Positions 1-64,000 of a stretch of 64,000 bases of DNA are shown here, in pieces; position 1 is the stretch's first letter, and each line of letters begins with the position of its first letter. The DNA is from Clavibacter michiganensis (GTDB lineage Bacteria > Actinomycetota > Actinomycetes > Actinomycetales > Microbacteriaceae): the NCBI RefSeq assembly GCF_016907085.1, contig NZ_JAFBBJ010000001.1, positions 2,604,001 through 2,668,000 on the forward strand. The letters are read 5' to 3'. The translations under genes were made by a program, and so were the position numbers. A model generated the notes under the pieces. That model searched no databases, was not told the DNA's origin, and worked only from the letters and a program-made list of their open reading frames with translations.

Positions 1-623
1 GCGACCGGCTCGCCGAGACGGGCATCCCCTCCTACCTGTCGCCCACCGACTGCGACTCCGACATCAGCATCAACGGCGGCGGCCAGCGCACGACCGCGCT
101 CACCGTCGACGCGCTGTACCAGGAGATCCGCGAGATGGCGGAGGTCTTCGACGTGCAGGATCGCGGCGAGGCGCTCGTCGCGTCGCTCCAGCAGCGCGCG
201 GCCGCGGCCACCGACGGCATGGACATGGGCGGCGCGAAGGTCATGTACTGGTTCGCCGACACCAAGACGCCGTACATGGGCGGCGGATTCGGCGCCACGT
301 CGCTCCTGTCGCGCCAGCTCGGTCTCACGGACGCGTTCCCCGAGGTGCGCGACGACTTCATCGCCACCGGGTGGGAGACCGTGGTCGACCGCGACCCGGA
401 CATCCTCGTGCTCGGCGACCTGCAGCGGGACCGGTTCCCGGGCGACAAGCTGCAGGACAAGATCGACTTCCTCGAGTCCGACCCGCTCACGCGCGACCTC
501 ACGGCCGTGAAGGAGGACCGGATGGTGGCGCTGCACGGCGCGGAGATGAACCCGTCGATCCGGTTCGTGGACGGGCTCGAGAAGATCCGGGCCTGGTGGG
601 ACGCGCGCGGGGCGGAGCTCTGA
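1..623 (+). CDS. ABC transporter substrate-binding protein, Fe-siderophore/cobalamin type (5' end outside window)
   Basis: Reading frame 3 is open from the first base to the TGA at 621-623, so only the C-terminal part of the gene is present (about 206 residues). The translation resembles the second lobe of BtuF/FepB-like class III periplasmic binding proteins, ending in the usual pattern of a long helix, a conserved WW and a short acidic tail. The permease and ATPase follow directly, giving the standard binding protein-permease-ATPase order. The signal peptide lies upstream of the window. The ligand cannot be told from this fragment: siderophore, haem, cobalamin and the F420-0 precursor proposed for similar actinobacterial cassettes are all open. 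Confidence 0.85.
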   Translation, partial: DRLAETGIPSYLSPTDCDSDISINGGGQRTTALTVDALYQEIREMAEVFDVQDRGEALVASLQQRAAAATDGMDMGGAKVMYWFADTKTPYMGGGFGATSLLSRQLGLTDAFPEVRDDFIATGWETVVDRDPDILVLGDLQRDRFPGDKLQDKIDFLESDPLTRDLTAVKEDRMVALHGAEMNPSIRFVDGLEKIRAWWDARGAEL

Positions 624-1692
624 GCGCGGCGGTCCCGCGGGCGCCGTTCGGCGCGGTCGCCGCACGGGTGCGCGCCCTCCCGCACGCGCTCCGCGTCGGG
701 CTGCTGGTCGTGCTCGGGATCGTCGCGCTCGCGCTCTCCGTGGGCGTCGCCGTGACCCTCGGGCCGGCCGACGTCTCGCTCGTGAACGTGCGCGACATCC
801 TGCTCAACCACGCCGGGCTCGCGAGCATCCCGGTGCGCGTCTCCGAGGACGCGATCGTCTGGCAGGAGCGCCTCCCGCGCGCGCTCGTCGCGGCGGCGTG
901 CGGCGCGGGACTCGGCCTCTGCGGCGTCGTGCTGCAGTCGCTGCTGCGGAACCCGCTCGCGGATCCGTTCGTGCTCGGCGTCTCGTCCGGTGCCTCCACG
1001 GGCGCCGTGCTCATCGGGGTGCTCGGCCTCGGCGGCGGCGCGATCGGGATGTCCGGCGGCGCCTTCATCGGGGCGCTCGTGGCCTTCGGCTTCGTGCTGC
1101 TGCTCGCCCGGTTCTCGTCGGCGGGCACGGCCGGCGTGATCCTCGCGGGCGTGGCCAGCACGCAGCTCTTCTCCGCGCTCACCTCGCTCGTGGTGTTCGC
1201 GTTCGCCGACTCCGACGAGACGCGCGGCATCACGTTCTGGCTGCTCGGGTCGCTCGAGGGCATGCGCTGGGACGAGGTGGGGCTCAGCGTCTCCGTCGTG
1301 GCGATCGGCGCGGTCGTCTGCCTCGCCTACGCCCGCTCGCTCGACGCCTTCGCGTTCGGGGAGGAGGTGGCGTCGTCGCTCGGGATCCACGTGGGCCGCA
1401 CCCGCACGATCCTCCTGGTGGTCACGGCCCTCCTCACCGCGACGCTCGTGAGCATCGCGGGCGCCATCGGCTTCGTCGGCCTGGTGCTCCCGCACGCCGC
1501 GCGCCTGCTGTTCGGCCAGCGGCACGCGCGTGTCGTGCCCGCCACGATCGTGCTCGGCGCGGTCTTCATGGTGTGGGTGGACGCGTTCTCGCGCCTCGCC
1601 TTCGCACCCACCCCGCTGCCCGTGGGCGTGGGCACGGCGCTCGTGGGCGTGCCCGTCTTCATGCTGCTGCTGATGCGGAACCGGGGACGCGC

Positions 1693-1696
<4 letters not shown>
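596..1696 (+). CDS. FecCD-family ABC importer permease
   Basis: The protein is very hydrophobic with about ten membrane segments. It has the FecCD landmarks: the LRNPLADPFVLGVSSGAS loop, a cytoplasmic LGIHVGRTR segment and the GFVGLVLPHAARLL motif near the C-terminus. It should form the homodimeric channel for the preceding binding protein. The start is uncertain. A GTG at 596 would overlap the upstream gene by 28 bases and give 366 residues, whereas a GTG at 668 gives a shorter N-terminus starting just before the first membrane helix. No Shine-Dalgarno sequence decides between them. The gene overlaps the ATPase by four bases (ATGA), implying translational coupling. Confidence 0.85.
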
Positions 1697-2463
<767 letters not shown>

Positions 2464-2537
2464 GCGGGGCCCCGCCCGTCGCCCAGGATGGGAGGACGGC
2501 CGCGGGACCGCGGCGCTTCGACGACGAGGGGATCCGC

Positions 2538-3338
2538 ATGGCCACGATCACGATCACGGGAGGATCCGGGCGCATCGCCACGAGCATCCGCCCGCTCCTC
2601 CTCGCGGCCGGGCACGAGCTGCGGCTGCTCGACGTGGTGGCGCCGCCGAGGCCGCTCGCGCCGGGGGAGACCTCCGCGATCGTCGACACGACCGACGTCG
2701 ACGCGTGCACCGAGGCGTTCCGCGGATCCGACCTCGTGGTGCACCTCGCGGCGCACGCGGCCGAGCGGTCGTGGGAGGCGATCCAGCGGGTCAACAACGA
2801 CGGCGCGCACGCGGTGCACGAGGCGGTCGTGCGGGCGGGGGTGCCGCGGATCCTCGCCGCCAGCTCCATCCACGCGGTCGGCTTCCTGCCCGCGACCGAG
2901 GCCGCGCGCGAGGACGTGCCCGTGCCCCGCCCCGACACCTTCTACGGCCTCAGCAAGGTGCTGCTCGAGGGGCTCGGCAGCATGTACGCCGACCGGCACG
3001 GGCACGTCGTGGTGAGCGTGCGGATCATGACGGCCGAGCCCGAGCCGTCCGCCGCGCGCAGCATCTCCACCTGGCTGTCCGCGGGCGACGCCGCCCGGCT
3101 CGTGGAGGCGGTGCTGCACCTCGACGAGCCCGGCCACCGCATCGTCTGGGGCGTCTCGCGGAACACGCGCCGCTGGGTCTCGCTCGCCGCGGGCGAGGCG
3201 ATCGGCTACCACCCCGAGGACGACGCCGAGGTCTTCGCGCACCGCTTCCCGGAGCTCGGCGCGGACACGTCGCCGCCCGCGGGCGTGCTGCTCGGGTCGA
3301 TCTTCACGGAGGTGGGGCTGGGCGCCGACATGGGGTGA
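2538..3338 (+). CDS. NAD-dependent epimerase/dehydratase, uronate-dehydrogenase-like
   Basis: This 266-residue protein has an N-terminal Rossmann motif TGGSGRIA and the extended-SDR catalytic pair YGLSK, preceded by an ASSIHAVGF stretch. The order SS-x-H-x-x-G-F/Y, PRPD-x-x-YG-x-SK, PEP, STW, VWG and a C-terminal YHPEDDAE tail matches what I know of uronate dehydrogenase (Udh), which oxidises galacturonate or glucuronate to the aldarolactone. That role would suit a bacterium living on pectin. The family call (extended SDR) is firm; the substrate is inference. The start is the first ATG after the ABC operon. It appears monocistronic. Confidence 0.7.
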   Translation: MATITITGGSGRIATSIRPLLLAAGHELRLLDVVAPPRPLAPGETSAIVDTTDVDACTEAFRGSDLVVHLAAHAAERSWEAIQRVNNDGAHAVHEAVVRAGVPRILAASSIHAVGFLPATEAAREDVPVPRPDTFYGLSKVLLEGLGSMYADRHGHVVVSVRIMTAEPEPSAARSISTWLSAGDAARLVEAVLHLDEPGHRIVWGVSRNTRRWVSLAAGEAIGYHPEDDAEVFAHRFPELGADTSPPAGVLLGSIFTEVGLGADMG

Positions 3339-3391
3339 GGCGGGCGCGCAGCGGCGACCGACGGCGGCGTCGGCCGACGTACGCTGGCTGC

Positions 3392-4666
3392 ATGCGGTCC
3401 TTCCGACGTGCGGGATCCGCACGCACCCCCGAGCCCGGCGACGGCTCGATGCCCGACACCCGTGGCCCCGGCCGCGCACCCCGCGCGAAGCTCCCGCGCG
3501 ACGTCCTCGTCCTCGGCGTCATCGCGTTCTTCGTGATGGTCGGCTTCGGCGTCGTCGTGCCCGTGCTGCCCGTCTACGCCGAGAGCTTCGGGGTCGGCAG
3601 CTTCGAGGTCGGCGCGGTCATCTCGGCGTTCGCGCTCATGCGGTTCGTGATGAGCCCGTTCGTCGCGCGCCTCATCGACTGGAGCGGCGAGCGCACCGTG
3701 CTCGCGGTCGGCATCGGGATCGTCGCCGTCTCCTCCGGGCTCGCGGGCCTCGCGCAGGACTACGTGCAGCTGCTGCTCCTCCGCGGCGCGGGCGGCATCG
3801 GGTCGGCGATGTTCTCGGTGGCCGCGATGACGCTGCTGCTCGGCTCGACGGATCCCACCCGCCGCGCCCGCGCGATCGGCTTCTACCAGGGCGGCTTCCT
3901 CATCGGCGGCATGGCCGGGCCCGCGCTCGGCGCCGTGCTCGCGACCATCTCGCTCACCGCTCCCTTCTTCTTCTACGCGGCCACGCTCGCCGTCGCGAGC
4001 GTCATCGGGCTGCTGCTCCTGCGGCCGCGCACGCGCGACGTCGCCGCGACCGGGACGCCCGAGGTCGTGATCCCGTTCGGGAAGGTGCTGCGCGACCCGC
4101 GGTACCGCGCGGCGCTGCTCGCGAACCTCGGCAACGGGTGGGCGTCGATGGGCGTCCGCAGCGCGCTGATCCCGCTGCTCGTCGTGGCCGTGATCGGCGC
4201 GGATCCCTCGGCCACCGGCATCGCGTTCGCGTGCGCCGCCGTGGTGCAGGCGCTCGCGCTCGCGCCGGCCGCGCGCTTCGTGGACACGCGCGGTCGCCGG
4301 CCCGCGATCGTCGGCGCGTACGGCGTCGCCGGGCTGCTGATGATCGCGATCCCGTTCGCCCCGGACATGGTCGTGCTCACCGTGCTGCTCTGCGTCTACG
4401 GCGCCGCCGCGTCGTTCATGGGCACGGCGCCCGCCGCCGCCGTCGGCGATGCCGCGGGCGCCCGCAGCGGCCGGCCGGTCGCCGTGTTCTCGATGGTGTC
4501 GGACCTCGGCGCCATCGTCGGCCCGCTCGTCGCCGGCTTCCTCGCGGACGCGTTCTCGTACCCGGTCGCCTTCGCGACGGGCGCCGTGCTGCTGCTCGCC
4601 GCCTCCGCGTACGCGCTGCTGCGGATGCCGCGGGACGAGCGCGTGGCGGCGCCCGCCGCGAGCTGA
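3392..4666 (+). CDS. MFS transporter, DHA1-like multidrug/sugar efflux family
   Basis: The 424-residue protein has about 12 membrane helices, with the MFS loop 2-3 signature region RLIDWSGERTV and a second DTRGRRPAIV copy after helix 8, typical of the duplicated six-helix fold. A -10-like TACGCT at 3380-3385 ends six bases before the ATG at 3392, so the mRNA is probably leaderless. An in-frame ATG at 3449 is a possible alternative and would drop a 19-residue hydrophilic extension. The substrate is unknown. The upstream uronate-dehydrogenase-like gene is in the same direction, but the separate promoter argues against a shared operon. Confidence 0.8.
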   Translation: MRSFRRAGSARTPEPGDGSMPDTRGPGRAPRAKLPRDVLVLGVIAFFVMVGFGVVVPVLPVYAESFGVGSFEVGAVISAFALMRFVMSPFVARLIDWSGERTVLAVGIGIVAVSSGLAGLAQDYVQLLLLRGAGGIGSAMFSVAAMTLLLGSTDPTRRARAIGFYQGGFLIGGMAGPALGAVLATISLTAPFFFYAATLAVASVIGLLLLRPRTRDVAATGTPEVVIPFGKVLRDPRYRAALLANLGNGWASMGVRSALIPLLVVAVIGADPSATGIAFACAAVVQALALAPAARFVDTRGRRPAIVGAYGVAGLLMIAIPFAPDMVVLTVLLCVYGAAASFMGTAPAAAVGDAAGARSGRPVAVFSMVSDLGAIVGPLVAGFLADAFSYPVAFATGAVLLLAASAYALLRMPRDERVAAPAAS

Positions 4667-4770
4667 TCCGGTCGCCCGGTGCGCCCTCCACAGCAGGATC
4701 CGCGGCCGGAGGGTCCGTCCTCGGACGTCATGCGCAGGATCCGCCGCGCGCTGTCCGTATCCTCGACACC

Positions 4771-7503
4771 GTGACGACTCCCCCGAAGAAGCCGCTTCCC
4801 CTCGAGCACGACTCCACCCGCGACGGCACGCGCGACGCCGTCGAGCCGGCGCTCCGCTCCGACGTCAGCCACCTCGGCGGCCTGCTCGGCCAGGTGCTCC
4901 GCGAGTCCGGCGGGGAGGATCTGCTGCGCGACGTCGAGCGGCTGCGCGAGCTCGTGATCGACGCGTACGAGAGCGCGCGCGACGCCTCCATCGACGACGC
5001 CGAGCGCCTCGTCGCCACGTTCACGCCCGAGCGCGCCGAGCAGGTCGCCCGCGCGTTCACCTGCTACTTCCACCTCGCGAACCTCGCCGAGGAGCACCAC
5101 CGCGTGCGCGTCCTCCGCGAGCGCGAGGCGGCGTCGGGCTTCGTCCCCGACTCCATCCCGGACGCCGTCGGGAAGCTCACCGAGGAGCTGGGCCGCGAGG
5201 AGGCCATGCACCGCCTCGGCGAGATGCGGTTCCACCCGGTGCTCACGGCGCACCCCACCGAGGCGCGCCGGCGGGCGGTGGCCACGGGGATCCGCCGCAT
5301 CGGCGACCTGCTCACGGAGCGCGACGGCGCCATGGCGGGCACGCTCACCGGGCAGGACATCGACCGCCGGCTGCTCGAGGAGATCGACGGCCTGTGGCGC
5401 ACGTCGCCGCTGCGCACCACGCGGCCCACCCCGCTCGACGAGGTCCGCACCGCCATGGGCGTCTTCGACCAGACCTTGTTCGAGGTCGTGCCGCGCGTCT
5501 ACCGCCTGCTCGACGACTGGCTGCTCGGCGAGGAGGCCGGCGTGCGCGACGCGGTCGCGCCCGCCTTCTTCCGGCTCGGCAACTGGATCGCGGCGGATCG
5601 CGACGGCAACCCGTACGTCACCGCCGCGGTCACGGAGGAGGCCGCGGGCATCGCCAGCGAGCACATCCTGCTGGGCCTCGAGCGCGTCGCCCTCCGCGTC
5701 GGCCGCTCGCTCACGCTCGGCGACGCCGACACCCCGCCGAGCGCCGAGCTCCGCGAGCTCGCCGCCGCGCAGGACGCGCTCGCGCCGCACCTCACCGCCC
5801 GCATCGGCACGCGCGCGCCCGCCGAGCTGCACCGCCGCGTGCTGCTCGTCATCGCCGGCCGCCTCGCCGCCACGCGCGAGCGCCACGACGACCCCATCGC
5901 CTACCCGTCGGCCGCCGAGCTGCTCGCCGACCTCCGCGTGCTGCAGGCGTCGCTCCGGAGCGCGGGCGCGCACCGCATCGCGGGCGGCGAGCTGCAGGGC
6001 CTCGTCTGGCAGGCCGAGACCTTCGGCTTCCACCTCGCCGAGATGGAGGTGCGCCAGCACTCGCAGGTGCACCGCGAGGCGCTCCGCGAGGTCCTCGCCG
6101 TCGCCGCGGCGGACGCGTCCGGCGACCAGGCGCCCGAGCTCGCGCCCATGACGGTCGAGGTGCTCGACGTGTTCCGCACGCTCGCCCGCCTGCAGGAGCG
6201 GCACGGCGTCGCGCCGTTCTCCCGCTTCATCGTCTCGTTCACCCAGTCGGCCGACGACATCCGCACGGTGCACGAGCTGGCCGCGCTCGCGCTCGGGTCG
6301 GCGGAGGAGGCGCCCGTCCTCGACGTCATCCCGCTCTTCGAGACGTTCGCGGATCTCGACGCGAGCACGGAGATCCTCGACGGCATGATCCGGCTGCCCC
6401 AGGTGGCGGCGCGCCTCGCGCAGACGGGCCGCAAGCTCGAGGTCATGCTCGGCTACTCCGACTCGTCGAAGGACGTCGGGCCGGTCTCCGCGACGTTCGC
6501 GCTGTTCGACGCGCAGGCGCGCATCGCCGCGTGGGCGCGCGAGAACGACATCGAGCTCACGCTCTTCCACGGCCGCGGCGGCGCGCTCGGCCGCGGCGGC
6601 GGGCCTGCCGACCGCGCCGTGCGGGCCCAGCCGCCGGGATCCGTCGACGGCCGCTTCAAGCTCACCGAGCAGGGCGAGGTGATCTTCGCCCACTACGGCG
6701 ACAAGCGCATCGCCGCCCGCCACATCGAGCAGATGGCCGCCGCGACCCTGCTCGCCTCTGCGCCCTCCAACGAGGAGCGCAACGCGGTGGCCGCACAGGG
6801 GTCCGCCGAGATGGTGCGCACGATGGACGAGGCCTCGCGCGCCCGCTTCTTCGAGCTCGTGAAGGCGCCCGGCTTCGCGCCGTGGTTCGCGCAGGTCACG
6901 CCGATGGAGGAGATCGGGCTGCTGGCGCTCGGCTCGCGGCCGGCCCGCCGCGGCCTGTCGGTCGAGTCGCTCGAGGACCTGCGGGCGATCCCGTGGGTGT
7001 TCGCGTGGACGCAGGCGCGCATCAACCTCACGGGCTGGTTCGGGCTGGGGTCGGCGCTCGCCGCCGTCGGCGACGAGGCCGTGCTCCGCAAGGCGTACGA
7101 CGAGTGGCCGCTGTTCACGTCGATGATCGACAACGTCGAGATGTCGCTCGCCAAGACCGACGGCCGCCTCGCGGAGCGCTACCTCGCGCTCGGCGACCGG
7201 CCGGATCTCGCGGCGCTCGTCACCGAGGAGATGGAGCTCACGCGCGAGTGGGTGCGGAAGGCCACGGGCCGCGGCGAGATCCTCGAGGGCCGGCCGGTGC
7301 TGCGCCGCGCGGTGCGCCTCCGCAGCCCGTACGTCGACGCGCTCTCGCTGCTCCAGCTGCGGGCCCTCCGCGCGCTGCGCACGGCGGCCTCCGACGCGAC
7401 CGGCCAGGGCGCTCCCGGCCAGGCCGACCCCACGGATCCCGACCACCGGCTCCTGCTCCTCACGGTCAACGGCATCGCGGCGGGGCTGCAGAACACGGGC
7501 TGA
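4771..7503 (+). CDS. ppc: Phosphoenolpyruvate carboxylase
   Basis: This enzyme carboxylates phosphoenolpyruvate with bicarbonate to oxaloacetate, replenishing the TCA cycle. The 910-residue length is normal. Catalytic features are present: the TAHPTE motif with His161, GYSDSSKD around 561-568, FHGRGGALGRGGGP with His600, and a C-terminal NGIAAGLQNTG tail. The GTG start is chosen because a consensus-like -10 (TATCCT, 4758-4763) ends seven bases upstream and no Shine-Dalgarno sequence is visible, so the mRNA is likely leaderless. The last part of the gene and its terminator recur in decayed form at about 12861-13055. A huge open frame on the opposite strand is a codon-bias shadow. Confidence 0.97.
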   Translation: MTTPPKKPLPLEHDSTRDGTRDAVEPALRSDVSHLGGLLGQVLRESGGEDLLRDVERLRELVIDAYESARDASIDDAERLVATFTPERAEQVARAFTCYFHLANLAEEHHRVRVLREREAASGFVPDSIPDAVGKLTEELGREEAMHRLGEMRFHPVLTAHPTEARRRAVATGIRRIGDLLTERDGAMAGTLTGQDIDRRLLEEIDGLWRTSPLRTTRPTPLDEVRTAMGVFDQTLFEVVPRVYRLLDDWLLGEEAGVRDAVAPAFFRLGNWIAADRDGNPYVTAAVTEEAAGIASEHILLGLERVALRVGRSLTLGDADTPPSAELRELAAAQDALAPHLTARIGTRAPAELHRRVLLVIAGRLAATRERHDDPIAYPSAAELLADLRVLQASLRSAGAHRIAGGELQGLVWQAETFGFHLAEMEVRQHSQVHREALREVLAVAAADASGDQAPELAPMTVEVLDVFRTLARLQERHGVAPFSRFIVSFTQSADDIRTVHELAALALGSAEEAPVLDVIPLFETFADLDASTEILDGMIRLPQVAARLAQTGRKLEVMLGYSDSSKDVGPVSATFALFDAQARIAAWARENDIELTLFHGRGGALGRGGGPADRAVRAQPPGSVDGRFKLTEQGEVIFAHYGDKRIAARHIEQMAAATLLASAPSNEERNAVAAQGSAEMVRTMDEASRARFFELVKAPGFAPWFAQVTPMEEIGLLALGSRPARRGLSVESLEDLRAIPWVFAWTQARINLTGWFGLGSALAAVGDEAVLRKAYDEWPLFTSMIDNVEMSLAKTDGRLAERYLALGDRPDLAALVTEEMELTREWVRKATGRGEILEGRPVLRRAVRLRSPYVDALSLLQLRALRALRTAASDATGQGAPGQADPTDPDHRLLLLTVNGIAAGLQNTG

Positions 7504-7513
7504 TCCGCGCCCT

Positions 7514-7557
7514 GGGAACACGGCGGCGGCCGGCCTCGAGTGTGCCGACCGCCGCCG
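7514..7557 (+). terminator. Probable terminator hairpin after ppc
   Basis: A 12-base arm beginning GGCGGCGGCCGG pairs with CCGACCGCCGCC across an 11-base loop with one mismatch, starting a few bases after the ppc stop. There is no T run, as is common for GC-rich actinobacterial terminators. A diverged copy of this hairpin follows the ppc remnant near 13021-13055. Confidence 0.65.
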
Positions 7558-7701
7558 TTCCGTGCGAGGGGATGACGAGCTCAGAAGGGCGGTACAGGCC
7601 GGAGGACGGTGGGAGTCGAGGAGCTCACCGCCGCAGCGGGCGGTGAGCTCGTCGCTGTGGTCTTCGTCGGGTCGACGGGCGGGTGCTGGCGGAGGCCGGC
7701 G

Positions 7702-8271
7702 TCAGCCCCCCGCGGTCCAGGCCGCGGCGATGCTGCGGTCGACGACCCGACGCCATCCGTCCGGCGCGGTGGGGTCGTGGCTGGCCATCCCGGCCATCCA
7801 CAGCACGCTCATGAGGTCATCCGGTGTGAAGTCGGGCGAGAGCACGCCGGCGTCGTGGGCGTTGTCGACGAGCTCCGCCCCGAGCGCCATGGATCGTTCG
7901 CACGCGTTGATGAGGAGCACCGCGTCGGGATAGCGGCGGAGCATCGCGTCGTTCATGGCGGGATCGCTGCGCTGCAGATCGATCATCTCGGCGATGAAGG
8001 TCTCCAGCTGCGCGCGCGGGGAGTCCTCGGCCAAGGTCCGGTCCCGGAGCGTCGCGAGCTTCGCGCCGGCGATGTCCGGCACGACGGCGTCGATGAGCTG
8101 GTCCCGCGAGCCGATGCGGTTGTAGAGCGTCCCGATGCTCACGCCGGCTTCTCGGGCGATGTCCTCCAGCGGAGCGGACAGCCCTCGTGCGGTGAACACC
8201 GCCATGGCGGCCGCGCGCAGCTTCTCGACGTTCGCCTGAGCGTCTCGGCGCAGGCCGGGGGCAGGACTCAT
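7702..8271 (-). CDS. TetR-family regulator (copy 1 of a paralogous TetR/SDR pair)
   Basis: The 189-residue protein has an N-terminal TetR helix-turn-helix (PLEDIAREAGVSIGTLYNR) and a divergent C-terminal ligand domain. The ATG at 8271 is preferred over longer in-frame starts because the upstream extension would run through the operator region and a GGAGCC lies at suitable spacing. It is divergent from an SDR gene, and two TTGAGG-type palindromes lie between them, suggesting autoregulation plus control of the SDR. It is a clear paralogue of the regulator at 27025-27594: identical length, alignable without gaps, roughly 60 percent identical by eye. Its codons are less GC-extreme than those of copy 2, hinting at transfer. 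Confidence 0.9.
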   Translation of the reverse strand: MSPAPGLRRDAQANVEKLRAAAMAVFTARGLSAPLEDIAREAGVSIGTLYNRIGSRDQLIDAVVPDIAGAKLATLRDRTLAEDSPRAQLETFIAEMIDLQRSDPAMNDAMLRRYPDAVLLINACERSMALGAELVDNAHDAGVLSPDFTPDDLMSVLWMAGMASHDPTAPDGWRRVVDRSIAAAWTAGG

Positions 8272-8288
8272 GCTGGCTCCACTTGATC

Positions 8289-8337
8289 TTGAGGGCATCC
8301 TCAACATAGGCTCGGGCGCACTTGAGGACCTACTCAA
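8289..8337. promoter_or_regulatory. Paired TetR operators between divergent TetR and SDR genes
   Basis: TTGAGGGCATCCTCAA at 8289-8304 is a perfect palindrome with 6-base arms around 4 bases. TTGAGGACCTACTCAA at 8322-8337 is the same element with one mismatched arm position. The centres are 33 bases apart. The paralogous locus at 27609-27659 has the same pair. Binding by the adjacent TetR protein is inferred from position and conservation. Confidence 0.8.
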
Positions 8338-8389
8338 CTTATCGCATCAGGACACGTGGCTCGGCAGCGCGCCACGGGAAGGACGCATC

Positions 8390-9055
8390 ATGCCCCTCAT
8401 CACCATCATCGGAGCGGGGCCGGGACTCGGCCTCGAGATCGCGCGCGCGTTCGGGCGGAAGGGCTTCGACGTCGCCCTCGTGGCGCGTGACCGGTCGAAG
8501 CTGGACGGCTTGGAGCGCACGCTCGGTGCCGATGGCATCACCGCTCGGGGCTTCACGGCCGACGTCACCCGGCCCGACACGATCAGGGAAGCGCTCCGCT
8601 CGATCCGCGACGAGCTCGGTCCGATCGACGTGCTCGAGTTCTCCCCGGCGGATCGCGCTCTGGAGTCGGTCGACGCGCTGGACGTGACGATGGAGAACCT
8701 GCAGCCGCAGATCGACTTCTACCTGGGCGGTGCCGTGGCGGCGATCGGCGCCGTGCTGCCGGACATGATCGCCGCGGGTTCCGGCACGGTCATCGTGACC
8801 ACGGGCGGTGGCTCGCTCGCGCCCACGCCGGCCCGCGGCAACATCAACATCGCCGCGGCGGGACTGCGGAACTGGACGCTGAACCTCCACGCCGCCCTCG
8901 CGGAGCGCGGGGTCCACGTGGCGTTCGTCGCCATCACCGCGCTGATCGGCGGCGGCCGCCCGGATGCCGAGCCGGACGTCATCGCGCAGGCGTACGTCAC
9001 GCTCCACGACGAGCGACGGGACGCCGAGCTGCACTACGTCGCCTACGACGCCTGA
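8390..9055 (+). CDS. Short-chain dehydrogenase/reductase-like protein (copy 1)
   Basis: This 221-residue protein has a Rossmann-type N-terminus (IIGAGPGLGLEIARAFG) and SDR-like layout, but the usual catalytic YxxxK is not where it should be: the region after TTGGGS reads NINIAAAGLRNW. It may bind NAD(P) without being a classical SDR oxidoreductase. The ATG at 8390 follows GGAAGGA at good spacing; a longer frame starting at 8270 would cover the operators and is rejected. The protein is the same length as, and closely similar to, the product of 27705-28370. It is divergent from its presumed TetR regulator. The physiological substrate is unknown. Confidence 0.8.
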   Translation: MPLITIIGAGPGLGLEIARAFGRKGFDVALVARDRSKLDGLERTLGADGITARGFTADVTRPDTIREALRSIRDELGPIDVLEFSPADRALESVDALDVTMENLQPQIDFYLGGAVAAIGAVLPDMIAAGSGTVIVTTGGGSLAPTPARGNINIAAAGLRNWTLNLHAALAERGVHVAFVAITALIGGGRPDAEPDVIAQAYVTLHDERRDAELHYVAYDA

Positions 9056-9062
9056 CGCATCT

Positions 9063-9090
9063 CCCGCCCGGGCTCCGCGGCTCGGGCGGG
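9063..9090. terminator. Hairpin between convergent SDR and TetR genes
   Basis: Arms CCCGCCCGGGC and GCTCGGGCGGG pair at ten of eleven positions around a 6-base loop. The element lies in the 72-base gap between convergent genes, so it can serve both strands. There is no T tract. Confidence 0.6.
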
Positions 9091-9127
9091 TCGGCGTGCG
9101 GCTCCCGGGCCCTGGTGACCGCGCCGT

Positions 9128-9760
9128 CTAGTCGGACGAGGCCGGGGCCGCGGTAGCGGTGGCGGCCGCGGCGGCGAACGCGCGGAGCGTCGCGACCTGC
9201 TGGGCGGTGCTCGGCGGCGCGTCGGCCATCTGCCAGGTCGACACGAGCGCGACCATCCCGCCGATCGCGAAGGTCCGTGCGTCATCGCTGAGGGCGATGC
9301 CCGGTCGGGCGTCGTCGTGATGCGACTCCATCAACCAGGTGCTCACCACCGCCGCGATGACCTCGGCGACCCGCTCGCCGCGCGGGATGGCGCGGAGCTT
9401 GTCGAAGAACTCGCGATCCGCTCGCCCGGCGGCCAGCAGCGGTTCGACCCCGTGCTCCCGGACGGCGTCGGTGAGCGCCTGCGCGAGGTTCGCCGCGCCG
9501 TCGGCGGCGGTTGGGCATTCCTGGAGGAGCCGGCTGATCCAGGCATCCGTCGCGAGGTCGCCGACGTTGTCGTAGTGGTTGTGCAGCGCCTGCCGGCTGA
9601 AGCCCGCGCGCTGCGCCACCGCGCTCATCGAGATCGCCTCGCCCTTCGGCGCCTCGGACACCAGCGCTGTGAGCGCCTGGATCAGGGCGGAGCGGGTGCG
9701 GACGACCCGCGGGTCGACCCGGGACGCGCCGTCCGGTACCGCGCCACTCCGCTCCGTCAT
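9128..9760 (-). CDS. TetR-family regulator
   Basis: The 210-residue protein has a TetR-type helix-turn-helix near residues 40-65 (ISMSAVAQRAGFSRQALHNHY) and an Ala-rich C-terminus. It is transcribed away from the ABC-2-like membrane protein at 9830 with 69 bases between them, so that gene and possibly the amidohydrolase behind it are the likely targets. A CAAGAT hexamer at 9767-9772 ends six bases before the ATG, so the message may be leaderless. It is not a close relative of the two paired TetR proteins in this window. The ligand is unknown. Confidence 0.88.
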   Translation of the reverse strand: MTERSGAVPDGASRVDPRVVRTRSALIQALTALVSEAPKGEAISMSAVAQRAGFSRQALHNHYDNVGDLATDAWISRLLQECPTAADGAANLAQALTDAVREHGVEPLLAAGRADREFFDKLRAIPRGERVAEVIAAVVSTWLMESHHDDARPGIALSDDARTFAIGGMVALVSTWQMADAPPSTAQQVATLRAFAAAAATATAAPASSD

Positions 9761-9829
9761 GCATCCATCTTGTCAGAGGCCCCGACCTTGTGTACGGTCG
9801 TCATCTATTGGACAACTGTAAAGGACATG

Positions 9830-11029
9830 ATGACCCACGTGACCGAGACGGCACATCACCGCGGAGACTCCCCGCAGCACCCCGACTTCGAGGCGGCGGT
9901 CGCGGGGGGCGCGCTGACGTCGGAGGGGCCGGGGTCCATCCATCGCTACCGGAACCTGATCCTCGGCGGGGTCGCGATCCTGCTCCTCGCCATGGCGATG
10001 CTGGTCAGCTACTCGACCGCGTTCGGCGACCCGACGCCGAACCACATCCACCTCGCGGTGACCGGCGACGCCGACACGATCGTCGCGCTCGAGCAGCAGG
10101 GGTCGCTGGAGCTCACCGTCGTGTCCTCCGCCGAGGAGGCCCAGGCCGCCGTGCTCGACCGTGACGTGGACGGCGCTGTCGTCCTGCCCGCGCCGGGTAC
10201 CGGCGGCCAGGTCTCCACCTACATCGCCAGCGGCGGAGGCCGCGCCGTCGCGCAGGCAGTATCCGGCATCGGCGCCTCGATCGCGGCGAAGGCGCAGTCC
10301 ACGAACCAGACCATCGACCTCGCCCCTCTGCCGGAGGACGACCCGGTCGGATCGATCGAGTTCTACGCGATCCTCTTCGCGGGGCTGGGCGCGGCGCTCG
10401 GCGCGACGGTGTTCGGACGCATCCTCGGCACGGTCGACACGGCGCCGAAGTTCGTCGAGCGCAGCGTCGTCCTCGTCATCTACTCCGGCCTGCTCGCCGG
10501 CCTGATCACGCTCTGGATCGACTCCGCGCTGGATGCCGTGACCGTCGGCCCATGGGGCGTGTTCGGGGTCCTCTGGCTGACGGGTGTCGCGATTGGAGGG
10601 GCGGTGACGGGAGTCGCGGCCCTCGGCGGCACCATCGCCGCGCTGGCGATGACGCTCGCCCTGGTGATCTTGGGCAACACGTCCTCCGGTGGGCCGCTCG
10701 GGATCCACGTCCTCAACGACTTCTTCCAGACCCTCTACTACGTCTTCCCCCAGGGCGACGCGCTCGACCTCCTGCGGTCGGTCCAGTACTTCGACGGCGC
10801 GGCCGTGACCGCTCCGATCATCCGACTGGGGATCTGGGCGGTCGCGGGCATCCTGCTGACCCTGACGGCCATGCTCATCCGCACCCGTCGGGAAGCCGCG
10901 GCCCGCGCGACGGAGGCACGGCCTCCGGGGTCGGGGACCCGCGGGGCGGCCGGGCCCTCGCCCGCCCACGCCCCGCACGCCGCCGTCACCACCAGCTCGG
11001 AATTCCTTCCGCTCACGCCGTCACCCTGA
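9830..11029 (+). CDS. ABC-2-like/YhgE-Pip-type integral membrane protein
   Basis: About 399 residues. One membrane helix (about 40-60) is followed by a roughly 115-residue extracytoplasmic domain, then five or six C-terminal helices with a short FFQTLYYVFPQGDAL loop. This N-helix, outer domain, C-terminal bundle layout is that of ABC-2 permease-like and YhgE/Pip-like proteins, often drug-response or export related. No ATPase is encoded nearby. The ATG at 9830 sits four bases after AAAGGA; the ATG at 9827 is too close to it. The C-terminal 50 residues are Pro/Ala/Gly-rich and probably cytoplasmic. It lies in the segment bounded by ppc 3' copies and is probably controlled by the divergent TetR. 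Confidence 0.7.
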   Translation: MTHVTETAHHRGDSPQHPDFEAAVAGGALTSEGPGSIHRYRNLILGGVAILLLAMAMLVSYSTAFGDPTPNHIHLAVTGDADTIVALEQQGSLELTVVSSAEEAQAAVLDRDVDGAVVLPAPGTGGQVSTYIASGGGRAVAQAVSGIGASIAAKAQSTNQTIDLAPLPEDDPVGSIEFYAILFAGLGAALGATVFGRILGTVDTAPKFVERSVVLVIYSGLLAGLITLWIDSALDAVTVGPWGVFGVLWLTGVAIGGAVTGVAALGGTIAALAMTLALVILGNTSSGGPLGIHVLNDFFQTLYYVFPQGDALDLLRSVQYFDGAAVTAPIIRLGIWAVAGILLTLTAMLIRTRREAAARATEARPPGSGTRGAAGPSPAHAPHAAVTTSSEFLPLTPSP

Positions 11030-11134
11030 CCGCGACGCGATCAGCAGCACTGCTCCACCTGACCGGCGGCCATCACGCCCACGCCCCGCACGACGCGCAC
11101 GTGACATCCACCAACGCAATCGGAGGTTCTTGAC

Positions 11135-12184
11135 ATGCCAGGAAAGATCGACGTCCACCAGCACCTGCTCCCGCCCATCTACTTCGAGGCGCTGAAGGCG
11201 GCAGGAGAACGGGCGATGGGGAGCGGGGCCGGGTCGGCCGGGGGTGCCCCGGCCGTGTCGGGCGGATCCGCGCAGTGGAATCCGTGGGCGGCGAACGGCG
11301 ACACGGGACCGCGACAGGGTCCGCGCACGATCGGCGGCTGGCAGATGCCGGAATGGGACCCCGAGGCAGCCATCGCGATGATGGACGAGGCCGGCATCGA
11401 GACCGGGATCCTGTCGATGAGCGCACCCGGTGTCCACTTCGGTGACGATGCCGCAGCCCGCGCGCTCGCGCGCGAGCTGAACGACTACCAGGCCGAGCTG
11501 GTCCGATCACGGCCGGACCGGTTCGGGCACTTCGCCGTGCTGCCGCTGCCGGACTTCGACGGCGCGGTCGCCGAGGCCGTCCGGGCGCTCGACGACCTCC
11601 ACGCCGACGGTGTGCTCCTGCTGTCGAACGCGAACGGGCGCTACCTCGGCGATCCCGCGTACGAGCCGCTGTGGGTGGAGCTCGCCGCACGCTCGGCCGT
11701 GGTCTTCGTGCACCCCACGTCGCCGCCGATCGCGCAGCTGCCGGGGATGCCGACGGCGCTGCTGGACTTCCCGTTCGACACCACGCGCACCGCCGTGGAC
11801 CTCGTCGCCCACGGCGTGTTCGACCGGCACCCGGACCTGCGCGTGATCCTCTCGCACGCGGGCGGGTTCCTGCCCTACGCCGCCAGCCGCTTCAGCGCCG
11901 CCGCCATGTTCAACCCCGGCACCACCCCGGAGAGCATCCAGGCGGGACTGCGCAAATTCTACTTCGACACCGCGTTGTCCGCGTCGCCCACGTCCCTGCC
12001 GTCGCTCCTCGCGTTCGCGGAGCCGGGTCACATCCTCTACGGAAGCGACTTCCCCTATGCCGACCCGGAATGGAGCGCGCGCTTCGACCACGAGCTGGAC
12101 ATCTATGACGGCCCTGGGGCGGAGCGGCTGGGTGAGGTGGACCGCTCCGCCGCCGAGGCACTGTTCCCCCGCTTGGCGAGGTAG
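11135..12184 (+). CDS. Amidohydrolase-family (ACMSD-like) metal-dependent enzyme
   Basis: The 349-residue protein has the amidohydrolase 2 pattern: N-terminal metal-binding DVHQH (His8 and His10), a mid-protein HPTSPP, the SHAGGFLPY motif and the late YGSDFPY with the catalytic aspartate. This subfamily includes 2-amino-3-carboxymuconate semialdehyde decarboxylase and hydroxybenzoate/resorcylate decarboxylases, so decarboxylation or hydrolysis of a small aromatic or heterocyclic acid is plausible, but the substrate is not deducible. An insertion of about 40 residues rich in Gly and Ala follows the HxH region. GGAGG lies eight bases before the ATG. The gene follows the membrane protein by 105 bases. 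Confidence 0.82.
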   Translation: MPGKIDVHQHLLPPIYFEALKAAGERAMGSGAGSAGGAPAVSGGSAQWNPWAANGDTGPRQGPRTIGGWQMPEWDPEAAIAMMDEAGIETGILSMSAPGVHFGDDAAARALARELNDYQAELVRSRPDRFGHFAVLPLPDFDGAVAEAVRALDDLHADGVLLLSNANGRYLGDPAYEPLWVELAARSAVVFVHPTSPPIAQLPGMPTALLDFPFDTTRTAVDLVAHGVFDRHPDLRVILSHAGGFLPYAASRFSAAAMFNPGTTPESIQAGLRKFYFDTALSASPTSLPSLLAFAEPGHILYGSDFPYADPEWSARFDHELDIYDGPGAERLGEVDRSAAEALFPRLAR

Positions 12185-12434
12185 GGCGGAAGCCCCCGCT
12201 CCGGATCGCAGGCGCAGCGATGATCGCGCGATAGGCGGCACGAGTTCACGTGACGGTCGGATGAGCCCCTGAAGCGCCTCAGCCGGACTGGCTACGTCAC
12301 GGGATGTCGGCTCAGACTCCACCGCGCGAGACGTGACGCGGGTCCGACCCGCTGCTCTCCGGGAGCGGCGCATCCATCGCCGCCGCTCTACGGCGCCGCC
12401 TTCACGTAGCTGAAGACGGCGCCGTGGGGCGTGC
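12185..12434. other. Intergenic region between amidohydrolase and small secreted protein genes
   Basis: These 250 bases carry no convincing reading frame. The only structure I see is the strong hairpin at 12390-12425 at its right end. Base composition is somewhat less GC-rich than the housekeeping genes on either side. Confidence 0.5.
12390..12425. terminator. Strong bidirectional terminator hairpin
   Basis: ACGGCGCCG (12390-12398) pairs perfectly with CGGCGCCGT (12417-12425), and inside it CTTCA pairs with TGAAG around a 6-base loop. It separates the convergent amidohydrolase and small secreted protein genes. Confidence 0.75.
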
Positions 12435-12659
12435 CTAGTTGTCGGGTCCGCAGTGGACGCTCGGGGGCCACTCGAAGGTCGGGGTCCCGGAGTAGCACGG
12501 GTCGGGACGGACCTGAGGGTAGTGGTGCCGGACGCCGTCGGTCTCGAGTCCGCGGGTCGAGGCCTGCGCGGACATGGGAGTGAGGACCATGGCCGCGCTC
12601 ATGGCGCCGAGGAGGAGGAGGGCTCGTGTCGCCGTGACGCGGGATATGCGATCTGTCAT
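12435..12659 (-). CDS. Small secreted two-cysteine protein
   Basis: The 74-residue product has a basic N-terminus, a hydrophobic core and an AQA-S cleavage site near residue 33, so it should be exported by Sec. The mature part is about 41 residues with two cysteines (C55, C70) likely to form one disulfide, and it ends PPSVHCGPDN. Its signal peptide aligns well with that of the small protein at 54371-54652 (shared pattern RI-x-R-x-T, RA-x-L, GA, VL-x-P, AQA), and both end in a PP-x-x-HC motif, so I regard them as paralogues. The ATG at 12659 is chosen because a longer start adds a charged extension that would spoil the signal peptide. Function unknown. Confidence 0.7.
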   Translation of the reverse strand: MTDRISRVTATRALLLLGAMSAAMVLTPMSAQASTRGLETDGVRHHYPQVRPDPCYSGTPTFEWPPSVHCGPDN

Positions 12660-12850
12660 GTGTGTCCCGTTCTGTTCTGCGCGCTGAATGCTCTGAGGCG
12701 AGTCGCGCGTTCCTCGCCGAGAGCGCCGGAGCCGGCGCCGCACACGGTAGGACCATGCGCAGGGGACACGAGTGGGCTGTCCACATCACGCGTAGTCGGC
12801 TGGGCGTGGGACGCGACGTGCAGGCCGTCTCGAGTCGACGCTCGCTGGCT

Positions 12851-12870
12851 GCAGCTGCAGCTGCAGCTGC
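12851..12870. repeat. CTGCAG microsatellite
   Basis: GCAGCT is repeated in tandem (three and a half units counting the flanking bases) at the left edge of the ppc remnant. In ppc the corresponding place reads CTGCTCCAGCTGC, so slippage expansion during decay of the copy is a simple explanation. Confidence 0.7.
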
Positions 12871-13055
12871 GGGCGCGGCGCACGCCGGCTTCCGACGCGG
12901 CAGGCCAGGCCGCGCCCGGCCAGGCCGACCCGACGGATCCGGACCACCGGCTCCTGCTCTCACGGTCGACGGCATCGCGGCGTGGCTGTAGAACACGAGG
13001 TGATCCGCGCTCGTACGAACGCGGCGGCGGCCAGTCCCTCGCGGGGCCGGCCGCC
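12861..13055 (+). pseudogene. Decayed duplicate of the ppc 3' end and its terminator
   Basis: By eye this stretch aligns with about 7351-7560, the last 50 codons or so of ppc plus the downstream hairpin. Shared blocks include CGGCCAGGCCGACC, GACCACCGGCTCCTGCTC, ACGGCATCGCGGCG and TGATCCGCGC. Before a one-base deletion (after about 12960) it still encodes GQADPTDPDHRLLL. After it, the restored frame reads LTVDGIAA and stops at a TAG (12988) where ppc has CAG. Part of the region upstream of the block is replaced by a CTGCAG microrepeat. The GGCGGCGGCC hairpin that follows is a diverged copy of the ppc terminator and could still end transcription of the convergent gene. Confidence 0.85.
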
Positions 13056-13082
13056 GTCGTGCGTCGGGGAACGGGGCGCGCC

Positions 13083-14192
13083 CTATGCCGCCCCGACCTC
13101 CCGGCGGATCGCCGCCGCGAAGCGGTCGATGTCGTCCTCGGTGGTGTCGAACGAGCACATCCAGCGCACCTCGCGGCGGGCCGGGTCCCAGTCGTAGAAG
13201 CGGAACTCGGAGCGGAGGCGGTCGGCGACGCCCTCGGGGAGGATCGCGAAGAGGCCGTTCGCCTGCGTCTCCTGCGTGAACTCGACGCCGTCGACGCCGT
13301 CGAGCGCCGAGCGGAGTCGCGCGGCCATGCCGTTCGCGTGGCGCGCGGAGCGGAGGTAGAGCGGCACGCCGTCGACCTCGGATCCGAGGAGCGCCAGCAG
13401 CTGCGCGCTCACGAACCGCATCTTCGAGGCGAGCTGCATGTTGAGCTTGCGCAAGTAGGTGAGCCCCTCGGACGCCTCGGGGTCGAGCACCACGATCGCC
13501 TCGCCGTAGAGCAGGCCGTTCTTGGTGCCGCCGAAGCTGACGACGTCGACGCCGGCGTCGGACGTGAAGGCGCGGAAGGGCGCGTCCAGCGTGGCGGCCG
13601 CGTTCGAGAGGCGGGCGCCGTCCATGTGCAGGCGCATGCCGCGCTCGTGCGCGTGGTCGGCGATCGCCCGCACCTCGGCCGGCGTGTAGACGGTGCCGAG
13701 CTCGGTGGTCTGCGTGATGCTCACGGCGAGCGGCTGTGCGCGGTGCTCGTCGCCCCAGCCCCACGCCTCGCGGTCGATCAGCTCGGGGGTGAGCTTGCCG
13801 TCCTCGGTGGGCACCTGGAGGAGCTTGATGCCGGCGACTCGCTCGGGCGCGCCGCCCTCGTCGGTGTTGATGTGCGCGGTGGTCGCGCAGACCACGGCGC
13901 CCCAGCGCGGCAGCATCGAGAGGAGCCCGGTGACGTTCGCGCCCGTGCCGTTGAAGACGGGGAACGCCTCGGCGCCGCGGCCGAAGTGCTCGCCCACGAC
14001 CTCCTGGAGCCGTGCCGTGTACGCGTCGCCGCCGTAGGCGACCTGGTGCCCGCCGTTCGCGGCCGCGATGGCCTCGAGCACCTCGGGGTGGATCCCGGAG
14101 TAGTTGTCGGAGGCGAAGCCGCGGGCGGCGGTGTCGTGGAGGCGGAGGGGGGAGACGGGGGAGGCGTCGGTGGCGTCGGTCACGGGATCCAT
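13083..14192 (-). CDS. Low-specificity L-threonine aldolase
   Basis: This PLP enzyme of the beta-eliminating lyase/threonine aldolase family cleaves L-threonine or allo-threonine to glycine and acetaldehyde. Landmarks in the 369-residue protein: FASDNYSGIHPEVLEAI near the start, NGTGANVTGL, TAHINTDEGGAPE, HMDGARLSNAAA (Asp191) and the PLP lysine in FGGTKNGLLYGEA (Lys224). Length and motif order are normal. It is convergent with the ppc remnant. The ATG at 14192 was taken; a GTG three codons downstream is an alternative. Confidence 0.9.
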   Translation of the reverse strand: MDPVTDATDASPVSPLRLHDTAARGFASDNYSGIHPEVLEAIAAANGGHQVAYGGDAYTARLQEVVGEHFGRGAEAFPVFNGTGANVTGLLSMLPRWGAVVCATTAHINTDEGGAPERVAGIKLLQVPTEDGKLTPELIDREAWGWGDEHRAQPLAVSITQTTELGTVYTPAEVRAIADHAHERGMRLHMDGARLSNAAATLDAPFRAFTSDAGVDVVSFGGTKNGLLYGEAIVVLDPEASEGLTYLRKLNMQLASKMRFVSAQLLALLGSEVDGVPLYLRSARHANGMAARLRSALDGVDGVEFTQETQANGLFAILPEGVADRLRSEFRFYDWDPARREVRWMCSFDTTEDDIDRFAAAIRREVGAA

Positions 14193-14220
14193 CCTCGCCT
14201 ACCGGCGGGTGCGGCCCGGC

Positions 14221-14877
14221 CTACGCGGGGAACCCGTGCAGCGCCACGTGCTGGAGCAGGATCACCGTCTTGCCGTCCGCGATGCGGCCGTCGGCGACCA
14301 TCGCGAGCGCCTCGTCGAGCGTCACCTCGACCCGCTCGATGTCCTCGCCCTCCTCGGCCACGCCGCCGCCCGCGCCCACGACGTCGGCCGGCGTGTACGA
14401 CGCGAGGTAGTGGTGCACGCGCTCGGTCACGGATCCGGGGCTCATGAACAGGTCGAACAGGTGCGTGAGCGCCACGACCTCCACGCCCAGCTCCTCGCGG
14501 GCCTCGCGGCGGATCGCATCCTCCGGGGAGTCCTCGTCGAGGAGGCCGGCCGCCGCCTCGACGAGCATGCCGTCTGCGTGGCCGTTGACGTAGGCGGGGT
14601 AGCGGAACTGGCGCGTGAGGAGGATCCGGTGGGTGTCGGCCGCGTAGAGGAGCACGGTCGCGCCGTCGCCCCGGTCGTACGTCTCGCGCTGCTGCTCCTG
14701 CCAGGATCCGTCGCGCAGCTGCAGGTCGAGCGTCGTCCGGCGGAGCACGTGCCAGCCGTCGGAGGTGACCTCGACGCGCTTGACGACGACGTCGGGGTTC
14801 CGGTCGAGGTCCGTGCCGCGCAGGTGGAGGCCGGTGCGGCCCCGCGAGTCGGGCACGGTCTCACCGGGGCGCGTCAT
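14221..14877 (-). CDS. Nudix hydrolase, ADP-ribose/GDP-mannose pyrophosphatase-like
   Basis: The 218-residue protein has a Nudix box at about residues 110-132 ending REAREELGV, with the metal-binding RE..EE glutamates intact, though the leading glycine and glutamate of the consensus are shifted or replaced, as in NudK-type members. The preceding VEAAAGLLD and the Arg/Tyr-rich strand RQFRYP match nucleoside-diphosphate-sugar pyrophosphatases. It probably hydrolyses ADP-ribose or GDP-mannose-like compounds. GAGGAT ends six bases before the ATG, a possible leaderless promoter. Confidence 0.88.
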   Translation of the reverse strand: MTRPGETVPDSRGRTGLHLRGTDLDRNPDVVVKRVEVTSDGWHVLRRTTLDLQLRDGSWQEQQRETYDRGDGATVLLYAADTHRILLTRQFRYPAYVNGHADGMLVEAAAGLLDEDSPEDAIRREAREELGVEVVALTHLFDLFMSPGSVTERVHHYLASYTPADVVGAGGGVAEEGEDIERVEVTLDEALAMVADGRIADGKTVILLQHVALHGFPA

Positions 14878-14950
14878 GGTGCCATCCTCGCGGGGCGCTG
14901 GGCGGCGGCGCGTCCGTCCGACGGCGGATCCGCCCGGCGGGCCGTTTGGA

Positions 14951-16219
14951 TCAGGCGCGGCCCTGCAGGATCAGGTTCCAGTACACCCACGGGAGCACGT
15001 AGCGGTCGGCGAGGAACGTGATGCGGCGCTCCTTCGCGAGGCCCTTCCAGCCGGGGATCGTGGGCTTCGGGCGGTAGCGGTCGTCGAACTCGGCGAACAC
15101 CACGGTCGAGCGGGAGACCACGAACGGGCACACCGAGTACCCGTCGTACGTCTGCGGCAGCGGCTTCCCCTCGAGCGCCGCGACGAGGTTCTTCGCGACC
15201 GTGGTGGTCTGCTGGCGGAGCGCGCCACCCGACTTCGAGTTCGTGGTCGCGGCGGCGTCGCCGAGCGCCCACACGTCGGGGAAGCGCGGGTGGCGGAGGG
15301 TCAGCGGATCCACCTCGACGAAGCCGCCCGCGTCGCCGGGAGCTGCGAGGCCCGTGTCGGCGAGCCAGTCGGGCGCGGACTGCGGCGGCACCGCGTGCAG
15401 CACGTCGTAGGAGAGCGTCTCGCGATCCGCGTCCTCGAGGCCCTGCTGCGCCGCGTGGTCCGGGCCGAGGAGCGCGCGGGCGCGGTCGACGCCGGCGATC
15501 TCGACGGTGCGGGCGGCCGGATCCACGCCCACGAGCTCGCGCCCGTACCGCACCTCGATGCCGTACTCGGCGACCTTGCGCTCGAGCTCGGCGTCGACGA
15601 GGGGCATGCCGAACATGGTCGGCGTCGGCACGACGAGCACCACGCGGATGTCGTCGAGCACGCCGATCGCCCGCCAGTGGTCGCATGCGAGGTACATGGG
15701 CTTCTGCGATGCGCCCGAGCAGGTCCCGGGACCGTCGGGCTGCGTGAAGACGACCGTGCCGGAGCGCACGTCGCGCAGCACCGTCGACGCCTTCGCCGCG
15801 TAGCGGTGCTCGTAGTTCGAGATGCCGACGGGCGAGTCCATCGCCTCGACGAGGCCGGGCACGCGATCCCAGTCCTTCTGGATGCCGGGGCACACGATGA
15901 GCTGGCCGTAGGAGACGCGGCGGCCGGACTCGAGCGTCACCGTCTTCGCGGCCGGGTCGATGCCGGCGACGCGGTCCCGGATCCACGTGACGCCCTTCGG
16001 CGTGACGGACCCCTGCGGCCGCGTGGCCTGCGACGCCCGCGCGGTGCCGCCCGCGACGTGCGAGAACATCGGCTGGTAGTAGTGCGTGTCGCGCGGCTCG
16101 ATCACCGCGACGTCGTCGACGCCGTACCGCCGGAGCCGGCCCGCGACCGAGAGGCCGGCGTTCCCCCCGCCGATCACGAGCACGTCGTGGTGCAGGGTCG
16201 TGCCGTCGGGAGGGGTCAT
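14951..16219 (-). CDS. FAD-dependent oxidoreductase, sulfide:quinone-reductase-like
   Basis: The 422-residue flavoprotein begins with a dinucleotide-binding VIGGGNAG, has YYQPMFSHVAGG and a second FAD contact WALGDAAATTNSKSG, and carries two cysteines (in GPGTCSGA and SVCPFVV) spaced as in type II sulfide:quinone oxidoreductases. The C-terminal hydrophobic/aromatic tail (PWVYWNLILQ) suits peripheral membrane binding. It probably oxidises sulfide to polysulfide and passes electrons to menaquinone, protecting against H2S. A perfect-looking -10 (TAGGGT, 16226-16231) ends six bases before the ATG, so the mRNA is likely leaderless. It could be another NDH-2-like enzyme, but the cysteine pair favours SQR. 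Confidence 0.8.
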   Translation of the reverse strand: MTPPDGTTLHHDVLVIGGGNAGLSVAGRLRRYGVDDVAVIEPRDTHYYQPMFSHVAGGTARASQATRPQGSVTPKGVTWIRDRVAGIDPAAKTVTLESGRRVSYGQLIVCPGIQKDWDRVPGLVEAMDSPVGISNYEHRYAAKASTVLRDVRSGTVVFTQPDGPGTCSGASQKPMYLACDHWRAIGVLDDIRVVLVVPTPTMFGMPLVDAELERKVAEYGIEVRYGRELVGVDPAARTVEIAGVDRARALLGPDHAAQQGLEDADRETLSYDVLHAVPPQSAPDWLADTGLAAPGDAGGFVEVDPLTLRHPRFPDVWALGDAAATTNSKSGGALRQQTTTVAKNLVAALEGKPLPQTYDGYSVCPFVVSRSTVVFAEFDDRYRPKPTIPGWKGLAKERRITFLADRYVLPWVYWNLILQGRA

Positions 16220-16494
16220 GGGCTCACCCTAGGCCGGGGTGCGAGCGGGTGCCGGGGCGGAGGGCGACGCCGGCCGACGACGCCGGCCGACGACGGGGTG
16301 GCGCCCTGGCCGGAAAGCGCACGCCGGATGCCGCCCGCTGGCCGCGCAGCGAAGCCCAGCCGCTCCCGCCTGGAGGAACGCTGAACGTCGGGGACGAGCG
16401 GGGCACCCGGCCCGTCTCCTTGACGTGCCGGGCATCCAGCCGGCACCGCGATCCCCTCGACGGGAGCGCGCCCCATCCACCTCAGGAGCACCAC
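16220..16494. other. Intergenic region upstream of the Gls24-aquaporin operon
   Basis: These 275 bases hold the divergent promoter of the flavoprotein gene at the left edge and the leader of the stress operon. A 13-base unit CGACGCCGGCCGA is tandemly repeated at 16265-16290. TTGACG at about 16420 could be a -35 element, but no matching -10 is obvious. No reading frame here looks coding. Confidence 0.4.
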
Positions 16495-16941
16495 ATGACC
16501 GACGTCACCCCCGCCACCGCATCCAGCCGCGCCGCCGCCAAGCACACGCCCGCCGACTCCGCCTCGGGCAAGAACACGATCGCCGACGGCGTCGTCGAGA
16601 AGGTCGCCGGCATCGCGGCCCGCCAGGTCCCCGGCGTCCACGACCTCGGCAACGGCGCGGCCCGTGCCGTCGGCGCGATCCGCAACGTCATCGGCCAGCA
16701 GGACCGCGGCCAGGGCATCTCCGTCGAGGTCGGCGAGAAGCAGGTCGCCGCGGACATCGTCGTCGTCGCCGAGTACCCCGTCGCGCTGCAGGACCTCGCC
16801 GACCGGATCCGCGAGTCCGTCACCGACGCGATCTCGCAGGTCGTCGGCATGGACGTCGCCGAGGTCAACGTCACCGTCTCCGACGTGCACATCCCGTCGG
16901 ACGACAAGGACGACGACGACTCCAAGAGCCGCGTCCAGTAG
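16495..16941 (+). CDS. Asp23/Gls24-family envelope stress protein
   Basis: The 148-residue protein consists of an Asp23/Gls24 (DUF322) domain: VVEKVAGIAARQVPGVHDL, a VEVGEKQVAADIVVVAEYPV strand region and the helix before VVGMDVAEVNVTVSDVH, plus an acidic Lys/Asp tail. Family members associate with the membrane and are linked to cell-envelope stress. The ATG follows AGGAG. It is the first gene of a same-strand trio with an aquaporin and a second Gls24-like protein, a context that suggests osmotic or envelope stress. A very stable hairpin follows its stop. Confidence 0.88.
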   Translation: MTDVTPATASSRAAAKHTPADSASGKNTIADGVVEKVAGIAARQVPGVHDLGNGAARAVGAIRNVIGQQDRGQGISVEVGEKQVAADIVVVAEYPVALQDLADRIRESVTDAISQVVGMDVAEVNVTVSDVHIPSDDKDDDDSKSRVQ

Positions 16942-16948
16942 CACCTCC

Positions 16949-16991
16949 CACGCGGACGGGACCGGGCACGACCCGGTCCCGTCGCCGCGTG
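16949..16991 (+). terminator. Very stable intercistronic hairpin between gls24-like gene and aquaporin
   Basis: GACGGGACCGGG (16955-16966) pairs perfectly with CCCGGTCCCGTC (16972-16983) around a 5-base loop. The stem extends by CACGCG/CGCGTG past a 2-base bulge, giving 18 paired bases. It may partly terminate transcription, so that the first gene is expressed more than the aquaporin, or stabilise the upstream mRNA. Confidence 0.7.
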
Positions 16992-17059
16992 CGGGGCATG
17001 CCGCCCCGCGCAACCGCATCACCGCCGCACCACCCGCAGCACCCAGAGGACACGAACCG

Positions 17060-17878
17060 ATGAGCAAGTCGACCACCGCCGCGAAGGCTCCCCGCGACAC
17101 CCCGGCCCAGGGCCGCGGGCAGAAGGCGGCATCCGCCGGCGACCGCCCGTCCACCGCCGCGCGCTGGGGCGCCGAGGCGTTCGGCACGTTCCTCCTCGTC
17201 TTCGGCGGCGTCGGCACCGCGCTCTACGCGTCCGCGTTCCCGGACGACGGCAACGCCACGGGCGTCGGCTTCCTGGGCGTCGCGCTCGCGTTCGGCCTCA
17301 CGGTCATGGCGGGCGTCGCCGCGGTCGGCGGGATCTCCGGCGGCCACTTCAACCCGGCCGTCAGCGTCGGCCTCGCGTTCGCGGGCCGCATCGGCTGGCG
17401 CGAGGTGCCCGGCTACGTGGTCGCGCAGCTCGTCGGCGGGATCCTCGGATCCAGCGCCCTCGCGCTCATCGCCGCCGACGGCCCCGCCGGCTACCTCGCG
17501 GCCGCGCAGGACGCGGGCTTCGCGTCGAACGGATACGGCGAGGCCTCGCCCGGCGGCTTCGGCCTCGCGGCCGTGCTCCTCGTCGAGGTGATCCTCACCG
17601 CCGTCTTCGTGACCGTGATCCTCGCCGTCACCGGCCAGAAGGCGTACGCGGCCGTCGCGCCCCTCGTCATCGGGCTGACGCTCACCCTGATCCACCTCAT
17701 CAGCATCCCGGTCAGCAACACCTCCGTGAACCCGGCCCGCTCCATCGCGGCCGCGGTCTACGGCGGGCCCGTCGCGCTCGGGCAGGTGTGGGCGTTCATC
17801 GTCGCGCCGCTGGTCGGCGCCGCGATCGCCGGGCTCGCGCACCGCGCGCTGACCCGCGCCGCCGACGTCCCCGCCTGA
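17060..17878 (+). CDS. Aquaporin/MIP-family water channel
   Basis: The 272-residue protein has six membrane helices and both half-helix signature motifs, HFNPAVSVG and SVNPARSI. The spacing and the NPARS sequence are those of the AqpZ-like water-selective branch, not of glycerol facilitators, which have longer loops and D after NPA-R. An extra hydrophilic N-terminus of about 35 residues precedes the first helix. The ATG follows GAGGA at somewhat long spacing. It lies between two Gls24-type genes on the same strand. Confidence 0.92.
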   Translation: MSKSTTAAKAPRDTPAQGRGQKAASAGDRPSTAARWGAEAFGTFLLVFGGVGTALYASAFPDDGNATGVGFLGVALAFGLTVMAGVAAVGGISGGHFNPAVSVGLAFAGRIGWREVPGYVVAQLVGGILGSSALALIAADGPAGYLAAAQDAGFASNGYGEASPGGFGLAAVLLVEVILTAVFVTVILAVTGQKAYAAVAPLVIGLTLTLIHLISIPVSNTSVNPARSIAAAVYGGPVALGQVWAFIVAPLVGAAIAGLAHRALTRAADVPA

Positions 17879-17946
17879 TCCGCCCGCGCGGCACGCCGCC
17901 GCGCCCTCGCACCCATCCGCACCCGCACCACCGAAGGAGCACCGCC

Positions 17947-18933
17947 GTGAACGACGCCGCACCCGCCATCCGACCCATCGACCTGACCGGCATCGACGCC
18001 GCGCACCCGGAGGGGGAGACGGCCGCGCACCGCATCGGCGTCGCCGCGGCGGAGACCGCCGCGGGCGTCACGGGCGTGCACCACCTCGGCGGCTCGGCCG
18101 CGCGGGCGCTCGACGCGGCGTCGCGGGCGATCCGCGGCACGAGCACCGGACCCGGCGTCACGGTCTCCGAGGAGGCCGGCGGCACCGTGATCGACATCGA
18201 CCTCGTGGTCGAGTACCCGACGCCCGTGCAGGACGTCGTCGACGAGACGCGCGAGCAGGTGGGGCGTGCCGCACGGCAGATCGCGCCCGGCGCCGTCCGC
18301 GTGAACATCCGCGTGACCGACGTGCACGGCCCGTTCGACGACGAGCAGTCGCCCGCGGGCGCCGCGCTCGAGAAGGCGAAGGACGCCGGATCGGACGCGC
18401 TCGAGAAGGCGAAGGCGGCCGGGTCCGAGGGGCTCGAGAAGGCGAAGGCCGCGGGAGCCGAGGGGCTCGACAGGGCGAAGGCCGCGGGAGCCGAGGCCGC
18501 CGACCGCGCCCGCGACGCCGGCGACCGGATCCAGGACGCGTCCGCCGACGCCGCCGACCGCGCGCAGGACGCCGGATCGCGCGCCGCGGACACCGCGAAG
18601 GAGATCGGCTCCGAGGTGGCCGACCGCGCGAAGGCCGCGGGCGCCGTGCTCGCCGACTCCGCGAAGGCGGACGTCGAGGAGACCCGCGAGGCGGCCGAGG
18701 AGCGCGACGAGCGCGCGGCCGCCGACGATGCCGACGACGCGGCCGACTTCGACACGTACGCGACGCATGCCGGATCCGCACCCGAGGTCACCGTGGTCGT
18801 CGACGGGCACGGTGACGGCACCACCCGCGTGGAGGTCGACGGCCCCGCCACGGTGGAGGTCCAGGGCGACCGCGTCGAGGTCGGCGGCAAGGCCGCATCC
18901 CGCGACGACGACGAGGCTGCCGACCGCTCCTAG
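17947..18933 (+). CDS. Asp23/Gls24-domain protein fused to a helical repeat tail
   Basis: Residues about 20-125 form a second Asp23/Gls24 domain related to the product of 16495-16941. Residues about 138-240 are an array of roughly 11-residue Ala/Lys/Glu/Asp repeats (variants of LEKAKAAGSEG and ADRAQDAGSRA), predicted amphipathic helix or coiled coil like LEA proteins. The C-terminal 50 residues form a small beta-rich segment (VTVVVDGHGDGTTRVEVDG). The GTG start follows AAGGAG at good spacing. The fusion of an envelope-stress domain with a desiccation-type helical array next to an aquaporin supports a dehydration or osmotic role, which is inference. Confidence 0.8.
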   Translation: MNDAAPAIRPIDLTGIDAAHPEGETAAHRIGVAAAETAAGVTGVHHLGGSAARALDAASRAIRGTSTGPGVTVSEEAGGTVIDIDLVVEYPTPVQDVVDETREQVGRAARQIAPGAVRVNIRVTDVHGPFDDEQSPAGAALEKAKDAGSDALEKAKAAGSEGLEKAKAAGAEGLDRAKAAGAEAADRARDAGDRIQDASADAADRAQDAGSRAADTAKEIGSEVADRAKAAGAVLADSAKADVEETREAAEERDERAAADDADDAADFDTYATHAGSAPEVTVVVDGHGDGTTRVEVDGPATVEVQGDRVEVGGKAASRDDDEAADRS

Positions 18934-18983
18934 CGCTCGGCGGGCCGGCCCGCGCCGATGGCCGGATCCGGGGACCCGCGGCG

Positions 18984-19427
18984 TCAGTCGAACCGCGCCC
19001 CGCCCGGCCGTGACCGCCCCGCGGTCATGACCACGTAGACGATCGTCCCGAGGACCGGGATGAAGTTGATGAACGTCCACGCGCCGCTGCGGTCGACGTC
19101 GTGCAGCCGCCGCCAGGAGACGGCCAGCGACGGGATGAAGACCGCCAGCTGGAGCACGGAGAGCACGGCGCTCCAGGGGTCGATGATGGTCACGGCGTCG
19201 AAGGACCCGAGCGACTCGCGGCTGTCGGCGTTCAGGCTGCTGAGGGTCCGGAGCGCGGACGAGACGACGAACCCCGTGAGCGCCCACCACCAGAACTCGC
19301 TCCGGCTGGCGCGCCCGCGGAAGGTCGCGTACTTGAGGAAGAACCTCCGCATCGCCTCCTGCCACGACGCGCCGTACAGCGGCAGCTCGAGGTGCGTGCG
19401 GCATCCTGGCGGCGTCGCGTCGGTCAT
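18984..19427 (-). CDS. DUF805 membrane protein
   Basis: The 147-residue protein has the DUF805 pattern: FFLKYATFRGRASRSEFWWW before the first helix, about four hydrophobic segments and the SWRRLHDVDRSGAW motif. Function of the family is unknown. The ATG at 19427 is preferred because TACGGT (19434-19439) ends exactly six bases upstream; the longer frame from 19475 would read through this promoter. It is convergent with the Gls24/helical-repeat gene. Confidence 0.85.
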   Translation of the reverse strand: MTDATPPGCRTHLELPLYGASWQEAMRRFFLKYATFRGRASRSEFWWWALTGFVVSSALRTLSSLNADSRESLGSFDAVTIIDPWSAVLSVLQLAVFIPSLAVSWRRLHDVDRSGAWTFINFIPVLGTIVYVVMTAGRSRPGGARFD

Positions 19428-19493
19428 GCGTCGACCGTACGCGGGCCCGGCCGGTTCGCGCGCTCGGTCAGGCACCGGGATCCGGCGGGGAGG

Positions 19494-20336
19494 TCACGCG
19501 ACCCCGCCGTCTCCGGGGAGGGACAAGCCCCTGGTCAGCCAATCGAGGAGGCGCCTCGACCGTGCAGGATCGCCGGACCAGGGCTGTCGCGGGCCCGTCG
19601 AGAATGCGCGGGCGAGCGCGTCCATGTCGGTCCTGCGCCAGCGCTCCCGGAGGTCGTCCCGGTCCTGCTGCGACAGGGTGGCCGCAGCGTCCGCGCCGAG
19701 GAAGGCGGCGATCACGAGTTCGAGGTCACCGTCCGCCTCGAGGACGAGCGCGTCGCGCTCCCATGCCCGTGCCGTGACGCTCTGGTCGGCGACGTACCAG
19801 CCGAGGGCGACGGACAGGTCATATGCGTCCCTGTGCTCGTATCCGGGCGACCGCTCCATCCATGCGCTCATCTTCATCACCACGTAGGCCTCGACGCGGG
19901 GAAGCCGGACTACGGCTCCGCTCGGCAGGGGAAGCGGCCAGGCGAGGCGGAGCGCGTCGGCGAAGCCGAAGACCACCAGGTCCTCGTCGCCGCGCGCACG
20001 CGGCCTCGTCACGCCGCGAGGGTCCTCGACCTCGCCGAACGGGACGACGTCCACGGGCATGCCCGCGATGAGGAACCGGATGCCGCTGTCACCGGTCCGC
20101 GCGAACGTCTCCTCGATGCGCGCGTACACAGCCCAGTCCTCGACGGCGATCCCGATGTCCACGTCGGTGGTGCCACGGAGCGAGGTGTCGTGTCCGCGCG
20201 CGGAGTGGAGGATGTCCCGTGCCTCGGCGCCGATGAGGAGCACGGAACCCGCATCGACCTCGGTGACGCGGAGCACCTCCGAGACGACCGCATCCACCAG
20301 GGCGAGTCGGTCGTCATCGACTCGCGTGAAGTCCAC
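19494..20336 (-). CDS. AbiEii-like nucleotidyltransferase, putative type IV toxin
   Basis: The 280-residue protein has the nucleotidyltransferase fold signature of AbiEii/AbiGii toxins: LLIGAEARDIL, then RGTTDVDIGI with the metal-binding DVD at 58-60, and a later KMSAWMERSPGYEHRDAYDLSVAL segment containing the conserved Lys and Asp of this family. Such enzymes add nucleotides to tRNA or other acceptors and cause growth arrest in abortive infection. The GTG at 20336 is chosen because GGAAGG lies just upstream; it overlaps the end of the antitoxin gene by 23 bases. The longer open frame back to 20507 is a shadow of the antitoxin gene. Codon use is less GC-biased than in neighbours. Confidence 0.78.
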   Translation of the reverse strand: MDFTRVDDDRLALVDAVVSEVLRVTEVDAGSVLLIGAEARDILHSARGHDTSLRGTTDVDIGIAVEDWAVYARIEETFARTGDSGIRFLIAGMPVDVVPFGEVEDPRGVTRPRARGDEDLVVFGFADALRLAWPLPLPSGAVVRLPRVEAYVVMKMSAWMERSPGYEHRDAYDLSVALGWYVADQSVTARAWERDALVLEADGDLELVIAAFLGADAAATLSQQDRDDLRERWRRTDMDALARAFSTGPRQPWSGDPARSRRLLDWLTRGLSLPGDGGVA

Positions 20337-21369
20337 GGTCCGCCTTCCGCATGTCCTCGGCCACCCCGCGTTGCCTGCTGTCCCCGGAGGCGACGAGGTC
20401 CGCGAAGACGAGGAGCGGCGGCGCGTCGCGGACGCCGGGTGGAACGGGCGCTTCGGCCGTCTCGGGTTCCGTCCAGAACATCTCGCGGACCAGGACGTTC
20501 GGCTCACGATCCGACCGCCAGCGGTTCCGGAGCGCGAGCAGCCTCACGTCCTCGTCGGTGTACACGACCGCAGTATTGCCGCGGAGGCCGGGAGCGGCCA
20601 TCTCGCCGCTCACGCGCACGGAGCTGCTCGCGGTCGCCTGCATGTCCATGCGCTCCGCGTGGTAGCCACGAGTCCGGCCCGGGGACCCGAGCCCGAGAGG
20701 GAAGGCGGCGACCCATCTGTCGATCAGCTCGGGCACCCGATCCAGGTGGTGTTCCGGCCACGTCCGCACATAGCCCTCCCGCTCCAGGAGCTTCATCGTG
20801 TCCTGCGTCAGCCCTACTGAGACATGGGACGCTGCGGCGATCCGTCGGATGGGAGCGCTCACCAGCTCGGGCCAGGAGATCAGGGCGAAGATCACCTGCG
20901 CACGGCGGGAGCTGAACAGGTTCGACTGCGTCGCGTCGCTTCCGCGCGGCCCGATCGGCTTCTCGGGGGTCCGTCCCCGGACGTCGACGACCACGCCGGG
21001 GAGGCGGAGCCACGCATTGCCCGCGGCGTCGAGGTGGTGGATGCCCACCTCGCGCAGGATCGCAGCGCCGCGGCCGGAGACGTGCGGTCCGACGAGCAGC
21101 AGTCGCCCCGCCGTGACGGCATCGGGGGCTGCTCGAACTGCCGCGGCGTGTGTCATGCGTTCGGCCCACATCACCTCGAGGGCGGCGATGGCCGTGCCGT
21201 TCGCGTGGGAGAGGACCGCGGCACCGGGGACGCCGTCCTCGAGGTCGGACAGCAGCGGTCCTTCCTCGGGATGGCGGCCGCGTCGATCCAGCCGGAGGCC
21301 GTGATCATCAAGCCATCGCGCGATGAGCTGCAACGGTGCCGCGCCGTGCTCTGCGTTCAGTTTCTGCAT
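20314..21369 (-). CDS. AbiEi-like transcriptional antitoxin
   Basis: The 351-residue protein has the layout of actinobacterial type IV antitoxins: a region VGPHVSGRGAAILREVGIHHLDAAGN with the conserved D-x-x-G-N, then VVVDVRG, and a winged-helix segment IRRIAAASHVSVGLTQDTMKLLEREGYV around residues 180-210. It should repress its own promoter and counteract the downstream nucleotidyltransferase. The ATG at 21369 is favoured over 21393 because a consensus TATGAT (21377-21382) ends seven bases upstream, implying a leaderless mRNA; a 9-base inverted repeat brackets this start. The pair sits between housekeeping-like membrane genes and looks acquired. Confidence 0.72.
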   Translation of the reverse strand: MQKLNAEHGAAPLQLIARWLDDHGLRLDRRGRHPEEGPLLSDLEDGVPGAAVLSHANGTAIAALEVMWAERMTHAAAVRAAPDAVTAGRLLLVGPHVSGRGAAILREVGIHHLDAAGNAWLRLPGVVVDVRGRTPEKPIGPRGSDATQSNLFSSRRAQVIFALISWPELVSAPIRRIAAASHVSVGLTQDTMKLLEREGYVRTWPEHHLDRVPELIDRWVAAFPLGLGSPGRTRGYHAERMDMQATASSSVRVSGEMAAPGLRGNTAVVYTDEDVRLLALRNRWRSDREPNVLVREMFWTEPETAEAPVPPGVRDAPPLLVFADLVASGDSRQRGVAEDMRKADRGLHASR

Positions 21370-21390
21370 GCGTTCGATCATACTGAACGC
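21353..21390 (-). promoter_or_regulatory. AbiEi promoter with bracketing inverted repeat
   Basis: GCGTTCAGT (21353-21361) and ACTGAACGC (21382-21390) are perfect 9-base arms 20 bases apart. Between them lie the TATGAT -10 (reverse strand, 21377-21382) and the presumed start ATG. A regulator bound to both arms would cover the transcription start, fitting the negative autoregulation known for AbiEi proteins. Confidence 0.65.
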
Positions 21391-21440
21391 CATGTGAAAG
21401 TGAACAAACTCCCGTCACGCGCTCTCGCCGCGCTGCCGCG

Positions 21441-21908
21441 TCACGCCACCGTGAGCCCCAGCACCGCGAGCGCCCCGAAGGCGACGCCCCAGACGGCGAT
21501 GGCGATCGTCTCCCAGATCAGCACCGCCCGCGGGCGGGCGCCGAAGGAGACCATCGCGGCCGACGTGAAGTGCGTGGGCACCAGGAGCGGGCCGAGGAGG
21601 CTGACGCCCGGCACGCCGTAGCGGTCGAACGTGCGGCGGATCTTGGCACGCCGGGGCGTCTCCTCCTTCGTGCTGTCGCGCGTGATCCGGTTGCGCGTGC
21701 GCGACGCGACCAGCACGATCAGCGCCACGACGGCGACGTTGCCGACCACCGCCGCGAGCACCGCGATCGCGACGTGCTGGCCGCTGATCACGCCCACCAC
21801 GGCCGCGAACTCGACCTCGAGGAACGGGATCATCGCGGTGACCATGACCCCGAACCAGCGGAGCAGCTCCGGCAGGCCGCTCGTGAAGTCCTGCAGCGCG
21901 TCGATCAT
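21441..21908 (-). CDS. Small multidrug-export-type membrane protein (COG2426-like)
   Basis: The 155-residue protein has four to five membrane segments and resembles the small multi-drug export/COG2426 family: an acidic IPFLEVEFAAVVG segment in the first helical pair and a basic cytoplasmic loop before YGVPGVSLLGPLLVPTHF. Function in this family is poorly established. The ATG overlaps the stop of the ABC-2 permease by four bases, so it is translated with the ABC exporter and may be a third component of that operon. Confidence 0.7.
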   Translation of the reverse strand: MIDALQDFTSGLPELLRWFGVMVTAMIPFLEVEFAAVVGVISGQHVAIAVLAAVVGNVAVVALIVLVASRTRNRITRDSTKEETPRRAKIRRTFDRYGVPGVSLLGPLLVPTHFTSAAMVSFGARPRAVLIWETIAIAVWGVAFGALAVLGLTVA

Positions 21909-23035
21909 CCCTTCAGCGCGTCCTTCAGCTTCACGCGGGATCCGGTGCGCAGGAGCGAGTTGCTGTAGATGCGGGATCCCAGGGCGACCACCACGGCGGT
22001 CGTCGCGATGAGCACGGCGAGCGACACCAGCGGCTCCCACCACTGGGCCTCGCCGAGGAACAGGCGCATCGGCATCCCGACCGGGGCCGAGAACGGCACG
22101 TACGACATGACCGTCATCACCACGGGGTTGTCGTTGAAGAAGATGACCGCGAAGTACGGGATCATCACGAGGTACGTGACCGGAGCCGTGACGGCGCCCA
22201 CGTCCTCCTGGCGGGAGACGAGCGAGGCCGCCGTCGCGAAGAGCGACGCGAGCAGCACGAACCCGAACAGGAAGAACACGACGAACCAGATCACCGCGGG
22301 GCCGACGATCGCGAGCAGCGCGGTCTGCTCGGTCACGAGGAGGCCGACGCCGGACATCAGGGCGATGAGGGCGATCTGCGTGAACGCCAGGATGCTGTTG
22401 CCGAGCACCTTGCCGGCGAGCAGCGCCCGCACGGGGATGGTCGACATGAGCAGCTCGACCACCCGCGTCTGCTTCTCCTCGACCACGCTCTGGGCGATGA
22501 TCTGCCCGAACGTCAGCGCGGAGATGAAGAACACCACGCCGAACGCGATCGCGACGAGGTAGGCGATGGCGGGGTCCGTGGTCGGCTCGTCGAGGAGCTC
22601 GACGCGCGGGGTGTCGGTGAGCGCGCTCACCACGCCGTCGGGCGCGGAGGTGTCGCCGATCACGAGTACGGCGCCGTCGGAGTCCGCCTGGGTGTCGGGG
22701 ACGACCGCCGCGTCCACCTCGCCGTCGCGCACCATCGCCCGCGCGTCCTCGACGCTGTCGGCGGGCACGCCCTCGAGCGACGCGGCGCCCGAGACGGCCT
22801 GCTGGGCGGAGCCGACCACGGCGACGCGCGTGGTGTCGCCGTTCCCCGGGCCGCCGTTCGCGGTGAGGAAGCCGCTCACGATGATGGAGGCGAGGATCCC
22901 GACGAGCAGGATCCCCGTGCTGATGAGGAACGACTTGCTGCGCAGGCGCATGCGCACCTCGCGGCCCGTCACGAGCAGCGTGGACTGGGCGAACGTCGGG
23001 GCGGTGCCCCGTCGGCTCGCGGTGGTGGTGCTCAC
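21905..23035 (-). CDS. ABC-2 exporter permease, NatB-like
   Basis: The 376-residue protein has one helix at about 37-57, a 115-residue outer domain and five to six C-terminal helices with the VVEEKQTRVVELLMSTIPVRALLAGKVLG motif typical of Na+/drug-exporting ABC-2 permeases. It overlaps the ATPase stop (ATGA, 23032-23035) and the following small membrane protein. The three genes should form one transcript. The exported substrate is unknown: Na+, bacitracin-like peptides and other drugs are all seen in this family. Confidence 0.85.
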   Translation of the reverse strand: MSTTTASRRGTAPTFAQSTLLVTGREVRMRLRSKSFLISTGILLVGILASIIVSGFLTANGGPGNGDTTRVAVVGSAQQAVSGAASLEGVPADSVEDARAMVRDGEVDAAVVPDTQADSDGAVLVIGDTSAPDGVVSALTDTPRVELLDEPTTDPAIAYLVAIAFGVVFFISALTFGQIIAQSVVEEKQTRVVELLMSTIPVRALLAGKVLGNSILAFTQIALIALMSGVGLLVTEQTALLAIVGPAVIWFVVFFLFGFVLLASLFATAASLVSRQEDVGAVTAPVTYLVMIPYFAVIFFNDNPVVMTVMSYVPFSAPVGMPMRLFLGEAQWWEPLVSLAVLIATTAVVVALGSRIYSNSLLRTGSRVKLKDALKG

Positions 23036-23913
23036 TGGACGACCTCCTGGAAGATCTCGCTGAGGGTGGGGCGGCGACGGGTGAAGCCCGTGACGGATCC
23101 GCGGGAGACGGCCTCGGCGAGCACGCGCTGCCGCGCCTCCTCCTCGGCCTCGAAGAGCACGTAGCCGCCGTCGAACTCGACGACCTCGACACCGGGCACG
23201 TCGCGCACCCAGCCGCCGTCGCCCGCGATCTGCAGCTCCGTGAGGGGGCGGCTGTGCTGGTCGCGCAGCTCCTCGCGGTCGCCGGATGCCCGGATCCGGC
23301 CCTCGGCGATGACGACCACGTCGTCGCAGAGGCGCTCCACGATGTCGAGCTGGTGCGAGGAGAAGAGCACGGGCACGCCCTGGGCAGCCCGCTCGGTGAG
23401 GACGCCCAGGACGGTCTCGACCGCGATCGGGTCGAGGCCCGAGAACGGCTCGTCGAGCACGAGCACCTCGGGGTCGTGCACGAGGCTCGCCGCGATCTGC
23501 GCCCGCTGCTGGTTGCCGAGCGACAGCGACTCGATGGGGTCGTTCCGGCGCTCGCCGAGGCTGAGCCGCTCGAGCAGGCGCTCGGTGCTGGCGGTCGCGT
23601 CAGCGGCGCTCATGCCGTGGAGGCGGCCGAGGTAGACGATCTGCTCCTGCAGCTTCATCTTCGGGTAGAGGCCGCGCTCCTCGGGCATGTAGCCGAAGGT
23701 GCGGCGGCTGGAGGTGCCGAGGTCGCTGCCGTTCAGCGATACAGCGCCGGAGTCGGCGGTGAGCACGCCGAGCATGATCCGCATGGTGGTGGTCTTGCCG
23801 GCGCCGTTGCCGCCGACGAAGCCGGTCAGCCTCCCCGGCCGCACGGCGAAGGACACGTCGTCGAGGACGCGGCGGTCCCCGAACGATCGCGTGACGTTCT
23901 GGACTTCGAGCAC
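23032..23913 (-). CDS. ABC exporter ATPase, NatA-like
   Basis: The protein of about 293 residues has Walker A GGNGAGKT, an ABC signature in the variant form LSLGNQQ, Walker B VLVLDE followed by PFSGLDP, and an H-loop SSHQLD. The GTG at 23913 is preferred because a strong GAGGAGG lies at ideal distance, while TAGCGT at 23952-23957 is a plausible -10 placing the transcript start near 23945. A GTG at 23955 would begin inside that promoter. The C-terminal domain (residues 215 on) resembles the DUF4162 tail of NatA/CcmA-type exporter ATPases. Confidence 0.9.
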   Translation of the reverse strand: MLEVQNVTRSFGDRRVLDDVSFAVRPGRLTGFVGGNGAGKTTTMRIMLGVLTADSGAVSLNGSDLGTSSRRTFGYMPEERGLYPKMKLQEQIVYLGRLHGMSAADATASTERLLERLSLGERRNDPIESLSLGNQQRAQIAASLVHDPEVLVLDEPFSGLDPIAVETVLGVLTERAAQGVPVLFSSHQLDIVERLCDDVVVIAEGRIRASGDREELRDQHSRPLTELQIAGDGGWVRDVPGVEVVEFDGGYVLFEAEEEARQRVLAEAVSRGSVTGFTRRRPTLSEIFQEVVQ

Positions 23914-24083
23914 GAATGGCCTCCTCGGTGGGCACGGGTGATCCGTGCTGCTCACGCTAGGTGCGGGGGCGCGCGGGGGAGTCCGCCGTGAGGGGGAACC
24001 GGGTGGGGGATGGGGGCGCGGCCTCGGCGGAATGGGGCGCGGCCGGCGGGGATCCGCGCGGTCGGCTCTCCTAGGGTCGGATC

Positions 24084-24506
24084 ATGCGCAGCGCCACCGT
24101 CGTCCAGGCCGTCGCCGACGGGATCGGCGCGGCGGGCTTCGTGCTCTTCGCGTCGATCGCCACCGGCATCGGCACCGCGCCGCTCGCGCTCTCCGGGCTC
24201 GGCCTGTCGGCGCTGTCGGTGCTCGTCCGGGTCGTCGCGGTCGCCCGGGTGCGCCGCGGCCTCGACCGCGTGACCACGGCGCGGCGTTCGTGGCGGCGGT
24301 GGATCCACGCGCTGTGGCTCGTGCAGGGCCTCGCCTTCGTCGCGGGGCTCGTGCTCGCGCACTCGTCCCTCGGTGCCGTCATGGCCGCCGTGCTCGCCGG
24401 GGTCGTGGTAGCCGTCGCGTCGGCCGCGCTCGTCGGGGGAGCCGCCCGCCGTGCCGGACGCGGATCCGGCTTCGTCGACTCCGCCTCGATCACCGCCTAC
24501 GCGTAG
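24084..24506 (+). CDS. Small four-helix membrane protein of unknown function
   Basis: The 140-residue product is mostly hydrophobic with four predicted helices and a central basic loop (RVRRGLDRVTTARRSWRRW). I recognise no family. TAGGGT (24072-24077) ends six bases before the ATG, so the gene has its own probable leaderless promoter. Its last codons lie in a 16-base perfect palindrome shared with the convergent lactonase gene, the two stop codons overlapping tail to tail. Confidence 0.7.
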   Translation: MRSATVVQAVADGIGAAGFVLFASIATGIGTAPLALSGLGLSALSVLVRVVAVARVRRGLDRVTTARRSWRRWIHALWLVQGLAFVAGLVLAHSSLGAVMAAVLAGVVVAVASAALVGGAARRAGRGSGFVDSASITAYA

Positions 24507-24509
24507 GCG
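24494..24509. repeat. Perfect 16-base palindrome containing both convergent stop codons
   Basis: CGCCTACGCGTAGGCG reads the same on both strands. On the plus strand it ends the small membrane protein gene, on the minus strand the SMP-30 gene; each therefore ends Ala-Tyr-Ala-stop (TAG). The frames overlap by ten bases. Confidence 0.9.
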
Positions 24510-25387
24510 CTCGCCGCCGGGCCCGCGACGCCCGGCCGAACAGCGAACAGCGTGCCCGCGCGCGGATGGCGGGCCGAGTCCTCGGGCGTGTAGCCCTCCT
24601 GCGAGGTGGTGATGACGAGCACGTCGCGGTCGGGGCCCACGAACGCGCAGCTGGAGACCTGGGGCGCGTCGACGCGCACCGAACCGACGTGCTCGCCGGT
24701 CGGGGAGTAGCGGCGAACCTCGCTGCCGCCCCAGAGCGCGACCCAGATGGAGCCCTCGTCGTCGACGCACATGCCGTCGGGGTGGCCGTCGGCGGGGTCG
24801 ATCTCGACCACCACCTCGGGATCCGTCAGCCCGCCCTCGTCGGTGACGCGGAAGCGCCGCACCTGCTGCGTGGGGGTGTCGATGTAGAGCATCTCGGCGC
24901 CGTCGGCCGAGAACGCGGTGCCGTTGGAGATGGTGACGCCCTCGAGGACGGTCGTCGCGCGGCCGCGGTCGAGCAGGTAGAGAGCGCCCGCGCCGGGCGT
25001 CTTGTCGAAGGCCATGGATCCCGCCCAGAGGCGGCCGCGCGGATCCACCTCGCCGTCGTTCATGCGGCGCCGGATGCCGTCAGCCGGCAGCACGTCGGCC
25101 AGGGGGATCAGCTCGCCCTCCGCCGTGAGGCGGACGAAGCCGTCGCGGGCGGCGAGCACGTGGCCGCCGTCCGCGTGCCGGACGACCGCGCCGACCGGCC
25201 CGCCGACGTGCGTCTCCGTGACGGGCCCGACCGCGAGCGTGACCGGATCGAGCGTGGCCTCGCGCACGATGCCGACGTACTGGTCGGCCCAGAGGAGGGT
25301 GCCGCGCGCGGCGTCCCACAGCGGTGCCTCGGCGTGCTCGGAGCGGACCGTGTCGAGCGGCACGGCGTCCCAGACGGTGACGCTCAT
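24497..25387 (-). CDS. SMP-30/gluconolactonase-family sugar lactonase
   Basis: The 296-residue beta-propeller protein shows the family pattern: EAPLWDAARGTLLWAD at the start (metal-binding Glu), RRMNDGEVDPRGRLWAGSM (the Asn/Asp metal site), ISNGTAFSADG, and HPDGMCVDDEGSIWVALWGG. It should hydrolyse a sugar lactone to the acid. The ATG overlaps the stop of the upstream SDR by four bases, so the two work together: an SDR oxidising a sugar to its lactone and a lactonase opening it is an attractive reading, though the sugar is unknown. Confidence 0.88.
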   Translation of the reverse strand: MSVTVWDAVPLDTVRSEHAEAPLWDAARGTLLWADQYVGIVREATLDPVTLAVGPVTETHVGGPVGAVVRHADGGHVLAARDGFVRLTAEGELIPLADVLPADGIRRRMNDGEVDPRGRLWAGSMAFDKTPGAGALYLLDRGRATTVLEGVTISNGTAFSADGAEMLYIDTPTQQVRRFRVTDEGGLTDPEVVVEIDPADGHPDGMCVDDEGSIWVALWGGSEVRRYSPTGEHVGSVRVDAPQVSSCAFVGPDRDVLVITTSQEGYTPEDSARHPRAGTLFAVRPGVAGPAASAYA

Positions 25388-26178
25388 CGGGCGCCGTCCC
25401 GCGGCCCGCGCTCCGGCGCGCCATCGCCCTCGTACGCGCGCTGCGGCATCTGCGTCGCGAGCTTGCCGCCGCTGACGTCGACGAGCGTGCCCGTGATGTA
25501 GCCGGCGCGGTCGCTCGCGAGGAACACGAGCAGGTCGGCCACGTCGTCGGGCCGCTCCCACCGGCGGATGCTGAGGGTGTCGAGCAGGCGGTCCTGCGCG
25601 GGCTCCGGCATCTCGGCGAAGCCGTTCATGGCCGTGGGGATCATGCCGGGCGCATACGCGTTGACGGTGATGCCCCACGGCCCGAGCTCGCTCGCGAGCA
25701 CGCGCGTGAACTGCACGACCGCCGCCTTCGACGCGCCGTAGGCGGCCGCCCCGACGCTCGGGATGACGGCCGCGAACGACGCCGCGTTGATGATGCGCCC
25801 GCCTCCCGCCGCCTTCATGGCCGGGATGACGGCCTGCGAGAGCAGGAACACGCCGCCGACGTTGACGTCGAACGCGGCCTGGAAGCGCGCGGGATCCAGC
25901 GTCTCGACCGACCCCTCGACGTTGATCCCGGCGTTGTTCACGAGCACGTCCACCCGGCCGGCCGTCGCGACCACCTGCGCGACCGCGGCCTGCACGGACG
26001 CCGGGTCGGTGACGTCGGCGACGATCGCGGTGATCCCCTCCGGCAGCGCGTCGCGGAAGCGGAGGTCGAGCCCGAAGACCCGGCACCCCTCCTCCTGGAA
26101 GCGCTCGGCGATGGCCCGGCCGATGCCCTGGGCGGCACCGGAGACGACGACGACCCTGTCGCGGAGGTCGATGAGCAT
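25384..26178 (-). CDS. SDR-family oxidoreductase coupled to the lactonase
   Basis: A classical SDR of 264 residues: cofactor motif GAAQGIGRA, the NNAGI motif, catalytic Ser in INAASFAAV, and YGASK. Residues around 245-264 form a Gly/Arg-rich tail. The ATG at 26178 is taken because it gives the normal SDR N-terminus (MLIDLRDRVVVVSG); an in-frame extension to 26253 would enter the divergent gene. It is translationally coupled to the lactonase gene and divergent from another SDR, suggesting a shared promoter region for one carbohydrate pathway. Confidence 0.88.
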   Translation of the reverse strand: MLIDLRDRVVVVSGAAQGIGRAIAERFQEEGCRVFGLDLRFRDALPEGITAIVADVTDPASVQAAVAQVVATAGRVDVLVNNAGINVEGSVETLDPARFQAAFDVNVGGVFLLSQAVIPAMKAAGGGRIINAASFAAVIPSVGAAAYGASKAAVVQFTRVLASELGPWGITVNAYAPGMIPTAMNGFAEMPEPAQDRLLDTLSIRRWERPDDVADLLVFLASDRAGYITGTLVDVSGGKLATQMPQRAYEGDGAPERGPRDGAR

Positions 26179-26240
26179 GCGTGTTCCCCACAGTCCTAAT
26201 AGCGTTTCCCTCAACGTAGGGGTGACCGAGGGAGACCGCC

Positions 26241-27014
26241 ATGTCCGCAGCACGGGCGCACGACGACCACGACGGCGACGCGCCTGGGGAGGGATCGGCG
26301 AGCCCGCGGACGCTGTGGATCAGCGGCGCGGGATCCGGCGTGGGCCGCGCGACCGCCGTCGCCGCGGCCCGCGACGGCTGGCGGCTCGTGCTCTCGGGCC
26401 GGCGCCGGGAGGCGCTCGAGGAGACGCGCGCGCTCGTCGACGACCTCGGATCCACCGCGGTCGTCGCGCCGCTCGACGTGACCGACGACGCCGCGCTCGC
26501 CGCCGTGGTGGCGGGCCTCGATCGGCTCGACGGCGTCGTGGTCGCCGCCGGCCTCAACGCCCCGCGCCGCTCGTGGGCCGAGCAGGACGTCGCCGACTTC
26601 GACCGCATCGTCGCGACCAACCTCACCGGCCCCGCGCACCAGGTCGCGGCCGCGCTCCCGCTGCTGCGCGCGTCCGGCGGCACGGTCGTGCTCGTCTCCT
26701 CCTACGCCGCGTGGACGCACTCGCCGGGCGCCGGCGTCGCCTACAGCGCCTCGAAGACCGCGCTCGGGGCGCTGGTGCGCGACCTCAACGCGCAGGAGGC
26801 GGGCAGCGGGATCCGCGCCACGCACCTCTGCCCCGGCACCATCGACAGCGACTTCCTCGCGCTCCGTCCCACTGTGCCCGACGCCGCCGAGCGCGCCGCG
26901 ATGCTCGCGCCCGACGACGTGGCGCGCGCGGCGATGTTCGTGCTCGTCTCGCCGCCGCACGTGCGGATCGACGAGCTGGTGCTGTCCCCGATGTCGCAGC
27001 GCGGCGGGTTCTGA
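26241..27014 (+). CDS. SDR-family oxidoreductase
   Basis: The 257-residue protein has a 23-residue hydrophilic N-terminal extension, then the cofactor motif GAGSGVGRATA, a VVAAG version of the NNAG motif, Ser in VSSYAAW and YSASK as the catalytic pair. Overall it is a classical SDR; the substrate is unknown. GAGGGAG lies upstream of the ATG. It is divergent from the SDR-lactonase operon with only 62 bases between starts, so the three genes may be co-regulated. Confidence 0.85.
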   Translation: MSAARAHDDHDGDAPGEGSASPRTLWISGAGSGVGRATAVAAARDGWRLVLSGRRREALEETRALVDDLGSTAVVAPLDVTDDAALAAVVAGLDRLDGVVVAAGLNAPRRSWAEQDVADFDRIVATNLTGPAHQVAAALPLLRASGGTVVLVSSYAAWTHSPGAGVAYSASKTALGALVRDLNAQEAGSGIRATHLCPGTIDSDFLALRPTVPDAAERAAMLAPDDVARAAMFVLVSPPHVRIDELVLSPMSQRGGF

Positions 27015-27024
27015 CGCGGGCGGC

Positions 27025-27594
27025 TCACGCGGGCGCCCGCCACGCGGCGGCCAGGCTCCGGTCGATGACCCGTCTCCAGGCGTCCGGCGCCGCCGCGTCC
27101 CGGCTGGCGGTGCCGGCCAGCCAGATGATCGCCATGAGGTCGTCGTCGGTGAAGTCGTCCGACAGGGACCCGTCGTCGTGCGCCTCCTCGACGAGCCGAC
27201 GCCCGAGCGCGAGGGAGCGATCGCAGGTGCTGATGAGCGCGGCGGCCTCGGGGAAGCGGCGGAGCATCGCGTCGTTGAGGGCGGGGTCCTCGAGCTGCAG
27301 GTCGACCATGCCGTGCACGAAGCGTTCGAGGCGTGCGCGCGGGGTGGGCTGCGCGTCGACGGACGCCTTGAGGGCCAGCAGCTTCTCGCCCGCGATGGTC
27401 GGGATCACCGCGTCGATGAGCGCCTCGCGGGAGCCGACGCGGTTGTAGAGCGTGCCGATGCTGACGCCCGCCGCCCGCGCGATGTCCTCCAGCGGCGCGC
27501 CGAGGCCGCGCGCGGTGAACGTCGTTAGGGCCGCCGCGTGCAGCTTCTCGACGTTGGCGCGCGCGTCGCGCCGCATGCTCCGCTGTTCGGTCAT
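27025..27594 (-). CDS. TetR-family regulator (copy 2 of a paralogous TetR/SDR pair)
   Basis: This 189-residue TetR protein aligns end to end with the one at 7702-8271, with near-identical recognition helix (GVSIGTLYNR). It is divergent from the second SDR copy and has the same two TTGAGG-type palindromes in the spacer. GGGAGCC before the ATG is a fair ribosome site. Codon use is more GC-extreme than in copy 1, as for surrounding genes, suggesting this is the resident copy. The effector is unknown. Confidence 0.9.
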   Translation of the reverse strand: MTEQRSMRRDARANVEKLHAAALTTFTARGLGAPLEDIARAAGVSIGTLYNRVGSREALIDAVIPTIAGEKLLALKASVDAQPTPRARLERFVHGMVDLQLEDPALNDAMLRRFPEAAALISTCDRSLALGRRLVEEAHDDGSLSDDFTDDDLMAIIWLAGTASRDAAAPDAWRRVIDRSLAAAWRAPA

Positions 27595-27608
27595 CGGGCT
27601 CCCTTAAG

Positions 27609-27659
27609 TTGAGGAATGCCTCAAGTCATGCGTACACTCGCACCTGAGGTCACCCTCAA
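27609..27659. promoter_or_regulatory. Paired TetR operators, second locus
   Basis: TTGAGGAATGCCTCAA at 27609-27624 is a perfect palindrome. CTGAGGTCACCCTCAA at 27644-27659 differs by one arm base. The centres are 35 bases apart, against 33 at the first locus. The shared consensus TTGAGG-N4-CCTCAA at both loci supports binding by the paralogous TetR proteins and possible cross-talk. Confidence 0.8.
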
Positions 27660-27704
27660 CTTACCGCTCACGCCGGCTGCGGCCGGCCAGGACGAAGGAT
27701 CCCC

Positions 27705-28370
27705 ATGCCCCTCATCACCATCGTCGGCGCAGGCGCCGGACTCGGCCTCGAGATCGCCCGCGCGTTCGGCCGCGAGGGCTTCGCCGTCGCGCTCGTCTCC
27801 CGCGATCAGGCCAAGCTCGACGGCCTCGCCGCCACCCTCGGCGCCGAGGGCGTCACCGCGCAGGGCTTCGCGGCCGACATCCGCGACGCCGCGAGCATCA
27901 CCCGCGCGCTCGACGCGGTCGTCGCCGCGCTCGGCCCGATCGACGTGCTCGAGTTCTCCCCGGCCGACCCGTCCCTCGAGTCCGTCGACGTCCTCGAGGT
28001 GACACCTGCGAACCTGCAGCCGCAGATCGACTTCTACCTCGGCGGCGCCCTCACCGCGGTCGGCCACGTCCTGCCGGGCATGATCGAGGCCGGACGCGGC
28101 ACCGTGCTCGTCACGACCGGCGGCGGATCCATCTCGCCCCTGCCGTTCCTCGGCAACGTCAACATCGCGGCCGCGGGCCTCCGCAACTGGACGCTCAACC
28201 TGCACGCCGCCCTCGCGCCGAAGGGCGTCTACGTCGCCCACGTCGGGATCACGGCCCTCATCGGCGGCGGGCACCCGGACGCGGCGCCCGAGGTCATCGC
28301 GCGCGAGTACACGCGACTGCACGCGGAGCGGACGGACGCCGAGCTGCACCACGTCGCCTACGACGCGTAG
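27705..28370 (+). CDS. Short-chain dehydrogenase/reductase-like protein (copy 2)
   Basis: The 221-residue protein closely matches the product of 8390-9055 along its whole length and shares its peculiarity: a good Rossmann N-terminus (IVGAGAGLGLEIARAFG) and VTTGGGS, but NVNIAAAGLRNW where a catalytic YxxxK is expected. AAGGAT precedes the ATG. It is presumably repressed by the divergent TetR. It might be a nucleotide-binding sensor or an SDR with altered chemistry; I cannot tell which. Confidence 0.8.
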   Translation: MPLITIVGAGAGLGLEIARAFGREGFAVALVSRDQAKLDGLAATLGAEGVTAQGFAADIRDAASITRALDAVVAALGPIDVLEFSPADPSLESVDVLEVTPANLQPQIDFYLGGALTAVGHVLPGMIEAGRGTVLVTTGGGSISPLPFLGNVNIAAAGLRNWTLNLHAALAPKGVYVAHVGITALIGGGHPDAAPEVIAREYTRLHAERTDAELHHVAYDA

Positions 28371-28389
28371 TCCTCGACAGCAGCGTGGC

Positions 28390-29130
28390 TCAGCTCGCGC
28401 CCGGCACGACGATGCCGCGCTCGTAGGCGAACACGACGGCCTGCACGCGGTCGCGCACGCCGAGCTTGAGCAGCAGGCGCGAGACGTGCGTCTTCACCGT
28501 GGCCTCGCCGAGGTAGAGGCGCTCGGCGATCTCCGCGTTCGCGAGGCCCTCGGCGAGGAGGCGCAGCACCTCGAGCTCGCGGTCGGTGAGGGTGGCGACG
28601 CGCGGGTCGGTGGGGATCGTCGGGGCGGGGAGCGGCGTCGCGGCGCCGTCGTCGGAGGCGCCGGATCCGCGGCCGAAGCGCTCGATGACCCGGCGGGTGA
28701 CGTCGGGCGACAGCAGCGCGTCACCGCGCGCGATCACGTGGACGGCCTCCACGAGCGACTCCGGCGACGCGCTCTTCAGCACGAAGCCGCTCGCGCCCGC
28801 GTCGAGCGCGGTGAAGAGGTAGTCCTCGCGGTCGAACGTGGTGAGCATGAGGACGCCGGCCCGGATGGACGGGTCGGCGACGATGCGGCGCGTGGCCTCG
28901 AGCCCGTCGACGCGCGGCATCTGCACGTCCATGCAGATCACGTCAGGCGCGAGCGCGGCGGCCAGGCGCACGCCCTCCTCGCCGTCGGCGGCCTCGCCGA
29001 CCACCTCGATGCCGTCCTCGCTCTCGAGGATCACGCGGAAGCCGGCGCGCACGAGCGCCTGGTCGTCGACGAGCAGGACGCGGACGGACGCGGGCGCGCC
29101 GGCGGTGGGGGCGATCGGGTCGGCGCTCAT
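28390..29130 (-). CDS. NarL/LuxR-type response regulator
   Basis: The 246-residue protein has a receiver domain (residues 16-135) with phosphoacceptor Asp68 in VICMDVQMP, the conserved Thr in LMLTTFD and Lys in FVLKSA. After a linker of 40 residues rich in Pro, Gly and Asp comes a LuxR helix-turn-helix (LTDRELEVLRLLAEGLANAEIAERLYLGEATVKTHVSRLL). It overlaps the sensor kinase stop by four bases. Likely targets are the MFS exporter upstream of the kinase and its own operon, as in many Gram-positive drug-sensing systems; this is inferred from position. Confidence 0.93.
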   Translation of the reverse strand: MSADPIAPTAGAPASVRVLLVDDQALVRAGFRVILESEDGIEVVGEAADGEEGVRLAAALAPDVICMDVQMPRVDGLEATRRIVADPSIRAGVLMLTTFDREDYLFTALDAGASGFVLKSASPESLVEAVHVIARGDALLSPDVTRRVIERFGRGSGASDDGAATPLPAPTIPTDPRVATLTDRELEVLRLLAEGLANAEIAERLYLGEATVKTHVSRLLLKLGVRDRVQAVVFAYERGIVVPGAS

Positions 29131-30566
29131 GCGCGGGTCTCCTCGGGTGCGGGTGCGGGTGCGGGCATGGACGCGGGGACGGATGCGGAGAGGGGCACGG
29201 GCATCGGCACGGGCGGCACGACGGGTGCACGCCCGGTCGGCACCGATGCCCGCACGAGGTACCCGCCGCGGGCCTTCGGGCCGATCTCGATGGATCCGCC
29301 GACCGCCGCCACGCGCTCCCGCATGCCGCGCTGGCCGAGACCGCCCGGCCCGTTCCGCACGGGACCCGCCGCCGCGGCCGCCGCGGCGCCCGCGGGCCCG
29401 CCGTCGCTCACCTCCACCTCGACGCGGCCGGCGAGGTAGCGCAGGCGGAGGTCGACGCGCGCGCCCGTCCCCGCGTGCTTGCGCACGTTAGTGAGCGACT
29501 CCTGCGCGACCCGGTAGACGATGAGGTCGACCGTCGGCGTGAGCGGCCGCGGGGTGCCGATGACGTCGAACGCGACCTGCAGGCCCGCGCCGCACGCGTC
29601 CGCGACGAGCTCGTGCAGCTGGTCGACGCCGCGGGTGGACGCGGTGCGGGTGGGGTCGGCGCCGGCGCGCTCGTCGGATCCCGCGCCGTCCTCCTCCTGC
29701 CGGAGCGCGACGAGCATGCGGTGCAGCTCCTCGATGGCGCTGCGCGCGTTGTCCTCCACGATGCCGAGCGATGCCGCCGCCTTGTCCGCGTCGCGGGCGA
29801 GGACGCGCCGCGCCGCGCCCGCGTGCACGCCCATCACCGACACGTGGTGGGCGACGACGTCGTGCAGCTCCCGCGCGATGCGCACCCGCTCGATCGTGAC
29901 CGCCTGTTCCGCGACCCGCTCGCGCTCCGTCGCCAGCTCGGCGGTGCGCGTCTCGAGCGCGCAGCGATCCCGCGCCGAGGCCCAGGCGCGGTCGCCGAAG
30001 TACCAGGCGCCGCCGAAGTAGAGGAGGTTGGTGATGATCGTCACGAGGCCGGACGCGATCGGCGCGGGGATCCAGGAGTCGGCCGGGGCGTTCTTGAAGA
30101 CGGAAGCGGTGATCGAGTAGAACCCCGAGGTCTGCAGCAGCGCGCTGAACAGCCACGCGAACATGCCGACGACGATCACGCCGCGCACGATGTTGGCCCG
30201 CAGGCGGTTCCTGCCCCAGGCGCCGAGCGAGTACATCGCGATGAACATGGCGATGTTCGAGAACAGCACCTCCGGGACGTACTGGTACGCGCCCACGACG
30301 AACGTCACGCCGATCACGAGCGTCACCGCCTCCGGCTGGAGGCGGCGGAAGGCGAGCGGGACGCACATCAGCATGAGCCAGGCGACGATGACCCAGATCG
30401 CGGGCCGCGAGGGGTACATGCCGAGCGCGTAGTACTGCATGACGCTGAACGCGGTGAGCACGAGCATCACGAGCGCGAGGATCACGTCGAACCGCAGCCC
30501 CGCGCGGTCGGGCCGCGGCCGCACCCAGAAGCGGTCGACGCTGTCGGGGGCGGGTGCGGCGCTCAT
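29127..30566 (-). CDS. Sensor histidine kinase (HisKA_3 type)
   Basis: The 479-residue protein has five or six N-terminal membrane helices (residues 28-190), a short coiled segment, the HisKA_3 box RIARELHDVVAHH with His235, and an HATPase domain with the N-box region QESLTNVRKHA and a G-rich GPGGLGQRGMRERV. A repetitive Pro/Val/Met/Ala tail of about 35 residues is unusual and partly encoded by GTGCGG hexamer repeats. TACCGT (30573-30578) ends exactly six bases before the ATG, supporting this start and a leaderless mRNA. It is translationally coupled to its response regulator. Confidence 0.92.
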   Translation of the reverse strand: MSAAPAPDSVDRFWVRPRPDRAGLRFDVILALVMLVLTAFSVMQYYALGMYPSRPAIWVIVAWLMLMCVPLAFRRLQPEAVTLVIGVTFVVGAYQYVPEVLFSNIAMFIAMYSLGAWGRNRLRANIVRGVIVVGMFAWLFSALLQTSGFYSITASVFKNAPADSWIPAPIASGLVTIITNLLYFGGAWYFGDRAWASARDRCALETRTAELATERERVAEQAVTIERVRIARELHDVVAHHVSVMGVHAGAARRVLARDADKAAASLGIVEDNARSAIEELHRMLVALRQEEDGAGSDERAGADPTRTASTRGVDQLHELVADACGAGLQVAFDVIGTPRPLTPTVDLIVYRVAQESLTNVRKHAGTGARVDLRLRYLAGRVEVEVSDGGPAGAAAAAAAGPVRNGPGGLGQRGMRERVAAVGGSIEIGPKARGGYLVRASVPTGRAPVVPPVPMPVPLSASVPASMPAPAPAPEETRA

Positions 30567-30872
30567 CCGCCCACGGTATCGACGCGGGCCCCGCGGGCGC
30601 ATCCGCCTGATGACGGAACGCCCGCCGGTGACGGGAGCCTGTGGCCGGACACCGGGATAGGCCGCACGGGTCAACCGGTGCCAGACTGACGGGACGGGCG
30701 CATCCGCCCGGCCGTCTCTCCCGCACCGCCGCGGATCCCCCTCCGTGCCCGCCGCCCGCCAGCACGAGAGGCGCCCGACCTCCGGTCCCGCGCCCTCGTC
30801 GCCCGCGCGTGCGCTCGCCGGACGGATCCGCTCGCACCACCGCCGACGCCCGCGCCGGCACGAAAGGACCCC
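30567..30872. other. Divergent promoter region and long leader of the MFS exporter
   Basis: The left end holds the kinase promoter. CAGACT near 30682 is a possible -10 for the exporter, which would give a leader of about 180 bases before the ATG at 30873. The leader is C-rich on the plus strand and contains no convincing reading frame or clear attenuator. I see no conserved riboswitch. Confidence 0.4.
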
Positions 30873-32465
30873 ATGTCCGACACCACCGCATCCGCCCGCC
30901 CGGCGCCCGGCGGCACCGGCGCGCCCGGCGACGCAGGCCGGCCCGCCGCCCCCGTCGTCTCGCGGCGCGCCTGGCAGGCGCTCATCGTGCTGCTCGCCGG
31001 CATGTTCATCGCGCTGCTCGACACCACCATCGTGAACGTGGCGCTGCCCACCATCCGCACGAGCCTCGACGCCTCCGAGTCGACGCTGAGCTGGATCATC
31101 TCCGGCTACGCGCTCGCGTTCGGCCTCGCGCTGATCCCCGCCGGCCGCCTCGGCGACCGCTACGGGCACAAGTGGGTCTTCGTGACGGGCATCGCGCTCT
31201 TCACGCTCGCCAGCCTCGCGTGCGGTGTGGCTCAGGACGACCTCCAGCTCGTGATCGCGCGCGTGGTGCAGGGGCTCGCGGGCGGACTGTTCGTGCCTGC
31301 GGTGACCGCCTTCATCCAGCTGCTGTTCCCGCCGCAGGCGCGCGGCAAGGCGTTCGCCATCATGGGCGCCGTCATCGGCGTCTCGTCCGCGCTCGGCCCG
31401 ATCGTGGGAGGCCTCATCATCCAGGCCGCCGGGGAGGAGTCGGGCTGGCGCCTGGTCTTCTTCGTGAACCTGCCCGTGGGCCTCGCGACCGTCATCGCCG
31501 CGATCTTCCTGCTCCCGAGCCGCCAGGTGGCCGAGGAGGTCGCGGGCGACGTGCGCGCGCAGTCCGGGCAGCGCGCGGGCACGAAGCAGGGCGCGGCCGC
31601 GCCCGCCACGGCCCCCGCCCCCTCGGGCGTCGACCTCGTCGGCATCCTCCTCGTGAGCGCCGGCCTCGTCGCGCTGCTCGTGCCGCTCATCGACGGCCAG
31701 GACCAGGGCTGGCCGCTCTGGACCTACCTCTCCCTCGCGGGCGGCGTCGTGCTCCTCGCGCTCTTCGGCGCGTGGGAGGTCATGCAGACCCGGCGCTCGA
31801 AGGGCGTCCTCGTGCCGCCGCACCTGTTCACGCACCCGGCGTTCACGGGCGGCGTGATCCTCGCGATGGTGTACTTCGCCGCCTTCACGAGCATCTTCTT
31901 CACGATCTCGATCCTGTGGCAGTCGGGCCTCGGCAACTCGGCGCTCGAGTCCGGCCTCGTCTCGATCCCGTTCGCGATCGGGAGCATCGTCGGCTCCTCG
32001 CAGAGCAACCGCCTCACGAACCGCCTCGGCCGCACCGTGCTCGTGATCGGCACGGCGCTCGTGAGCGTCGGCCTCATCTGGCTGTGGCTCGTGCTGCTCA
32101 ACACCGCCGCGGCCGACCTGAACAGCTGGATGCTCCTCGTCCCGCTGCTGCTCGCGGGCATCGGCAACGGCCTCTTCATCGCCCCGAACGCGCAGTTCAT
32201 CGTCGCGACGGTGGATCCGGCCGAGGCGGGTGCCGCGTCCGGTGTCATCGGCACCGTGCAGCGCGTCGGCTCGGCGGTCGGCATCGCGGTCATCGGCAGC
32301 GTGCTGTTCGCGGGCGTCGCGGGCGCCGGGATCCAGGGCCCGCAGATGGTGCCGCAGGCGTTCACGGACGCCTCGGCCTCGGCCATGGGCGTCAGCGCGA
32401 TCTTCGCGGTCGTCGCCTTCGCGCTCGTGTTCGCGCTGCCGCGACGGGTGTCGCGCGGGCACTGA
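30873..32465 (+). CDS. MFS multidrug exporter, DHA2 (EmrB/QacA) family
   Basis: The 530-residue protein has about 14 helices. DHA2 landmarks are present: LLDTTIVNVALPTI in helix 1, LSWIISGYALAFG in helix 2, RLGDRYGHKWV in the 2-3 loop, and motif C-like GPIVGGLI in helix 5. A 35-residue disordered N-terminus precedes helix 1 and a hydrophilic loop of about 40 residues follows helix 6. AAAGGA precedes the ATG. The two-component system next door, transcribed divergently, may control it. Confidence 0.92.
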   Translation: MSDTTASARPAPGGTGAPGDAGRPAAPVVSRRAWQALIVLLAGMFIALLDTTIVNVALPTIRTSLDASESTLSWIISGYALAFGLALIPAGRLGDRYGHKWVFVTGIALFTLASLACGVAQDDLQLVIARVVQGLAGGLFVPAVTAFIQLLFPPQARGKAFAIMGAVIGVSSALGPIVGGLIIQAAGEESGWRLVFFVNLPVGLATVIAAIFLLPSRQVAEEVAGDVRAQSGQRAGTKQGAAAPATAPAPSGVDLVGILLVSAGLVALLVPLIDGQDQGWPLWTYLSLAGGVVLLALFGAWEVMQTRRSKGVLVPPHLFTHPAFTGGVILAMVYFAAFTSIFFTISILWQSGLGNSALESGLVSIPFAIGSIVGSSQSNRLTNRLGRTVLVIGTALVSVGLIWLWLVLLNTAAADLNSWMLLVPLLLAGIGNGLFIAPNAQFIVATVDPAEAGAASGVIGTVQRVGSAVGIAVIGSVLFAGVAGAGIQGPQMVPQAFTDASASAMGVSAIFAVVAFALVFALPRRVSRGH

Positions 32466-32485
32466 CGCGCGTCGCTCCGCCGCTC

Positions 32486-32521
32486 CTCTCGCCGATCCGG
32501 ATCCGTCCGGGTCGGCGAGAG
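32486..32521. terminator. Bidirectional terminator hairpin
   Basis: CTCTCGCCGA (32486-32495) pairs perfectly with TCGGCGAGAG (32512-32521) across a 16-base loop that can itself fold around GGATCC. A short TTT follows on the plus strand. It separates the convergent exporter and hydrolase genes. Confidence 0.8.
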
Positions 32522-32546
32522 CCGTTTCCGCGGGTGCGTACCTCTC

Positions 32547-33395
32547 CTATGCGGCGGAGATGCGCTCCCGCAGCCGGGCGAGCGCGTCCGCGGCGCCCCG
32601 CAGCACCGCGATGTGGCCGTCGCCCGGCCGGATCACGAGCTCGGCGCCCGGCACGCGGTCGGCCAGCCAGCGCGCGTGCGCGACCGGTGCGATCCGGTCG
32701 GCGTCGCCGTGCAGCAGGATCACCGGCGCGCGGACGGCGGCGAGGTCGACGCCCCAGTCGGCGACGAGCGCGAGGTCGTCGTCGACCATGCCGCCGGGAC
32801 CGGCGTCGAGGCCGTGCGACGCGACCCCGTCCAACCACGCCCAGTCGGTCTCCAGGGCGCGGAGGTCGCCGTCGGTGAACATCGCCGGGTCGAACGCGGA
32901 CGCGGCCAGCTCCTGCTCGAGCGCCTCCCGCCCGGCCACCGCGGCCCGCAGCTCGCGCTCGCCGCCCGCGTGCATGCCGGCGAACCAGTCGAGGCCCTCC
33001 GCCCGGATCGGCGCGAGGGCCGCTCCGCACAGCGCGCCGAGCACGCGGCCCGGGAGAGCGGCCGCCGCCGCCAGCGCCAGCACCGCGCCGCTCGAGTGCC
33101 CGAGCACGGCGAACCGGTCGATGCCGAGGGCGTCCGCGACGGCCGCGTCGTCGGCCACGGTGGTCGCGACGGTGCGGCCCGGGTTCGGCGCGGATCCGCC
33201 GTACCCCGGCCGGTCGTACGACACCCACCGGATCCCGCGGCCCGCCGGCGCCTCCACGAGCGGCGCGGGCGGCGGCCCCACGTTCGGGGTGCCGTGGTGG
33301 TAGACGACCACGAGGTCGGCGCCGTCGCCGGATCCCGTGTCGTAGCAGTGCAGCGTGCGGCCGTCGGGCAGCCGCAGGTCGGTCTCGGTGAGCAT
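32547..33395 (-). CDS. Alpha/beta hydrolase
   Basis: The 282-residue protein has the hydrolase fold: oxyanion loop YHHGTPNV, SYDRPGYGGS, nucleophile elbow GHSSG (Ser near residue 98), acid LLHGDADRIAP and C-terminal GDGHIAV histidine. It belongs to the generic esterase/peroxidase-like group and the substrate is unknown. TACGCT (33402-33407) ends six bases before the ATG, giving a leaderless start; longer in-frame starts run into the divergent gene. Confidence 0.88.
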   Translation of the reverse strand: MLTETDLRLPDGRTLHCYDTGSGDGADLVVVYHHGTPNVGPPPAPLVEAPAGRGIRWVSYDRPGYGGSAPNPGRTVATTVADDAAVADALGIDRFAVLGHSSGAVLALAAAAALPGRVLGALCGAALAPIRAEGLDWFAGMHAGGERELRAAVAGREALEQELAASAFDPAMFTDGDLRALETDWAWLDGVASHGLDAGPGGMVDDDLALVADWGVDLAAVRAPVILLHGDADRIAPVAHARWLADRVPGAELVIRPGDGHIAVLRGAADALARLRERISAA

Positions 33396-33482
33396 GGGCC
33401 GAGCGTAGGCGCGCGGTCGCCAGGGGGACAGGGCCGCGATGCCGCCCGGGACACGCGCGGCGCGCGGTGACAGGATCGGCAC

Positions 33483-34205
33483 ATGGACGAGGCGCAGCGC
33501 AGCGAGCTCCGGGAGCTGCGCCGTCGTGCCTACGGACCCGCCCCCGATCTGGACGACGCCGAGCTCGACCGCCTGCGGGAGCTCGAGGCGCGCAAGGGCG
33601 GCACGGCCGTCGCGTCGGCCTCGGCGCGGGCAGCCGCACCCGGCGTCCGCTCCGCAGCCGATCCCGCGGACCCCGCCCTCGAGGAGCGCGACCCGGCGGC
33701 GCACGGCCCGGCGACGGACGATCTCGACGAGGACGACGCCCGCGCTGCCCGCCCGCCCGCCCCGCGCCGCCGCCGCCGCCGCACCGCGATCCTCTGGGCC
33801 GCGTCCGTCCTCGTCGCGGTCGGCGCGACCGTCGCGCTGACCTCCGGCTTCGCGTCGATGACGGGCCGCGACGTCGGGACCGTCGCGCTGGATCCCGACC
33901 GTCCCGTCCCCGACCGCTGGGACGACTGGTACCAGGACGTCGCGACGGGCGTCGGCGAGTTCCACGGCCTCACGGTGATCGGCCTCGAGAACCCCGCAGA
34001 CGACGCGGCGTGCGTGACGGTCGTCGCCCCGCGCTTCGCCCGCGGCGCGAACCCCGTCGGCGGATGCGCGGCCGGCTCGTTCCCGGCCCGCGGGGTCCTC
34101 ACGGTCACGGGCGACATGCCGGCCGAGCTCCGCGACGAGTTCCCCGAGGGCACGGCGCTCGAGTTCGTGCTCGAGGGCGCATCCGTGCGCGTCACCGCGG
34201 GGTAA
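33483..34205 (+). CDS. Single-pass membrane protein of unknown function
   Basis: The 240-residue protein has a charged N-terminal domain beginning MDEAQRSELRELRRRAYGP and an Ala/Pro/Asp-rich linker. A single membrane helix follows at about 100-120, just after a run of arginines, and the C-terminal domain of about 115 residues should lie outside the cell. That domain contains two cysteines (in DAACVTV and GGCAAGS) likely to pair. A CAGGAT hexamer ends six bases before the ATG. Proteins of this type are common and uncharacterised in Microbacteriaceae; I do not recognise a named domain. Confidence 0.7.
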   Translation: MDEAQRSELRELRRRAYGPAPDLDDAELDRLRELEARKGGTAVASASARAAAPGVRSAADPADPALEERDPAAHGPATDDLDEDDARAARPPAPRRRRRRTAILWAASVLVAVGATVALTSGFASMTGRDVGTVALDPDRPVPDRWDDWYQDVATGVGEFHGLTVIGLENPADDAACVTVVAPRFARGANPVGGCAAGSFPARGVLTVTGDMPAELRDEFPEGTALEFVLEGASVRVTAG

Positions 34206-34219
34206 GCGCCGCCCCCGCG

Positions 34220-35653
34220 TCAGGCCGGGTTCGACTTGAGCAGCCGGGTCACCGCGATCATCGCGCCGCCCACCACCGCGGGGATCCCGCCGCCGGGATG
34301 CACCGACGCGCCGACGCGCCACAGCCAGGGCCGCCAGGGGTCGTTGTACGACGGGCGGTGGAACGGCCCGCTCAGCCACGGCGGACGCGCGGCCCCGTAG
34401 AGCGCGCCGTGCGGCTCGCCGCCCTCGCCGTAGTAGCGCGGATCGAGCACGGTCTGCTCGTCGAGAAGGTCGGTGAGGGGCCCGTCGAGCCCCATCGCCG
34501 CCGAGACGCGGTCGACCTCGCGCCGCACGAAGGGGTGCTCGGCCGTGTAGCGACGGCCGTCGGCGGGAGCCGTGAGCAGGATCCCGACGGTGCTGCGCGG
34601 GTTCGGGTACACCTCGCCGGCGCGGTACTGGTTGACGAACACCATGGTGTCCGCCGGCTCGTCGCCCGCCTCGAGGCTGCGGTGCAGCGCGGCGGGCCGC
34701 GTCGGGAGCACCACGCTGTGCGTCGCGATCTCCGCCGGCAGCTCCTCCCGCAGCACGCCGTAGAGCGCGACGGCCGAGCAGGAGAGGGCGCGGGGGCGCA
34801 GGCGGGGGAGCGCCGGGATCCGCGACGGCCCCATGAGCGTGGTCAGCCGGTCGGCGTCGAGGGCGCTAACGACGAGGTCGGCGGGGTAGCGCCCCACGGC
34901 GGTGGTGACCGAGCCGCGCTCGATGCGGGTGACGGCCTCGCCGGTGCGCACGTCGACCCCGGCCGCCTCGACCAGCCGACCGAGCGCGAGCACGATCTCG
35001 TACACACCGCCGCGCGGCACCCAGGCGCCGGTCTCCGCCATGATCGCCGGCATGCTCGCGTAGAGGGCCGGGGTGCGCGCGGGAGAGACGCCCGCGTTGA
35101 GGGTGTGGATCGCGATGATCTCGCGCAGCCCGTCGGGCAGCCACGGAAGGCCGTCGAGGTAGGCGCGCGTGGTGAGTCGCGTGCCGTAGACGTCCAGCAG
35201 CCGGCGCAGCGCCGGGAGCGCGGCCCGGTCGAGGGGATCGGCGAGCAGCAGCTCGGTCACGTCGTCGGCGAGGGGCGCGTGCAGGTCGGAGAACCGCTTC
35301 CAGGCGGGGTACCAGGGGTGATCGGGCGCCACCGGCAGGGAGGTCTCCTGGCCGTCGTAGTAGTAGCGGCCGACCTCGGGCATCCGCACCAGGTCGAGCG
35401 CGCCGTCGTCGCGGGGGCGCTCGGGCGCGCGGCCGCCGTCGCCGAGCCGCCGCAGCAGCTCGTCCCACACCGCGGGGAACGTCACCAGCGACGGGCCGGT
35501 GTCGATGCGGTCGTCGCCCAGCCGGATGCGCCGGCTCTTGCCGCCGAGCTCCGGGGAGGCCTCGAGCAGGGTGACGCGGTGGCCCGCGTGCGCGAGCAGC
35601 GCGGAGGCGGTGAGCCCGCCCATCCCGCCGCCGACCACGACGATGCGGCTCAC
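34220..35653 (-). CDS. CrtI-family phytoene-desaturase-like FAD oxidoreductase
   Basis: The 477-residue flavoprotein starts with an FAD-binding [21 protein letters not shown], has the CrtI-type [10 protein letters not shown] motif, and ends with the [18 protein letters not shown] motif of carotenoid desaturases and isomerases. The GTG start overlaps the UbiA stop by four bases. With a UbiA prenyltransferase upstream and a GT1 glycosyltransferase divergent, it probably acts on a carotenoid or other polyprenoid. It could be a ketolase- or oxidase-type CrtI relative (CrtO/CrtP-like) and not the primary phytoene desaturase, as no phytoene synthase is near. Confidence 0.82.
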
Positions 35654-36546
35654 GGGGTACCTCCCAGCACGATCGAGACCATGAGCAGGACCCCGGCGAA
35701 CGTCCCGGCGATGTACGGGAATGCGACCGACAGGCGGTAGAGGCGGTGGCCGGTCTCCGGCCGCGGGTCGCGCAGCAGGCCGACCACGAGGATCCCGGCG
35801 ATGAGCAGGTTGACGGCCGCCACGGGCACGCTCACCACCGCGAAGAGCGCCGTGGAGACGAGCCACCAGGCGCCGCTCCACAGGGCCGTCCCGCGCGGGC
35901 CGAGCCGCACCGCGGTGGTGGTGATGCCCGCTTCGCGGTCCTCCACGATGTCCTGCACCGCGTCGAAGGCGTGCTTCGCGACGCTCCAGGCCATGAGGCC
36001 GAGGGCGGCGGGCCAGACCGGCGTCACCTCGAGGGCCGCCGGCACGATCACCAGCGGCAGCGCGTAGGCCGCGTTGCTCAGCGAGTCGAGGAAGGGCCGG
36101 GCCTTGAAGCGCAGCGGGGGCGCGGAGTAGAAGACGAACACGCCCGCGTAGAGCAGGATCGCCGCGTTCGCGAGCGGCGGCAGCGTGAGGACGAACCAGA
36201 CGAGGAACGGGACGTTGACGGCGGCGACGGCCCAGGCGATGAACCGCACCTCGGACTGGCGGATGCGCGCACCCTCGATGGATCCCTTGCGGGGGTTGGC
36301 CGCGTCCGTGTCCTGGTCGTAGATGTCGTTGACGCCGTAGATGAGCAGGTTGAACGGCAGGGTCAGCCACAGGATGATCGGCAGGGCCCGCAGGTCGAAC
36401 AGCGCGCCGGTGAGCCACACGGCCACGAGACCGGACCCGATGGTGTTGATCCACAGCACCGGGCGCGAGATGAGCACGAGGCGGCGCACGGCCACGCCGA
36501 TCCCCGACGGGGCGGTGCGGGACATGGTCTCGCTGCCGTCGGTCAC
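35650..36546 (-). CDS. UbiA-family prenyltransferase, lycopene-elongase-like candidate
   Basis: The 298-residue membrane protein has about eight helices and both Asp-rich sites of the UbiA superfamily: NDIYDQDTD (73-81) and a second DAVQDIVEDREAG. The Asn-start of the first motif and the nearby CrtI-like gene fit the lycopene elongase branch that makes C50 carotenoids in Actinobacteria, but other polyprenyl acceptors are possible. The GTG at 36546 is chosen because TACGCT (36554-36559) ends seven bases upstream; another GTG at 36552 lies too close to that hexamer. Confidence 0.82.
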   Translation of the reverse strand: MTDGSETMSRTAPSGIGVAVRRLVLISRPVLWINTIGSGLVAVWLTGALFDLRALPIILWLTLPFNLLIYGVNDIYDQDTDAANPRKGSIEGARIRQSEVRFIAWAVAAVNVPFLVWFVLTLPPLANAAILLYAGVFVFYSAPPLRFKARPFLDSLSNAAYALPLVIVPAALEVTPVWPAALGLMAWSVAKHAFDAVQDIVEDREAGITTTAVRLGPRGTALWSGAWWLVSTALFAVVSVPVAAVNLLIAGILVVGLLRDPRPETGHRLYRLSVAFPYIAGTFAGVLLMVSIVLGGTP

Positions 36547-36610
36547 TCGCACGAGCGTACGCCGTGGACGCGGGCGGAGGCGTCACGGCTTCCGGGTCCA
36601 GACTGACCCG

Positions 36611-37813
36611 ATGCGCCTGATGCTGCTCACCGCCGGTACCCGGGGCGACGTGGAGCCCTTCGCGGCCCTGGCGCGACACGCCGCGTCCCGCGGTCACGAG
36701 GTGCGGCTCGCACTGCCCGACGACGCGGTCGCGCCCGAGGGCGTGGACTGCGTGCGCCTCGACCTGGACGTGCAGCGGGTGCTCTCGCCGGCCCGCCGCA
36801 CCCCCTGGGCCCTCGCGCACCACCTGCGCACGGAGGTGCGGCCCGCGATGCGGCGGACGATCGTCGCGGCGGTCCGCGAGACGGTCGCCTTCGAGCCCGA
36901 CGTGGTGATCCACCACCCCCTGATCCTCAGCGCGCCCTTGGTGGCGGACGCGCTCGGCGTCCCGCGCGTGGTGGTGGAGTTCGCGCCGGTGGCCACCGCC
37001 AGCGCGCGCTTCCCCGCCGCCGGCGGTCCCACGGCCACCCGCGACCTCGGTGCGCGCAACCGCTCCACCTACGCGGTGCCGCGCGCCGTCGCGCGCCTCT
37101 TCGACGGCGACGTGGCGCGCGCCGCGGCCGAGCTGCCGGGCGGTCGTCGTCCTGCCCGGCGCTCGCCGTCGCGCGCGACGCTCATGGCCGTGAGCCCGCA
37201 GCTGCTGCCGCGTCCCGACGACTGGCCGGAGCGGGTGCACCAGACGGGCGCCTGGTACGACGAGGCGTCGGCGGCGTCCCTGGACCCGGTCGTCGGCGAG
37301 TTCCAGGGCGCCGGCCCCTACGTCGTCGCCTCGTTCGGATCCATGGCGAAAGGCGATGCGTCGGCCCGCGGGCGCGCGATCGTCACGGCCGCCCGCGCCC
37401 GCGCCCACGGCCTGCGGGTGCTGGTCCTCACCGGGTGGGGCGGGCTCGCGCTGCCGGAGGAGTGCCGGGGACCCGACGTGCTGGTGGTGCGGTCGGCGCC
37501 GTTCGACCAGGTGCTGCCGGGCGCGGCGCTCGCCGTGCACCACGGCGGGGCCGGCACCTCGCACGCCGTCGCCCGGGCGGGCGTGCCCGCCGTCGTCGTG
37601 CCCTTCATGGCCGACCAGCCGTTCTGGGGCGCCCAGCTGCACCGGCAGGGGGTGGGCGCCGCCCCGATCCCGCTGCGCCGCCTGTCGGTCGACGCCCTCG
37701 TGCCCGCGATGGGCGACGCCCTGTCCCGACGCGAGCGGGCGACCGAGGTGGGCGGGCTCATGCGGCGGGAGCGCGGGGTGCGGCAGGCGGTCGACGCGCT
37801 CGAGTCCCTCTGA
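36611..37813 (+). CDS. GT1-family glycosyltransferase (UGT/CrtX-like)
   Basis: The 400-residue protein has the GT-B pattern of the UGT/sterol/carotenoid/macrolide glycosyltransferases: N-terminal AGTRGDVEPFAALARHAASRGHEV, then the nucleotide-sugar site VHHGGAGTSHAVARAGVPAVVVPFMADQPFWG near residue 310-345. CAGACT (36599-36604) ends six bases before the ATG, so it is probably leaderless and divergent from the prenyltransferase-desaturase operon. The likely acceptor is a hydroxylated carotenoid or polyprenyl product of those enzymes; the sugar donor is unknown. Confidence 0.85.
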   Translation: MRLMLLTAGTRGDVEPFAALARHAASRGHEVRLALPDDAVAPEGVDCVRLDLDVQRVLSPARRTPWALAHHLRTEVRPAMRRTIVAAVRETVAFEPDVVIHHPLILSAPLVADALGVPRVVVEFAPVATASARFPAAGGPTATRDLGARNRSTYAVPRAVARLFDGDVARAAAELPGGRRPARRSPSRATLMAVSPQLLPRPDDWPERVHQTGAWYDEASAASLDPVVGEFQGAGPYVVASFGSMAKGDASARGRAIVTAARARAHGLRVLVLTGWGGLALPEECRGPDVLVVRSAPFDQVLPGAALAVHHGGAGTSHAVARAGVPAVVVPFMADQPFWGAQLHRQGVGAAPIPLRRLSVDALVPAMGDALSRRERATEVGGLMRRERGVRQAVDALESL

Positions 37814-37855
37814 CGCGCTCCCGGCGGCGGGCCCTCCCCGGCCGGCCGGCGGCGA

Positions 37856-38569
37856 TCAGCCGAGGATCGCGCGCATCCGCTCGTAGAACGGGGCGGGGTC
37901 GCCGGCCAGCGAGTCCTTCACCATGCGGCTCCAGTCGTCGACGACGACCTCGACGGATCCCGCGACCACGCCGTCGAGCGACGCCCGGGCGACGTCGCGC
38001 GGGGCGATCATCGGGCCGTCGTAGCCGGCCATGATGTCGGTGTCCGCGGCGCCGAGGTGCACGCCCTGCACGAGGGTGCCCTGCCCGGCGAGCTCCAGCC
38101 GCACCGCGTTCGTCATGTTCCACTCGGCCGCCTTCGCCGCCGCGTAGCCGCCGGCGCCGGAGGTCGAGAACCACGACAGGGCCGACAGGATGTTGACGAT
38201 CCCGCCCCCGCCGTTGGCCGCGAGCACGGGCGCGAAGGCGCGGATCACGCCGAGCGTCCCGTAGAAGTGGGTGTCCATCTCGCGGCGGATCTCCGCCATG
38301 TCGCCCGTGATGAGCGCGGCGCCGGTGGAGATGCCCGCGTTGTTGACGACGAGCGTCACGTCCTGCGCGGCCTCCGCGGCGGCGCTGACGGACGCCGGGT
38401 CGGTGAGGTCGAGGCGCAGCACCTCGACGCCGGGGATGTCGATCGCCTCGGGTCGGCGCGCGGTCGCGTAGACCTTGCGGGCGCCGCGCTCGAGCAGCTC
38501 CTCGACGAAGGTGCGGCCGATGCCGCGGTTGGCGCCGGTGACGAGGGCGACCCGATCCTGGATGTCCAT
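37856..38569 (-). CDS. SDR-family oxidoreductase under probable MerR control
   Basis: A 237-residue SDR with cofactor motif GANRGIGRT, NNAGI, and a catalytic region LSALSWFSTSGAGGYAAAK in which the Tyr-x-x-x-Lys is intact. GGAGGAAG precedes the ATG. It is divergent from a MerR regulator and its promoter has the 20-base spacer typical of MerR activation, so it is likely induced by the signal that regulator senses. The physiological substrate is unknown. Confidence 0.88.
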   Translation of the reverse strand: MDIQDRVALVTGANRGIGRTFVEELLERGARKVYATARRPEAIDIPGVEVLRLDLTDPASVSAAAEAAQDVTLVVNNAGISTGAALITGDMAEIRREMDTHFYGTLGVIRAFAPVLAANGGGGIVNILSALSWFSTSGAGGYAAAKAAEWNMTNAVRLELAGQGTLVQGVHLGAADTDIMAGYDGPMIAPRDVARASLDGVVAGSVEVVVDDWSRMVKDSLAGDPAPFYERMRAILG

Positions 38570-38620
38570 GCGTGCTCTTCCTCCTGCCGCCCGCGTCGTT
38601 CGCGGAGTGCGGCGCGGCCT

Positions 38621-38652
38621 ACGCTAGGAGTTGACGTCGACGTGAAGGGCAA
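38621..38652 (-). promoter_or_regulatory. MerR-type long-spacer promoter with palindrome
   Basis: Read on the minus strand: TTGCCC (-35, 38647-38652), a 20-base spacer, and TAGCGT (-10, 38621-38626). The spacer contains the near-palindrome TTCACGTCGACGTCAA with a perfect ACGTCGACGT core. An overlong spacer carrying a centred dyad is the architecture MerR-family activators need. Confidence 0.75.
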
Positions 38653-38700
38653 GTCCGCCCGCGAGATCGACGGGATCACCACCACGAGGGAAGAGGCGAC

Positions 38701-39120
38701 ATGCTGCGGATCGGCGACGTGGCGGGGCGAGCGGGCGTGAGCACGCGGGCGCTCCGGTACTACGAGGAGCAGGGCCTGCTGCCGGCCGAGCGCACCACGA
38801 GCGGCCAGCGCGTCTACCCGGAGGCGGCGGTCGAGCGCGTGCAGCTCATCCAGCAGCTGTTCGCCGCTGGTCTCCCCAGCCGAACGATCCGCCAGCTCCT
38901 GCCGAGCGTCGACTCGGGCGTCGCGGCGCCCGAGTCGCTCGCGCTCCTGCGCTCCGAGCGCGACCGGATCACCGCGGCCATCGCCGAGCTCGAGCGCGCC
39001 CGCGAGGAGCTGAACCGCGTCATCGACATCTGCCTGCACCCGACGCCGGAGCACTGCCCGGCGCTGCGCGAGGGCGGGGCGGCGTACGCGGGGGCGCGCG
39101 AGGAGGGCGTCGCGGCCTGA
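38701..39120 (+). CDS. MerR-family transcriptional regulator
   Basis: The 139-residue protein opens with the MerR winged helix (RIGDVAGRAGVSTRALRYYEEQGLLPAERTTSGQRVY) and the following coiled-coil dimerisation helix (about 80-110). The C-terminus has two cysteines (C103-x8-C112 region, ICLHPTPEHC) that might sense metal or redox state, followed by a short Ala-rich tail. It is divergent from the SDR gene and probably activates it through the long-spacer promoter between them. GAGG precedes the ATG. Confidence 0.9.
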   Translation: MLRIGDVAGRAGVSTRALRYYEEQGLLPAERTTSGQRVYPEAAVERVQLIQQLFAAGLPSRTIRQLLPSVDSGVAAPESLALLRSERDRITAAIAELERAREELNRVIDICLHPTPEHCPALREGGAAYAGAREEGVAA

Positions 39121-39144
39121 TCCGGCGGTCGCTCGCGCAGGCGG

Positions 39145-39507
39145 CTACGGCCGCTCGTCCACCACGCCCACGAATCGGCTGCCGATCCCGTCGACCTCGC
39201 GGCGAGCCAGGCCGAGCGCGGGCTCGGGGAGCTCGTCGGGGGAGTGCCGCTCGCAGGAGAGGTAGGAGAACTCGGGCCACCACTTCTTGGGGCGCACGGC
39301 CTCGGTGAAGCCGCAGACCTCGCACGTCAGCTGCACCCAGACCGGCCGCTTGCCGGTCGCGTTGGCGCGGGACTGCGCGAGCCAGGCGGGCGGATCCTGG
39401 TCCATCGCGGCGATCTCGGACTCCGGGACGCGCCCCGGGATGCCGTGGCGCGTGGCCATCTCCAGCGGGATGCCCAGCCGCAGCGCGGCCTCTCGTCTCG
39501 TGATCAT
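39145..39507 (-). CDS. Small hypothetical protein with Cys-x2-Cys putative zinc site
   Basis: The 120-residue protein begins with a helix resembling a degenerate excisionase-like HTH (ITRREAALRLGIPLEMATRHGIPGRVPESEI), then a Cys-rich half with TCEVCGF and LSCERH that could bind one zinc ion. I recognise no named family; HNH-like or ribbon-type zinc folds are possibilities. TACCCT (39516-39521) lies eight bases before the ATG and GGAG overlaps that spacer. It is convergent with merR. Confidence 0.6.
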   Translation of the reverse strand: MITRREAALRLGIPLEMATRHGIPGRVPESEIAAMDQDPPAWLAQSRANATGKRPVWVQLTCEVCGFTEAVRPKKWWPEFSYLSCERHSPDELPEPALGLARREVDGIGSRFVGVVDERP

Positions 39508-39560
39508 GTCGCTCCAGGGTACTTGGGCGGCGCTCCTCCGCTGGGCATCGGCCGAGATGA

Positions 39561-39590
39561 ATTGCGCACAATCTTGTTCCGTGGCAGGGT
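39561..39590 (+). promoter_or_regulatory. ohrR promoter and candidate OhrR operator
   Basis: TTGCGC (-35, 39562-39567), a 17-base spacer and CAGGGT (-10, 39585-39590) end six bases before the ohrR ATG. ATTGCGCACAAT (39561-39572), a dyad with perfect 4-base ends, covers the -35 region and is AT-rich for this genome, as expected for an OhrR site. Confidence 0.65.
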
Positions 39591-39596
39591 CGGAGC

Positions 39597-40133
39597 ATGA
39601 CCGGAACCGAGAGCTGCATGCCCGCCGACGAGACCGCGCCGCCCGCGCGCATCGCCGACGAGCTGGTCTGCTTCTCGCTCTACACGGCGTCGCGATCCAC
39701 GACCCAGGCCTACCGCGCGCTCCTCGCGCCGTGGGGCCTCACCTACCCGCAGTACCTCGTGCTGGTGCTGCTCTGGTCGGGCGACGACCGCACGGTCACC
39801 GAGCTCGGACAGCAGCTCGACCTCGACTCGGGCACGCTCTCGCCGCTGCTCGCGCGGATGGAGGAGGCCGGCTTCATCACGCGGCGCCGGATCTCCGCCG
39901 ACCAGCGCGTCGTCACCGTGTCGCTCGCCGAGCGCGGCCGCACCGTGCGGGCCGAGCTCGCGCACGTGCCCGCGGCGATCATCCGCGGCATGGGCCTCGA
40001 CCTCGACCGCGCGCGCCAGCTCCTCGCCACCCTGCAGCTGCTGACCGCGGGCATGCAGGAGACCACGACCGAGGCGCTCGCGAACCCCGCCACCCGACCG
40101 GCCGAGGCGTCGGCGCGCACCCGCACCCCCTGA
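39597..40133 (+). CDS. ohrR: OhrR, MarR-family organic peroxide sensor
   Basis: The 178-residue protein has the OhrR hallmark N-terminus LVCFSLYTASR-x4-YR-x-LLAPWGLTYPQYLVL with the reactive Cys25, then a winged helix (VTELGQQLDLDSGTLSPLLARMEEAGFI). In this family oxidation of that cysteine by organic hydroperoxides releases the repressor from DNA. A Pro/Ala/Thr-rich tail of about 20 residues is unusual. It is followed on the same strand by ohr, its classic target, and the operon promoter has a matching dyad. A second cysteine (C7) is not conserved in the family as I know it. Confidence 0.92.
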   Translation: MTGTESCMPADETAPPARIADELVCFSLYTASRSTTQAYRALLAPWGLTYPQYLVLVLLWSGDDRTVTELGQQLDLDSGTLSPLLARMEEAGFITRRRISADQRVVTVSLAERGRTVRAELAHVPAAIIRGMGLDLDRARQLLATLQLLTAGMQETTTEALANPATRPAEASARTRTP

Positions 40134-40192
40134 TCCGCACCACCCATCCCCACCCCGGCCGCCACGAGCGGCCACGAACGGAAGGAACCGAC

Positions 40193-40615
40193 ATGGACGC
40201 CCTCTACACCGCGGAGGCCCTCGCCACGGGAGCCGGCCGCGACGGCCGTGTGGCCGTCAGCGACAGCGACCTCGCGCTCGACCTCTCCATCCCCAAGGCC
40301 ATGGGCGGATCCGGCGAGGGCGCGAACCCCGAGCAGCTCTTCGCCGCCGGCTACGCCGCGTGCTTCCACTCCGCGCTGCAGGGCGTCGCCCGCGCGCGCA
40401 AGGTGAAGATCGCGGACTCGAGCGTCGGCAGCCGCGTGAGCATCGGCTCCAACGGCCAGGGCGGCTACATGCTCGCCGTGCACCTCGAGGTCGTCATCCC
40501 CGGGGTCGAGCACGACCTCGCGCAGGAGCTCGCCGACCAGGCCCACCAGGTCTGCCCCTACTCGAACGCGACCCGCGGCAACATCGAGGTCGTCGTCACC
40601 GTCTCGGACGACTAA
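40193..40615 (+). CDS. ohr: Organic hydroperoxide resistance protein (OsmC/Ohr family)
   Basis: The 140-residue thiol peroxidase reduces organic hydroperoxides using two cysteines: C57 in YAACFHSAL and C121 in VCPYSNAT, both in canonical context for Ohr and distinct from OsmC. The GGANPEQLFAAGYAAC-type region is nearly complete. AAGGAA precedes the ATG. Its TAA stop overlaps the start of the DoxX-like gene (TAATG), so those two are translationally coupled. Confidence 0.95.
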   Translation: MDALYTAEALATGAGRDGRVAVSDSDLALDLSIPKAMGGSGEGANPEQLFAAGYAACFHSALQGVARARKVKIADSSVGSRVSIGSNGQGGYMLAVHLEVVIPGVEHDLAQELADQAHQVCPYSNATRGNIEVVVTVSDD

Positions 40616-41022
40616 TGGCCGGCGTCGCCCGCACGTCCTTCCCGCGCACGGCCGCCCGCGTCGTGCTCGGAGCCTTCCTCGCGTTCGCCGGCGTGACCCA
40701 CCTCACGGTCGCGCGCGAGGAGTTCCGCGCGCAGGTCCCGAAGTCGCTGCCGGTGCCCGAGGACGTGACCGTCATCGGATCCGGCGTCGCCGAGATCACG
40801 CTCGGCTCGGCCCTGCTGTTCGCGCGCTCGCGCCGCGGCCTCGCGGGCTGGGCGGCCGCCGCGTTCTTCACGGCGATCTTCCCGGGCAACATCGCGCAGT
40901 ACGTCCACAAGCGCGACGCCTTCGGCCTCGACACCGATGGCAAGCGCCTCGGCCGGCTGTTCTTCCAGCCGGTGCTCATCGCGGTGGCGCTCTGGTCGAC
41001 GGGGGCGCTGAAGAAGCGCTGA
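40615..41022 (+). CDS. DoxX-like membrane protein
   Basis: The 135-residue protein has four hydrophobic segments and the DoxX-like pattern RVVLGAFLAFAGVTHLTVAREEFRAQVPKSLP, then GSGVAEITLGSALLF, PGNIAQYVHKRDAFGLDTDGKRLGRL. DoxX-type proteins are often next to peroxide-defence genes and have been linked to membrane redox complexes. It is coupled to ohr and is presumably induced with it by OhrR derepression. Function remains inferred. Confidence 0.85.
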   Translation: MAGVARTSFPRTAARVVLGAFLAFAGVTHLTVAREEFRAQVPKSLPVPEDVTVIGSGVAEITLGSALLFARSRRGLAGWAAAAFFTAIFPGNIAQYVHKRDAFGLDTDGKRLGRLFFQPVLIAVALWSTGALKKR

Positions 41023-41040
41023 CCCGCAGCACGCACCACG

Positions 41041-41075
41041 ACGGCCACCGGATCCCGCAGGGGACCGGTGGCCGT
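41041..41075 (+). terminator. Terminator after ohrR-ohr-doxX
   Basis: ACGGCCACCGG (41041-41051) pairs perfectly with CCGGTGGCCGT (41065-41075) over a 13-base loop, and CACGA/TCGTG-type pairing extends the stem. It begins 18 bases after the DoxX-like stop. Confidence 0.8.
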
Positions 41076-41115
41076 CGGTCGTGACGCGGCCGCCGCGCCC
41101 TGCCAGGCTTCAGGC

Positions 41116-41328
41116 ATGGCGGACGACCGGGACGAGGGCTTGGCCTCGTCGATCATGCGCGACCAGTACCTCTACCTCGTGATCACGGGGATCGTCGCGA
41201 TCGTCTACGGCACCCTGCATCCGGAGCAGCGCGTGCTGGGCTACGTCGCCGGCGGGCTGTTCATCGTGGTCGGCGGCATCATGCTCCGCTGGTCGCTGCG
41301 GCGGAAGCGGGAGCGCGGCGGCCGGTAG
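41116..41328 (+). CDS. Small two-helix membrane protein
   Basis: The 70-residue product has two membrane helices (about 17-32 and 40-58) and a strongly basic C-terminus RRKRERGGR. No family is recognised. CAGGCT (41104-41109) ends six bases before the ATG, giving a leaderless promoter and supporting this start over one in the long frame upstream. It follows the ohr terminator and is probably an independent unit. Confidence 0.7.
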   Translation: MADDRDEGLASSIMRDQYLYLVITGIVAIVYGTLHPEQRVLGYVAGGLFIVVGGIMLRWSLRRKRERGGR

Positions 41329-41418
41329 ACGACACCGGTGGTCGCGGGCCTTGACCGCGGTCGCCGTGCACGGGACGCTGATCGCATCGACGCCGACCGT
41401 CTCGAAGGGGAGACCGCC

Positions 41419-41823
41419 ATGCCCATGATCTTCGTCAACCTGCCCGTCACCGACCTGCCCCGCGCGATCGCGTTCTACGAGGCCGTCGGCTGCACCGTGA
41501 ACCCGGACTTCACGGATCGGAACGCCGCGTGCCTCGTCGTGGAGGCCGACCGCAGCGCCTTCATGCTGCTCACGCGCGACTTCTTCCAGTCGTTCCTCGA
41601 CCTGCCCGTGGGCGACCCGTCCACGAGCGCCGCGGCCATCACCGCCGTCATGCTCGACAGCCGCCAGGACGTGGACGCGCGCGCGACCGCGGGCCTCGCC
41701 GCCGGCGGATCCGAGGCCAGGCCGGCCGTCGACCTCGGCTTCATGTACCAGCGGCAGCTGCGCGACCCTGACGGGAACGTGATCGAGCTCGGGCACATGG
41801 ATCCGGTCCCGGCGGGCGCCTGA
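41419..41823 (+). CDS. VOC/glyoxalase-like protein
   Basis: The 134-residue protein has the paired beta-alpha-beta-beta-beta layout: IFVNLPVTDLPRAIAFYEAVG at the N-terminus and RQLRDPDGNVIELGHM at the C-terminus with the terminal metal-binding glutamate. This subgroup (often labelled lactoylglutathione lyase-like) usually has unknown substrates. GGGGAG precedes the ATG. It is convergent with the epoxide hydrolase gene. Confidence 0.88.
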   Translation: MPMIFVNLPVTDLPRAIAFYEAVGCTVNPDFTDRNAACLVVEADRSAFMLLTRDFFQSFLDLPVGDPSTSAAAITAVMLDSRQDVDARATAGLAAGGSEARPAVDLGFMYQRQLRDPDGNVIELGHMDPVPAGA

Positions 41824-41833
41824 CCGGACGGCA

Positions 41834-42958
41834 CTACCGCAGCATCCGCAGGAACGCCGTGATGTCGTCCGCCAGCAGCCCCGGCTCCTCGTGCGGCGCG
41901 AAGTGGCCGCCGCGCGGCATGGTCGTGTACCTGGCGACGTCGTAGGTGCGCTCGGCCCAGCTCCGCGGCGGGTGCACCAGGTCGTGCGGGAAGACGGCGA
42001 CCGCGGTCGGCACCCGCACGCGCTCCACCGGCGCGGTGCGTCCGGAGCCGTACGCGAAGTACGGGCGGAGCGAGGTGCCGATGGATCCCGTGAACCAGTA
42101 GAGCGACGCGAGTGTCAGCAGGTGGTCGTCGCTGAACACGCGGGACACGTCTCCGCCGCAATCGCTCCACGCGCGGTGCTTCTCGAGGATCCACGACAGC
42201 AGCCCCACGGGCGAGTCCTGCAGCGCGGGCGCGAGGGTCAACGGACGCGTCTGCTGCTGGTGCTCGTAGCCGCCCTCGTCCGCCTCCCATGTGCGCATCT
42301 CCTCCACGTGCGCGCGCTCCTCATCGGTGAGCGTCGCCTCGTCGAGGTCCGTGGGCGCGGCGACCGCCATCAGGTGAATCCCCGCCACCGCCTCCGGGTG
42401 CGCCTCCGCCAGCCGCGACGTGATCCCCGCGCCGAGGTCGCCGCCGTGCGCCGCGTACCGCGCGAAGCCCAGCTGCTCCGTCATCAGCCGGTGCCAGAGC
42501 TCGTGCGTCGGCTCGTCCATCCGCGGCCGCGGCGGCGAGAACGGGAAGCCGGGGAGCGCCGGGACGATTACGGTGACCGCGTCGTCCGGGTCGCCCCCGG
42601 AGCGGGATGGCTGCGACAGCCGCTCCGCGAGCGGCACCAGCTCGAGCGCGGAGCTCGGCCAGCCGTTCGTGAGGACGATCGGCAGGCCGCCGGCGCGCTC
42701 GGCCTCGAAGCGCAGGTAGGAGATCGGCGTGCCGTCGAGGTCGGCGACCGCCCACGGCAGCGCGCGGATCTCCCGCTCGCGCGCCCGCCAGTCGTACCCG
42801 TCGGCCCAGACGACAGCCAGGCGTCGCAGTGTCGCCTGGTCCGTGCCCGCCTCCCAGGCGTCGACCGGCCACGCGGGCGCCCAGCGCGTGCGGCGGATCC
42901 GGTCGCGGAGGTCGTCGAGGTCGGCGTCGGTGACGTGCAGGGGGAGCGGGTGGGTCAT
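41834..42958 (-). CDS. Epoxide-hydrolase-family protein
   Basis: The 374-residue protein has the N-terminal EHN domain (DLRDRIRRTRWAPAWP) and an alpha/beta hydrolase core with nucleophile Asp174 in HGGDLGAG, and late acid/His region MPRGGHFAPHEEP. The oxyanion motif, usually HGWP, reads NGWP here. That change, together with conservation of the other residues, suggests an active but possibly altered enzyme. Epoxide hydrolases open epoxides to diols; the substrate here is unknown. GGAGGAC lies before the ATG. Confidence 0.88.
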   Translation of the reverse strand: MTHPLPLHVTDADLDDLRDRIRRTRWAPAWPVDAWEAGTDQATLRRLAVVWADGYDWRAREREIRALPWAVADLDGTPISYLRFEAERAGGLPIVLTNGWPSSALELVPLAERLSQPSRSGGDPDDAVTVIVPALPGFPFSPPRPRMDEPTHELWHRLMTEQLGFARYAAHGGDLGAGITSRLAEAHPEAVAGIHLMAVAAPTDLDEATLTDEERAHVEEMRTWEADEGGYEHQQQTRPLTLAPALQDSPVGLLSWILEKHRAWSDCGGDVSRVFSDDHLLTLASLYWFTGSIGTSLRPYFAYGSGRTAPVERVRVPTAVAVFPHDLVHPPRSWAERTYDVARYTTMPRGGHFAPHEEPGLLADDITAFLRMLR

Positions 42959-42974
42959 GGACGTCCTCCGGTGC

Positions 42975-44204
42975 TCAGGGGTTCAGTGGCCGACGGGGGC
43001 GTCGGGCACCTACGGGAGGAACGTCGAGCACGGGTACCGCGCGCTTCATGAAGCGGTCGAAGTCCGGGACGGTGAAAGCGGCGTATCCGTGCTCCGGAGT
43101 GAAGAGCAGGCCCATCTCGATGAGCTCCGCCCGAGTAGGACCCAGTTGGGTCGAACTCCTGTCCATGAGAGCAGCGACGTCGCCTGCCTTCTGGGGTGCG
43201 GCCCCTAGCTCTGCCATCGCGCGCATGTAGGCGGTCTGCAGGGGAGTGGCGCGGTCGAGACGGACGCGGAAGAACGAGCTGTCGAGCTTGGCCTCGTACG
43301 CATCCTGGGCGAGGACGACGTCTTCGCGGGTGATGCGATCGTTCGATGCGATCGTCCACACCTGCGACCCGAGCTCTTGGATGAAGTAGGGGTAGCCGCT
43401 GGTGATCTCCACGGCGAGTGCGACGGCATCGGCGTCGAAGCTCGCCCCCTCCGCCGCTGCCGGCTCGACCAAAGCGGCCCTCGCGTCGTCCTCGTCCAGG
43501 GAGTCGATGCGCGGAAATTTGAACAACCGCTCCGAGTAGGACTTGGCATCGCCTACGAGCTCGGCGATCTGCGGCAGTCCCGCGCCGACGAACGTCACGG
43601 GGAGGCTGCGTTGGACGGTCTTGTGGATCGCTTGGATGAGCGCCTCGAGCTGGCGGGAGTCCAAGAACTGGACCTCGTCGATGAGCAGGACGATGCCGTC
43701 GCCCTTTTCGGAAGCCGCCTCGCCGACGGCGATGAGCACGTCCGTCAGGTCCATAGCCAGATCGCCATGGTCGGCCAGACCCTCGGCGGCCGGAACGTCC
43801 CAGCCGATCGACCACGTCCCCTCAGCGTTCACCGACACCGCGAACGAGCTGAGGACGCTCGCTGCTCGCGCACCCTTGTCGCTCCAACGGGCGCGGGGGG
43901 AGATGCGGAGGAGGGCAGCCTTGAGCTGCGATGCGATCGTCTGGCGGAAGCGGCTCTCACCGTGCTTCACGGCCTCGAACTCGATGACCTCCCAATGCTC
44001 CTGGAGCGCGATGGTGCGGAAGCTGTTCAGCAGCACCGTCTTGCCGACCCCGCGGAGGCCGGTGATGATCATGGACTGATCCGTGCGGCCCCGGCGGAGT
44101 CGTCCGAGCAGATTGCGGAATGCCGTCGTCTGCTCATCGCGCCCGATGAGGATCTCGGGTTGAGCTCCGGCATTGGGCGTGTAGGGGTTACTCAGGGCGT
44201 CCAT
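42975..44204 (-). CDS. AAA+ ATPase with C-terminal winged-helix-like region, archaeal-ATPase-like
   Basis: The 409-residue protein has P-loop GLRGVGKT (49-56), Walker B IVLLIDE (171-177) followed by VQFLDSRQLE, sensor-like VTFVGAGLP, and an arginine in SERLFKFPRIDSL. The C-terminal 100 residues (from about 310) look like winged helices (LGPTRAELIEMGLLFTPEHGYAAFTVPDF). This is the architecture of Orc1/Cdc6-like or STAND-type ATPases found in mobile and defence contexts. Codon use is visibly less GC-rich than in neighbours. TAAGCT (44211-44216) ends six bases before the ATG. No partner gene is evident, so its role is unknown. Confidence 0.8.
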   Translation of the reverse strand: MDALSNPYTPNAGAQPEILIGRDEQTTAFRNLLGRLRRGRTDQSMIITGLRGVGKTVLLNSFRTIALQEHWEVIEFEAVKHGESRFRQTIASQLKAALLRISPRARWSDKGARAASVLSSFAVSVNAEGTWSIGWDVPAAEGLADHGDLAMDLTDVLIAVGEAASEKGDGIVLLIDEVQFLDSRQLEALIQAIHKTVQRSLPVTFVGAGLPQIAELVGDAKSYSERLFKFPRIDSLDEDDARAALVEPAAAEGASFDADAVALAVEITSGYPYFIQELGSQVWTIASNDRITREDVVLAQDAYEAKLDSSFFRVRLDRATPLQTAYMRAMAELGAAPQKAGDVAALMDRSSTQLGPTRAELIEMGLLFTPEHGYAAFTVPDFDRFMKRAVPVLDVPPVGARRPRRPLNP

Positions 44205-44210
44205 GGACGC

Positions 44211-44252
44211 AGCTTACAAGCTTTATCACGGTTTATGTCGAATGGATAAAGC
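44211..44252 (-). promoter_or_regulatory. AAA ATPase promoter with inverted repeat
   Basis: On the minus strand TCGACA (-35-like, 44236-44241) and TAAGCT (-10, 44211-44216) precede the start codon with a 19-base spacer. GCTTTATC (44220-44227) and GATAAAGC (44245-44252) form a perfect 8-base inverted repeat over this promoter. The interval is far more AT-rich than the rest of the window. Confidence 0.6.
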
Positions 44253-44287
44253 GCCCTAAAGCTAGTAAGCAGTGCGGGCCGCGTGCG

Positions 44288-45346
44288 CTACGTCCGCCGC
44301 CCCCGCGCCATCACCGCGCGCTGCAGCAGCACGAAGACCAGCAGGATCCCGCCCGTGATGATGGTGGTCGCCTCCGGCGGGATGCCGCCGTCGCGGGTGA
44401 TGAGCACGTTCATGAGGCCGAGCACGAGCGCGCCCACGACCGACCCGAGCACGAAGCCGACGCCGCCGGTGAGGAGGGTGCCGCCGATCACGGTCGCGGC
44501 GATCGCGTCGAGCTCCCAGCCGATGCCGGTGATGTTCTGCGCGCTGCCGAGGCGGGCCGTGTAGATCACGGAGGCGAGGCCGGCGAGCGTGCCGCTGATC
44601 ACGTAGACGGCGAGCTTCGTGCGGCGCACGGGCAGGCCCATGAGCGCGGCCGACTGCTCGGATCCGCCGGTGGCGTAGACCGTGCGGCCGAGGCGCGTGC
44701 GGTGCAGCACGAAGAACGCGACGGCCACCACGACGAGCGCGATGAGCACGCCCGGCGTCGTGACGACGTCGTTCACCTTCGGGCCGTCGACCACCTTCAT
44801 GTTGGTGGCGAGCGAGCGCAGCGGCGACGCGTCGTCGAGCCGCTCGGGCACCGTGCTGAGGATGGAGGCGAGCCCGCGGCCGAGGAACATCATCGCGAGC
44901 GTCGCGATGAACGGCTGCACGTCGAAGAACTGGATCAGGACGCCCGAGACGATTCCGGAGGCCGTGCCGATGAGGATCATCAGCACCATCACCACCCACG
45001 GGTTCCAGCCCGCGTTCGCGAGCAGCACGCCCGCGACGCTGCTGACGGCGACGATCGCGCCGACGGACAGGTCGATGCCGCCCGTGAGGATCACGAACGT
45101 GAGCCCCACCGCGAGCACGATGACGTGCGCGTTGTTGATGAGCAGGTTCGACAGCGTCGCGGCCTGCAGGATCCGGCCGTACGCGATCTCGCCGTAGGCC
45201 AGCATCGCCAGCAGGATCACCAGGGCGGCGACCGTCGGCAGCGAGTCGAGGCGGAGGCGCATGCGTCGGCGCGGCGGCCGGGATGCGGTGCCGGGTCCCG
45301 GCGCGGGCGTCGGGGTCACGGGCGGCTGGATCGTCGTGGCGCTCAT
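44288..45346 (-). CDS. Sugar ABC importer permease, YjfF/RbsC-like
   Basis: The 352-residue protein has about ten helices and RbsC-family loops: NNAHVIVLAVGLTFVILTGGIDLSVGA, QPFIATLAMMFLGRGLA, and a C-terminal ITGIGWELDAIAATVIGGTLLTGG. It belongs to the branch of galactofuranose/ribose permeases found as pairs. Its ATG overlaps the stop of the other permease. Together with the ATPase and binding protein upstream it forms the channel. The last gene of the transcript ends in an AT-rich gap. Confidence 0.9.
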   Translation of the reverse strand: MSATTIQPPVTPTPAPGPGTASRPPRRRMRLRLDSLPTVAALVILLAMLAYGEIAYGRILQAATLSNLLINNAHVIVLAVGLTFVILTGGIDLSVGAIVAVSSVAGVLLANAGWNPWVVMVLMILIGTASGIVSGVLIQFFDVQPFIATLAMMFLGRGLASILSTVPERLDDASPLRSLATNMKVVDGPKVNDVVTTPGVLIALVVVAVAFFVLHRTRLGRTVYATGGSEQSAALMGLPVRRTKLAVYVISGTLAGLASVIYTARLGSAQNITGIGWELDAIAATVIGGTLLTGGVGFVLGSVVGALVLGLMNVLITRDGGIPPEATTIITGGILLVFVLLQRAVMARGRRT

Positions 45347-46425
45347 GCGGGCACGGCCTCCTTCTCGGTCGGCACGGGTGTGGGCGCCGGCGGGCGGCGC
45401 CGCGTGAACAGCGCGCGGACGCGCCGGGACTGCAGGAGCACGATCGCGACGATCACGATCGCCTTGAAGGCGGGCGTCGCCGAGGACGAGATGCCGAGGA
45501 ACACGACCGTCTTGTCGAGGGTCGCGATGAGGAGCGCGCCGACGGCCGCCCCGAGCAGGTGGAACTTGCCGCCCGCGAGCGAGGTGCCGCCGATGACGAC
45601 CGCGAGGATCGCGTCGAGCTCCAGCTGGTAGCCGGTGCGGGAGACGTCGACCGTCATGACGCTGGCGGTGGCGAAGATCCCGGCGACGCCCGCGAGCAGG
45701 CCGCTCGCGATGTACGCGGTGAACAGGAGCGCGCGGCGGTCGAGGCCCGCGAGGCGCGCGGCCTGCGGATCCATGCCGATCGCCTCGATCATGAGGCCGA
45801 GGGCGCTGCGGCGCACGAGCACGGCGACGCCGATCGTGATCAGCACGGCCAGCAGGAACACCACCGGCAGCCCCACGAGGTAGCCGTTCGCGACCCAGCG
45901 GAACGGCTCGTTCGACGCGGCCGTGTTCTGCCCGGCCGTGATGACCTTCGCGAGCCCGCGGCCGGCGAGCATGATCACGAGCGTGCTGATGAACGGCTGC
46001 AGCCCCACGACGGAGACGAGCATGCCGTTCACCGCGCCGAGGATCCCGGCGATGAGGAGCGCGAGGCCCATCGCGCCGAGCGCGACGCCGAGCGAGTCGG
46101 ATCCGGCCGCCTTCAGGAACTCCATGGAGACGGCGCCGGCGACCACCATGATCGAGCCGACGCTGAGGTCGATGCCGCCGGTCGCGACCACGAGGCACAT
46201 GCCGACCGCGATCATCAGCACGGGCGCCGCGGCGCGGAGGATGTCGACGAGGTTGCCCACGAGGTTCCCCGTGTCGGGGTTCACCGAGAGCGCGAGGTAG
46301 CCGGGGTCCTTCGCCACGTTGATGGCGAGCAGCAGCACGATCGCGACCGTGCCCCAGAACCAGGGCCGGTGCAGCACGTCGGCGAGCGGGCGCGGGCTCC
46401 GCTTCGCGGGAGTGGTGTCGCTCAT
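45343..46425 (-). CDS. Sugar ABC importer permease, YtfT/RbsC-like
   Basis: The 360-residue protein is a second RbsC-type permease with VMIAVGMCLVVATGGIDLSVGSIM, QPFISTLVIMLAGRGLAKVIT and YQLELDAILAVVIGGTSLAGG. Pairs of different permeases, one ATPase and one binding protein are the composition of the E. coli galactofuranose transporter YtfQRT-YjfF. Start and stop overlap neighbours by four bases on both sides, implying tight translational coupling. Confidence 0.9.
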   Translation of the reverse strand: MSDTTPAKRSPRPLADVLHRPWFWGTVAIVLLLAINVAKDPGYLALSVNPDTGNLVGNLVDILRAAAPVLMIAVGMCLVVATGGIDLSVGSIMVVAGAVSMEFLKAAGSDSLGVALGAMGLALLIAGILGAVNGMLVSVVGLQPFISTLVIMLAGRGLAKVITAGQNTAASNEPFRWVANGYLVGLPVVFLLAVLITIGVAVLVRRSALGLMIEAIGMDPQAARLAGLDRRALLFTAYIASGLLAGVAGIFATASVMTVDVSRTGYQLELDAILAVVIGGTSLAGGKFHLLGAAVGALLIATLDKTVVFLGISSSATPAFKAIVIVAIVLLQSRRVRALFTRRRPPAPTPVPTEKEAVPA

Positions 46426-48008
46426 CGTGCTGCCTCCTCGGGCGCGGTGCGGGTCGCGGTGTCGGGCACGGTCGCGAGCGCGACGTCGGAGACGCCCTCC
46501 TCCGCGATGGCGGCGACGATCGACTGCGCCGTCACGTCGGGTCCCGCCTCCAGCTCGGCGATCTTGCGGTGGTCCTTGAGCACGACGATGCGGTCGCTGA
46601 GCCGCACCACCTCCTCGAGCTCCGAGGAGATGAACACGACGGCGACGCCCGTGTCGGCGAGGGCCGCGACCTGCTCCTGGATCTCGGCCTTGGCGCCCAC
46701 GTCGATCCCGCGGGTCGGCTCGTCGAGGATCAGCAGCTCCGGCTCGGTCGCGAGCCAGCGGCCGAGCAGCACCTTCTGCTGGTTGCCGCCGGACAGGTTC
46801 CGGATGGGCCGGTCGGGATCCGCGGGCCGCACGTTGAGCTCGGTGAGGTACTTCGCGACGATCCGGTCCTTCTCCTTGCGCGGCAGGGGACGTGCCCAGC
46901 CGCGCTTCGCCTGCACGGCGAGCACGAGGTTCTCCCGCACGCTGAGGTCGCGGATGATCCCCTCGTCGCGCCGGTTCTCGCTGGAGAACGCGATGCGGTG
47001 CCTCAGCGCCTTGGCGGGGGAGGAGATGGCGACGGGCGCGCCGTCCATGGTCACGGATCCGGTGTCCGGCTTGTCGACCCCGTAGAGGAGGCGCGCGAGC
47101 TCGGTGCGACCGGAGCCGAGGAGCCCGGCGAGGCCGACGACCTCGCCGCGGCGGAGCTCGACGTCGGTCGCGTCGAGCGAGCCCTTGCGGCCGATGCCGG
47201 TGGCCCGGTAGACGGGCTCGCCGTCGGCCACCTGCCGCGAGGCGCGCTCGCGGTCGAGGGAGCGGAGGGCCTGCAGGTCCTTGCCGATCATCAGGGCGAT
47301 GAGCCCGGCCCGGTCGATGTCCCGGGTGAGGTGCTCGCCCACGAGCTTCCCGTTGCGCAGCACCGTGAGCCGGTCGCTGATCGCGAAGACCTGGTCGAGG
47401 AAGTGGGAGACGAAGAGGATGGCGACGCCCTCGTCGCGGAGGCGGCGCATCACGCGGAAGAGGCCCTCGACCTCGTCGGCGTCGAGGCTGGAGGTCGGCT
47501 CGTCGAGGATCAGCACGCGGGCGTCGACGACGGTGGCGCGGCTGATCGCGACGAGCTGCTGCAGCGCGAGGCTGAGCGCGGAGAGCGGGGTGCGCGGATC
47601 CAGGTGGCCGAGGCCCACGCGCGCCAGCACCTCGGTGGCGGCGGCGTGCGTGCCCCTCCAGTCGATGCCGAACCGGCCGCGCTTCTCGTGGCCGAGCATG
47701 ACGTTCTCGCCGATGGTGAGGTTCCCGCAGAGGTTGACCTCCTGGTAGACCGTGGATATCCCGGCGGCCTGCGCGTCGGCGGTGCCGGAGAGGCGGCGCT
47801 CGCTGCCTCCTACGAGGACGCGGCCCGAGTCGATCCCGTAGACGCCCGTGAGCGCCTTGATGAGCGTCGACTTCCCGGCGCCGTTCTCGCCCATGAGCGT
47901 GTGGACCTCGCCCGGGAAGAGCCGCAAGCTCACCCCGTCGAGCGCCTTGACGCCGGGGAAGGAGATGGTGATGCCCTGCATCTCGACGATCGGGCTGGGT
48001 GCCTGCAT
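46422..48008 (-). CDS. Sugar ABC importer ATPase with two ABC domains, YtfR/RbsA-like
   Basis: The 528-residue protein has two ABC domains. The first has Walker A GENGAGKST, a degenerate signature LSLALQQ and Walker B VLILDEPTSSLD; the second has a degenerate Walker A GLLGSGRTE, LSGGNQQKVLLGRWL and LLILDEPTRGIDVG. This asymmetry is standard in CUT2 importer ATPases. GGAG lies before the ATG. It belongs to the permease operon. A second ATPase of the same family lies at 49256-50923. Confidence 0.92.
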   Translation of the reverse strand: MQAPSPIVEMQGITISFPGVKALDGVSLRLFPGEVHTLMGENGAGKSTLIKALTGVYGIDSGRVLVGGSERRLSGTADAQAAGISTVYQEVNLCGNLTIGENVMLGHEKRGRFGIDWRGTHAAATEVLARVGLGHLDPRTPLSALSLALQQLVAISRATVVDARVLILDEPTSSLDADEVEGLFRVMRRLRDEGVAILFVSHFLDQVFAISDRLTVLRNGKLVGEHLTRDIDRAGLIALMIGKDLQALRSLDRERASRQVADGEPVYRATGIGRKGSLDATDVELRRGEVVGLAGLLGSGRTELARLLYGVDKPDTGSVTMDGAPVAISSPAKALRHRIAFSSENRRDEGIIRDLSVRENLVLAVQAKRGWARPLPRKEKDRIVAKYLTELNVRPADPDRPIRNLSGGNQQKVLLGRWLATEPELLILDEPTRGIDVGAKAEIQEQVAALADTGVAVVFISSELEEVVRLSDRIVVLKDHRKIAELEAGPDVTAQSIVAAIAEEGVSDVALATVPDTATRTAPEEAAR

Positions 48009-48101
48009 GGCGCGTGCTCCGTTCCTCCGCCGGCGTCGTCGCCGGGCGGGTGGGCGGCGGGGCGGATGGTCCGCCCCGCCGCGGGTGTCCGTGCGGGCGG
48101 G

Positions 48102-49106
48102 TCAGAACTTCCGGTCGGGCAGCGCGGTGGCGGCCTTCTCGGGCGAGTCGAACACGTCCGACGGGACGACGATCGACGACTCGACGCTCTCGCCGTCGAG
48201 CAGCGCCTGCACGGCCTCGAGCGCGGTGCCGCCGAACAGCGGGTTGTACTCGGCGACGAAGCTGAGCTTGCCGTCGGCCAGCGCCTGCAGCGCGTTCTTG
48301 GTGCCGTCGATGGTCGCGATCTTCACGTCCTCGCCGGGCGTGAGGCCTGCCTCCTCGACGGCCTGGACGGCGCCGAGGCCCATCTCGTCGTTCTGCGCGA
48401 AGACCATCTGCACGTCGTTCGCGTTCGACTTGAGCACGGTCTCGAAGACGCTCTTGGCCTCCTCGGTCGACCAGTTCGCGGTCTGCGCGCCGACCTTCGT
48501 GAAGGAGCTCTCGGCGCCGATGACCTCGTCCCAGCCCTCGTTGCGCTCGTTCACGACCGAGACGCCTGCCGGGCCCTCGAGGGTGAAGTACTTGCCGCCC
48601 TCGGGCAGGGCGGTCTTGGCCCAGTCGGCGACCGACGAGCTCACGGCGATGTTGTCGGGCGCGATGCGGGTCGCGTAGAGCGAGTCGTCGTCGGGCTCGA
48701 TGCCGCGGTCGATGAGGACCACGGGGATCTCGGCCTCCTTGGCGCGCTCGAGCGAGTCCTCCCAGCCGGATCCCTCGGTGGCCGAGAGCAGGATCACGTC
48801 GACGCCCTCGTCGACGAACGACGTGAACGCGTCGATCTGCGACTTCTGGTCGTTGTTGGTGGCGGGCGCGTACTTGAGGTCGAACCCGGCCTCCTTCGTG
48901 AAGGTGTCCTGGATGTCCTTCTCGTTGGCCTGGCGCCAGGCGCCCTCGGGGCCGACCGCGACGAAGCCGACGGTGGCCGTCTCGCCGCCGCTGTCCGCGG
49001 CGCCGCCCGCCGTGGATCCGGTGCCGGAGTTGCTGTTGCAGGCCGCGAGGCTCAGGGCGATGGCCCCGGCTGCGGCGATGGTGGCGATGCGCCTCTTCGT
49101 GGACAT
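48102..49106 (-). CDS. Sugar ABC importer binding lipoprotein, YtfQ-like
   Basis: The 334-residue protein has a lipoprotein signal with lipobox LAAC (Cys23), a Ser/Gly/Thr linker and a periplasmic-binding type I fold: TVGFVAVGPEGAWRQANEKDIQDTF, VILLSATEGSGWEDSLERAKEAEIPVVLIDRGI. The sequence pattern is like YtfQ-type galactofuranose or related pentose/hexose binders. AAGGAGGAG precedes the ATG. A perfect TGTTACCGGTAACA operator lies about 100 bases upstream. The ligand is inferred only at family level. Confidence 0.9.
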   Translation of the reverse strand: MSTKRRIATIAAAGAIALSLAACNSNSGTGSTAGGAADSGGETATVGFVAVGPEGAWRQANEKDIQDTFTKEAGFDLKYAPATNNDQKSQIDAFTSFVDEGVDVILLSATEGSGWEDSLERAKEAEIPVVLIDRGIEPDDDSLYATRIAPDNIAVSSSVADWAKTALPEGGKYFTLEGPAGVSVVNERNEGWDEVIGAESSFTKVGAQTANWSTEEAKSVFETVLKSNANDVQMVFAQNDEMGLGAVQAVEEAGLTPGEDVKIATIDGTKNALQALADGKLSFVAEYNPLFGGTALEAVQALLDGESVESSIVVPSDVFDSPEKAATALPDRKF

Positions 49107-49202
49107 GTATCTCCTCCTTGAGATGTCGGGACGTCGGCGTCCCGTTCCGGCAGTCGGGCCGGTCGTGCTGCGGTGGCGCGGGGTGCTGCCGCGTGCTCGG
49201 GA

Positions 49203-49216
49203 TGTTACCGGTAACA
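49203..49216. promoter_or_regulatory. LacI-family operator upstream of the binding protein gene
   Basis: TGTTACCGGTAACA is a perfect 14-base palindrome with the central CG typical of LacI/GalR operators. It sits in the 149-base gap between the binding protein and the second ATPase, whose LacI regulator gene lies just beyond. Sugar-dependent derepression of the importer is the obvious model. Confidence 0.85.
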
Positions 49217-49255
49217 GTTCTGGTGGCACAAGGGCGCCGTCGCGGCGGACGCGCA

Positions 49256-50923
49256 TCAGCGTCGGGGCGGCTCCGGAAGCCCCGGCAGCGCCGGCAGCGG
49301 GAAGTCGCCCTCGTCCTCCTCGTCGGCGGGCGCCGCGATCAGCTCGACGAGCGTGTCGACCGTCACGCCCGGCCCGTTGGCCAGCTCGCCGATCTTCTCC
49401 CGGTCCTTGAGCACGACGATCCGGTCGCTCACGCGCACGAGCTCGTCGAACGCGCTGGAGATGAAGACGACCGCGACGCCCTCGAGCGCGAGCTGCGCGA
49501 TGTGCGCCTGGATGTCGACCTTCGCGCGGATGTCGACGCCGCGCGTCGGCTCGTCGAGGATCAGCACGCGCGGCCGGATCGCCAGCCAGCGCGCGAGCAG
49601 CACCTTCTGCTGGTTCCCGCCGGAGAGCTGGCCGGCGGGCGTCGCGGGGTCCGCCGGCGTGATGCCGAAGTGCTCGATGTGCCGCTCGACGAGGTCCTCG
49701 CGCTCGGCCTTGGCGAGCGGATGCGCCCAGCCGCGCAGCGCCTGCAGCGCGAGCACGATGTTCTCGCGCACGCTCAGCTCGCCGATGAGGCCCTCGGCGC
49801 CGCGGTCCTCCGCCGAGAGGGCCACGCGGTTCCGCAGCGCGTCGGCCGGCCGGTCGATCACGACGTCGCGCCCGCCGAGCGTCACCACGCCGCCGTCGGC
49901 CCGGTCGGCGCCCGCGAGCAGGCGCGCGAGCTCGGTGCGGCCGGATCCGCGCAGCCCCGCGATGCCCACCACCTCGCCCGGGTGCAGCTCGAGGTCCACC
50001 GGCCGCAGCATCCCGCGGCGGCCGACGCCGGCGGCGCGGTACAGCGGCGGCCCGACCGGATCCACGCGGTGCGCCCGCCGCTCCGAGCCGATGCGCTTGA
50101 GGTGCGCCACGTCGGTGCCGATCATGCGCGCGATCAGCTCGGCCCGGTCGATCTCGTGCGGCAGGTGGTCGCTCACCTTCACGCCGCCGCGGAGCACGGT
50201 CATCCGGTCGCTGAGCGCCAGCACCTGCTCGAGGAAGTGGGAGACGAACAGGATCGCGACGCCCTGGTCGCGGAGGCGGCGGATCACCTGGAACAGGCGC
50301 GCCACGTCGTCGGCGTCGAGGCTCGAGGTGGGCTCGTCGAGCACCAGCACGCGCGGCCGGTCGACCATGGCGCGGGCGATGGAGACGAGCTGGCGGCTGG
50401 CGGGGGAGAGGTCGGCGAGGCGGTCGCGGGGATCCAGGTCCGCGAGGCCGAGCTCCGCGAGCATGGCGGCGGCGCGCTCGTGCGTCCGGCGCCACGAGAT
50501 GCCGAGGCGGCCCCGCATCTCGTGGCCGAGCATCACGTTCTCGCCGACGCTGAGGTTCTCGACCAGGTGCGACTCCTGGAACGCGGCCTGGATCCCGAGG
50601 GCGCGCGCATCCGCCGGCCCTCCGAGCCGCACGGGCTCGCCGTCGACGAGGATCTCGCCCGCCTCGATGCGGTGCACGCCGAGCAGCGCCTTGATGAGCG
50701 TCGACTTGCCCGCGCCGTTCTCGCCGAGGAGCGCGTGCACCTCGCCGGGGTGCAGGTCGAGGTCCACGCCGTCGAGCGCGACGCCGTTCGGGAAGGCGAC
50801 GGTGATGCCCCGCATGCGCACGGTGGGGCGGGTCGAGGTGTCGGAGCGCGCGGGGCGCGCGGATCCGGGAGCGGCGCTCGGGCCGGTCGGGCGGATCGTC
50901 GTCGATCCCCGTGCGTGACGCAC
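49256..50923 (-). CDS. Second sugar ABC importer ATPase (two ABC domains, RbsA/MglA-like)
   Basis: The 555-residue protein parallels that at 46422-48008: first-domain GENGAGKST and VLDEPTSSLD, a shared GVAILFVSHFLEQVLALSDR stretch, second-domain GLRGSGRTE, LSGGNQQKVLLARWL, LILDEPTRGVDI. It has an extra N-terminal 45-residue Pro/Ser/Arg-rich region and an acidic Pro-rich tail. The GTG at 50923 follows GAGGAG at good spacing; the larger open frame through the LacI gene is a shadow. It stands alone on this side of the operator, so whether it serves the same permeases or a lost set is unclear. Confidence 0.88.
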   Translation of the reverse strand: MRHARGSTTIRPTGPSAAPGSARPARSDTSTRPTVRMRGITVAFPNGVALDGVDLDLHPGEVHALLGENGAGKSTLIKALLGVHRIEAGEILVDGEPVRLGGPADARALGIQAAFQESHLVENLSVGENVMLGHEMRGRLGISWRRTHERAAAMLAELGLADLDPRDRLADLSPASRQLVSIARAMVDRPRVLVLDEPTSSLDADDVARLFQVIRRLRDQGVAILFVSHFLEQVLALSDRMTVLRGGVKVSDHLPHEIDRAELIARMIGTDVAHLKRIGSERRAHRVDPVGPPLYRAAGVGRRGMLRPVDLELHPGEVVGIAGLRGSGRTELARLLAGADRADGGVVTLGGRDVVIDRPADALRNRVALSAEDRGAEGLIGELSVRENIVLALQALRGWAHPLAKAEREDLVERHIEHFGITPADPATPAGQLSGGNQQKVLLARWLAIRPRVLILDEPTRGVDIRAKVDIQAHIAQLALEGVAVVFISSAFDELVRVSDRIVVLKDREKIGELANGPGVTVDTLVELIAAPADEEDEGDFPLPALPGLPEPPRR

Positions 50924-51048
50924 CTGGTGCTCCTCGGGTTCCGGGCCGGGCGGCGGCCGCGTTCCGGGCGGGCCCGGTGTGCACGACTGTAGCCGCCGGT
51001 CGGCGGCGCGGGGAGGGGGCCGGGCCGCGGATCCCCCGGGTGCCGGAA

Positions 51049-52071
51049 TCAGTCGACGCGGCGGGCGGCGGCGCTCGAGTCGCGCACCACGAGCTCGGCC
51101 GGGATCCGCGTCGCCTGCGGGATCTCGCGCCCCTCGATCGCGGCGATGAGCACGTCGACCACGAGCGATCCGAGCGCCGGGAAGTCCTGCCGGACGGTCG
51201 TGAGCGGCGGGAGGAAGTGGCGGGAGACGGGCAGGTCGTCGAAGCCGACGACGCTGAGGTCCTCCGGCACGCGGATCCCGCGGTCGTGCAGCCCGTGGAT
51301 CACGCCGAGCGCCATCTCGTCGTTCGCCACGAACACGGCCGTGTACTCGGGCACCGCGGTGAGCCCCTTCGCGAAGTCGTAGCCGAAGTCGCTCGACCAG
51401 TCGCCGATCACGATGGGCCGCTCGCGCATGCCCCACGCCCGGGTGCGCGCGTGGAAGGCGCGCTCGCGGGCGCGTGCGTCGAGCCAGTCGAGCGGGCCGG
51501 AGACGTGCAGCACGTCGCGGTGGCCGAGGCTCGCGAGGTGGTCGACCACGAGCCGCGTGCCCGCGGACTGGTCGACCGAGACCGTGAGGAACGCCGGATC
51601 CTTCTCGGCCTTCACCACGAGCGTCGGCAGCCCGGTCGTGATGGTGCGCAGCACGGCGACGGACGACGAGCGCGGCGCGACCACGCACAGCGCGTCGATG
51701 CCCTGGCCGGTGAGGTGGCGCACGGCCTCCTCGGGCGTCGCGTCCTCGTCGTCGCGCAGCGCGAACGACGCGACCGAGTAGCCGCCGTCGCGCGCCGACC
51801 GCTCGATGGCGCGCAGGATGCTCGACGGCCCGAACTCGACGGCGCTCTCGATGAGCACGCCGATGCGCAGGGCCCGCTGCGTGACGAGCTGCCGGGCCGC
51901 CATGTTCGGCCGGAAGTCGAGCTCGGCGACGACCTCGAGCACGCGCTGCCGGGTCGACTCCTTGACCTGCGGGTGCCCGTTGAGCACGCGCGAGACGGTC
52001 ATGTGCGAGACGCCCGCGCGCTCCGCGACCTCGCGGAGTCCGAGCCGCTCGCCGCCGCTCCTGACGCTCAC
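51049..52071 (-). CDS. LacI-family transcriptional regulator
   Basis: The 340-residue protein has a LacI helix-turn-helix (LREVAERAGVSHMTVSRVLNGHPQVKESTRQRV) and the hinge RPNMAARQL, then a sugar-binding core (RIGVLIESAVEFGPSSILRAIE through VVGFDDLPVSRHFLPPLTTVRQDF). It likely represses the neighbouring importer through the TGTTACCGGTAACA palindrome. The GTG at 52071 with GGAG five bases upstream was chosen; an ATG at 52089 would add six residues and has no ribosome site. Confidence 0.9.
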   Translation of the reverse strand: MSVRSGGERLGLREVAERAGVSHMTVSRVLNGHPQVKESTRQRVLEVVAELDFRPNMAARQLVTQRALRIGVLIESAVEFGPSSILRAIERSARDGGYSVASFALRDDEDATPEEAVRHLTGQGIDALCVVAPRSSSVAVLRTITTGLPTLVVKAEKDPAFLTVSVDQSAGTRLVVDHLASLGHRDVLHVSGPLDWLDARARERAFHARTRAWGMRERPIVIGDWSSDFGYDFAKGLTAVPEYTAVFVANDEMALGVIHGLHDRGIRVPEDLSVVGFDDLPVSRHFLPPLTTVRQDFPALGSLVVDVLIAAIEGREIPQATRIPAELVVRDSSAAARRVD

Positions 52072-52331
52072 CCGCACTCCATCCGGCATCCTCCGACGCG
52101 GCGCCTCGCGTCGCGCCCGCCGGGGCGCGGGCCGGTCGCATCCCCCGTCGCTGCGCACACCCTACCGGGGCGGATCCGCGCGGGACCGGGAGCGACGACC
52201 GCCGGACACTCGTCCCCCGTTACCCGATCGACCGGACCCTGGCAAGCCCCCACCGCATCCCGCAGGCTGCTCGCCGTCCGGAGCAGGGTGGAGGCGCGAT
52301 GGTTTCGCCGCATGAAGACATAGGAGCACCT

Positions 52332-53288
52332 ATGTACTTCCACGCACAGACCTGGATCAACGAGATCGCCGACGGCGAGCCCGACCCCGCCGCCGCCAAC
52401 GCGCTGCAGGAGGGCCTCGGCGGCCAGTTCGGCGAGATGCGCACGATGATGCAGTACCTCTTCCAGGCCATGAACTTCCGCGGCGCCGCCGCCAAGCCGT
52501 ACCGCGACCTGATCCAGGGCGTCGGCACCGAGGAGATCAGCCACGTCGAGCTCATCGGCACCACGATCTCGCGCCTGCTCGACGGGTCGCCCGAGTACAG
52601 CGGCAAGCTCACCGACCCGCTCGACACCCCGGGCAAGGGCGGGGCGACGCCGCTCAGCATCGCGCTCGACCACGGCAACATCCACCACCACCTCGTGGGT
52701 GCCCAGGGCGCGCTGCCCGTCGACGCCGCCGGCAACCCGTGGAGCGGCAGCTACGTCTACAACTCGGGCAACCTCCCGCTCGACCTGCTGTACAACGTCA
52801 TGCTCGAGTCGACCGGCCGCCTGCAGAAGTGCCGCATCTACGAGATGACGGACAACCCCGTCGCCCGCGCGACCGTCGCCTACCTCATCGTGCGCGACCA
52901 GGCGCACGAGAACGCGTACGCGAAGGCGCTCGAGACGCTCGGCGTCGACTGGGGCAAGCTCCTGCCGATCCCGAAGACCAACGCCGAGCAGTTCCCCGAG
53001 GTGAAGAAGCTCCTCGACCTGGGGCTCCAGAGCAAGCAGTACAGCTTCGACCTCGACGGCAAGAGCGAGGCCGGCCGGATCTTCCAGGGCGCGTCGCCCT
53101 CGAACGACGGCACCGGCCTGACCGCGACCGAGCAGGCGCCCGTCGGCTTCCCGTCGACCATCGCGCCCGAGCGGCTCGAGGAGTTCGCGCCCGGCCTCGA
53201 CAAGGACCTGCTGGCCCTCGTCCAGGAGACGGCCGAGCGCGAGCTCGCCGACATCGAGGCGTTCTACGGGCCGACGAAGACGGCCTGA
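52332..53288 (+). CDS. Manganese catalase
   Basis: The 318-residue protein matches the non-haem dimanganese catalase family: MYFHAQTWINEIADGEPDPAAANALQEGLGGQFGEMRTMMQYLFQAMNFR with the metal-binding glutamates of the four-helix bundle, TEEISHVELIGTTI, and RDQAHENAYAKALE in the third and fourth helices. It decomposes hydrogen peroxide in the cytoplasm and may act in stationary or desiccation stress. AGGAG lies six bases before the ATG at 52332. It is divergent from the LacI gene with its own probable promoter, and a strong hairpin follows. Confidence 0.95.
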   Translation: MYFHAQTWINEIADGEPDPAAANALQEGLGGQFGEMRTMMQYLFQAMNFRGAAAKPYRDLIQGVGTEEISHVELIGTTISRLLDGSPEYSGKLTDPLDTPGKGGATPLSIALDHGNIHHHLVGAQGALPVDAAGNPWSGSYVYNSGNLPLDLLYNVMLESTGRLQKCRIYEMTDNPVARATVAYLIVRDQAHENAYAKALETLGVDWGKLLPIPKTNAEQFPEVKKLLDLGLQSKQYSFDLDGKSEAGRIFQGASPSNDGTGLTATEQAPVGFPSTIAPERLEEFAPGLDKDLLALVQETAERELADIEAFYGPTKTA

Positions 53289-53309
53289 TCCGCGTCACCT
53301 GATCCACGC

Positions 53310-53345
53310 GACGGCGCCGTCTCCCTCGCGGGAGGCGGCGCCGTC
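53310..53345. terminator. Very strong bidirectional terminator
   Basis: GACGGCGCC pairs with GGCGCCGTC, and the inner CTCCC pairs with GGGAG around a TCGC tetraloop, with only 2-base interruptions. It lies between convergent catalase and hydrolase genes. Confidence 0.85.
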
Positions 53346-53369
53346 GTCGTGCCGGATCGAGGAGCTACG

Positions 53370-54194
53370 TCAGCCGCAGTAGCTCATCGAGGCGCTGATG
53401 GGACCCGTGGCCGCGGGGGCCGGGCAGATGCTCACGGACTCGTCGCCGTCGAGGTAGCGGGCGAGGAACGTGGTGGCGGCGTCGCGGATGGTGGCGTTCG
53501 GGGTCCGCACCCCGGCGGTGTGCCCGGCGCCGCGGAGCTCGACGTACTCCTTGGGGGTGGGCGCCGGGATCGACCGGTACATGCGCTTGCCCATGAGGAA
53601 GGGGATCGCGACCGGGTCGGCCTGGCCGGTGATGATGAGGGTCGGCGTGGTGTCCGACGGATAGGACGCGGGCACGTCGAACGGCTCCACGGCGACCACG
53701 GCCTTCAGCTCGTGGCGCGCCTGGGCAGCCCGGAGGACGCCCGCCCCGCCCATCGAGTAGCCGAGGACGGCCACGCGGGCGGGATCCACCTCGGCCGACA
53801 CGGCGCTGGATCCCGTGAGGTAGTCGACCGCGGCCAGCGTCTCCTGCTCGCGCTGGCCGGGGCGGTCGAGGACCCCGTCCGTGTCGATGGTGAAGGCGAC
53901 GTAGCCGGCGGCCGCGAGCGCCTCGCCGTACCAGCGCATGTCCGCGTGCGTGTCGCGGAAGCCCGGTGTGATGACGACGGCGCCGAGCGTCGTGCCGGCG
54001 GGCGCCTCGGGGGCGAAGACCACGCCGCCGCCGAAGCCGGAGACGTCGCTCCGGGGGACGGCGATCTCGTCGACCGGGGCGGCGTCCGCGGCGCGAGCGG
54101 GGGCGGAGATCGGCGCGGCGACCGCGAGGACGACGGCGATGGCGGCGACCGCGGCGGCATGCCGGGCGCGGCGGAGGGGGATCAGGGTGGACAC
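53370..54194 (-). CDS. Secreted polyester-hydrolase/cutinase-like alpha/beta hydrolase
   Basis: The 274-residue precursor has a signal peptide ending near residue 35, then the fold of bacterial cutinases: VVITPGFRDTHADMRWYGEALAAAGYVAFTID (oxyanion Phe79, invariant MRWYG), nucleophile Ser147 in GYSMGGAG, acid Asp193 in TGQADPV, base His225 in RGAGHTAG. C257 and C273 can form the C-terminal disulfide seen in cutinase and PETase-like enzymes. Activity on cutin or suberin would fit plant life, but the substrate is inference. The cleft has Met148 after the nucleophile as in the family. Confidence 0.85.
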   Translation of the reverse strand: MSTLIPLRRARHAAAVAAIAVVLAVAAPISAPARAADAAPVDEIAVPRSDVSGFGGGVVFAPEAPAGTTLGAVVITPGFRDTHADMRWYGEALAAAGYVAFTIDTDGVLDRPGQREQETLAAVDYLTGSSAVSAEVDPARVAVLGYSMGGAGVLRAAQARHELKAVVAVEPFDVPASYPSDTTPTLIITGQADPVAIPFLMGKRMYRSIPAPTPKEYVELRGAGHTAGVRTPNATIRDAATTFLARYLDGDESVSICPAPAATGPISASMSYCG

Positions 54195-54370
54195 GGGGCC
54201 TCGTCGGGGTCGGGCGTCCGAGCGGCCTGCCCGACCGGATCGTCGAGCACGGTAGGCGACCTCGGTCGGCGGTCGCGCGGATCCTCCTCAGGGCGCATCC
54301 GCGGCATCGCCGGCGCCGCCTCCGACGCGACCCGCCCCGCGCACCCGGTGGGCGCGCGGGGCGGGGCACC

Positions 54371-54652
54371 TCAGCAGTGGATCCGGGGCGGGGTGCTGGA
54401 TCCGTCGTCGGAGCGCGCGCGGTCGGTGGCGGCGCCGATGTCCCCGGGCGGGCCCCAGATGCACCCGTCTCCCCGGCGGAGCGAGGTGGCGGGGTCGGCG
54501 GAGCCGTGGGCGACGGCACGCGCGACGGAGCTCGCATGGGTCGCCGCGGGCGCGGCCTGCGCGACCGTCGGGACGAGGACGAGCGCCCCGGCGAGGGCGC
54601 CGACGGCGAGCGCCGCCCGGGCGGTCGTGGTGCGGGCGATGCGGTGGGGCAT
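54371..54652 (-). CDS. Small secreted two-cysteine protein (second copy)
   Basis: The 93-residue product has a signal peptide cleaved near AQA (residue 33), a variable Ala/Ser/Arg-rich region and C64 and C93 (C-terminal residue), which may pair. It ends TPPRIHC. Its signal region aligns with that at 12435-12659 and both have a C-x2-G-P-like first cysteine site, so they are probably distant members of one family. AAGGAG precedes the ATG. It has no recognised domain. Confidence 0.65.
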   Translation of the reverse strand: MPHRIARTTTARAALAVGALAGALVLVPTVAQAAPAATHASSVARAVAHGSADPATSLRRGDGCIWGPPGDIGAATDRARSDDGSSTPPRIHC

Positions 54653-54859
54653 GGTGGTTCTCCTTCTTCCGTTCACGGGAGCGCGGCCGTGCGGCCGGCC
54701 GATGCGCGGCGGGAGCGCGCCGACCGCGCGGGGACGCGACGACCCTAGGACCCGACCGGCGGCTCCCGTCCGATCGCTCCCCGGCCCGTGCCGCTGGGCG
54801 TCGACCGAATGCGCACCCGCCACCCGGGACGCCGCGCACCCGCCGCCGTAGGCTGATGC

Positions 54860-57298
54860 ATGGCCTCCGACACCGCACCCCGCGACCCCGCCGCGCCCCT
54901 CTACCTCGACGTCGTCGACGGGTGGTGGCGCGCCGCCAACTACCTCTCCGTCGGCCAGATCTACCTGCTGGACGACCCGCTGCTCGAGCGTCCGCTCACG
55001 CGCGACGACATCAAGCCGCGACTGCTCGGGCACTGGGGCACGACCCCGCTGCTGAACTTCGTCTACGCGCACCTCAACCGGGCGATCATCGAGCGCGACC
55101 TCGACATGATCTACATCGCCGGCCCCGGCCACGGCGGCCCCGGCATGGTCGCCAACGCGTACCTCGACGGCACCTACTCGGAGCTGTTCTCCGCGGCGAC
55201 GCCCGATCGCGACGGCCTCCGCCACCTCTTCCGCCAGTTCTCGTTCCCGGGCGGCGTGCCGTCGCACGCGGCGCCGGAGACGCCCGGATCCATCAACGAG
55301 GGCGGCGAGCTCGGGTACTCGCTCGTGCACGCGTACGGCGCCGCGCTCGACAACCCCGACCTCGTGGTCGCGTGCGTGATCGGCGACGGCGAGGCGGAGA
55401 CCGCGACCCTCGCCGCCAGCTGGCACCTCGACAAGTTCCTCGACCCGGAGTCGGACGGGGCCGTGCTGCCGATCCTCAACCTCAACGGCTGGAAGATCGC
55501 GAACCCCACCGTGCTCGCGCGCATCCCGGAGGAGGAGCTGCTCGCGCTCTTCACCGGTTACGGCTACTCCCCGCGGATCGTTTCGGGTGGCTTCGACGGC
55601 GAGGACCACGCGGCGGTGCACGAGCGGTTCGCGCTCGCGCTGGGCGACGCGCTCGACGAGATCAGCCGGATCCAGCTCGCGGCCCGCACGGGCGGCAGCG
55701 AGGAGCGCCCGGCGTGGCCGATGCTGATCCTCCGCACCCCGAAGGGCTGGACCGGCCCCAAGGAGGTCGACGGCAAGCAGGTCGAGGGCACGTGGCGCGC
55801 GCACCAGGTGCCGCTCTCAGGTGTCCGCGACGACCCGGATCACCTCCGCCAGCTCCAGGAGTGGCTCGAGAGCTACCGCCCGCACGAGCTCTTCGACCGC
55901 GACGGCCGCCTGACGCCCGCGCTCCAGCCGAACCGGCCCGAGGGCGACCGGCGGATGAGCGCCAACCCGCACGCGAACGGCGGCCTGCTCCGCCGCGACC
56001 TCCGGCTCCCGCCGCTCGAGGTGAACGCGATCGACTTCAGCGACGGTCGCGGCGTCATCGCCGAGCCGACCCGCGTGCTCGGCGGCTGGCTGCGCGACGT
56101 GATCGCCCGCAACCCGCTCGACTTCCGGATCTTCGGCCCCGACGAGACCGCCAGCAACCGCCTCGACGACGTCTACGAGGTCACGGCCAAGGCCTGGCAG
56201 GGCGAGGTGCTGCCGGTCGACGAGCACCTGGCGCACGAGGGCCGGGTCATCGAGATCCTCAACGAGAACATCACGCAGGGGCTGCTCGAGGCGTACCTGC
56301 TCACCGGCCGGCACGGGCTCTTCACGTCGTACGAGGCCTTCATCCACATCGTCGACTCGATGTTCAACCAGTACGCGAAGTGGCTCGAGTCGAGCTCGAA
56401 GGTGGAGTGGCGGCGGCCGGTCGCGTCGTTCACGTACCTGCTCTCCTCGCACGTGTGGCGGCAGGACCACAACGGGTTCTCGCACCAGGATCCGGGATTC
56501 CTCGACCACGTCGTGAACAAGCGCGCCGAGATCGTGCGCGTGTACCTGCCGTTCGACGCGAACTCGCTGCTCGTGACCATGGACCACTGCCTCCGCGGCA
56601 CCGACCTCATCAACGTGGTCGTCGCGGGCAAGCAGCCGACCGCGAGCCTGCTCTCGCTCGAGGAGGCGCGGGCGCACGGGGCACGCGGCGTGGGCGTGTG
56701 GGAGTGGGCGGGCACCGAGGTGCCGGGGCTCGAGCCCGACGTGGTCGTCGCGTGCGCGGGCGACATCCCGACCGTGGAGGCGATGGCGGCGGTGCAGATC
56801 CTCAAGCGGGAGATCCCGCAGCTGCGCGTGCGGTTCGTGAACGTGGTGGACCTGATGCGGCTGCAGGACTCGACGCAGCACCCGCACGGGCTCGACGACG
56901 GATCCTTCGACGCGCTCTTCACGCGCGACAAGCCCGTCATCTTCGCGTTCCACGGCTACCCGTCGCTCATCCACCGCCTCACGTACAAGCGCCACAACCA
57001 CGCGAACATGCACGTGCGCGGCTTCGTGGAGCAGGGCGGCACGACCACGCCGTTCGACATGCTGATGCTCAACGACCTCGACCGGTTCCGGCTCGTGATG
57101 GACGTGATCCGCCGCGTGCCGCACCTCGAGACCACCTACGCGGGCCTCTCGCAGCGCATGGACGACGAGCGCATCGCGCACCGCGTCCACACGCGCGAGT
57201 TCGGCGAGGACATGGACGACGTGTCGGGCGCGGAGGGGCTGCCGTTCGCGGATCCGAACCGCCAGGTCGCGATCGACAACGGGGACGACAACGCGTGA
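54860..57298 (+). CDS. xfp: Xylulose-5-phosphate/fructose-6-phosphate phosphoketolase
   Basis: This thiamine-diphosphate enzyme of 812 residues makes acetyl phosphate plus a shorter sugar phosphate. Both phosphoketolase signatures are present: [14 protein letters not shown] and the TPP-linked [12 protein letters not shown]. The late FETSNEN-like [14 protein letters not shown] helix and PGFLDHV region also match. TAGGCT (54849-54854) ends five bases before the ATG, so the message is probably leaderless. It sits apart from other sugar genes and appears monocistronic, with a hairpin downstream. Confidence 0.95.
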
Positions 57299-57312
57299 GC
57301 CCCGGCGCGCGG

Positions 57313-57342
57313 GCCGCCCGACCTCCGTCGACGTCGGGCGGC
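57313..57342. terminator. Bidirectional terminator after phosphoketolase
   Basis: GCCGCCCGAC (57313-57322) and GTCGGGCGGC (57333-57342) are perfect 10-base arms with a 10-base loop, between convergent genes. Confidence 0.8.
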
Positions 57343-57346
57343 CGCA

Positions 57347-58081
57347 TCACGGGGCGGGCGCGAGCGTCGCATCGACGCCCGTGACCACCTGGCCCCAGCG
57401 CGAGACGGCGATGCGCAGCGCCAGCGCGCGCTGCGTCCGGTCGCCGGACCACTCGGGGAGGTAGGCGCGCGGATCCGACGACGGCGTGCCGAAGCGCACG
57501 ACGTAGAAGCCGGGCTCCAGGTTGCCGAGCGCGTAGCGGCCGGACGCGTCCGTGAACCCGGACGCCTCCAGGCGCCCGTCGCCGGTGGCGCGCAGGACGT
57601 CCACGGGCGCGGCCGCGGCGGGCGCGCCGCCCGGGAGCGTGACCGTGCCGCCGAGGCCCGCGGGGGTGCGGATCACGATGTCGACGCGGGTCTCGCGTCC
57701 GGCGGACGCGGTGAAGAAGCGCGCGTCCCGCCATTCGTTGACCTGGCCGAGGTACTGCGAGGCGGGCGTGCCGCCGAGCGCGACCCAGGCCCGCAGCGTG
57801 TAGCGGGTGGCGCGCACGCCAGCGAACCGGAACGCGCCGTCGACGATGTCGACGCTGTCGCCGAAGGGGATGTCGGCTAGCTCGAGCGAGACCTCGCCCG
57901 TGCGGACGAGGTTCCGGGGATCCACGCGGTCGAGGTAGACGCGGCCGACGACGGTGGCGGTGGCGGCGTCGGGCGCCGGGGCGGGATCCGCGGACGCGGG
58001 GGAGACGGGGCCGGCCTGAGCTGCGGTGATCAGGGCCAGGGCGATGAGGCCGACGAGACCGCGTCGGCGGACGGAAGGCAT
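57347..58081 (-). CDS. Secreted protein with carboxypeptidase-regulatory-like beta domains
   Basis: The 244-residue precursor has a signal peptide (cleavage near ASA-D, residue 31) and two Ig-like or transthyretin-like domains; a T-D-A-S-G-R-Y-A-L-G-N-L-E-P-G core is the classic carboxypeptidase regulatory repeat. Residues 40-120 (VVGRVYLDRVDPRNLVRTGEVSLEL) match a domain of the neighbour at 58173-59978. It carries no sortase motif or second membrane segment, so it is probably secreted or wall-associated. GGAGCACCC precedes the ATG. Confidence 0.78.
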   Translation of the reverse strand: MPSVRRRGLVGLIALALITAAQAGPVSPASADPAPAPDAATATVVGRVYLDRVDPRNLVRTGEVSLELADIPFGDSVDIVDGAFRFAGVRATRYTLRAWVALGGTPASQYLGQVNEWRDARFFTASAGRETRVDIVIRTPAGLGGTVTLPGGAPAAAAPVDVLRATGDGRLEASGFTDASGRYALGNLEPGFYVVRFGTPSSDPRAYLPEWSGDRTQRALALRIAVSRWGQVVTGVDATLAPAP

Positions 58082-58172
58082 GGGTGCTCCGATGCTCGGA
58101 CCGGCGGGGTGCCGGTCGGGACACCGGTCTACTCCGCTGCCGCCCTGAGGTCACGACCCCCGATGGGGGCGG

Positions 58173-59978
58173 TCATCGTGCGATCGGCGCGGCGCGGGCG
58201 GCCCGGGCGGACGGATCCCGCGCGAGCTGCACGTAGATCGACGGCAGCTGCCCGTCGAGCGTCGCCGTGTAGCGGGTCGCGGTGGCGAGGCTGCCGGTGC
58301 CCCCGGCCCATCGGGGGAGTTGCTCCGGCGTCTCGCCGGGCGCGGCGACGTACACGACGTACTCGCCGGGCGTGATCCCGTTGAGGCTGAAGCGGCCGTA
58401 CTGGTCAGTGGACGCCACGAGGCCCGTGGTCGGACGCACTCCCTCCGCGGCCGCGGCGACGGGGACGAATCGGACGGACGCCGCGGGGGTTCCCACCCCG
58501 TCGGACCGGTAGATCTGGCCCTTCGCGCTCGCCCCGCGGGCCAGCTCCACGTCGATCCCGGTCAGCGCGGTGCCCCACTGCGTGACCGTGATGGGTGTGG
58601 CGCTCGCCTGGTCGTAGGCGTCCGAGTACCACTCGCCGATGATGCCGCGGGAGTCTCCTGTGGGCGTCCCTACCTTGACGAGGTAGTCGCCGGGCTCGGC
58701 GTACGTGAGGCTGTACCGGCCCTGCGCGTCGGTGGTGACGCTGTCGAGCAGCTTGCCGTCCGATGCGCGGTATCCGCTGACCGTGAGCCGCGCCCCCGGC
58801 ACCCCGCCCGTGGTGGTGACCGTGCCCTGGATGGTGGAGTACCGCTTCAGCACCACGTCGATGCGCACGGTGCCGTCGGCCTGCACGGCGAACGTCTGCG
58901 CCCGGGTCACGTCATTCGTCTGCCCGTAGTACTGGTAGAGGTACTTGCCGTCGACGTTGAAGAAGGCATGCAGCCGGTACTCACCGGGACGCACGCCCGA
59001 GAAGGCGAACGCGCCGCCGACGACGCCCGAGACGAGGCCGTCGCTGAACTCCTGGGGCGCGGGCTCGAGGTAGATCTCGCCGGAGGAGACGAGGTTGGCC
59101 GGATCCACGGAGTCGAGGTAGACGTTCCCGACCACCTTCCCGGTCGACGGCTGCTCCGGGAGGTCGATGCCGGCCGCAGCGACCGCCGCCGTGGGTGCGC
59201 TGGTGCGGCTGGTGGGCGTGATCCCCGGGGCGATGCCGGTGACCGTCGCGGTGATCCGCTTCCCGGCGTCCGCGTCGACGGGCGTGTAGGAGATGGACGT
59301 CGCGCCCGCGACGGCCACGCCGTCCACGGACCAGGCGTAGGCGAACGACGTCGGGCGCGGGGTCCAGACGCCGGCGACGGCGCGCAGCGGGCGGCCGACC
59401 TGCACGTCGCCCGTGATCACCGGCGTCGAGGCCTCGGTGAAGGGGGCCGTGGTGGCGGGAGGTGCGGGGTCGGGCGTGGGCGTCGGATCCGGGGTCGGCG
59501 TGGGATCCGGGGTCGGTTCCGGCGTCGGGGCCGTGGGCGTAGGGGTCGGGGCGGGCGTCGTGGTGGCGGGCGCCACGGTGGCCGTCGGCCCGCTCGATCG
59601 CGCGAGGGACGCGTACCCGCCCCGACGCGCGGTGACGGTGAGGTCGATGCGCGCGCCGGCGTCCGCGGCGGTCAGCCTCAGCGTGGATCCGGTCGCGCCC
59701 GCGATGGCCGCGCCGTCGCGCCACCAGCGGTAGCCGAAGGTCGTCGGCTTCGGCGCCCAGTCGCCCGTGACCGCGGTGAGCGTGGATCCGACGCGCGGGG
59801 TGCCGGAGATGGTCGGCTTGGGCGACGCGGTGAAGGCGGGCGTGGCGCGGGTCGTGCTGGTGCCCGTGGCGGTCGGCGCATCGGCCGCGGCGGCGGATCC
59901 CGCGATGCCGGCCTGCGCGGACAGGACGAGCGAGAGCGAGAGCAGCCCGATCAGGGCGCGTCGACGTGGTGCGTGCAT
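58173..59978 (-). CDS. Large secreted multidomain protein with Ig-like repeats and Pro/Thr linker
   Basis: The 601-residue precursor has a signal peptide, an Ig-like GTPRVGSTLTAVTGDWAPKP repeat (50-140), a linker of PT/DPTP units (about 145-185), a second such repeat (195-290, ITGDVQVGRPLRAVAGVWTP), then YLDSVDPANLV domain(s) and carboxypeptidase regulatory-like units with DAQGRYSLTYAEPG and DQYGRFSLNGITPG. It is clearly related to the protein at 57347. No wall-anchor motif is seen. The linker is encoded by GGATCCGGGGTCGG-type tandem DNA repeats. A surface or secreted adhesion role is possible. Confidence 0.75.
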   Translation of the reverse strand: MHAPRRRALIGLLSLSLVLSAQAGIAGSAAAADAPTATGTSTTRATPAFTASPKPTISGTPRVGSTLTAVTGDWAPKPTTFGYRWWRDGAAIAGATGSTLRLTAADAGARIDLTVTARRGGYASLARSSGPTATVAPATTTPAPTPTPTAPTPEPTPDPTPTPDPTPTPDPAPPATTAPFTEASTPVITGDVQVGRPLRAVAGVWTPRPTSFAYAWSVDGVAVAGATSISYTPVDADAGKRITATVTGIAPGITPTSRTSAPTAAVAAAGIDLPEQPSTGKVVGNVYLDSVDPANLVSSGEIYLEPAPQEFSDGLVSGVVGGAFAFSGVRPGEYRLHAFFNVDGKYLYQYYGQTNDVTRAQTFAVQADGTVRIDVVLKRYSTIQGTVTTTGGVPGARLTVSGYRASDGKLLDSVTTDAQGRYSLTYAEPGDYLVKVGTPTGDSRGIIGEWYSDAYDQASATPITVTQWGTALTGIDVELARGASAKGQIYRSDGVGTPAASVRFVPVAAAAEGVRPTTGLVASTDQYGRFSLNGITPGEYVVYVAAPGETPEQLPRWAGGTGSLATATRYTATLDGQLPSIYVQLARDPSARAARAAPIAR

Positions 59979-60195
59979 GGATCCCCCGGTCCGGCACCGC
60001 CGATCGCCGTGCCCGGTGCATGCCTACCGCGCGGCGCGGCCGGCTGTCGACGTGTCGCGCGGAACGGGGGCGCGGCGGACAGCGCACGACGACGCCGCGG
60101 ATGGTCATGCCGGCCCCCGCCACCCGTGGGGGTCTCCCGTACCGTGGTGGGCGTCGCCAGCCGGACGACACCCACCCGAGCACCCGGAGGCCCGC

Positions 60196-60858
60196 ATGGC
60201 CGCATCCACCCGCATCCTCCCTCCCCGGATCAGCGACCCGCGGCTCGAGGGCCTCGCCGACGGCGACCCGTCCGACCTCGACGCGCACGCGTCCTTCGAG
60301 CGGCTGCGGTTCGCCGACGCCGACCTGACGGACGCCGACCTCGTCGACATCGGGTTCGAGGAGTGCGCGCTCGAGCGGATCCGCCTGCACGAGGCCGACC
60401 TCACCGCCGCGAGCCTCGTGGACGTGCTCGCCTCCCGCCTCGACGCGCCCGTGCTGAAGGCGCCCCGGATGCGCATGCGCGACGTGCGTCTCGAGGGCTC
60501 GCGCGTGGGGTCCGCCGAGCTCTACGACGCCACGCTCTCCTCGGTGCACATCACCGACTGCCGGCTCGGGTTCATGAACCTGCGCGGGTCGAAGATTACG
60601 GACCTGCTCATCACCGACTGCGCCATCGAGGAGCTCGACCTCCGCGGCACCGCCGGCATGCGCATCGCGTTCGCCCGCACCACCATCGGCACGCTCGACC
60701 TCGCCGACTCGAGCCTCACGCACCTGGATCTCCGCGGCGCCGAGATCATGGACCTCGACACCCCCGACGGCCTCCGCGGCGCCGTCCTCGACTCCACCCA
60801 GCTCATGGCGCTCGGCTCGGTCTTCGCGCGGCACTTCCGCGTGCGCGTCGAGGACTGA
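60196..60858 (+). CDS. Pentapeptide-repeat-like protein
   Basis: The 220-residue protein contains loosely spaced A(D/N)LXX-type units: FADADLTDADLVDIGFEECALERIRLHEADLTAASL, then MRDVRLEGSRVGSAELYDATLSSVHITDC, ELDLRGTAGMR and HLDLRGAEIMDLDTPDGL. These should fold into a right-handed quadrilateral beta-helix. Function varies in this group (gyrase protection in Qnr/MfpA, otherwise unknown). GGAGG precedes the ATG. Confidence 0.82.
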   Translation: MAASTRILPPRISDPRLEGLADGDPSDLDAHASFERLRFADADLTDADLVDIGFEECALERIRLHEADLTAASLVDVLASRLDAPVLKAPRMRMRDVRLEGSRVGSAELYDATLSSVHITDCRLGFMNLRGSKITDLLITDCAIEELDLRGTAGMRIAFARTTIGTLDLADSSLTHLDLRGAEIMDLDTPDGLRGAVLDSTQLMALGSVFARHFRVRVED

Positions 60859-60879
60859 GGGCGGAGCGGCCCGCGCGGA

Positions 60880-61911
60880 TCACCCGCCCGATGCCGCCCG
60901 GCGCGACGTGTCCGGGGAGGCCAGCAGCCACAGGAGGTAGAGGCCGCCGAGCGCGGAGGTCGCGAGCCCGACCGGGATCTGGAACGGGCTGAGCAGGCGC
61001 CCGGCCACGAGGTCCGCCACGCTCAGCAGCAGCGCGCCGACCACGAGCGCGGGGAGCATGCGGCCGCGGCTCCCGGGCATCATGCGACGGGCGAGGTGCG
61101 GTGCGGCGAGCGCGACGAACCCGACCGGGCCCACGGCCGCGACGCCGACCGCGGCCAGCGCGACGCCCGCCGCCAGCAGAGCGGTCCGCCACCTGCCGAC
61201 GTCGAGGCCGAGCGCGCGGGCGGTGTCGTCGCCCATCTCGAGCATGCGCAGCGGCGGCTCGCCGAGGAACGCGAGCGGCACGATCACGGCGAGCACGACG
61301 ACGGCCGGCGCGACCTGCGGCCACGAGATCCCGTTGAGCGTGCCGAAGCGCCAGGTCGCGGCGGCCTGGGCGAGCTCGAGGTCGCTGCGGGTGATGAGGA
61401 AGTCGTTGACCGAGGCGAGCATCGCCCCGACCGCGATGCCCACGAGCACGAGCCGCTCGCCCGTGGTCGCGGTGCGGGAGCTCATCAGGTGCACGGCGAA
61501 GGCGGTCGCGAAGCCGCCGACGACCGTGCCGAGCGCGATGGATCCGGCCGAGGAGGGCGCCGCGACGGTGGATCCCGTCACCAGGATCGCGACGAGCCCG
61601 CCGGTGGCCGCGCCCGTGCTGAAGCCGATGACGTCCGGGCTGCCGAGCGGGTTGCGCGAGACGCTCTGGAAGACCATGCCGCTGAGGCCGAGCGCCGCAC
61701 CGACCGCGATCGCGCACACCACGCGCGGCAGTCGCTGGTCGGCGACGATGAAGCGGGCCTGCGCGTCGCCGCCGCCGAGCAGGGCGTCGAGCACCTGGGC
61801 CGGCGACAGCGGGTAGGCGCCCGTGCCGAGGCCGACCGCGGCGGCGCCGAGGATCGCGAGCACGAGGATCCCGAGCACGATGCGGTCGCGCCGCGGGATG
61901 CGCGGTCTCAC
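60880..61911 (-). CDS. FecCD-family siderophore importer permease (second subunit)
   Basis: The 343-residue protein has ten helices and FecCD landmarks SVSRNPLGSPDVIGFSTGA, GDDTARALGLDVGRWR and GPVGFVALAAPHLARRM. The GTG start overlaps the upstream permease stop by four bases, so the pair forms a heterodimeric channel. The likely partner is the divergent lipoprotein at 62949. No ATPase lies within the window on this side. Confidence 0.9.
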   Translation of the reverse strand: MRPRIPRRDRIVLGILVLAILGAAAVGLGTGAYPLSPAQVLDALLGGGDAQARFIVADQRLPRVVCAIAVGAALGLSGMVFQSVSRNPLGSPDVIGFSTGAATGGLVAILVTGSTVAAPSSAGSIALGTVVGGFATAFAVHLMSSRTATTGERLVLVGIAVGAMLASVNDFLITRSDLELAQAAATWRFGTLNGISWPQVAPAVVVLAVIVPLAFLGEPPLRMLEMGDDTARALGLDVGRWRTALLAAGVALAAVGVAAVGPVGFVALAAPHLARRMMPGSRGRMLPALVVGALLLSVADLVAGRLLSPFQIPVGLATSALGGLYLLWLLASPDTSRRAASGG

Positions 61912-62918
61912 CGCGCGCCCGTCCGCCGGAGCACCAGGGCGAGCAGCACGGGCGCGCCGATGAACGCCGTGACGATGCCGGCCTCCAGCTCGCCGGGCCG
62001 CGCGACGATGCGGCCGAGCACGTCGGCGCCGAGCACGAGCAGGGGTCCGGCCGCCACGGATCCGAGCAGCACACGCCGCTCGCGGCGCCCGACGACCAGG
62101 CGCACCGCGTGCGGCACGACGAGCCCCACGAACGAGATCGGGCCGGCGACCGCGGTGGCGGCCCCGCACGCGAGCGTCACGAGGACGAAGCCCGCCAGCC
62201 GCACGCGCCCGACCGAGCTGCCGAGCGCGGTGGCCGTGTCGTCGCCGAGCGCGAGCACCGCGAGCGGGCGCACGAGCAGGAGCGCACCGACGACCACGAC
62301 GACCGTGAGCGGGAGGAGCCAGACGAGGTCGGCGGGGTCGCGCGAGGCCACGGATCCCACCACCCAGGAGCGGTAGTCGCCGAACGTGCGGGAGTCGGAG
62401 AGCGTGACGACGCCCGTGACGGAGGCGAGGCTCGCGGTGAGCGCGGTCCCGGCGAGGAGGAGGCGCGTCGGATCCGCGCGCGGCCCCGCCCGCATCCCGA
62501 CGAGCACCACGACCACGGCGGCGAGGGCGGCGCCGGCGAACGCGGGCCCCGCGTAGCCGGCGGCCGAGCCGACGCCGAAGACCGCCACGCTGAGCACCAC
62601 GGCGAGCGACGCGCCCGCGTTGACGCCGAGAAGGCCCGGCTCCGCGAGCGGGTTGCGGGTCATGGCCTGCATCACGACGCCCGCGACCGCGAGGAGCACG
62701 CCGACCGCCACGGCGAGGAGCGTGCGCGGGGCCCGCAGCTGCCAGACGATGATCGCGTCGCGGCTGCCGTCGTCCGGGTGCTGGATCGCGCGCCACACGG
62801 AGTCGAGGGCGATGTCGCGGGATCCGGTCGCGAGGCTCACGGCGACGAGCGCGACGAGCGCGGCGAGGGCCACGACCGCGACGGCGGAGGCGGCGGGCGC
62901 GGATCGGGTCGGTGGCAT
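61908..62918 (-). CDS. FecCD-family siderophore importer permease (first subunit)
   Basis: The 336-residue protein has TM helices throughout and motifs AMTRNPLAEPGLLGVNAGAS, GDDTATALGSSVGRVR and ISFVGLVVPHAVRLVVGRRE. Together with the next gene it resembles FepD/FepG. The ATG lies about six bases downstream of the DtxR-like box, so iron should repress it. No ribosome site is evident. Confidence 0.92.
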   Translation of the reverse strand: MPPTRSAPAASAVAVVALAALVALVAVSLATGSRDIALDSVWRAIQHPDDGSRDAIIVWQLRAPRTLLAVAVGVLLAVAGVVMQAMTRNPLAEPGLLGVNAGASLAVVLSVAVFGVGSAAGYAGPAFAGAALAAVVVVLVGMRAGPRADPTRLLLAGTALTASLASVTGVVTLSDSRTFGDYRSWVVGSVASRDPADLVWLLPLTVVVVVGALLLVRPLAVLALGDDTATALGSSVGRVRLAGFVLVTLACGAATAVAGPISFVGLVVPHAVRLVVGRRERRVLLGSVAAGPLLVLGADVLGRIVARPGELEAGIVTAFIGAPVLLALVLRRTGAR

Positions 62919-62923
62919 GGCCG

Positions 62924-62942
62924 GGTAAGGCTACCCTAAGCT
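62924..62942. promoter_or_regulatory. DtxR/IdeR-like iron box between divergent siderophore genes
   Basis: On the minus strand it reads TTAGGGTAGCCTTACC, matching most positions of the 19-base DtxR consensus (TTAGGTTAGSCTAACCTAA). On the plus strand it covers the TAAGCT -10 of the binding protein gene, six bases before its GTG. Repression of both divergent units in iron-replete cells follows. Confidence 0.75.
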
Positions 62943-62948
62943 GCCTCG

Positions 62949-64000
62949 GTGATCATCGCCTCCCCGCCCCGCCCCGACACCCGACCCGACCGCCGTCCCA
63001 CCCGCCGCCGCGGCCTCGCGGGCCTCGCGGTCGCCGCCGCCGTCCTCGTCGCGCTCACCGCGTGCGCCGCGCCCGCCGCATCGTCCGGATCCGCCTCCGG
63101 TCCCGGCACGGGCACCGCGGCCGACCCCGCCGGCACCGGCTACACCACCCCGCGCACCATGCCCGAGGGCAAGGGCAGCGGCCAGCCCGACGGCGTCTTC
63201 CCGCGCACCGTCGTCCACTTCGCGGGCACGACCACCATCCCGGCGGCGCCCCAGCGCGTCGCCGTCATCTCGACCGGCCAGGCCGACTCCCTGCTCACCC
63301 TCGGGATCGTCCCCGTCGCCTCCACGGCGGCCGACGGCGCGGCCGTCGTCCCCGACTACCTCACCCGCGCGTTCCCGGAGGACGCCGACGCGCTCGCCGC
63401 CGTCGCGCCGCTCGGCGACCGCATCTCGCCCGACATCGAGAGCGTCGCGGCCGCGAAGCCCGACCTGATCCTCATGAACGTCACCGGCAAGGACGCGGCC
63501 TCGCTCTACGCGAGCCTCTCCGCCATCGCGCCCACGGTCGCGACGCAGGGCACGGGCCTCTACTGGAAGCAGGACCTCCTGCTCCTCGCCGACGCCGTCG
63601 GCCGCACCCAGCAGGCCGCCTCCTGGCTCGACTCCTACCAGTCCGACGCTGCCGCGTTCGGCGCGGGCCTCGCCGACCGCCCGGCCGTCTCGTTCCTCCG
63701 CTCCTCGGCCGACCGCATCCGCGTCTTCGGCGTGGCGTCCTTCGCCGGATCCGTGGCCGAGGACGCGGGCCTCCCGCGCCCGGAAGAGCAGGACTTCACG
63801 GACCAGACCTCGCGCGACATCAGCGAGGAGCAGATCGACCTGGCCGAGGGCGACCACGTGTTCGCGGGCGTGCAGGGTGGCGACGAGACGGCGCTCACCG
63901 GCCTGCCGCTCTGGCCGACGCTGCAGGCGGTGGAGGACGACGCGGTCACCTTCGTGGACGACGACGTGTTCTACCTCAACACCGGTCCGACGGCGGCGCG
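62949..64000 (+). CDS. Siderophore-binding lipoprotein, iron ABC importer (3' end outside window)
   Basis: The GTG at 62949, six bases after TAAGCT, opens a frame that runs off the right edge (about 350 codons visible). It has a signal peptide with lipobox LTAC (Cys39), a Ser/Gly linker, then the class III binding fold: PQRVAVISTGQADSLLTLGIVPVASTA in the first lobe, a KPDLILMN pivot helix and the FVDDDVFYLNTGPTAA stretch near the end. It should capture a ferric siderophore for the divergent permeases. The frame has no stop codon to base 64000. Confidence 0.88.
   Translation, partial: MIIASPPRPDTRPDRRPTRRRGLAGLAVAAAVLVALTACAAPAASSGSASGPGTGTAADPAGTGYTTPRTMPEGKGSGQPDGVFPRTVVHFAGTTTIPAAPQRVAVISTGQADSLLTLGIVPVASTAADGAAVVPDYLTRAFPEDADALAAVAPLGDRISPDIESVAAAKPDLILMNVTGKDAASLYASLSAIAPTVATQGTGLYWKQDLLLLADAVGRTQQAASWLDSYQSDAAAFGAGLADRPAVSFLRSSADRIRVFGVASFAGSVAEDAGLPRPEEQDFTDQTSRDISEEQIDLAEGDHVFAGVQGGDETALTGLPLWPTLQAVEDDAVTFVDDDVFYLNTGPTAA

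What the first reader, a model, noticed from the sequence alone, without database searches (positions are those of the whole stretch)
7351..13055. Decayed second copy of the ppc 3' end bounds a 5.3 kb accessory segment
The last stretch of ppc with its terminator hairpin recurs at about 12861-13055 in the same orientation. The distal copy has a one-base deletion, a CAG to TAG change and a CTGCAG expansion. Between the copies lie two TetR genes, an SDR, an ABC-2-like protein, an amidohydrolase and a tiny secreted protein, all with less GC-extreme codons. This is what is expected if incoming DNA brought its own ppc 3' end, completed the gene and displaced the old tail, either as an integrative element using a protein-gene 3' end as target or by homology-assisted uptake. 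No integrase is visible, which favours the latter or loss.
Basis: partly seen in the sequence, partly recalled or inferred. Interest (0 to 1): 0.78.

Follow-up and report, generated by a model that had tools for sequence, protein, structure and literature searches.

The report
Clavibacter gene-swapping site beside ppc
A worn-out second copy of the end of a core metabolic gene marks where a five-gene block was once spliced in beside it, at a spot where related plant bacteria carry many different extra genes, so it is a clear but not unprecedented trace of gene exchange without a visible inserting enzyme.

Summary
Confirmed: ppc's last ~180 bp plus terminator recur at 12820-13068 (82% identical, far above chance), decayed, with a 5.2-kb block of lower third-position GC between. 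Across the window's genome and 17 other Clavibacter genomes, the space between convergent ppc and ltaA is a hotspot: empty (77-93 bp) in 4 of 18, holding 0.87-43.4 kb of mostly different DNA in 14 of 18. The distal tail, its terminator and its 80-bp spacing to ltaA match the empty sites, so the right-hand tail looks like the displaced native junction. The block also sits at ppc in two other genomes and far from ppc in a fourth. None of the 18 gaps holds a tyrosine integrase, and block junctions differ between genomes. One relative shows the mirror image at ltaA, a 246-bp displaced copy beside a restriction-modification pair. Both flanking genes give trees that conflict with rpoB+gyrB, though rpoB alone does too. 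Best reading: an old, integrase-free, homology-assisted insertion at a recombination hotspot. Whether tail 1 arrived with the block, or both tails stem from an old self-duplication, is undecided. A new member of a known kind.

The parts
4810..7503 (+). ppc, phosphoenolpyruvate carboxylase, complete (897 aa)
   Evidence: Pfam PEPcase E 1.6e-231; found in 18 of 18 Clavibacter genomes at 97-99% aa in the 17 others
7322..7503 (+). tail 1: last part of ppc that recurs downstream (reading frame intact)
7504..7575 (+). terminator-like hairpin 1, after ppc
   Evidence: folds at -41.6 kcal/mol, z -2.4
7621..7650 (.). perfect inverted repeat, probably the terminator of the first TetR gene (inference)
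   Evidence: read in the sequence
7696..12800 (.). portable block: the part shared with G009 at its other place (G012 shares 7677-12772)
7702..8337 (-). TetR-family regulator 1 (true start may be further in)
   Evidence: Pfam TetR_N E 1.2e-9
8390..9055 (+). short-chain dehydrogenase/reductase
   Evidence: Pfam adh_short E 1.9e-22
9128..9760 (-). TetR-like regulator 2
   Evidence: no Pfam hit; weak NCBIfam hit E 2.7e-4
9827..11029 (+). membrane protein, ABC-2/YhgE-Pip-like permease (start inferred; open frame from 9317)
   Evidence: Pfam ABC2_membrane_3 E 6.5e-6, below cut-off; TIGR03062 E 2.5e-4, below cut-off
11135..12184 (+). amidohydrolase (Amidohydro_2)
   Evidence: Pfam E 8.2e-35; 86-88% aa relatives in 6 of the other genomes of a 249-genome family sample
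12435..12743 (-). small open frame, predicted secreted protein (likely start 12659)
   Evidence: no family; also in G009
12820..13003 (+). tail 2: decayed copy of the ppc 3' end (one-base deletion, in-frame-type TAG, CTGCAG expansion)
13004..13082 (.). terminator-like hairpin 2, shared side with ltaA; native junction
   Evidence: folds on both strands, z -2.6 (+) and -2.4 (-); matches the empty-site spacer of G009 at 81% over 93 aligned positions
13083..14192 (-). ltaA, L-threonine aldolase-like gene, right flank
   Evidence: Pfam Beta_elim_lyase E 4.9e-47; present beside ppc in 18 of 18 Clavibacter genomes

Best explanation
The gap between the convergent core genes ppc and ltaA is an integrase-free exchange hotspot of Clavibacter. 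In an ancestor of the window's strain, DNA carrying the TetR-SDR-TetR-permease-amidohydrolase block together with a ppc 3' end and terminator recombined with the chromosomal ppc 3' end (one crossover in the shared ppc sequence, as in Campbell-type or one-sided homologous integration). This left ppc complete with tail 1 and terminator 1, put the block behind it, and displaced the old tail and terminator (tail 2) to the ltaA side, where the coding part decays while the hairpin still ends ltaA. Shown: the duplication, its decay, the empty sites, the native-like right junction, the portable block, the lack of a tyrosine integrase, the differing junctions, tree conflict in both flanks. Inferred: the single crossover, that tail 1 came with the block, the direction of transfer, and the terminator function.
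For: Empty sites with one tail then ltaA in 4 of 18 genomes and in named locus L026. Tail 2 to ltaA 80 bp, empty sites 77, 78, 79, 93. Gap contents 0.87-43.4 kb in 14 of 18. Block also in G010 and G012 at ppc and in G009 about 75 kb away, whose ppc-ltaA gap is empty. Block ends differ: left 7677 (G012) or 7696 (G009); right 12772, 12800, or ~90 bp further. No PF00589 match in any of the 18 gaps. Mirror case at ltaA in G013: a 246-bp displaced ltaA end whose outer flank runs on into the G001-type flank, while intact ltaA has the G002/G017-type flank. ppc 5' part, ppc 3' part and ltaA each reject the rpoB+gyrB tree (AU 0.002, 0.003, 0.0005) and each other. Tails differ as alleles: 10 of 17 differences are at bases seen in other genomes (P 8e-5; 0.005 if only G/C replacements are allowed).
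Against: Tail 2 is not clearly closer to any one relative, and its decay-corrected 91.0% to its own tail 1 against 94.0% to G005 rests on 134 columns. An old self-duplication is not excluded. rpoB alone also rejects the rpoB+gyrB tree (AU 0.0014), so tree conflict is not special to the flanks; the AU runs carried a warning of too few replicates and covered 17 of 18 genomes, G001 left out. Only 4 of 14 occupied gaps show a displaced end. Serine-recombinase remnants in four gaps leave room for an enzyme at some stage. Two neighbouring gaps also vary, by up to 3.3 kb.
Confidence: 0.6

Rival explanations
1. Insertion with long target duplication: the ppc 3' end was copied from the host's own gene when the block went in, so both tails are native and differ only by age.
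For: Same anatomy is reported for restriction-modification inserts (PMC1643837, PMC3031569, passages); G013's displaced ltaA end is closest to its own ltaA (96.7% against 92.7-94.7% for 16 others) and lies beside a BsuBI/PstI-type pair. Relics in G005 and G010 allow an old event shared by a clade.
Against: In the window the tails differ at sites that are polymorphic in the genus, and tail 2 is no closer to its own tail 1 than to several other species.
Confidence: 0.22
2. A site-specific integrative element using the ppc 3' end as attachment site (like e14 in icd), which later lost its integrase.
For: Gene completed by a new 3' end and the old end displaced, as described for e14 (PMC6379469 passages); the hit site is a gene end; recombinase remnants lie next to ppc in relatives.
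Against: No PF00589 match in any of 18 gaps; the remnants are of a small serine recombinase, absent from the window's own genome at E<=0.001; junctions of the same block differ between genomes; the mirror event uses ltaA instead.
Confidence: 0.14
3. Sequence chance or assembly error rather than a real repeat.
For: GC-rich DNA gives spurious short repeats (one search lists many).
Against: Score 142 against a maximum of 47 in 979 random pairs; copies differ at 18%, so not a collapsed or duplicated assembly; the block is at the same place in G010 and in named contig L024.
Confidence: 0.01

Closest known systems
Horizontal-transfer hotspots lacking mobile elements, with recombination in flanking core genes (Oliveira et al. 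2017, PMC5635113; passages read)
   Same: Same two core genes flank different accessory content in many genomes, no integrase, tree conflict in the flanks.
   Different: Here displaced 3' ends of the flanking genes survive as footprints of single arrivals; no species-wide hotspot statistics were run.
Insertion with long target duplication (Nobusato et al. 2000, not read; seen through passages in PMC1643837 and PMC3031569)
   Same: Insert relative to an empty site, flanked by a long direct repeat of the target; in G013 the insert carries restriction-modification genes.
   Different: The window's block has no restriction-modification genes, and its two target copies look like different alleles.
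e14 prophage in icd (PMC6379469, passages read)
   Same: Insert supplies a new gene 3' end and displaces the old one as a pseudo-end.
   Different: No integrase, no phage genes found, variable junctions.
Known Clavibacter genomic islands, such as the chp/tomA island (PMC4059874 and PMC7692107, passages read)
   Same: Accessory islands of lower GC in the same genus.
   Different: Neither paper's main text holds the words ppc, phosphoenolpyruvate carboxylase or threonine aldolase.

Membership tests
Integrase-free transfer hotspot | Same core gene pair flanks different accessory content in many genomes | tested here: met
   14 of 18 gaps occupied, 4 of 18 empty
Integrase-free transfer hotspot | No mobile element or mobility gene in the interval | tested here: inconclusive
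   No tyrosine integrase in any gap; none of 40 of 78 picked gap ORFs matched an integrase or transposase family, one matched Resolvase; transposases were not searched for over whole gaps
Integrase-free transfer hotspot | Raised recombination in flanking core genes | tested here: inconclusive
   ppc and ltaA reject the rpoB+gyrB tree, but so does rpoB; likelihood loss per informative site 0.25 (ppc 5'), 0.50 (ppc 3'), 0.82 (ltaA), 0.31 (rpoB),
Integrase-free transfer hotspot | Statistical excess of transferred genes over the genome's other intervals | not tested
   Only seven neighbouring gene pairs were compared, in 6-14 of 18 genomes; largest gap 3.3 kb
Insertion with long target duplication | Insert absent from an empty-site relative and flanked by a long direct target repeat | tested here: met
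Insertion with long target duplication | Both repeat copies derive from the same target | tested here: inconclusive
   for the window; closest to own copy in G013
Insertion with long target duplication | Often carries restriction-modification genes | tested here: not met
   Not in the window's block; met in G013
Site-specific integrative element at a gene 3' end | Integrase gene in the element | tested here: not met
   remnants of a small serine recombinase in relatives only
Site-specific integrative element at a gene 3' end | Constant junctions / attachment core | tested here: not met
   Block ends differ among G000, G009, G010, G012; later erosion could blur this
Site-specific integrative element at a gene 3' end | New gene end supplied, old end displaced | tested here: met
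   Anatomy; that tail 1 is new is inferred

The most novel reading that the evidence does not exclude
In Clavibacter the 3' ends of two convergent core genes act as standing recombination handles: each arrival swaps in a new gene end plus terminator on one side and pushes the old end inward, so both core genes keep an end and a terminator while the space between them is refilled, from either side, without any dedicated integrase. The displaced ends are then a dated record of arrivals.
Probability: 0.25. Interest if true: 0.55.

Novelty: new member of a known kind. Interest (0 to 1): 0.42.

Why it matters
Hotspots without integrases are common but their arrival events rarely leave a readable mark. 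Here displaced core-gene ends survive on both sides of one hotspot (ppc side in the window, G005 and G010; ltaA side in G013), which gives polarity (which junction is native) and relative age, and so makes the homology-assisted model testable by comparing strains.

Tried and rejected
A plasmid source for the block: 22 of 72,556 plasmid records match, none over more than 14% of it, at 60-80% identity. That the extra right end of the block in G010 and G009 is itself an eroded ppc tail: no better than shuffles (15 of 150 and 32 of 150 shuffles reached the score). A tyrosine integrase at the site: none. An older ppc-ltaA neighbourhood outside the genus: ltaA found in 0 of 74 non-Clavibacter ppc loci as held, some of them short. 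A ppc relic in the 43.4-kb gap of G001: none (the short matches there look like chance). Papers: searches on ppc as an attachment site returned no paper, and searches on Clavibacter hotspots returned listings in which I saw no report of this locus; only passages of six papers were read. Not done: whole-genome statistics of gaps, transposase search over whole gaps, a search of viral collections, structure prediction.

In one search one helper query (ppc end) was translated in the wrong frame; it was used only to confirm placement and nothing rests on it. The AU tests dropped G001 (17 of 18 genomes).
Full report
Observation. The repeat is real. 7322-7571 aligns with 12820-13068 at score 142, against at most 47 in 979 random pairs of window segments, and the own genome holds no third copy. 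Between the copies lie a TetR gene, an SDR, a second TetR-like gene, a weakly ABC-2/YhgE-like membrane protein, an amidohydrolase and a small secreted-looking open frame, with third-position GC 0.82-0.91 for the genes measured against 0.98 in ppc and ltaA.

Where it is. The best named relatives of ppc are Clavibacter. The window lies in a 3.32-Mb one-contig genome, here G000, and 17 other genomes of the genus were compared.

The gap in relatives. ppc and ltaA are convergent neighbours in 18 of 18 genomes. The gap is 77-93 bp in four (G004, G008, G009, G014). In the other 14 it is 0.87 kb (G005), 0.90 (G015), 1.5 (G017), 1.7 (G016), 2.1 (G006), 3.2 (G011), 3.7 (G002), 5.5 (G003), 5.6 (G000), 7.5 (G012), 8.1 (G013), 10.1 (G007), 12.7 (G010) and 43.4 kb (G001). 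Contents differ, though modules recur: the 5.2-kb block in G000, G010 and G012; an HTH_3-regulator module in G003, G005, G010, G015 and G016; remnants of the 3' end of a small serine-recombinase gene in G002, G006, G007 and G013, and only its downstream flank in G011 and G012. Forty of 78 heuristically picked gap ORFs of G001-G017 were scanned with Pfam (only the first 18 kb of G001 entered that list; the block's own homologues were left out); they include a BsuBI/PstI-type restriction pair (G013), an Abi_2 protein (G011), an ABC ATPase (G003), a SpoIIE-type phosphatase (G006) and GH43 enzymes (G001). As a local control, seven neighbouring gene pairs downstream, each measured in 6-14 of 18 genomes, reach at most 3.3 kb; two of them also vary by more than 1 kb in several genomes, so the neighbourhood is not quiet. 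ltaA was found beside ppc in 0 of 74 non-Clavibacter loci as held.

Polarity. Tail 2 ends 80 bp before ltaA, as single tails do in the empty sites (77, 78, 79, 93), and hairpin 2 matches the empty-site spacers (best 81% over 93 aligned positions with G009). The right-hand copy therefore looks like the native junction. Both hairpins still fold, hairpin 2 on both strands (z -2.4 to -2.6), weaker than the empty-site hairpin of G008 (z -4.6 and -3.8). That hairpin 2 still serves ltaA is inferred.

The block is portable. In G009, whose ppc-ltaA gap is empty, 91% identical block DNA (seg 121-5225) lies about 75 kb from ppc. G009's copy is more diverged from the window (8.5%) than its core genes are (rpoB 1.7%, gyrB 3.5%, ppc 4.5%), while the copies at ppc in G010 and G012 diverge about as ppc does (4.0% and 5.3% against 4.2% and 5.0%). 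So the ppc-site copies fit old residence or exchange together with ppc, and the G009 copy a separate history. In a sample of 249 family genomes 78 have some amidohydrolase match and six others one of 86-88% identity; in wider loci from five of those six, all five block genes are present, contiguous in three and with the amidohydrolase 2-3 kb apart in two, and neither ppc nor ltaA is there.

Junctions. G010 shares the window's left junction, but its block runs about 90 bp further right and then meets the ppc stop codon and a terminator copy, while the window's block meets ppc sequence at least 165 bp before the stop. G012 and G009 have other ends again. A shared longer duplication eroded differently in G000 and G010 would explain this; two separate insertions would too. 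G005 keeps an 81-bp ppc piece directly against ltaA. A displaced end of a flanking gene was thus found in 4 of 14 occupied gaps: G000, G005, G010 and, at ltaA, G013.

The mirror case. G013 has a 246-bp copy of the ltaA 3' end, 96.7% identical to its own ltaA (92.7-94.7% to the other genomes compared), with the restriction pair between copy and gene. The copy's outer flank continues 18 bp into the G001-type flank and by eye resembles that of its sister G012; the intact gene's flank is of the G002/G017 type (84% over 150 bp with G002). That is the same layout, old end displaced and new flank at the gene, seen from the other side.

Tails as alleles. Of 19 base differences between tails in 141 columns, two are changes peculiar or nearly so to tail 1. 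Of the other 17, ten carry a base in tail 2 that other genomes also have, where random decay predicts 16% (P 8e-5), or 26% if only G/C replacements are allowed (P 0.005). Without the seven columns of pure decay, tail 2 is 91.0% identical to its own tail 1, 94.0% to G005 and 93.2% to G006, G010 and G017. The tails are thus as different as ends from different species. This fits an incoming end; it also fits an old duplication after which tail 1 evolved or was replaced.

Mechanism. No PF00589 match lies in any of the 18 gaps. The ppc 5' part, the ppc 3' part and ltaA each reject the rpoB+gyrB tree and each other's trees, so both flanks, and ppc internally, have recombined. Against over-reading: rpoB alone rejects that tree too. 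The likelihood loss per informative site is highest next to the gap (ltaA 0.82, ppc 3' 0.50, rpoB 0.31, ppc 5' 0.25). I favour homology-assisted integration at the ppc end followed by exchange through the flanks (0.6), over target self-duplication (0.22) and a lost integrase (0.14).

What is known. Oliveira et al. 2017 describe hotspots that lack mobile elements and have recombining flanking core genes (PMC5635113, passages). Insertion with long target duplication was described for restriction-modification genes (cited in PMC1643837 and PMC3031569, passages; the 2000 paper itself not read). e14 in icd is the integrase-driven analogue (PMC6379469, passages). Two Clavibacter genome papers do not mention ppc or threonine aldolase in their main text, and the searches showed no report of this locus.

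Noticed in passing
L104:1217-1627 (G002) and the gaps of G006, G007, G013; flank only in G011, G012: 3'-end remnants of one small serine-recombinase gene directly after the ppc stop or terminator, cut at different points; intact-looking relatives lie elsewhere, for example in G007, G009, G014 and G017.
   Followed up: partly
L115:2873-3118 and 5827-8651 (G013): Displaced ltaA 3' end flanking a BsuBI/PstI-type restriction-modification pair, the mirror image of the window's arrangement.
   Followed up: yes
window 27040-28366: A second TetR+SDR pair, 74% identical to the block's TetR-SDR part; G006 has a similar one about 17 kb downstream of ppc.
   Followed up: no
L107:1421-2038 (G005) and G003, G010, G015, G016: An HTH_3 regulator module (0.3-0.65 kb, 87-92% identical) recurs in five gaps in different surroundings.
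   Followed up: partly
gap between ltaA and the nudix gene (window 14193-14220): About 1.4 kb in five relatives and 3.3 kb in G007 instead of some 30-100 bp, a second variable spot.
   Followed up: no
window 7504-7575 and 13004-13082; L112:1206-1280 and 6593-6675: By eye, the first half of the window's terminator 1 resembles G010's relic terminator and the reverse holds for terminator 2 and G010's first terminator; not tested.
   Followed up: no
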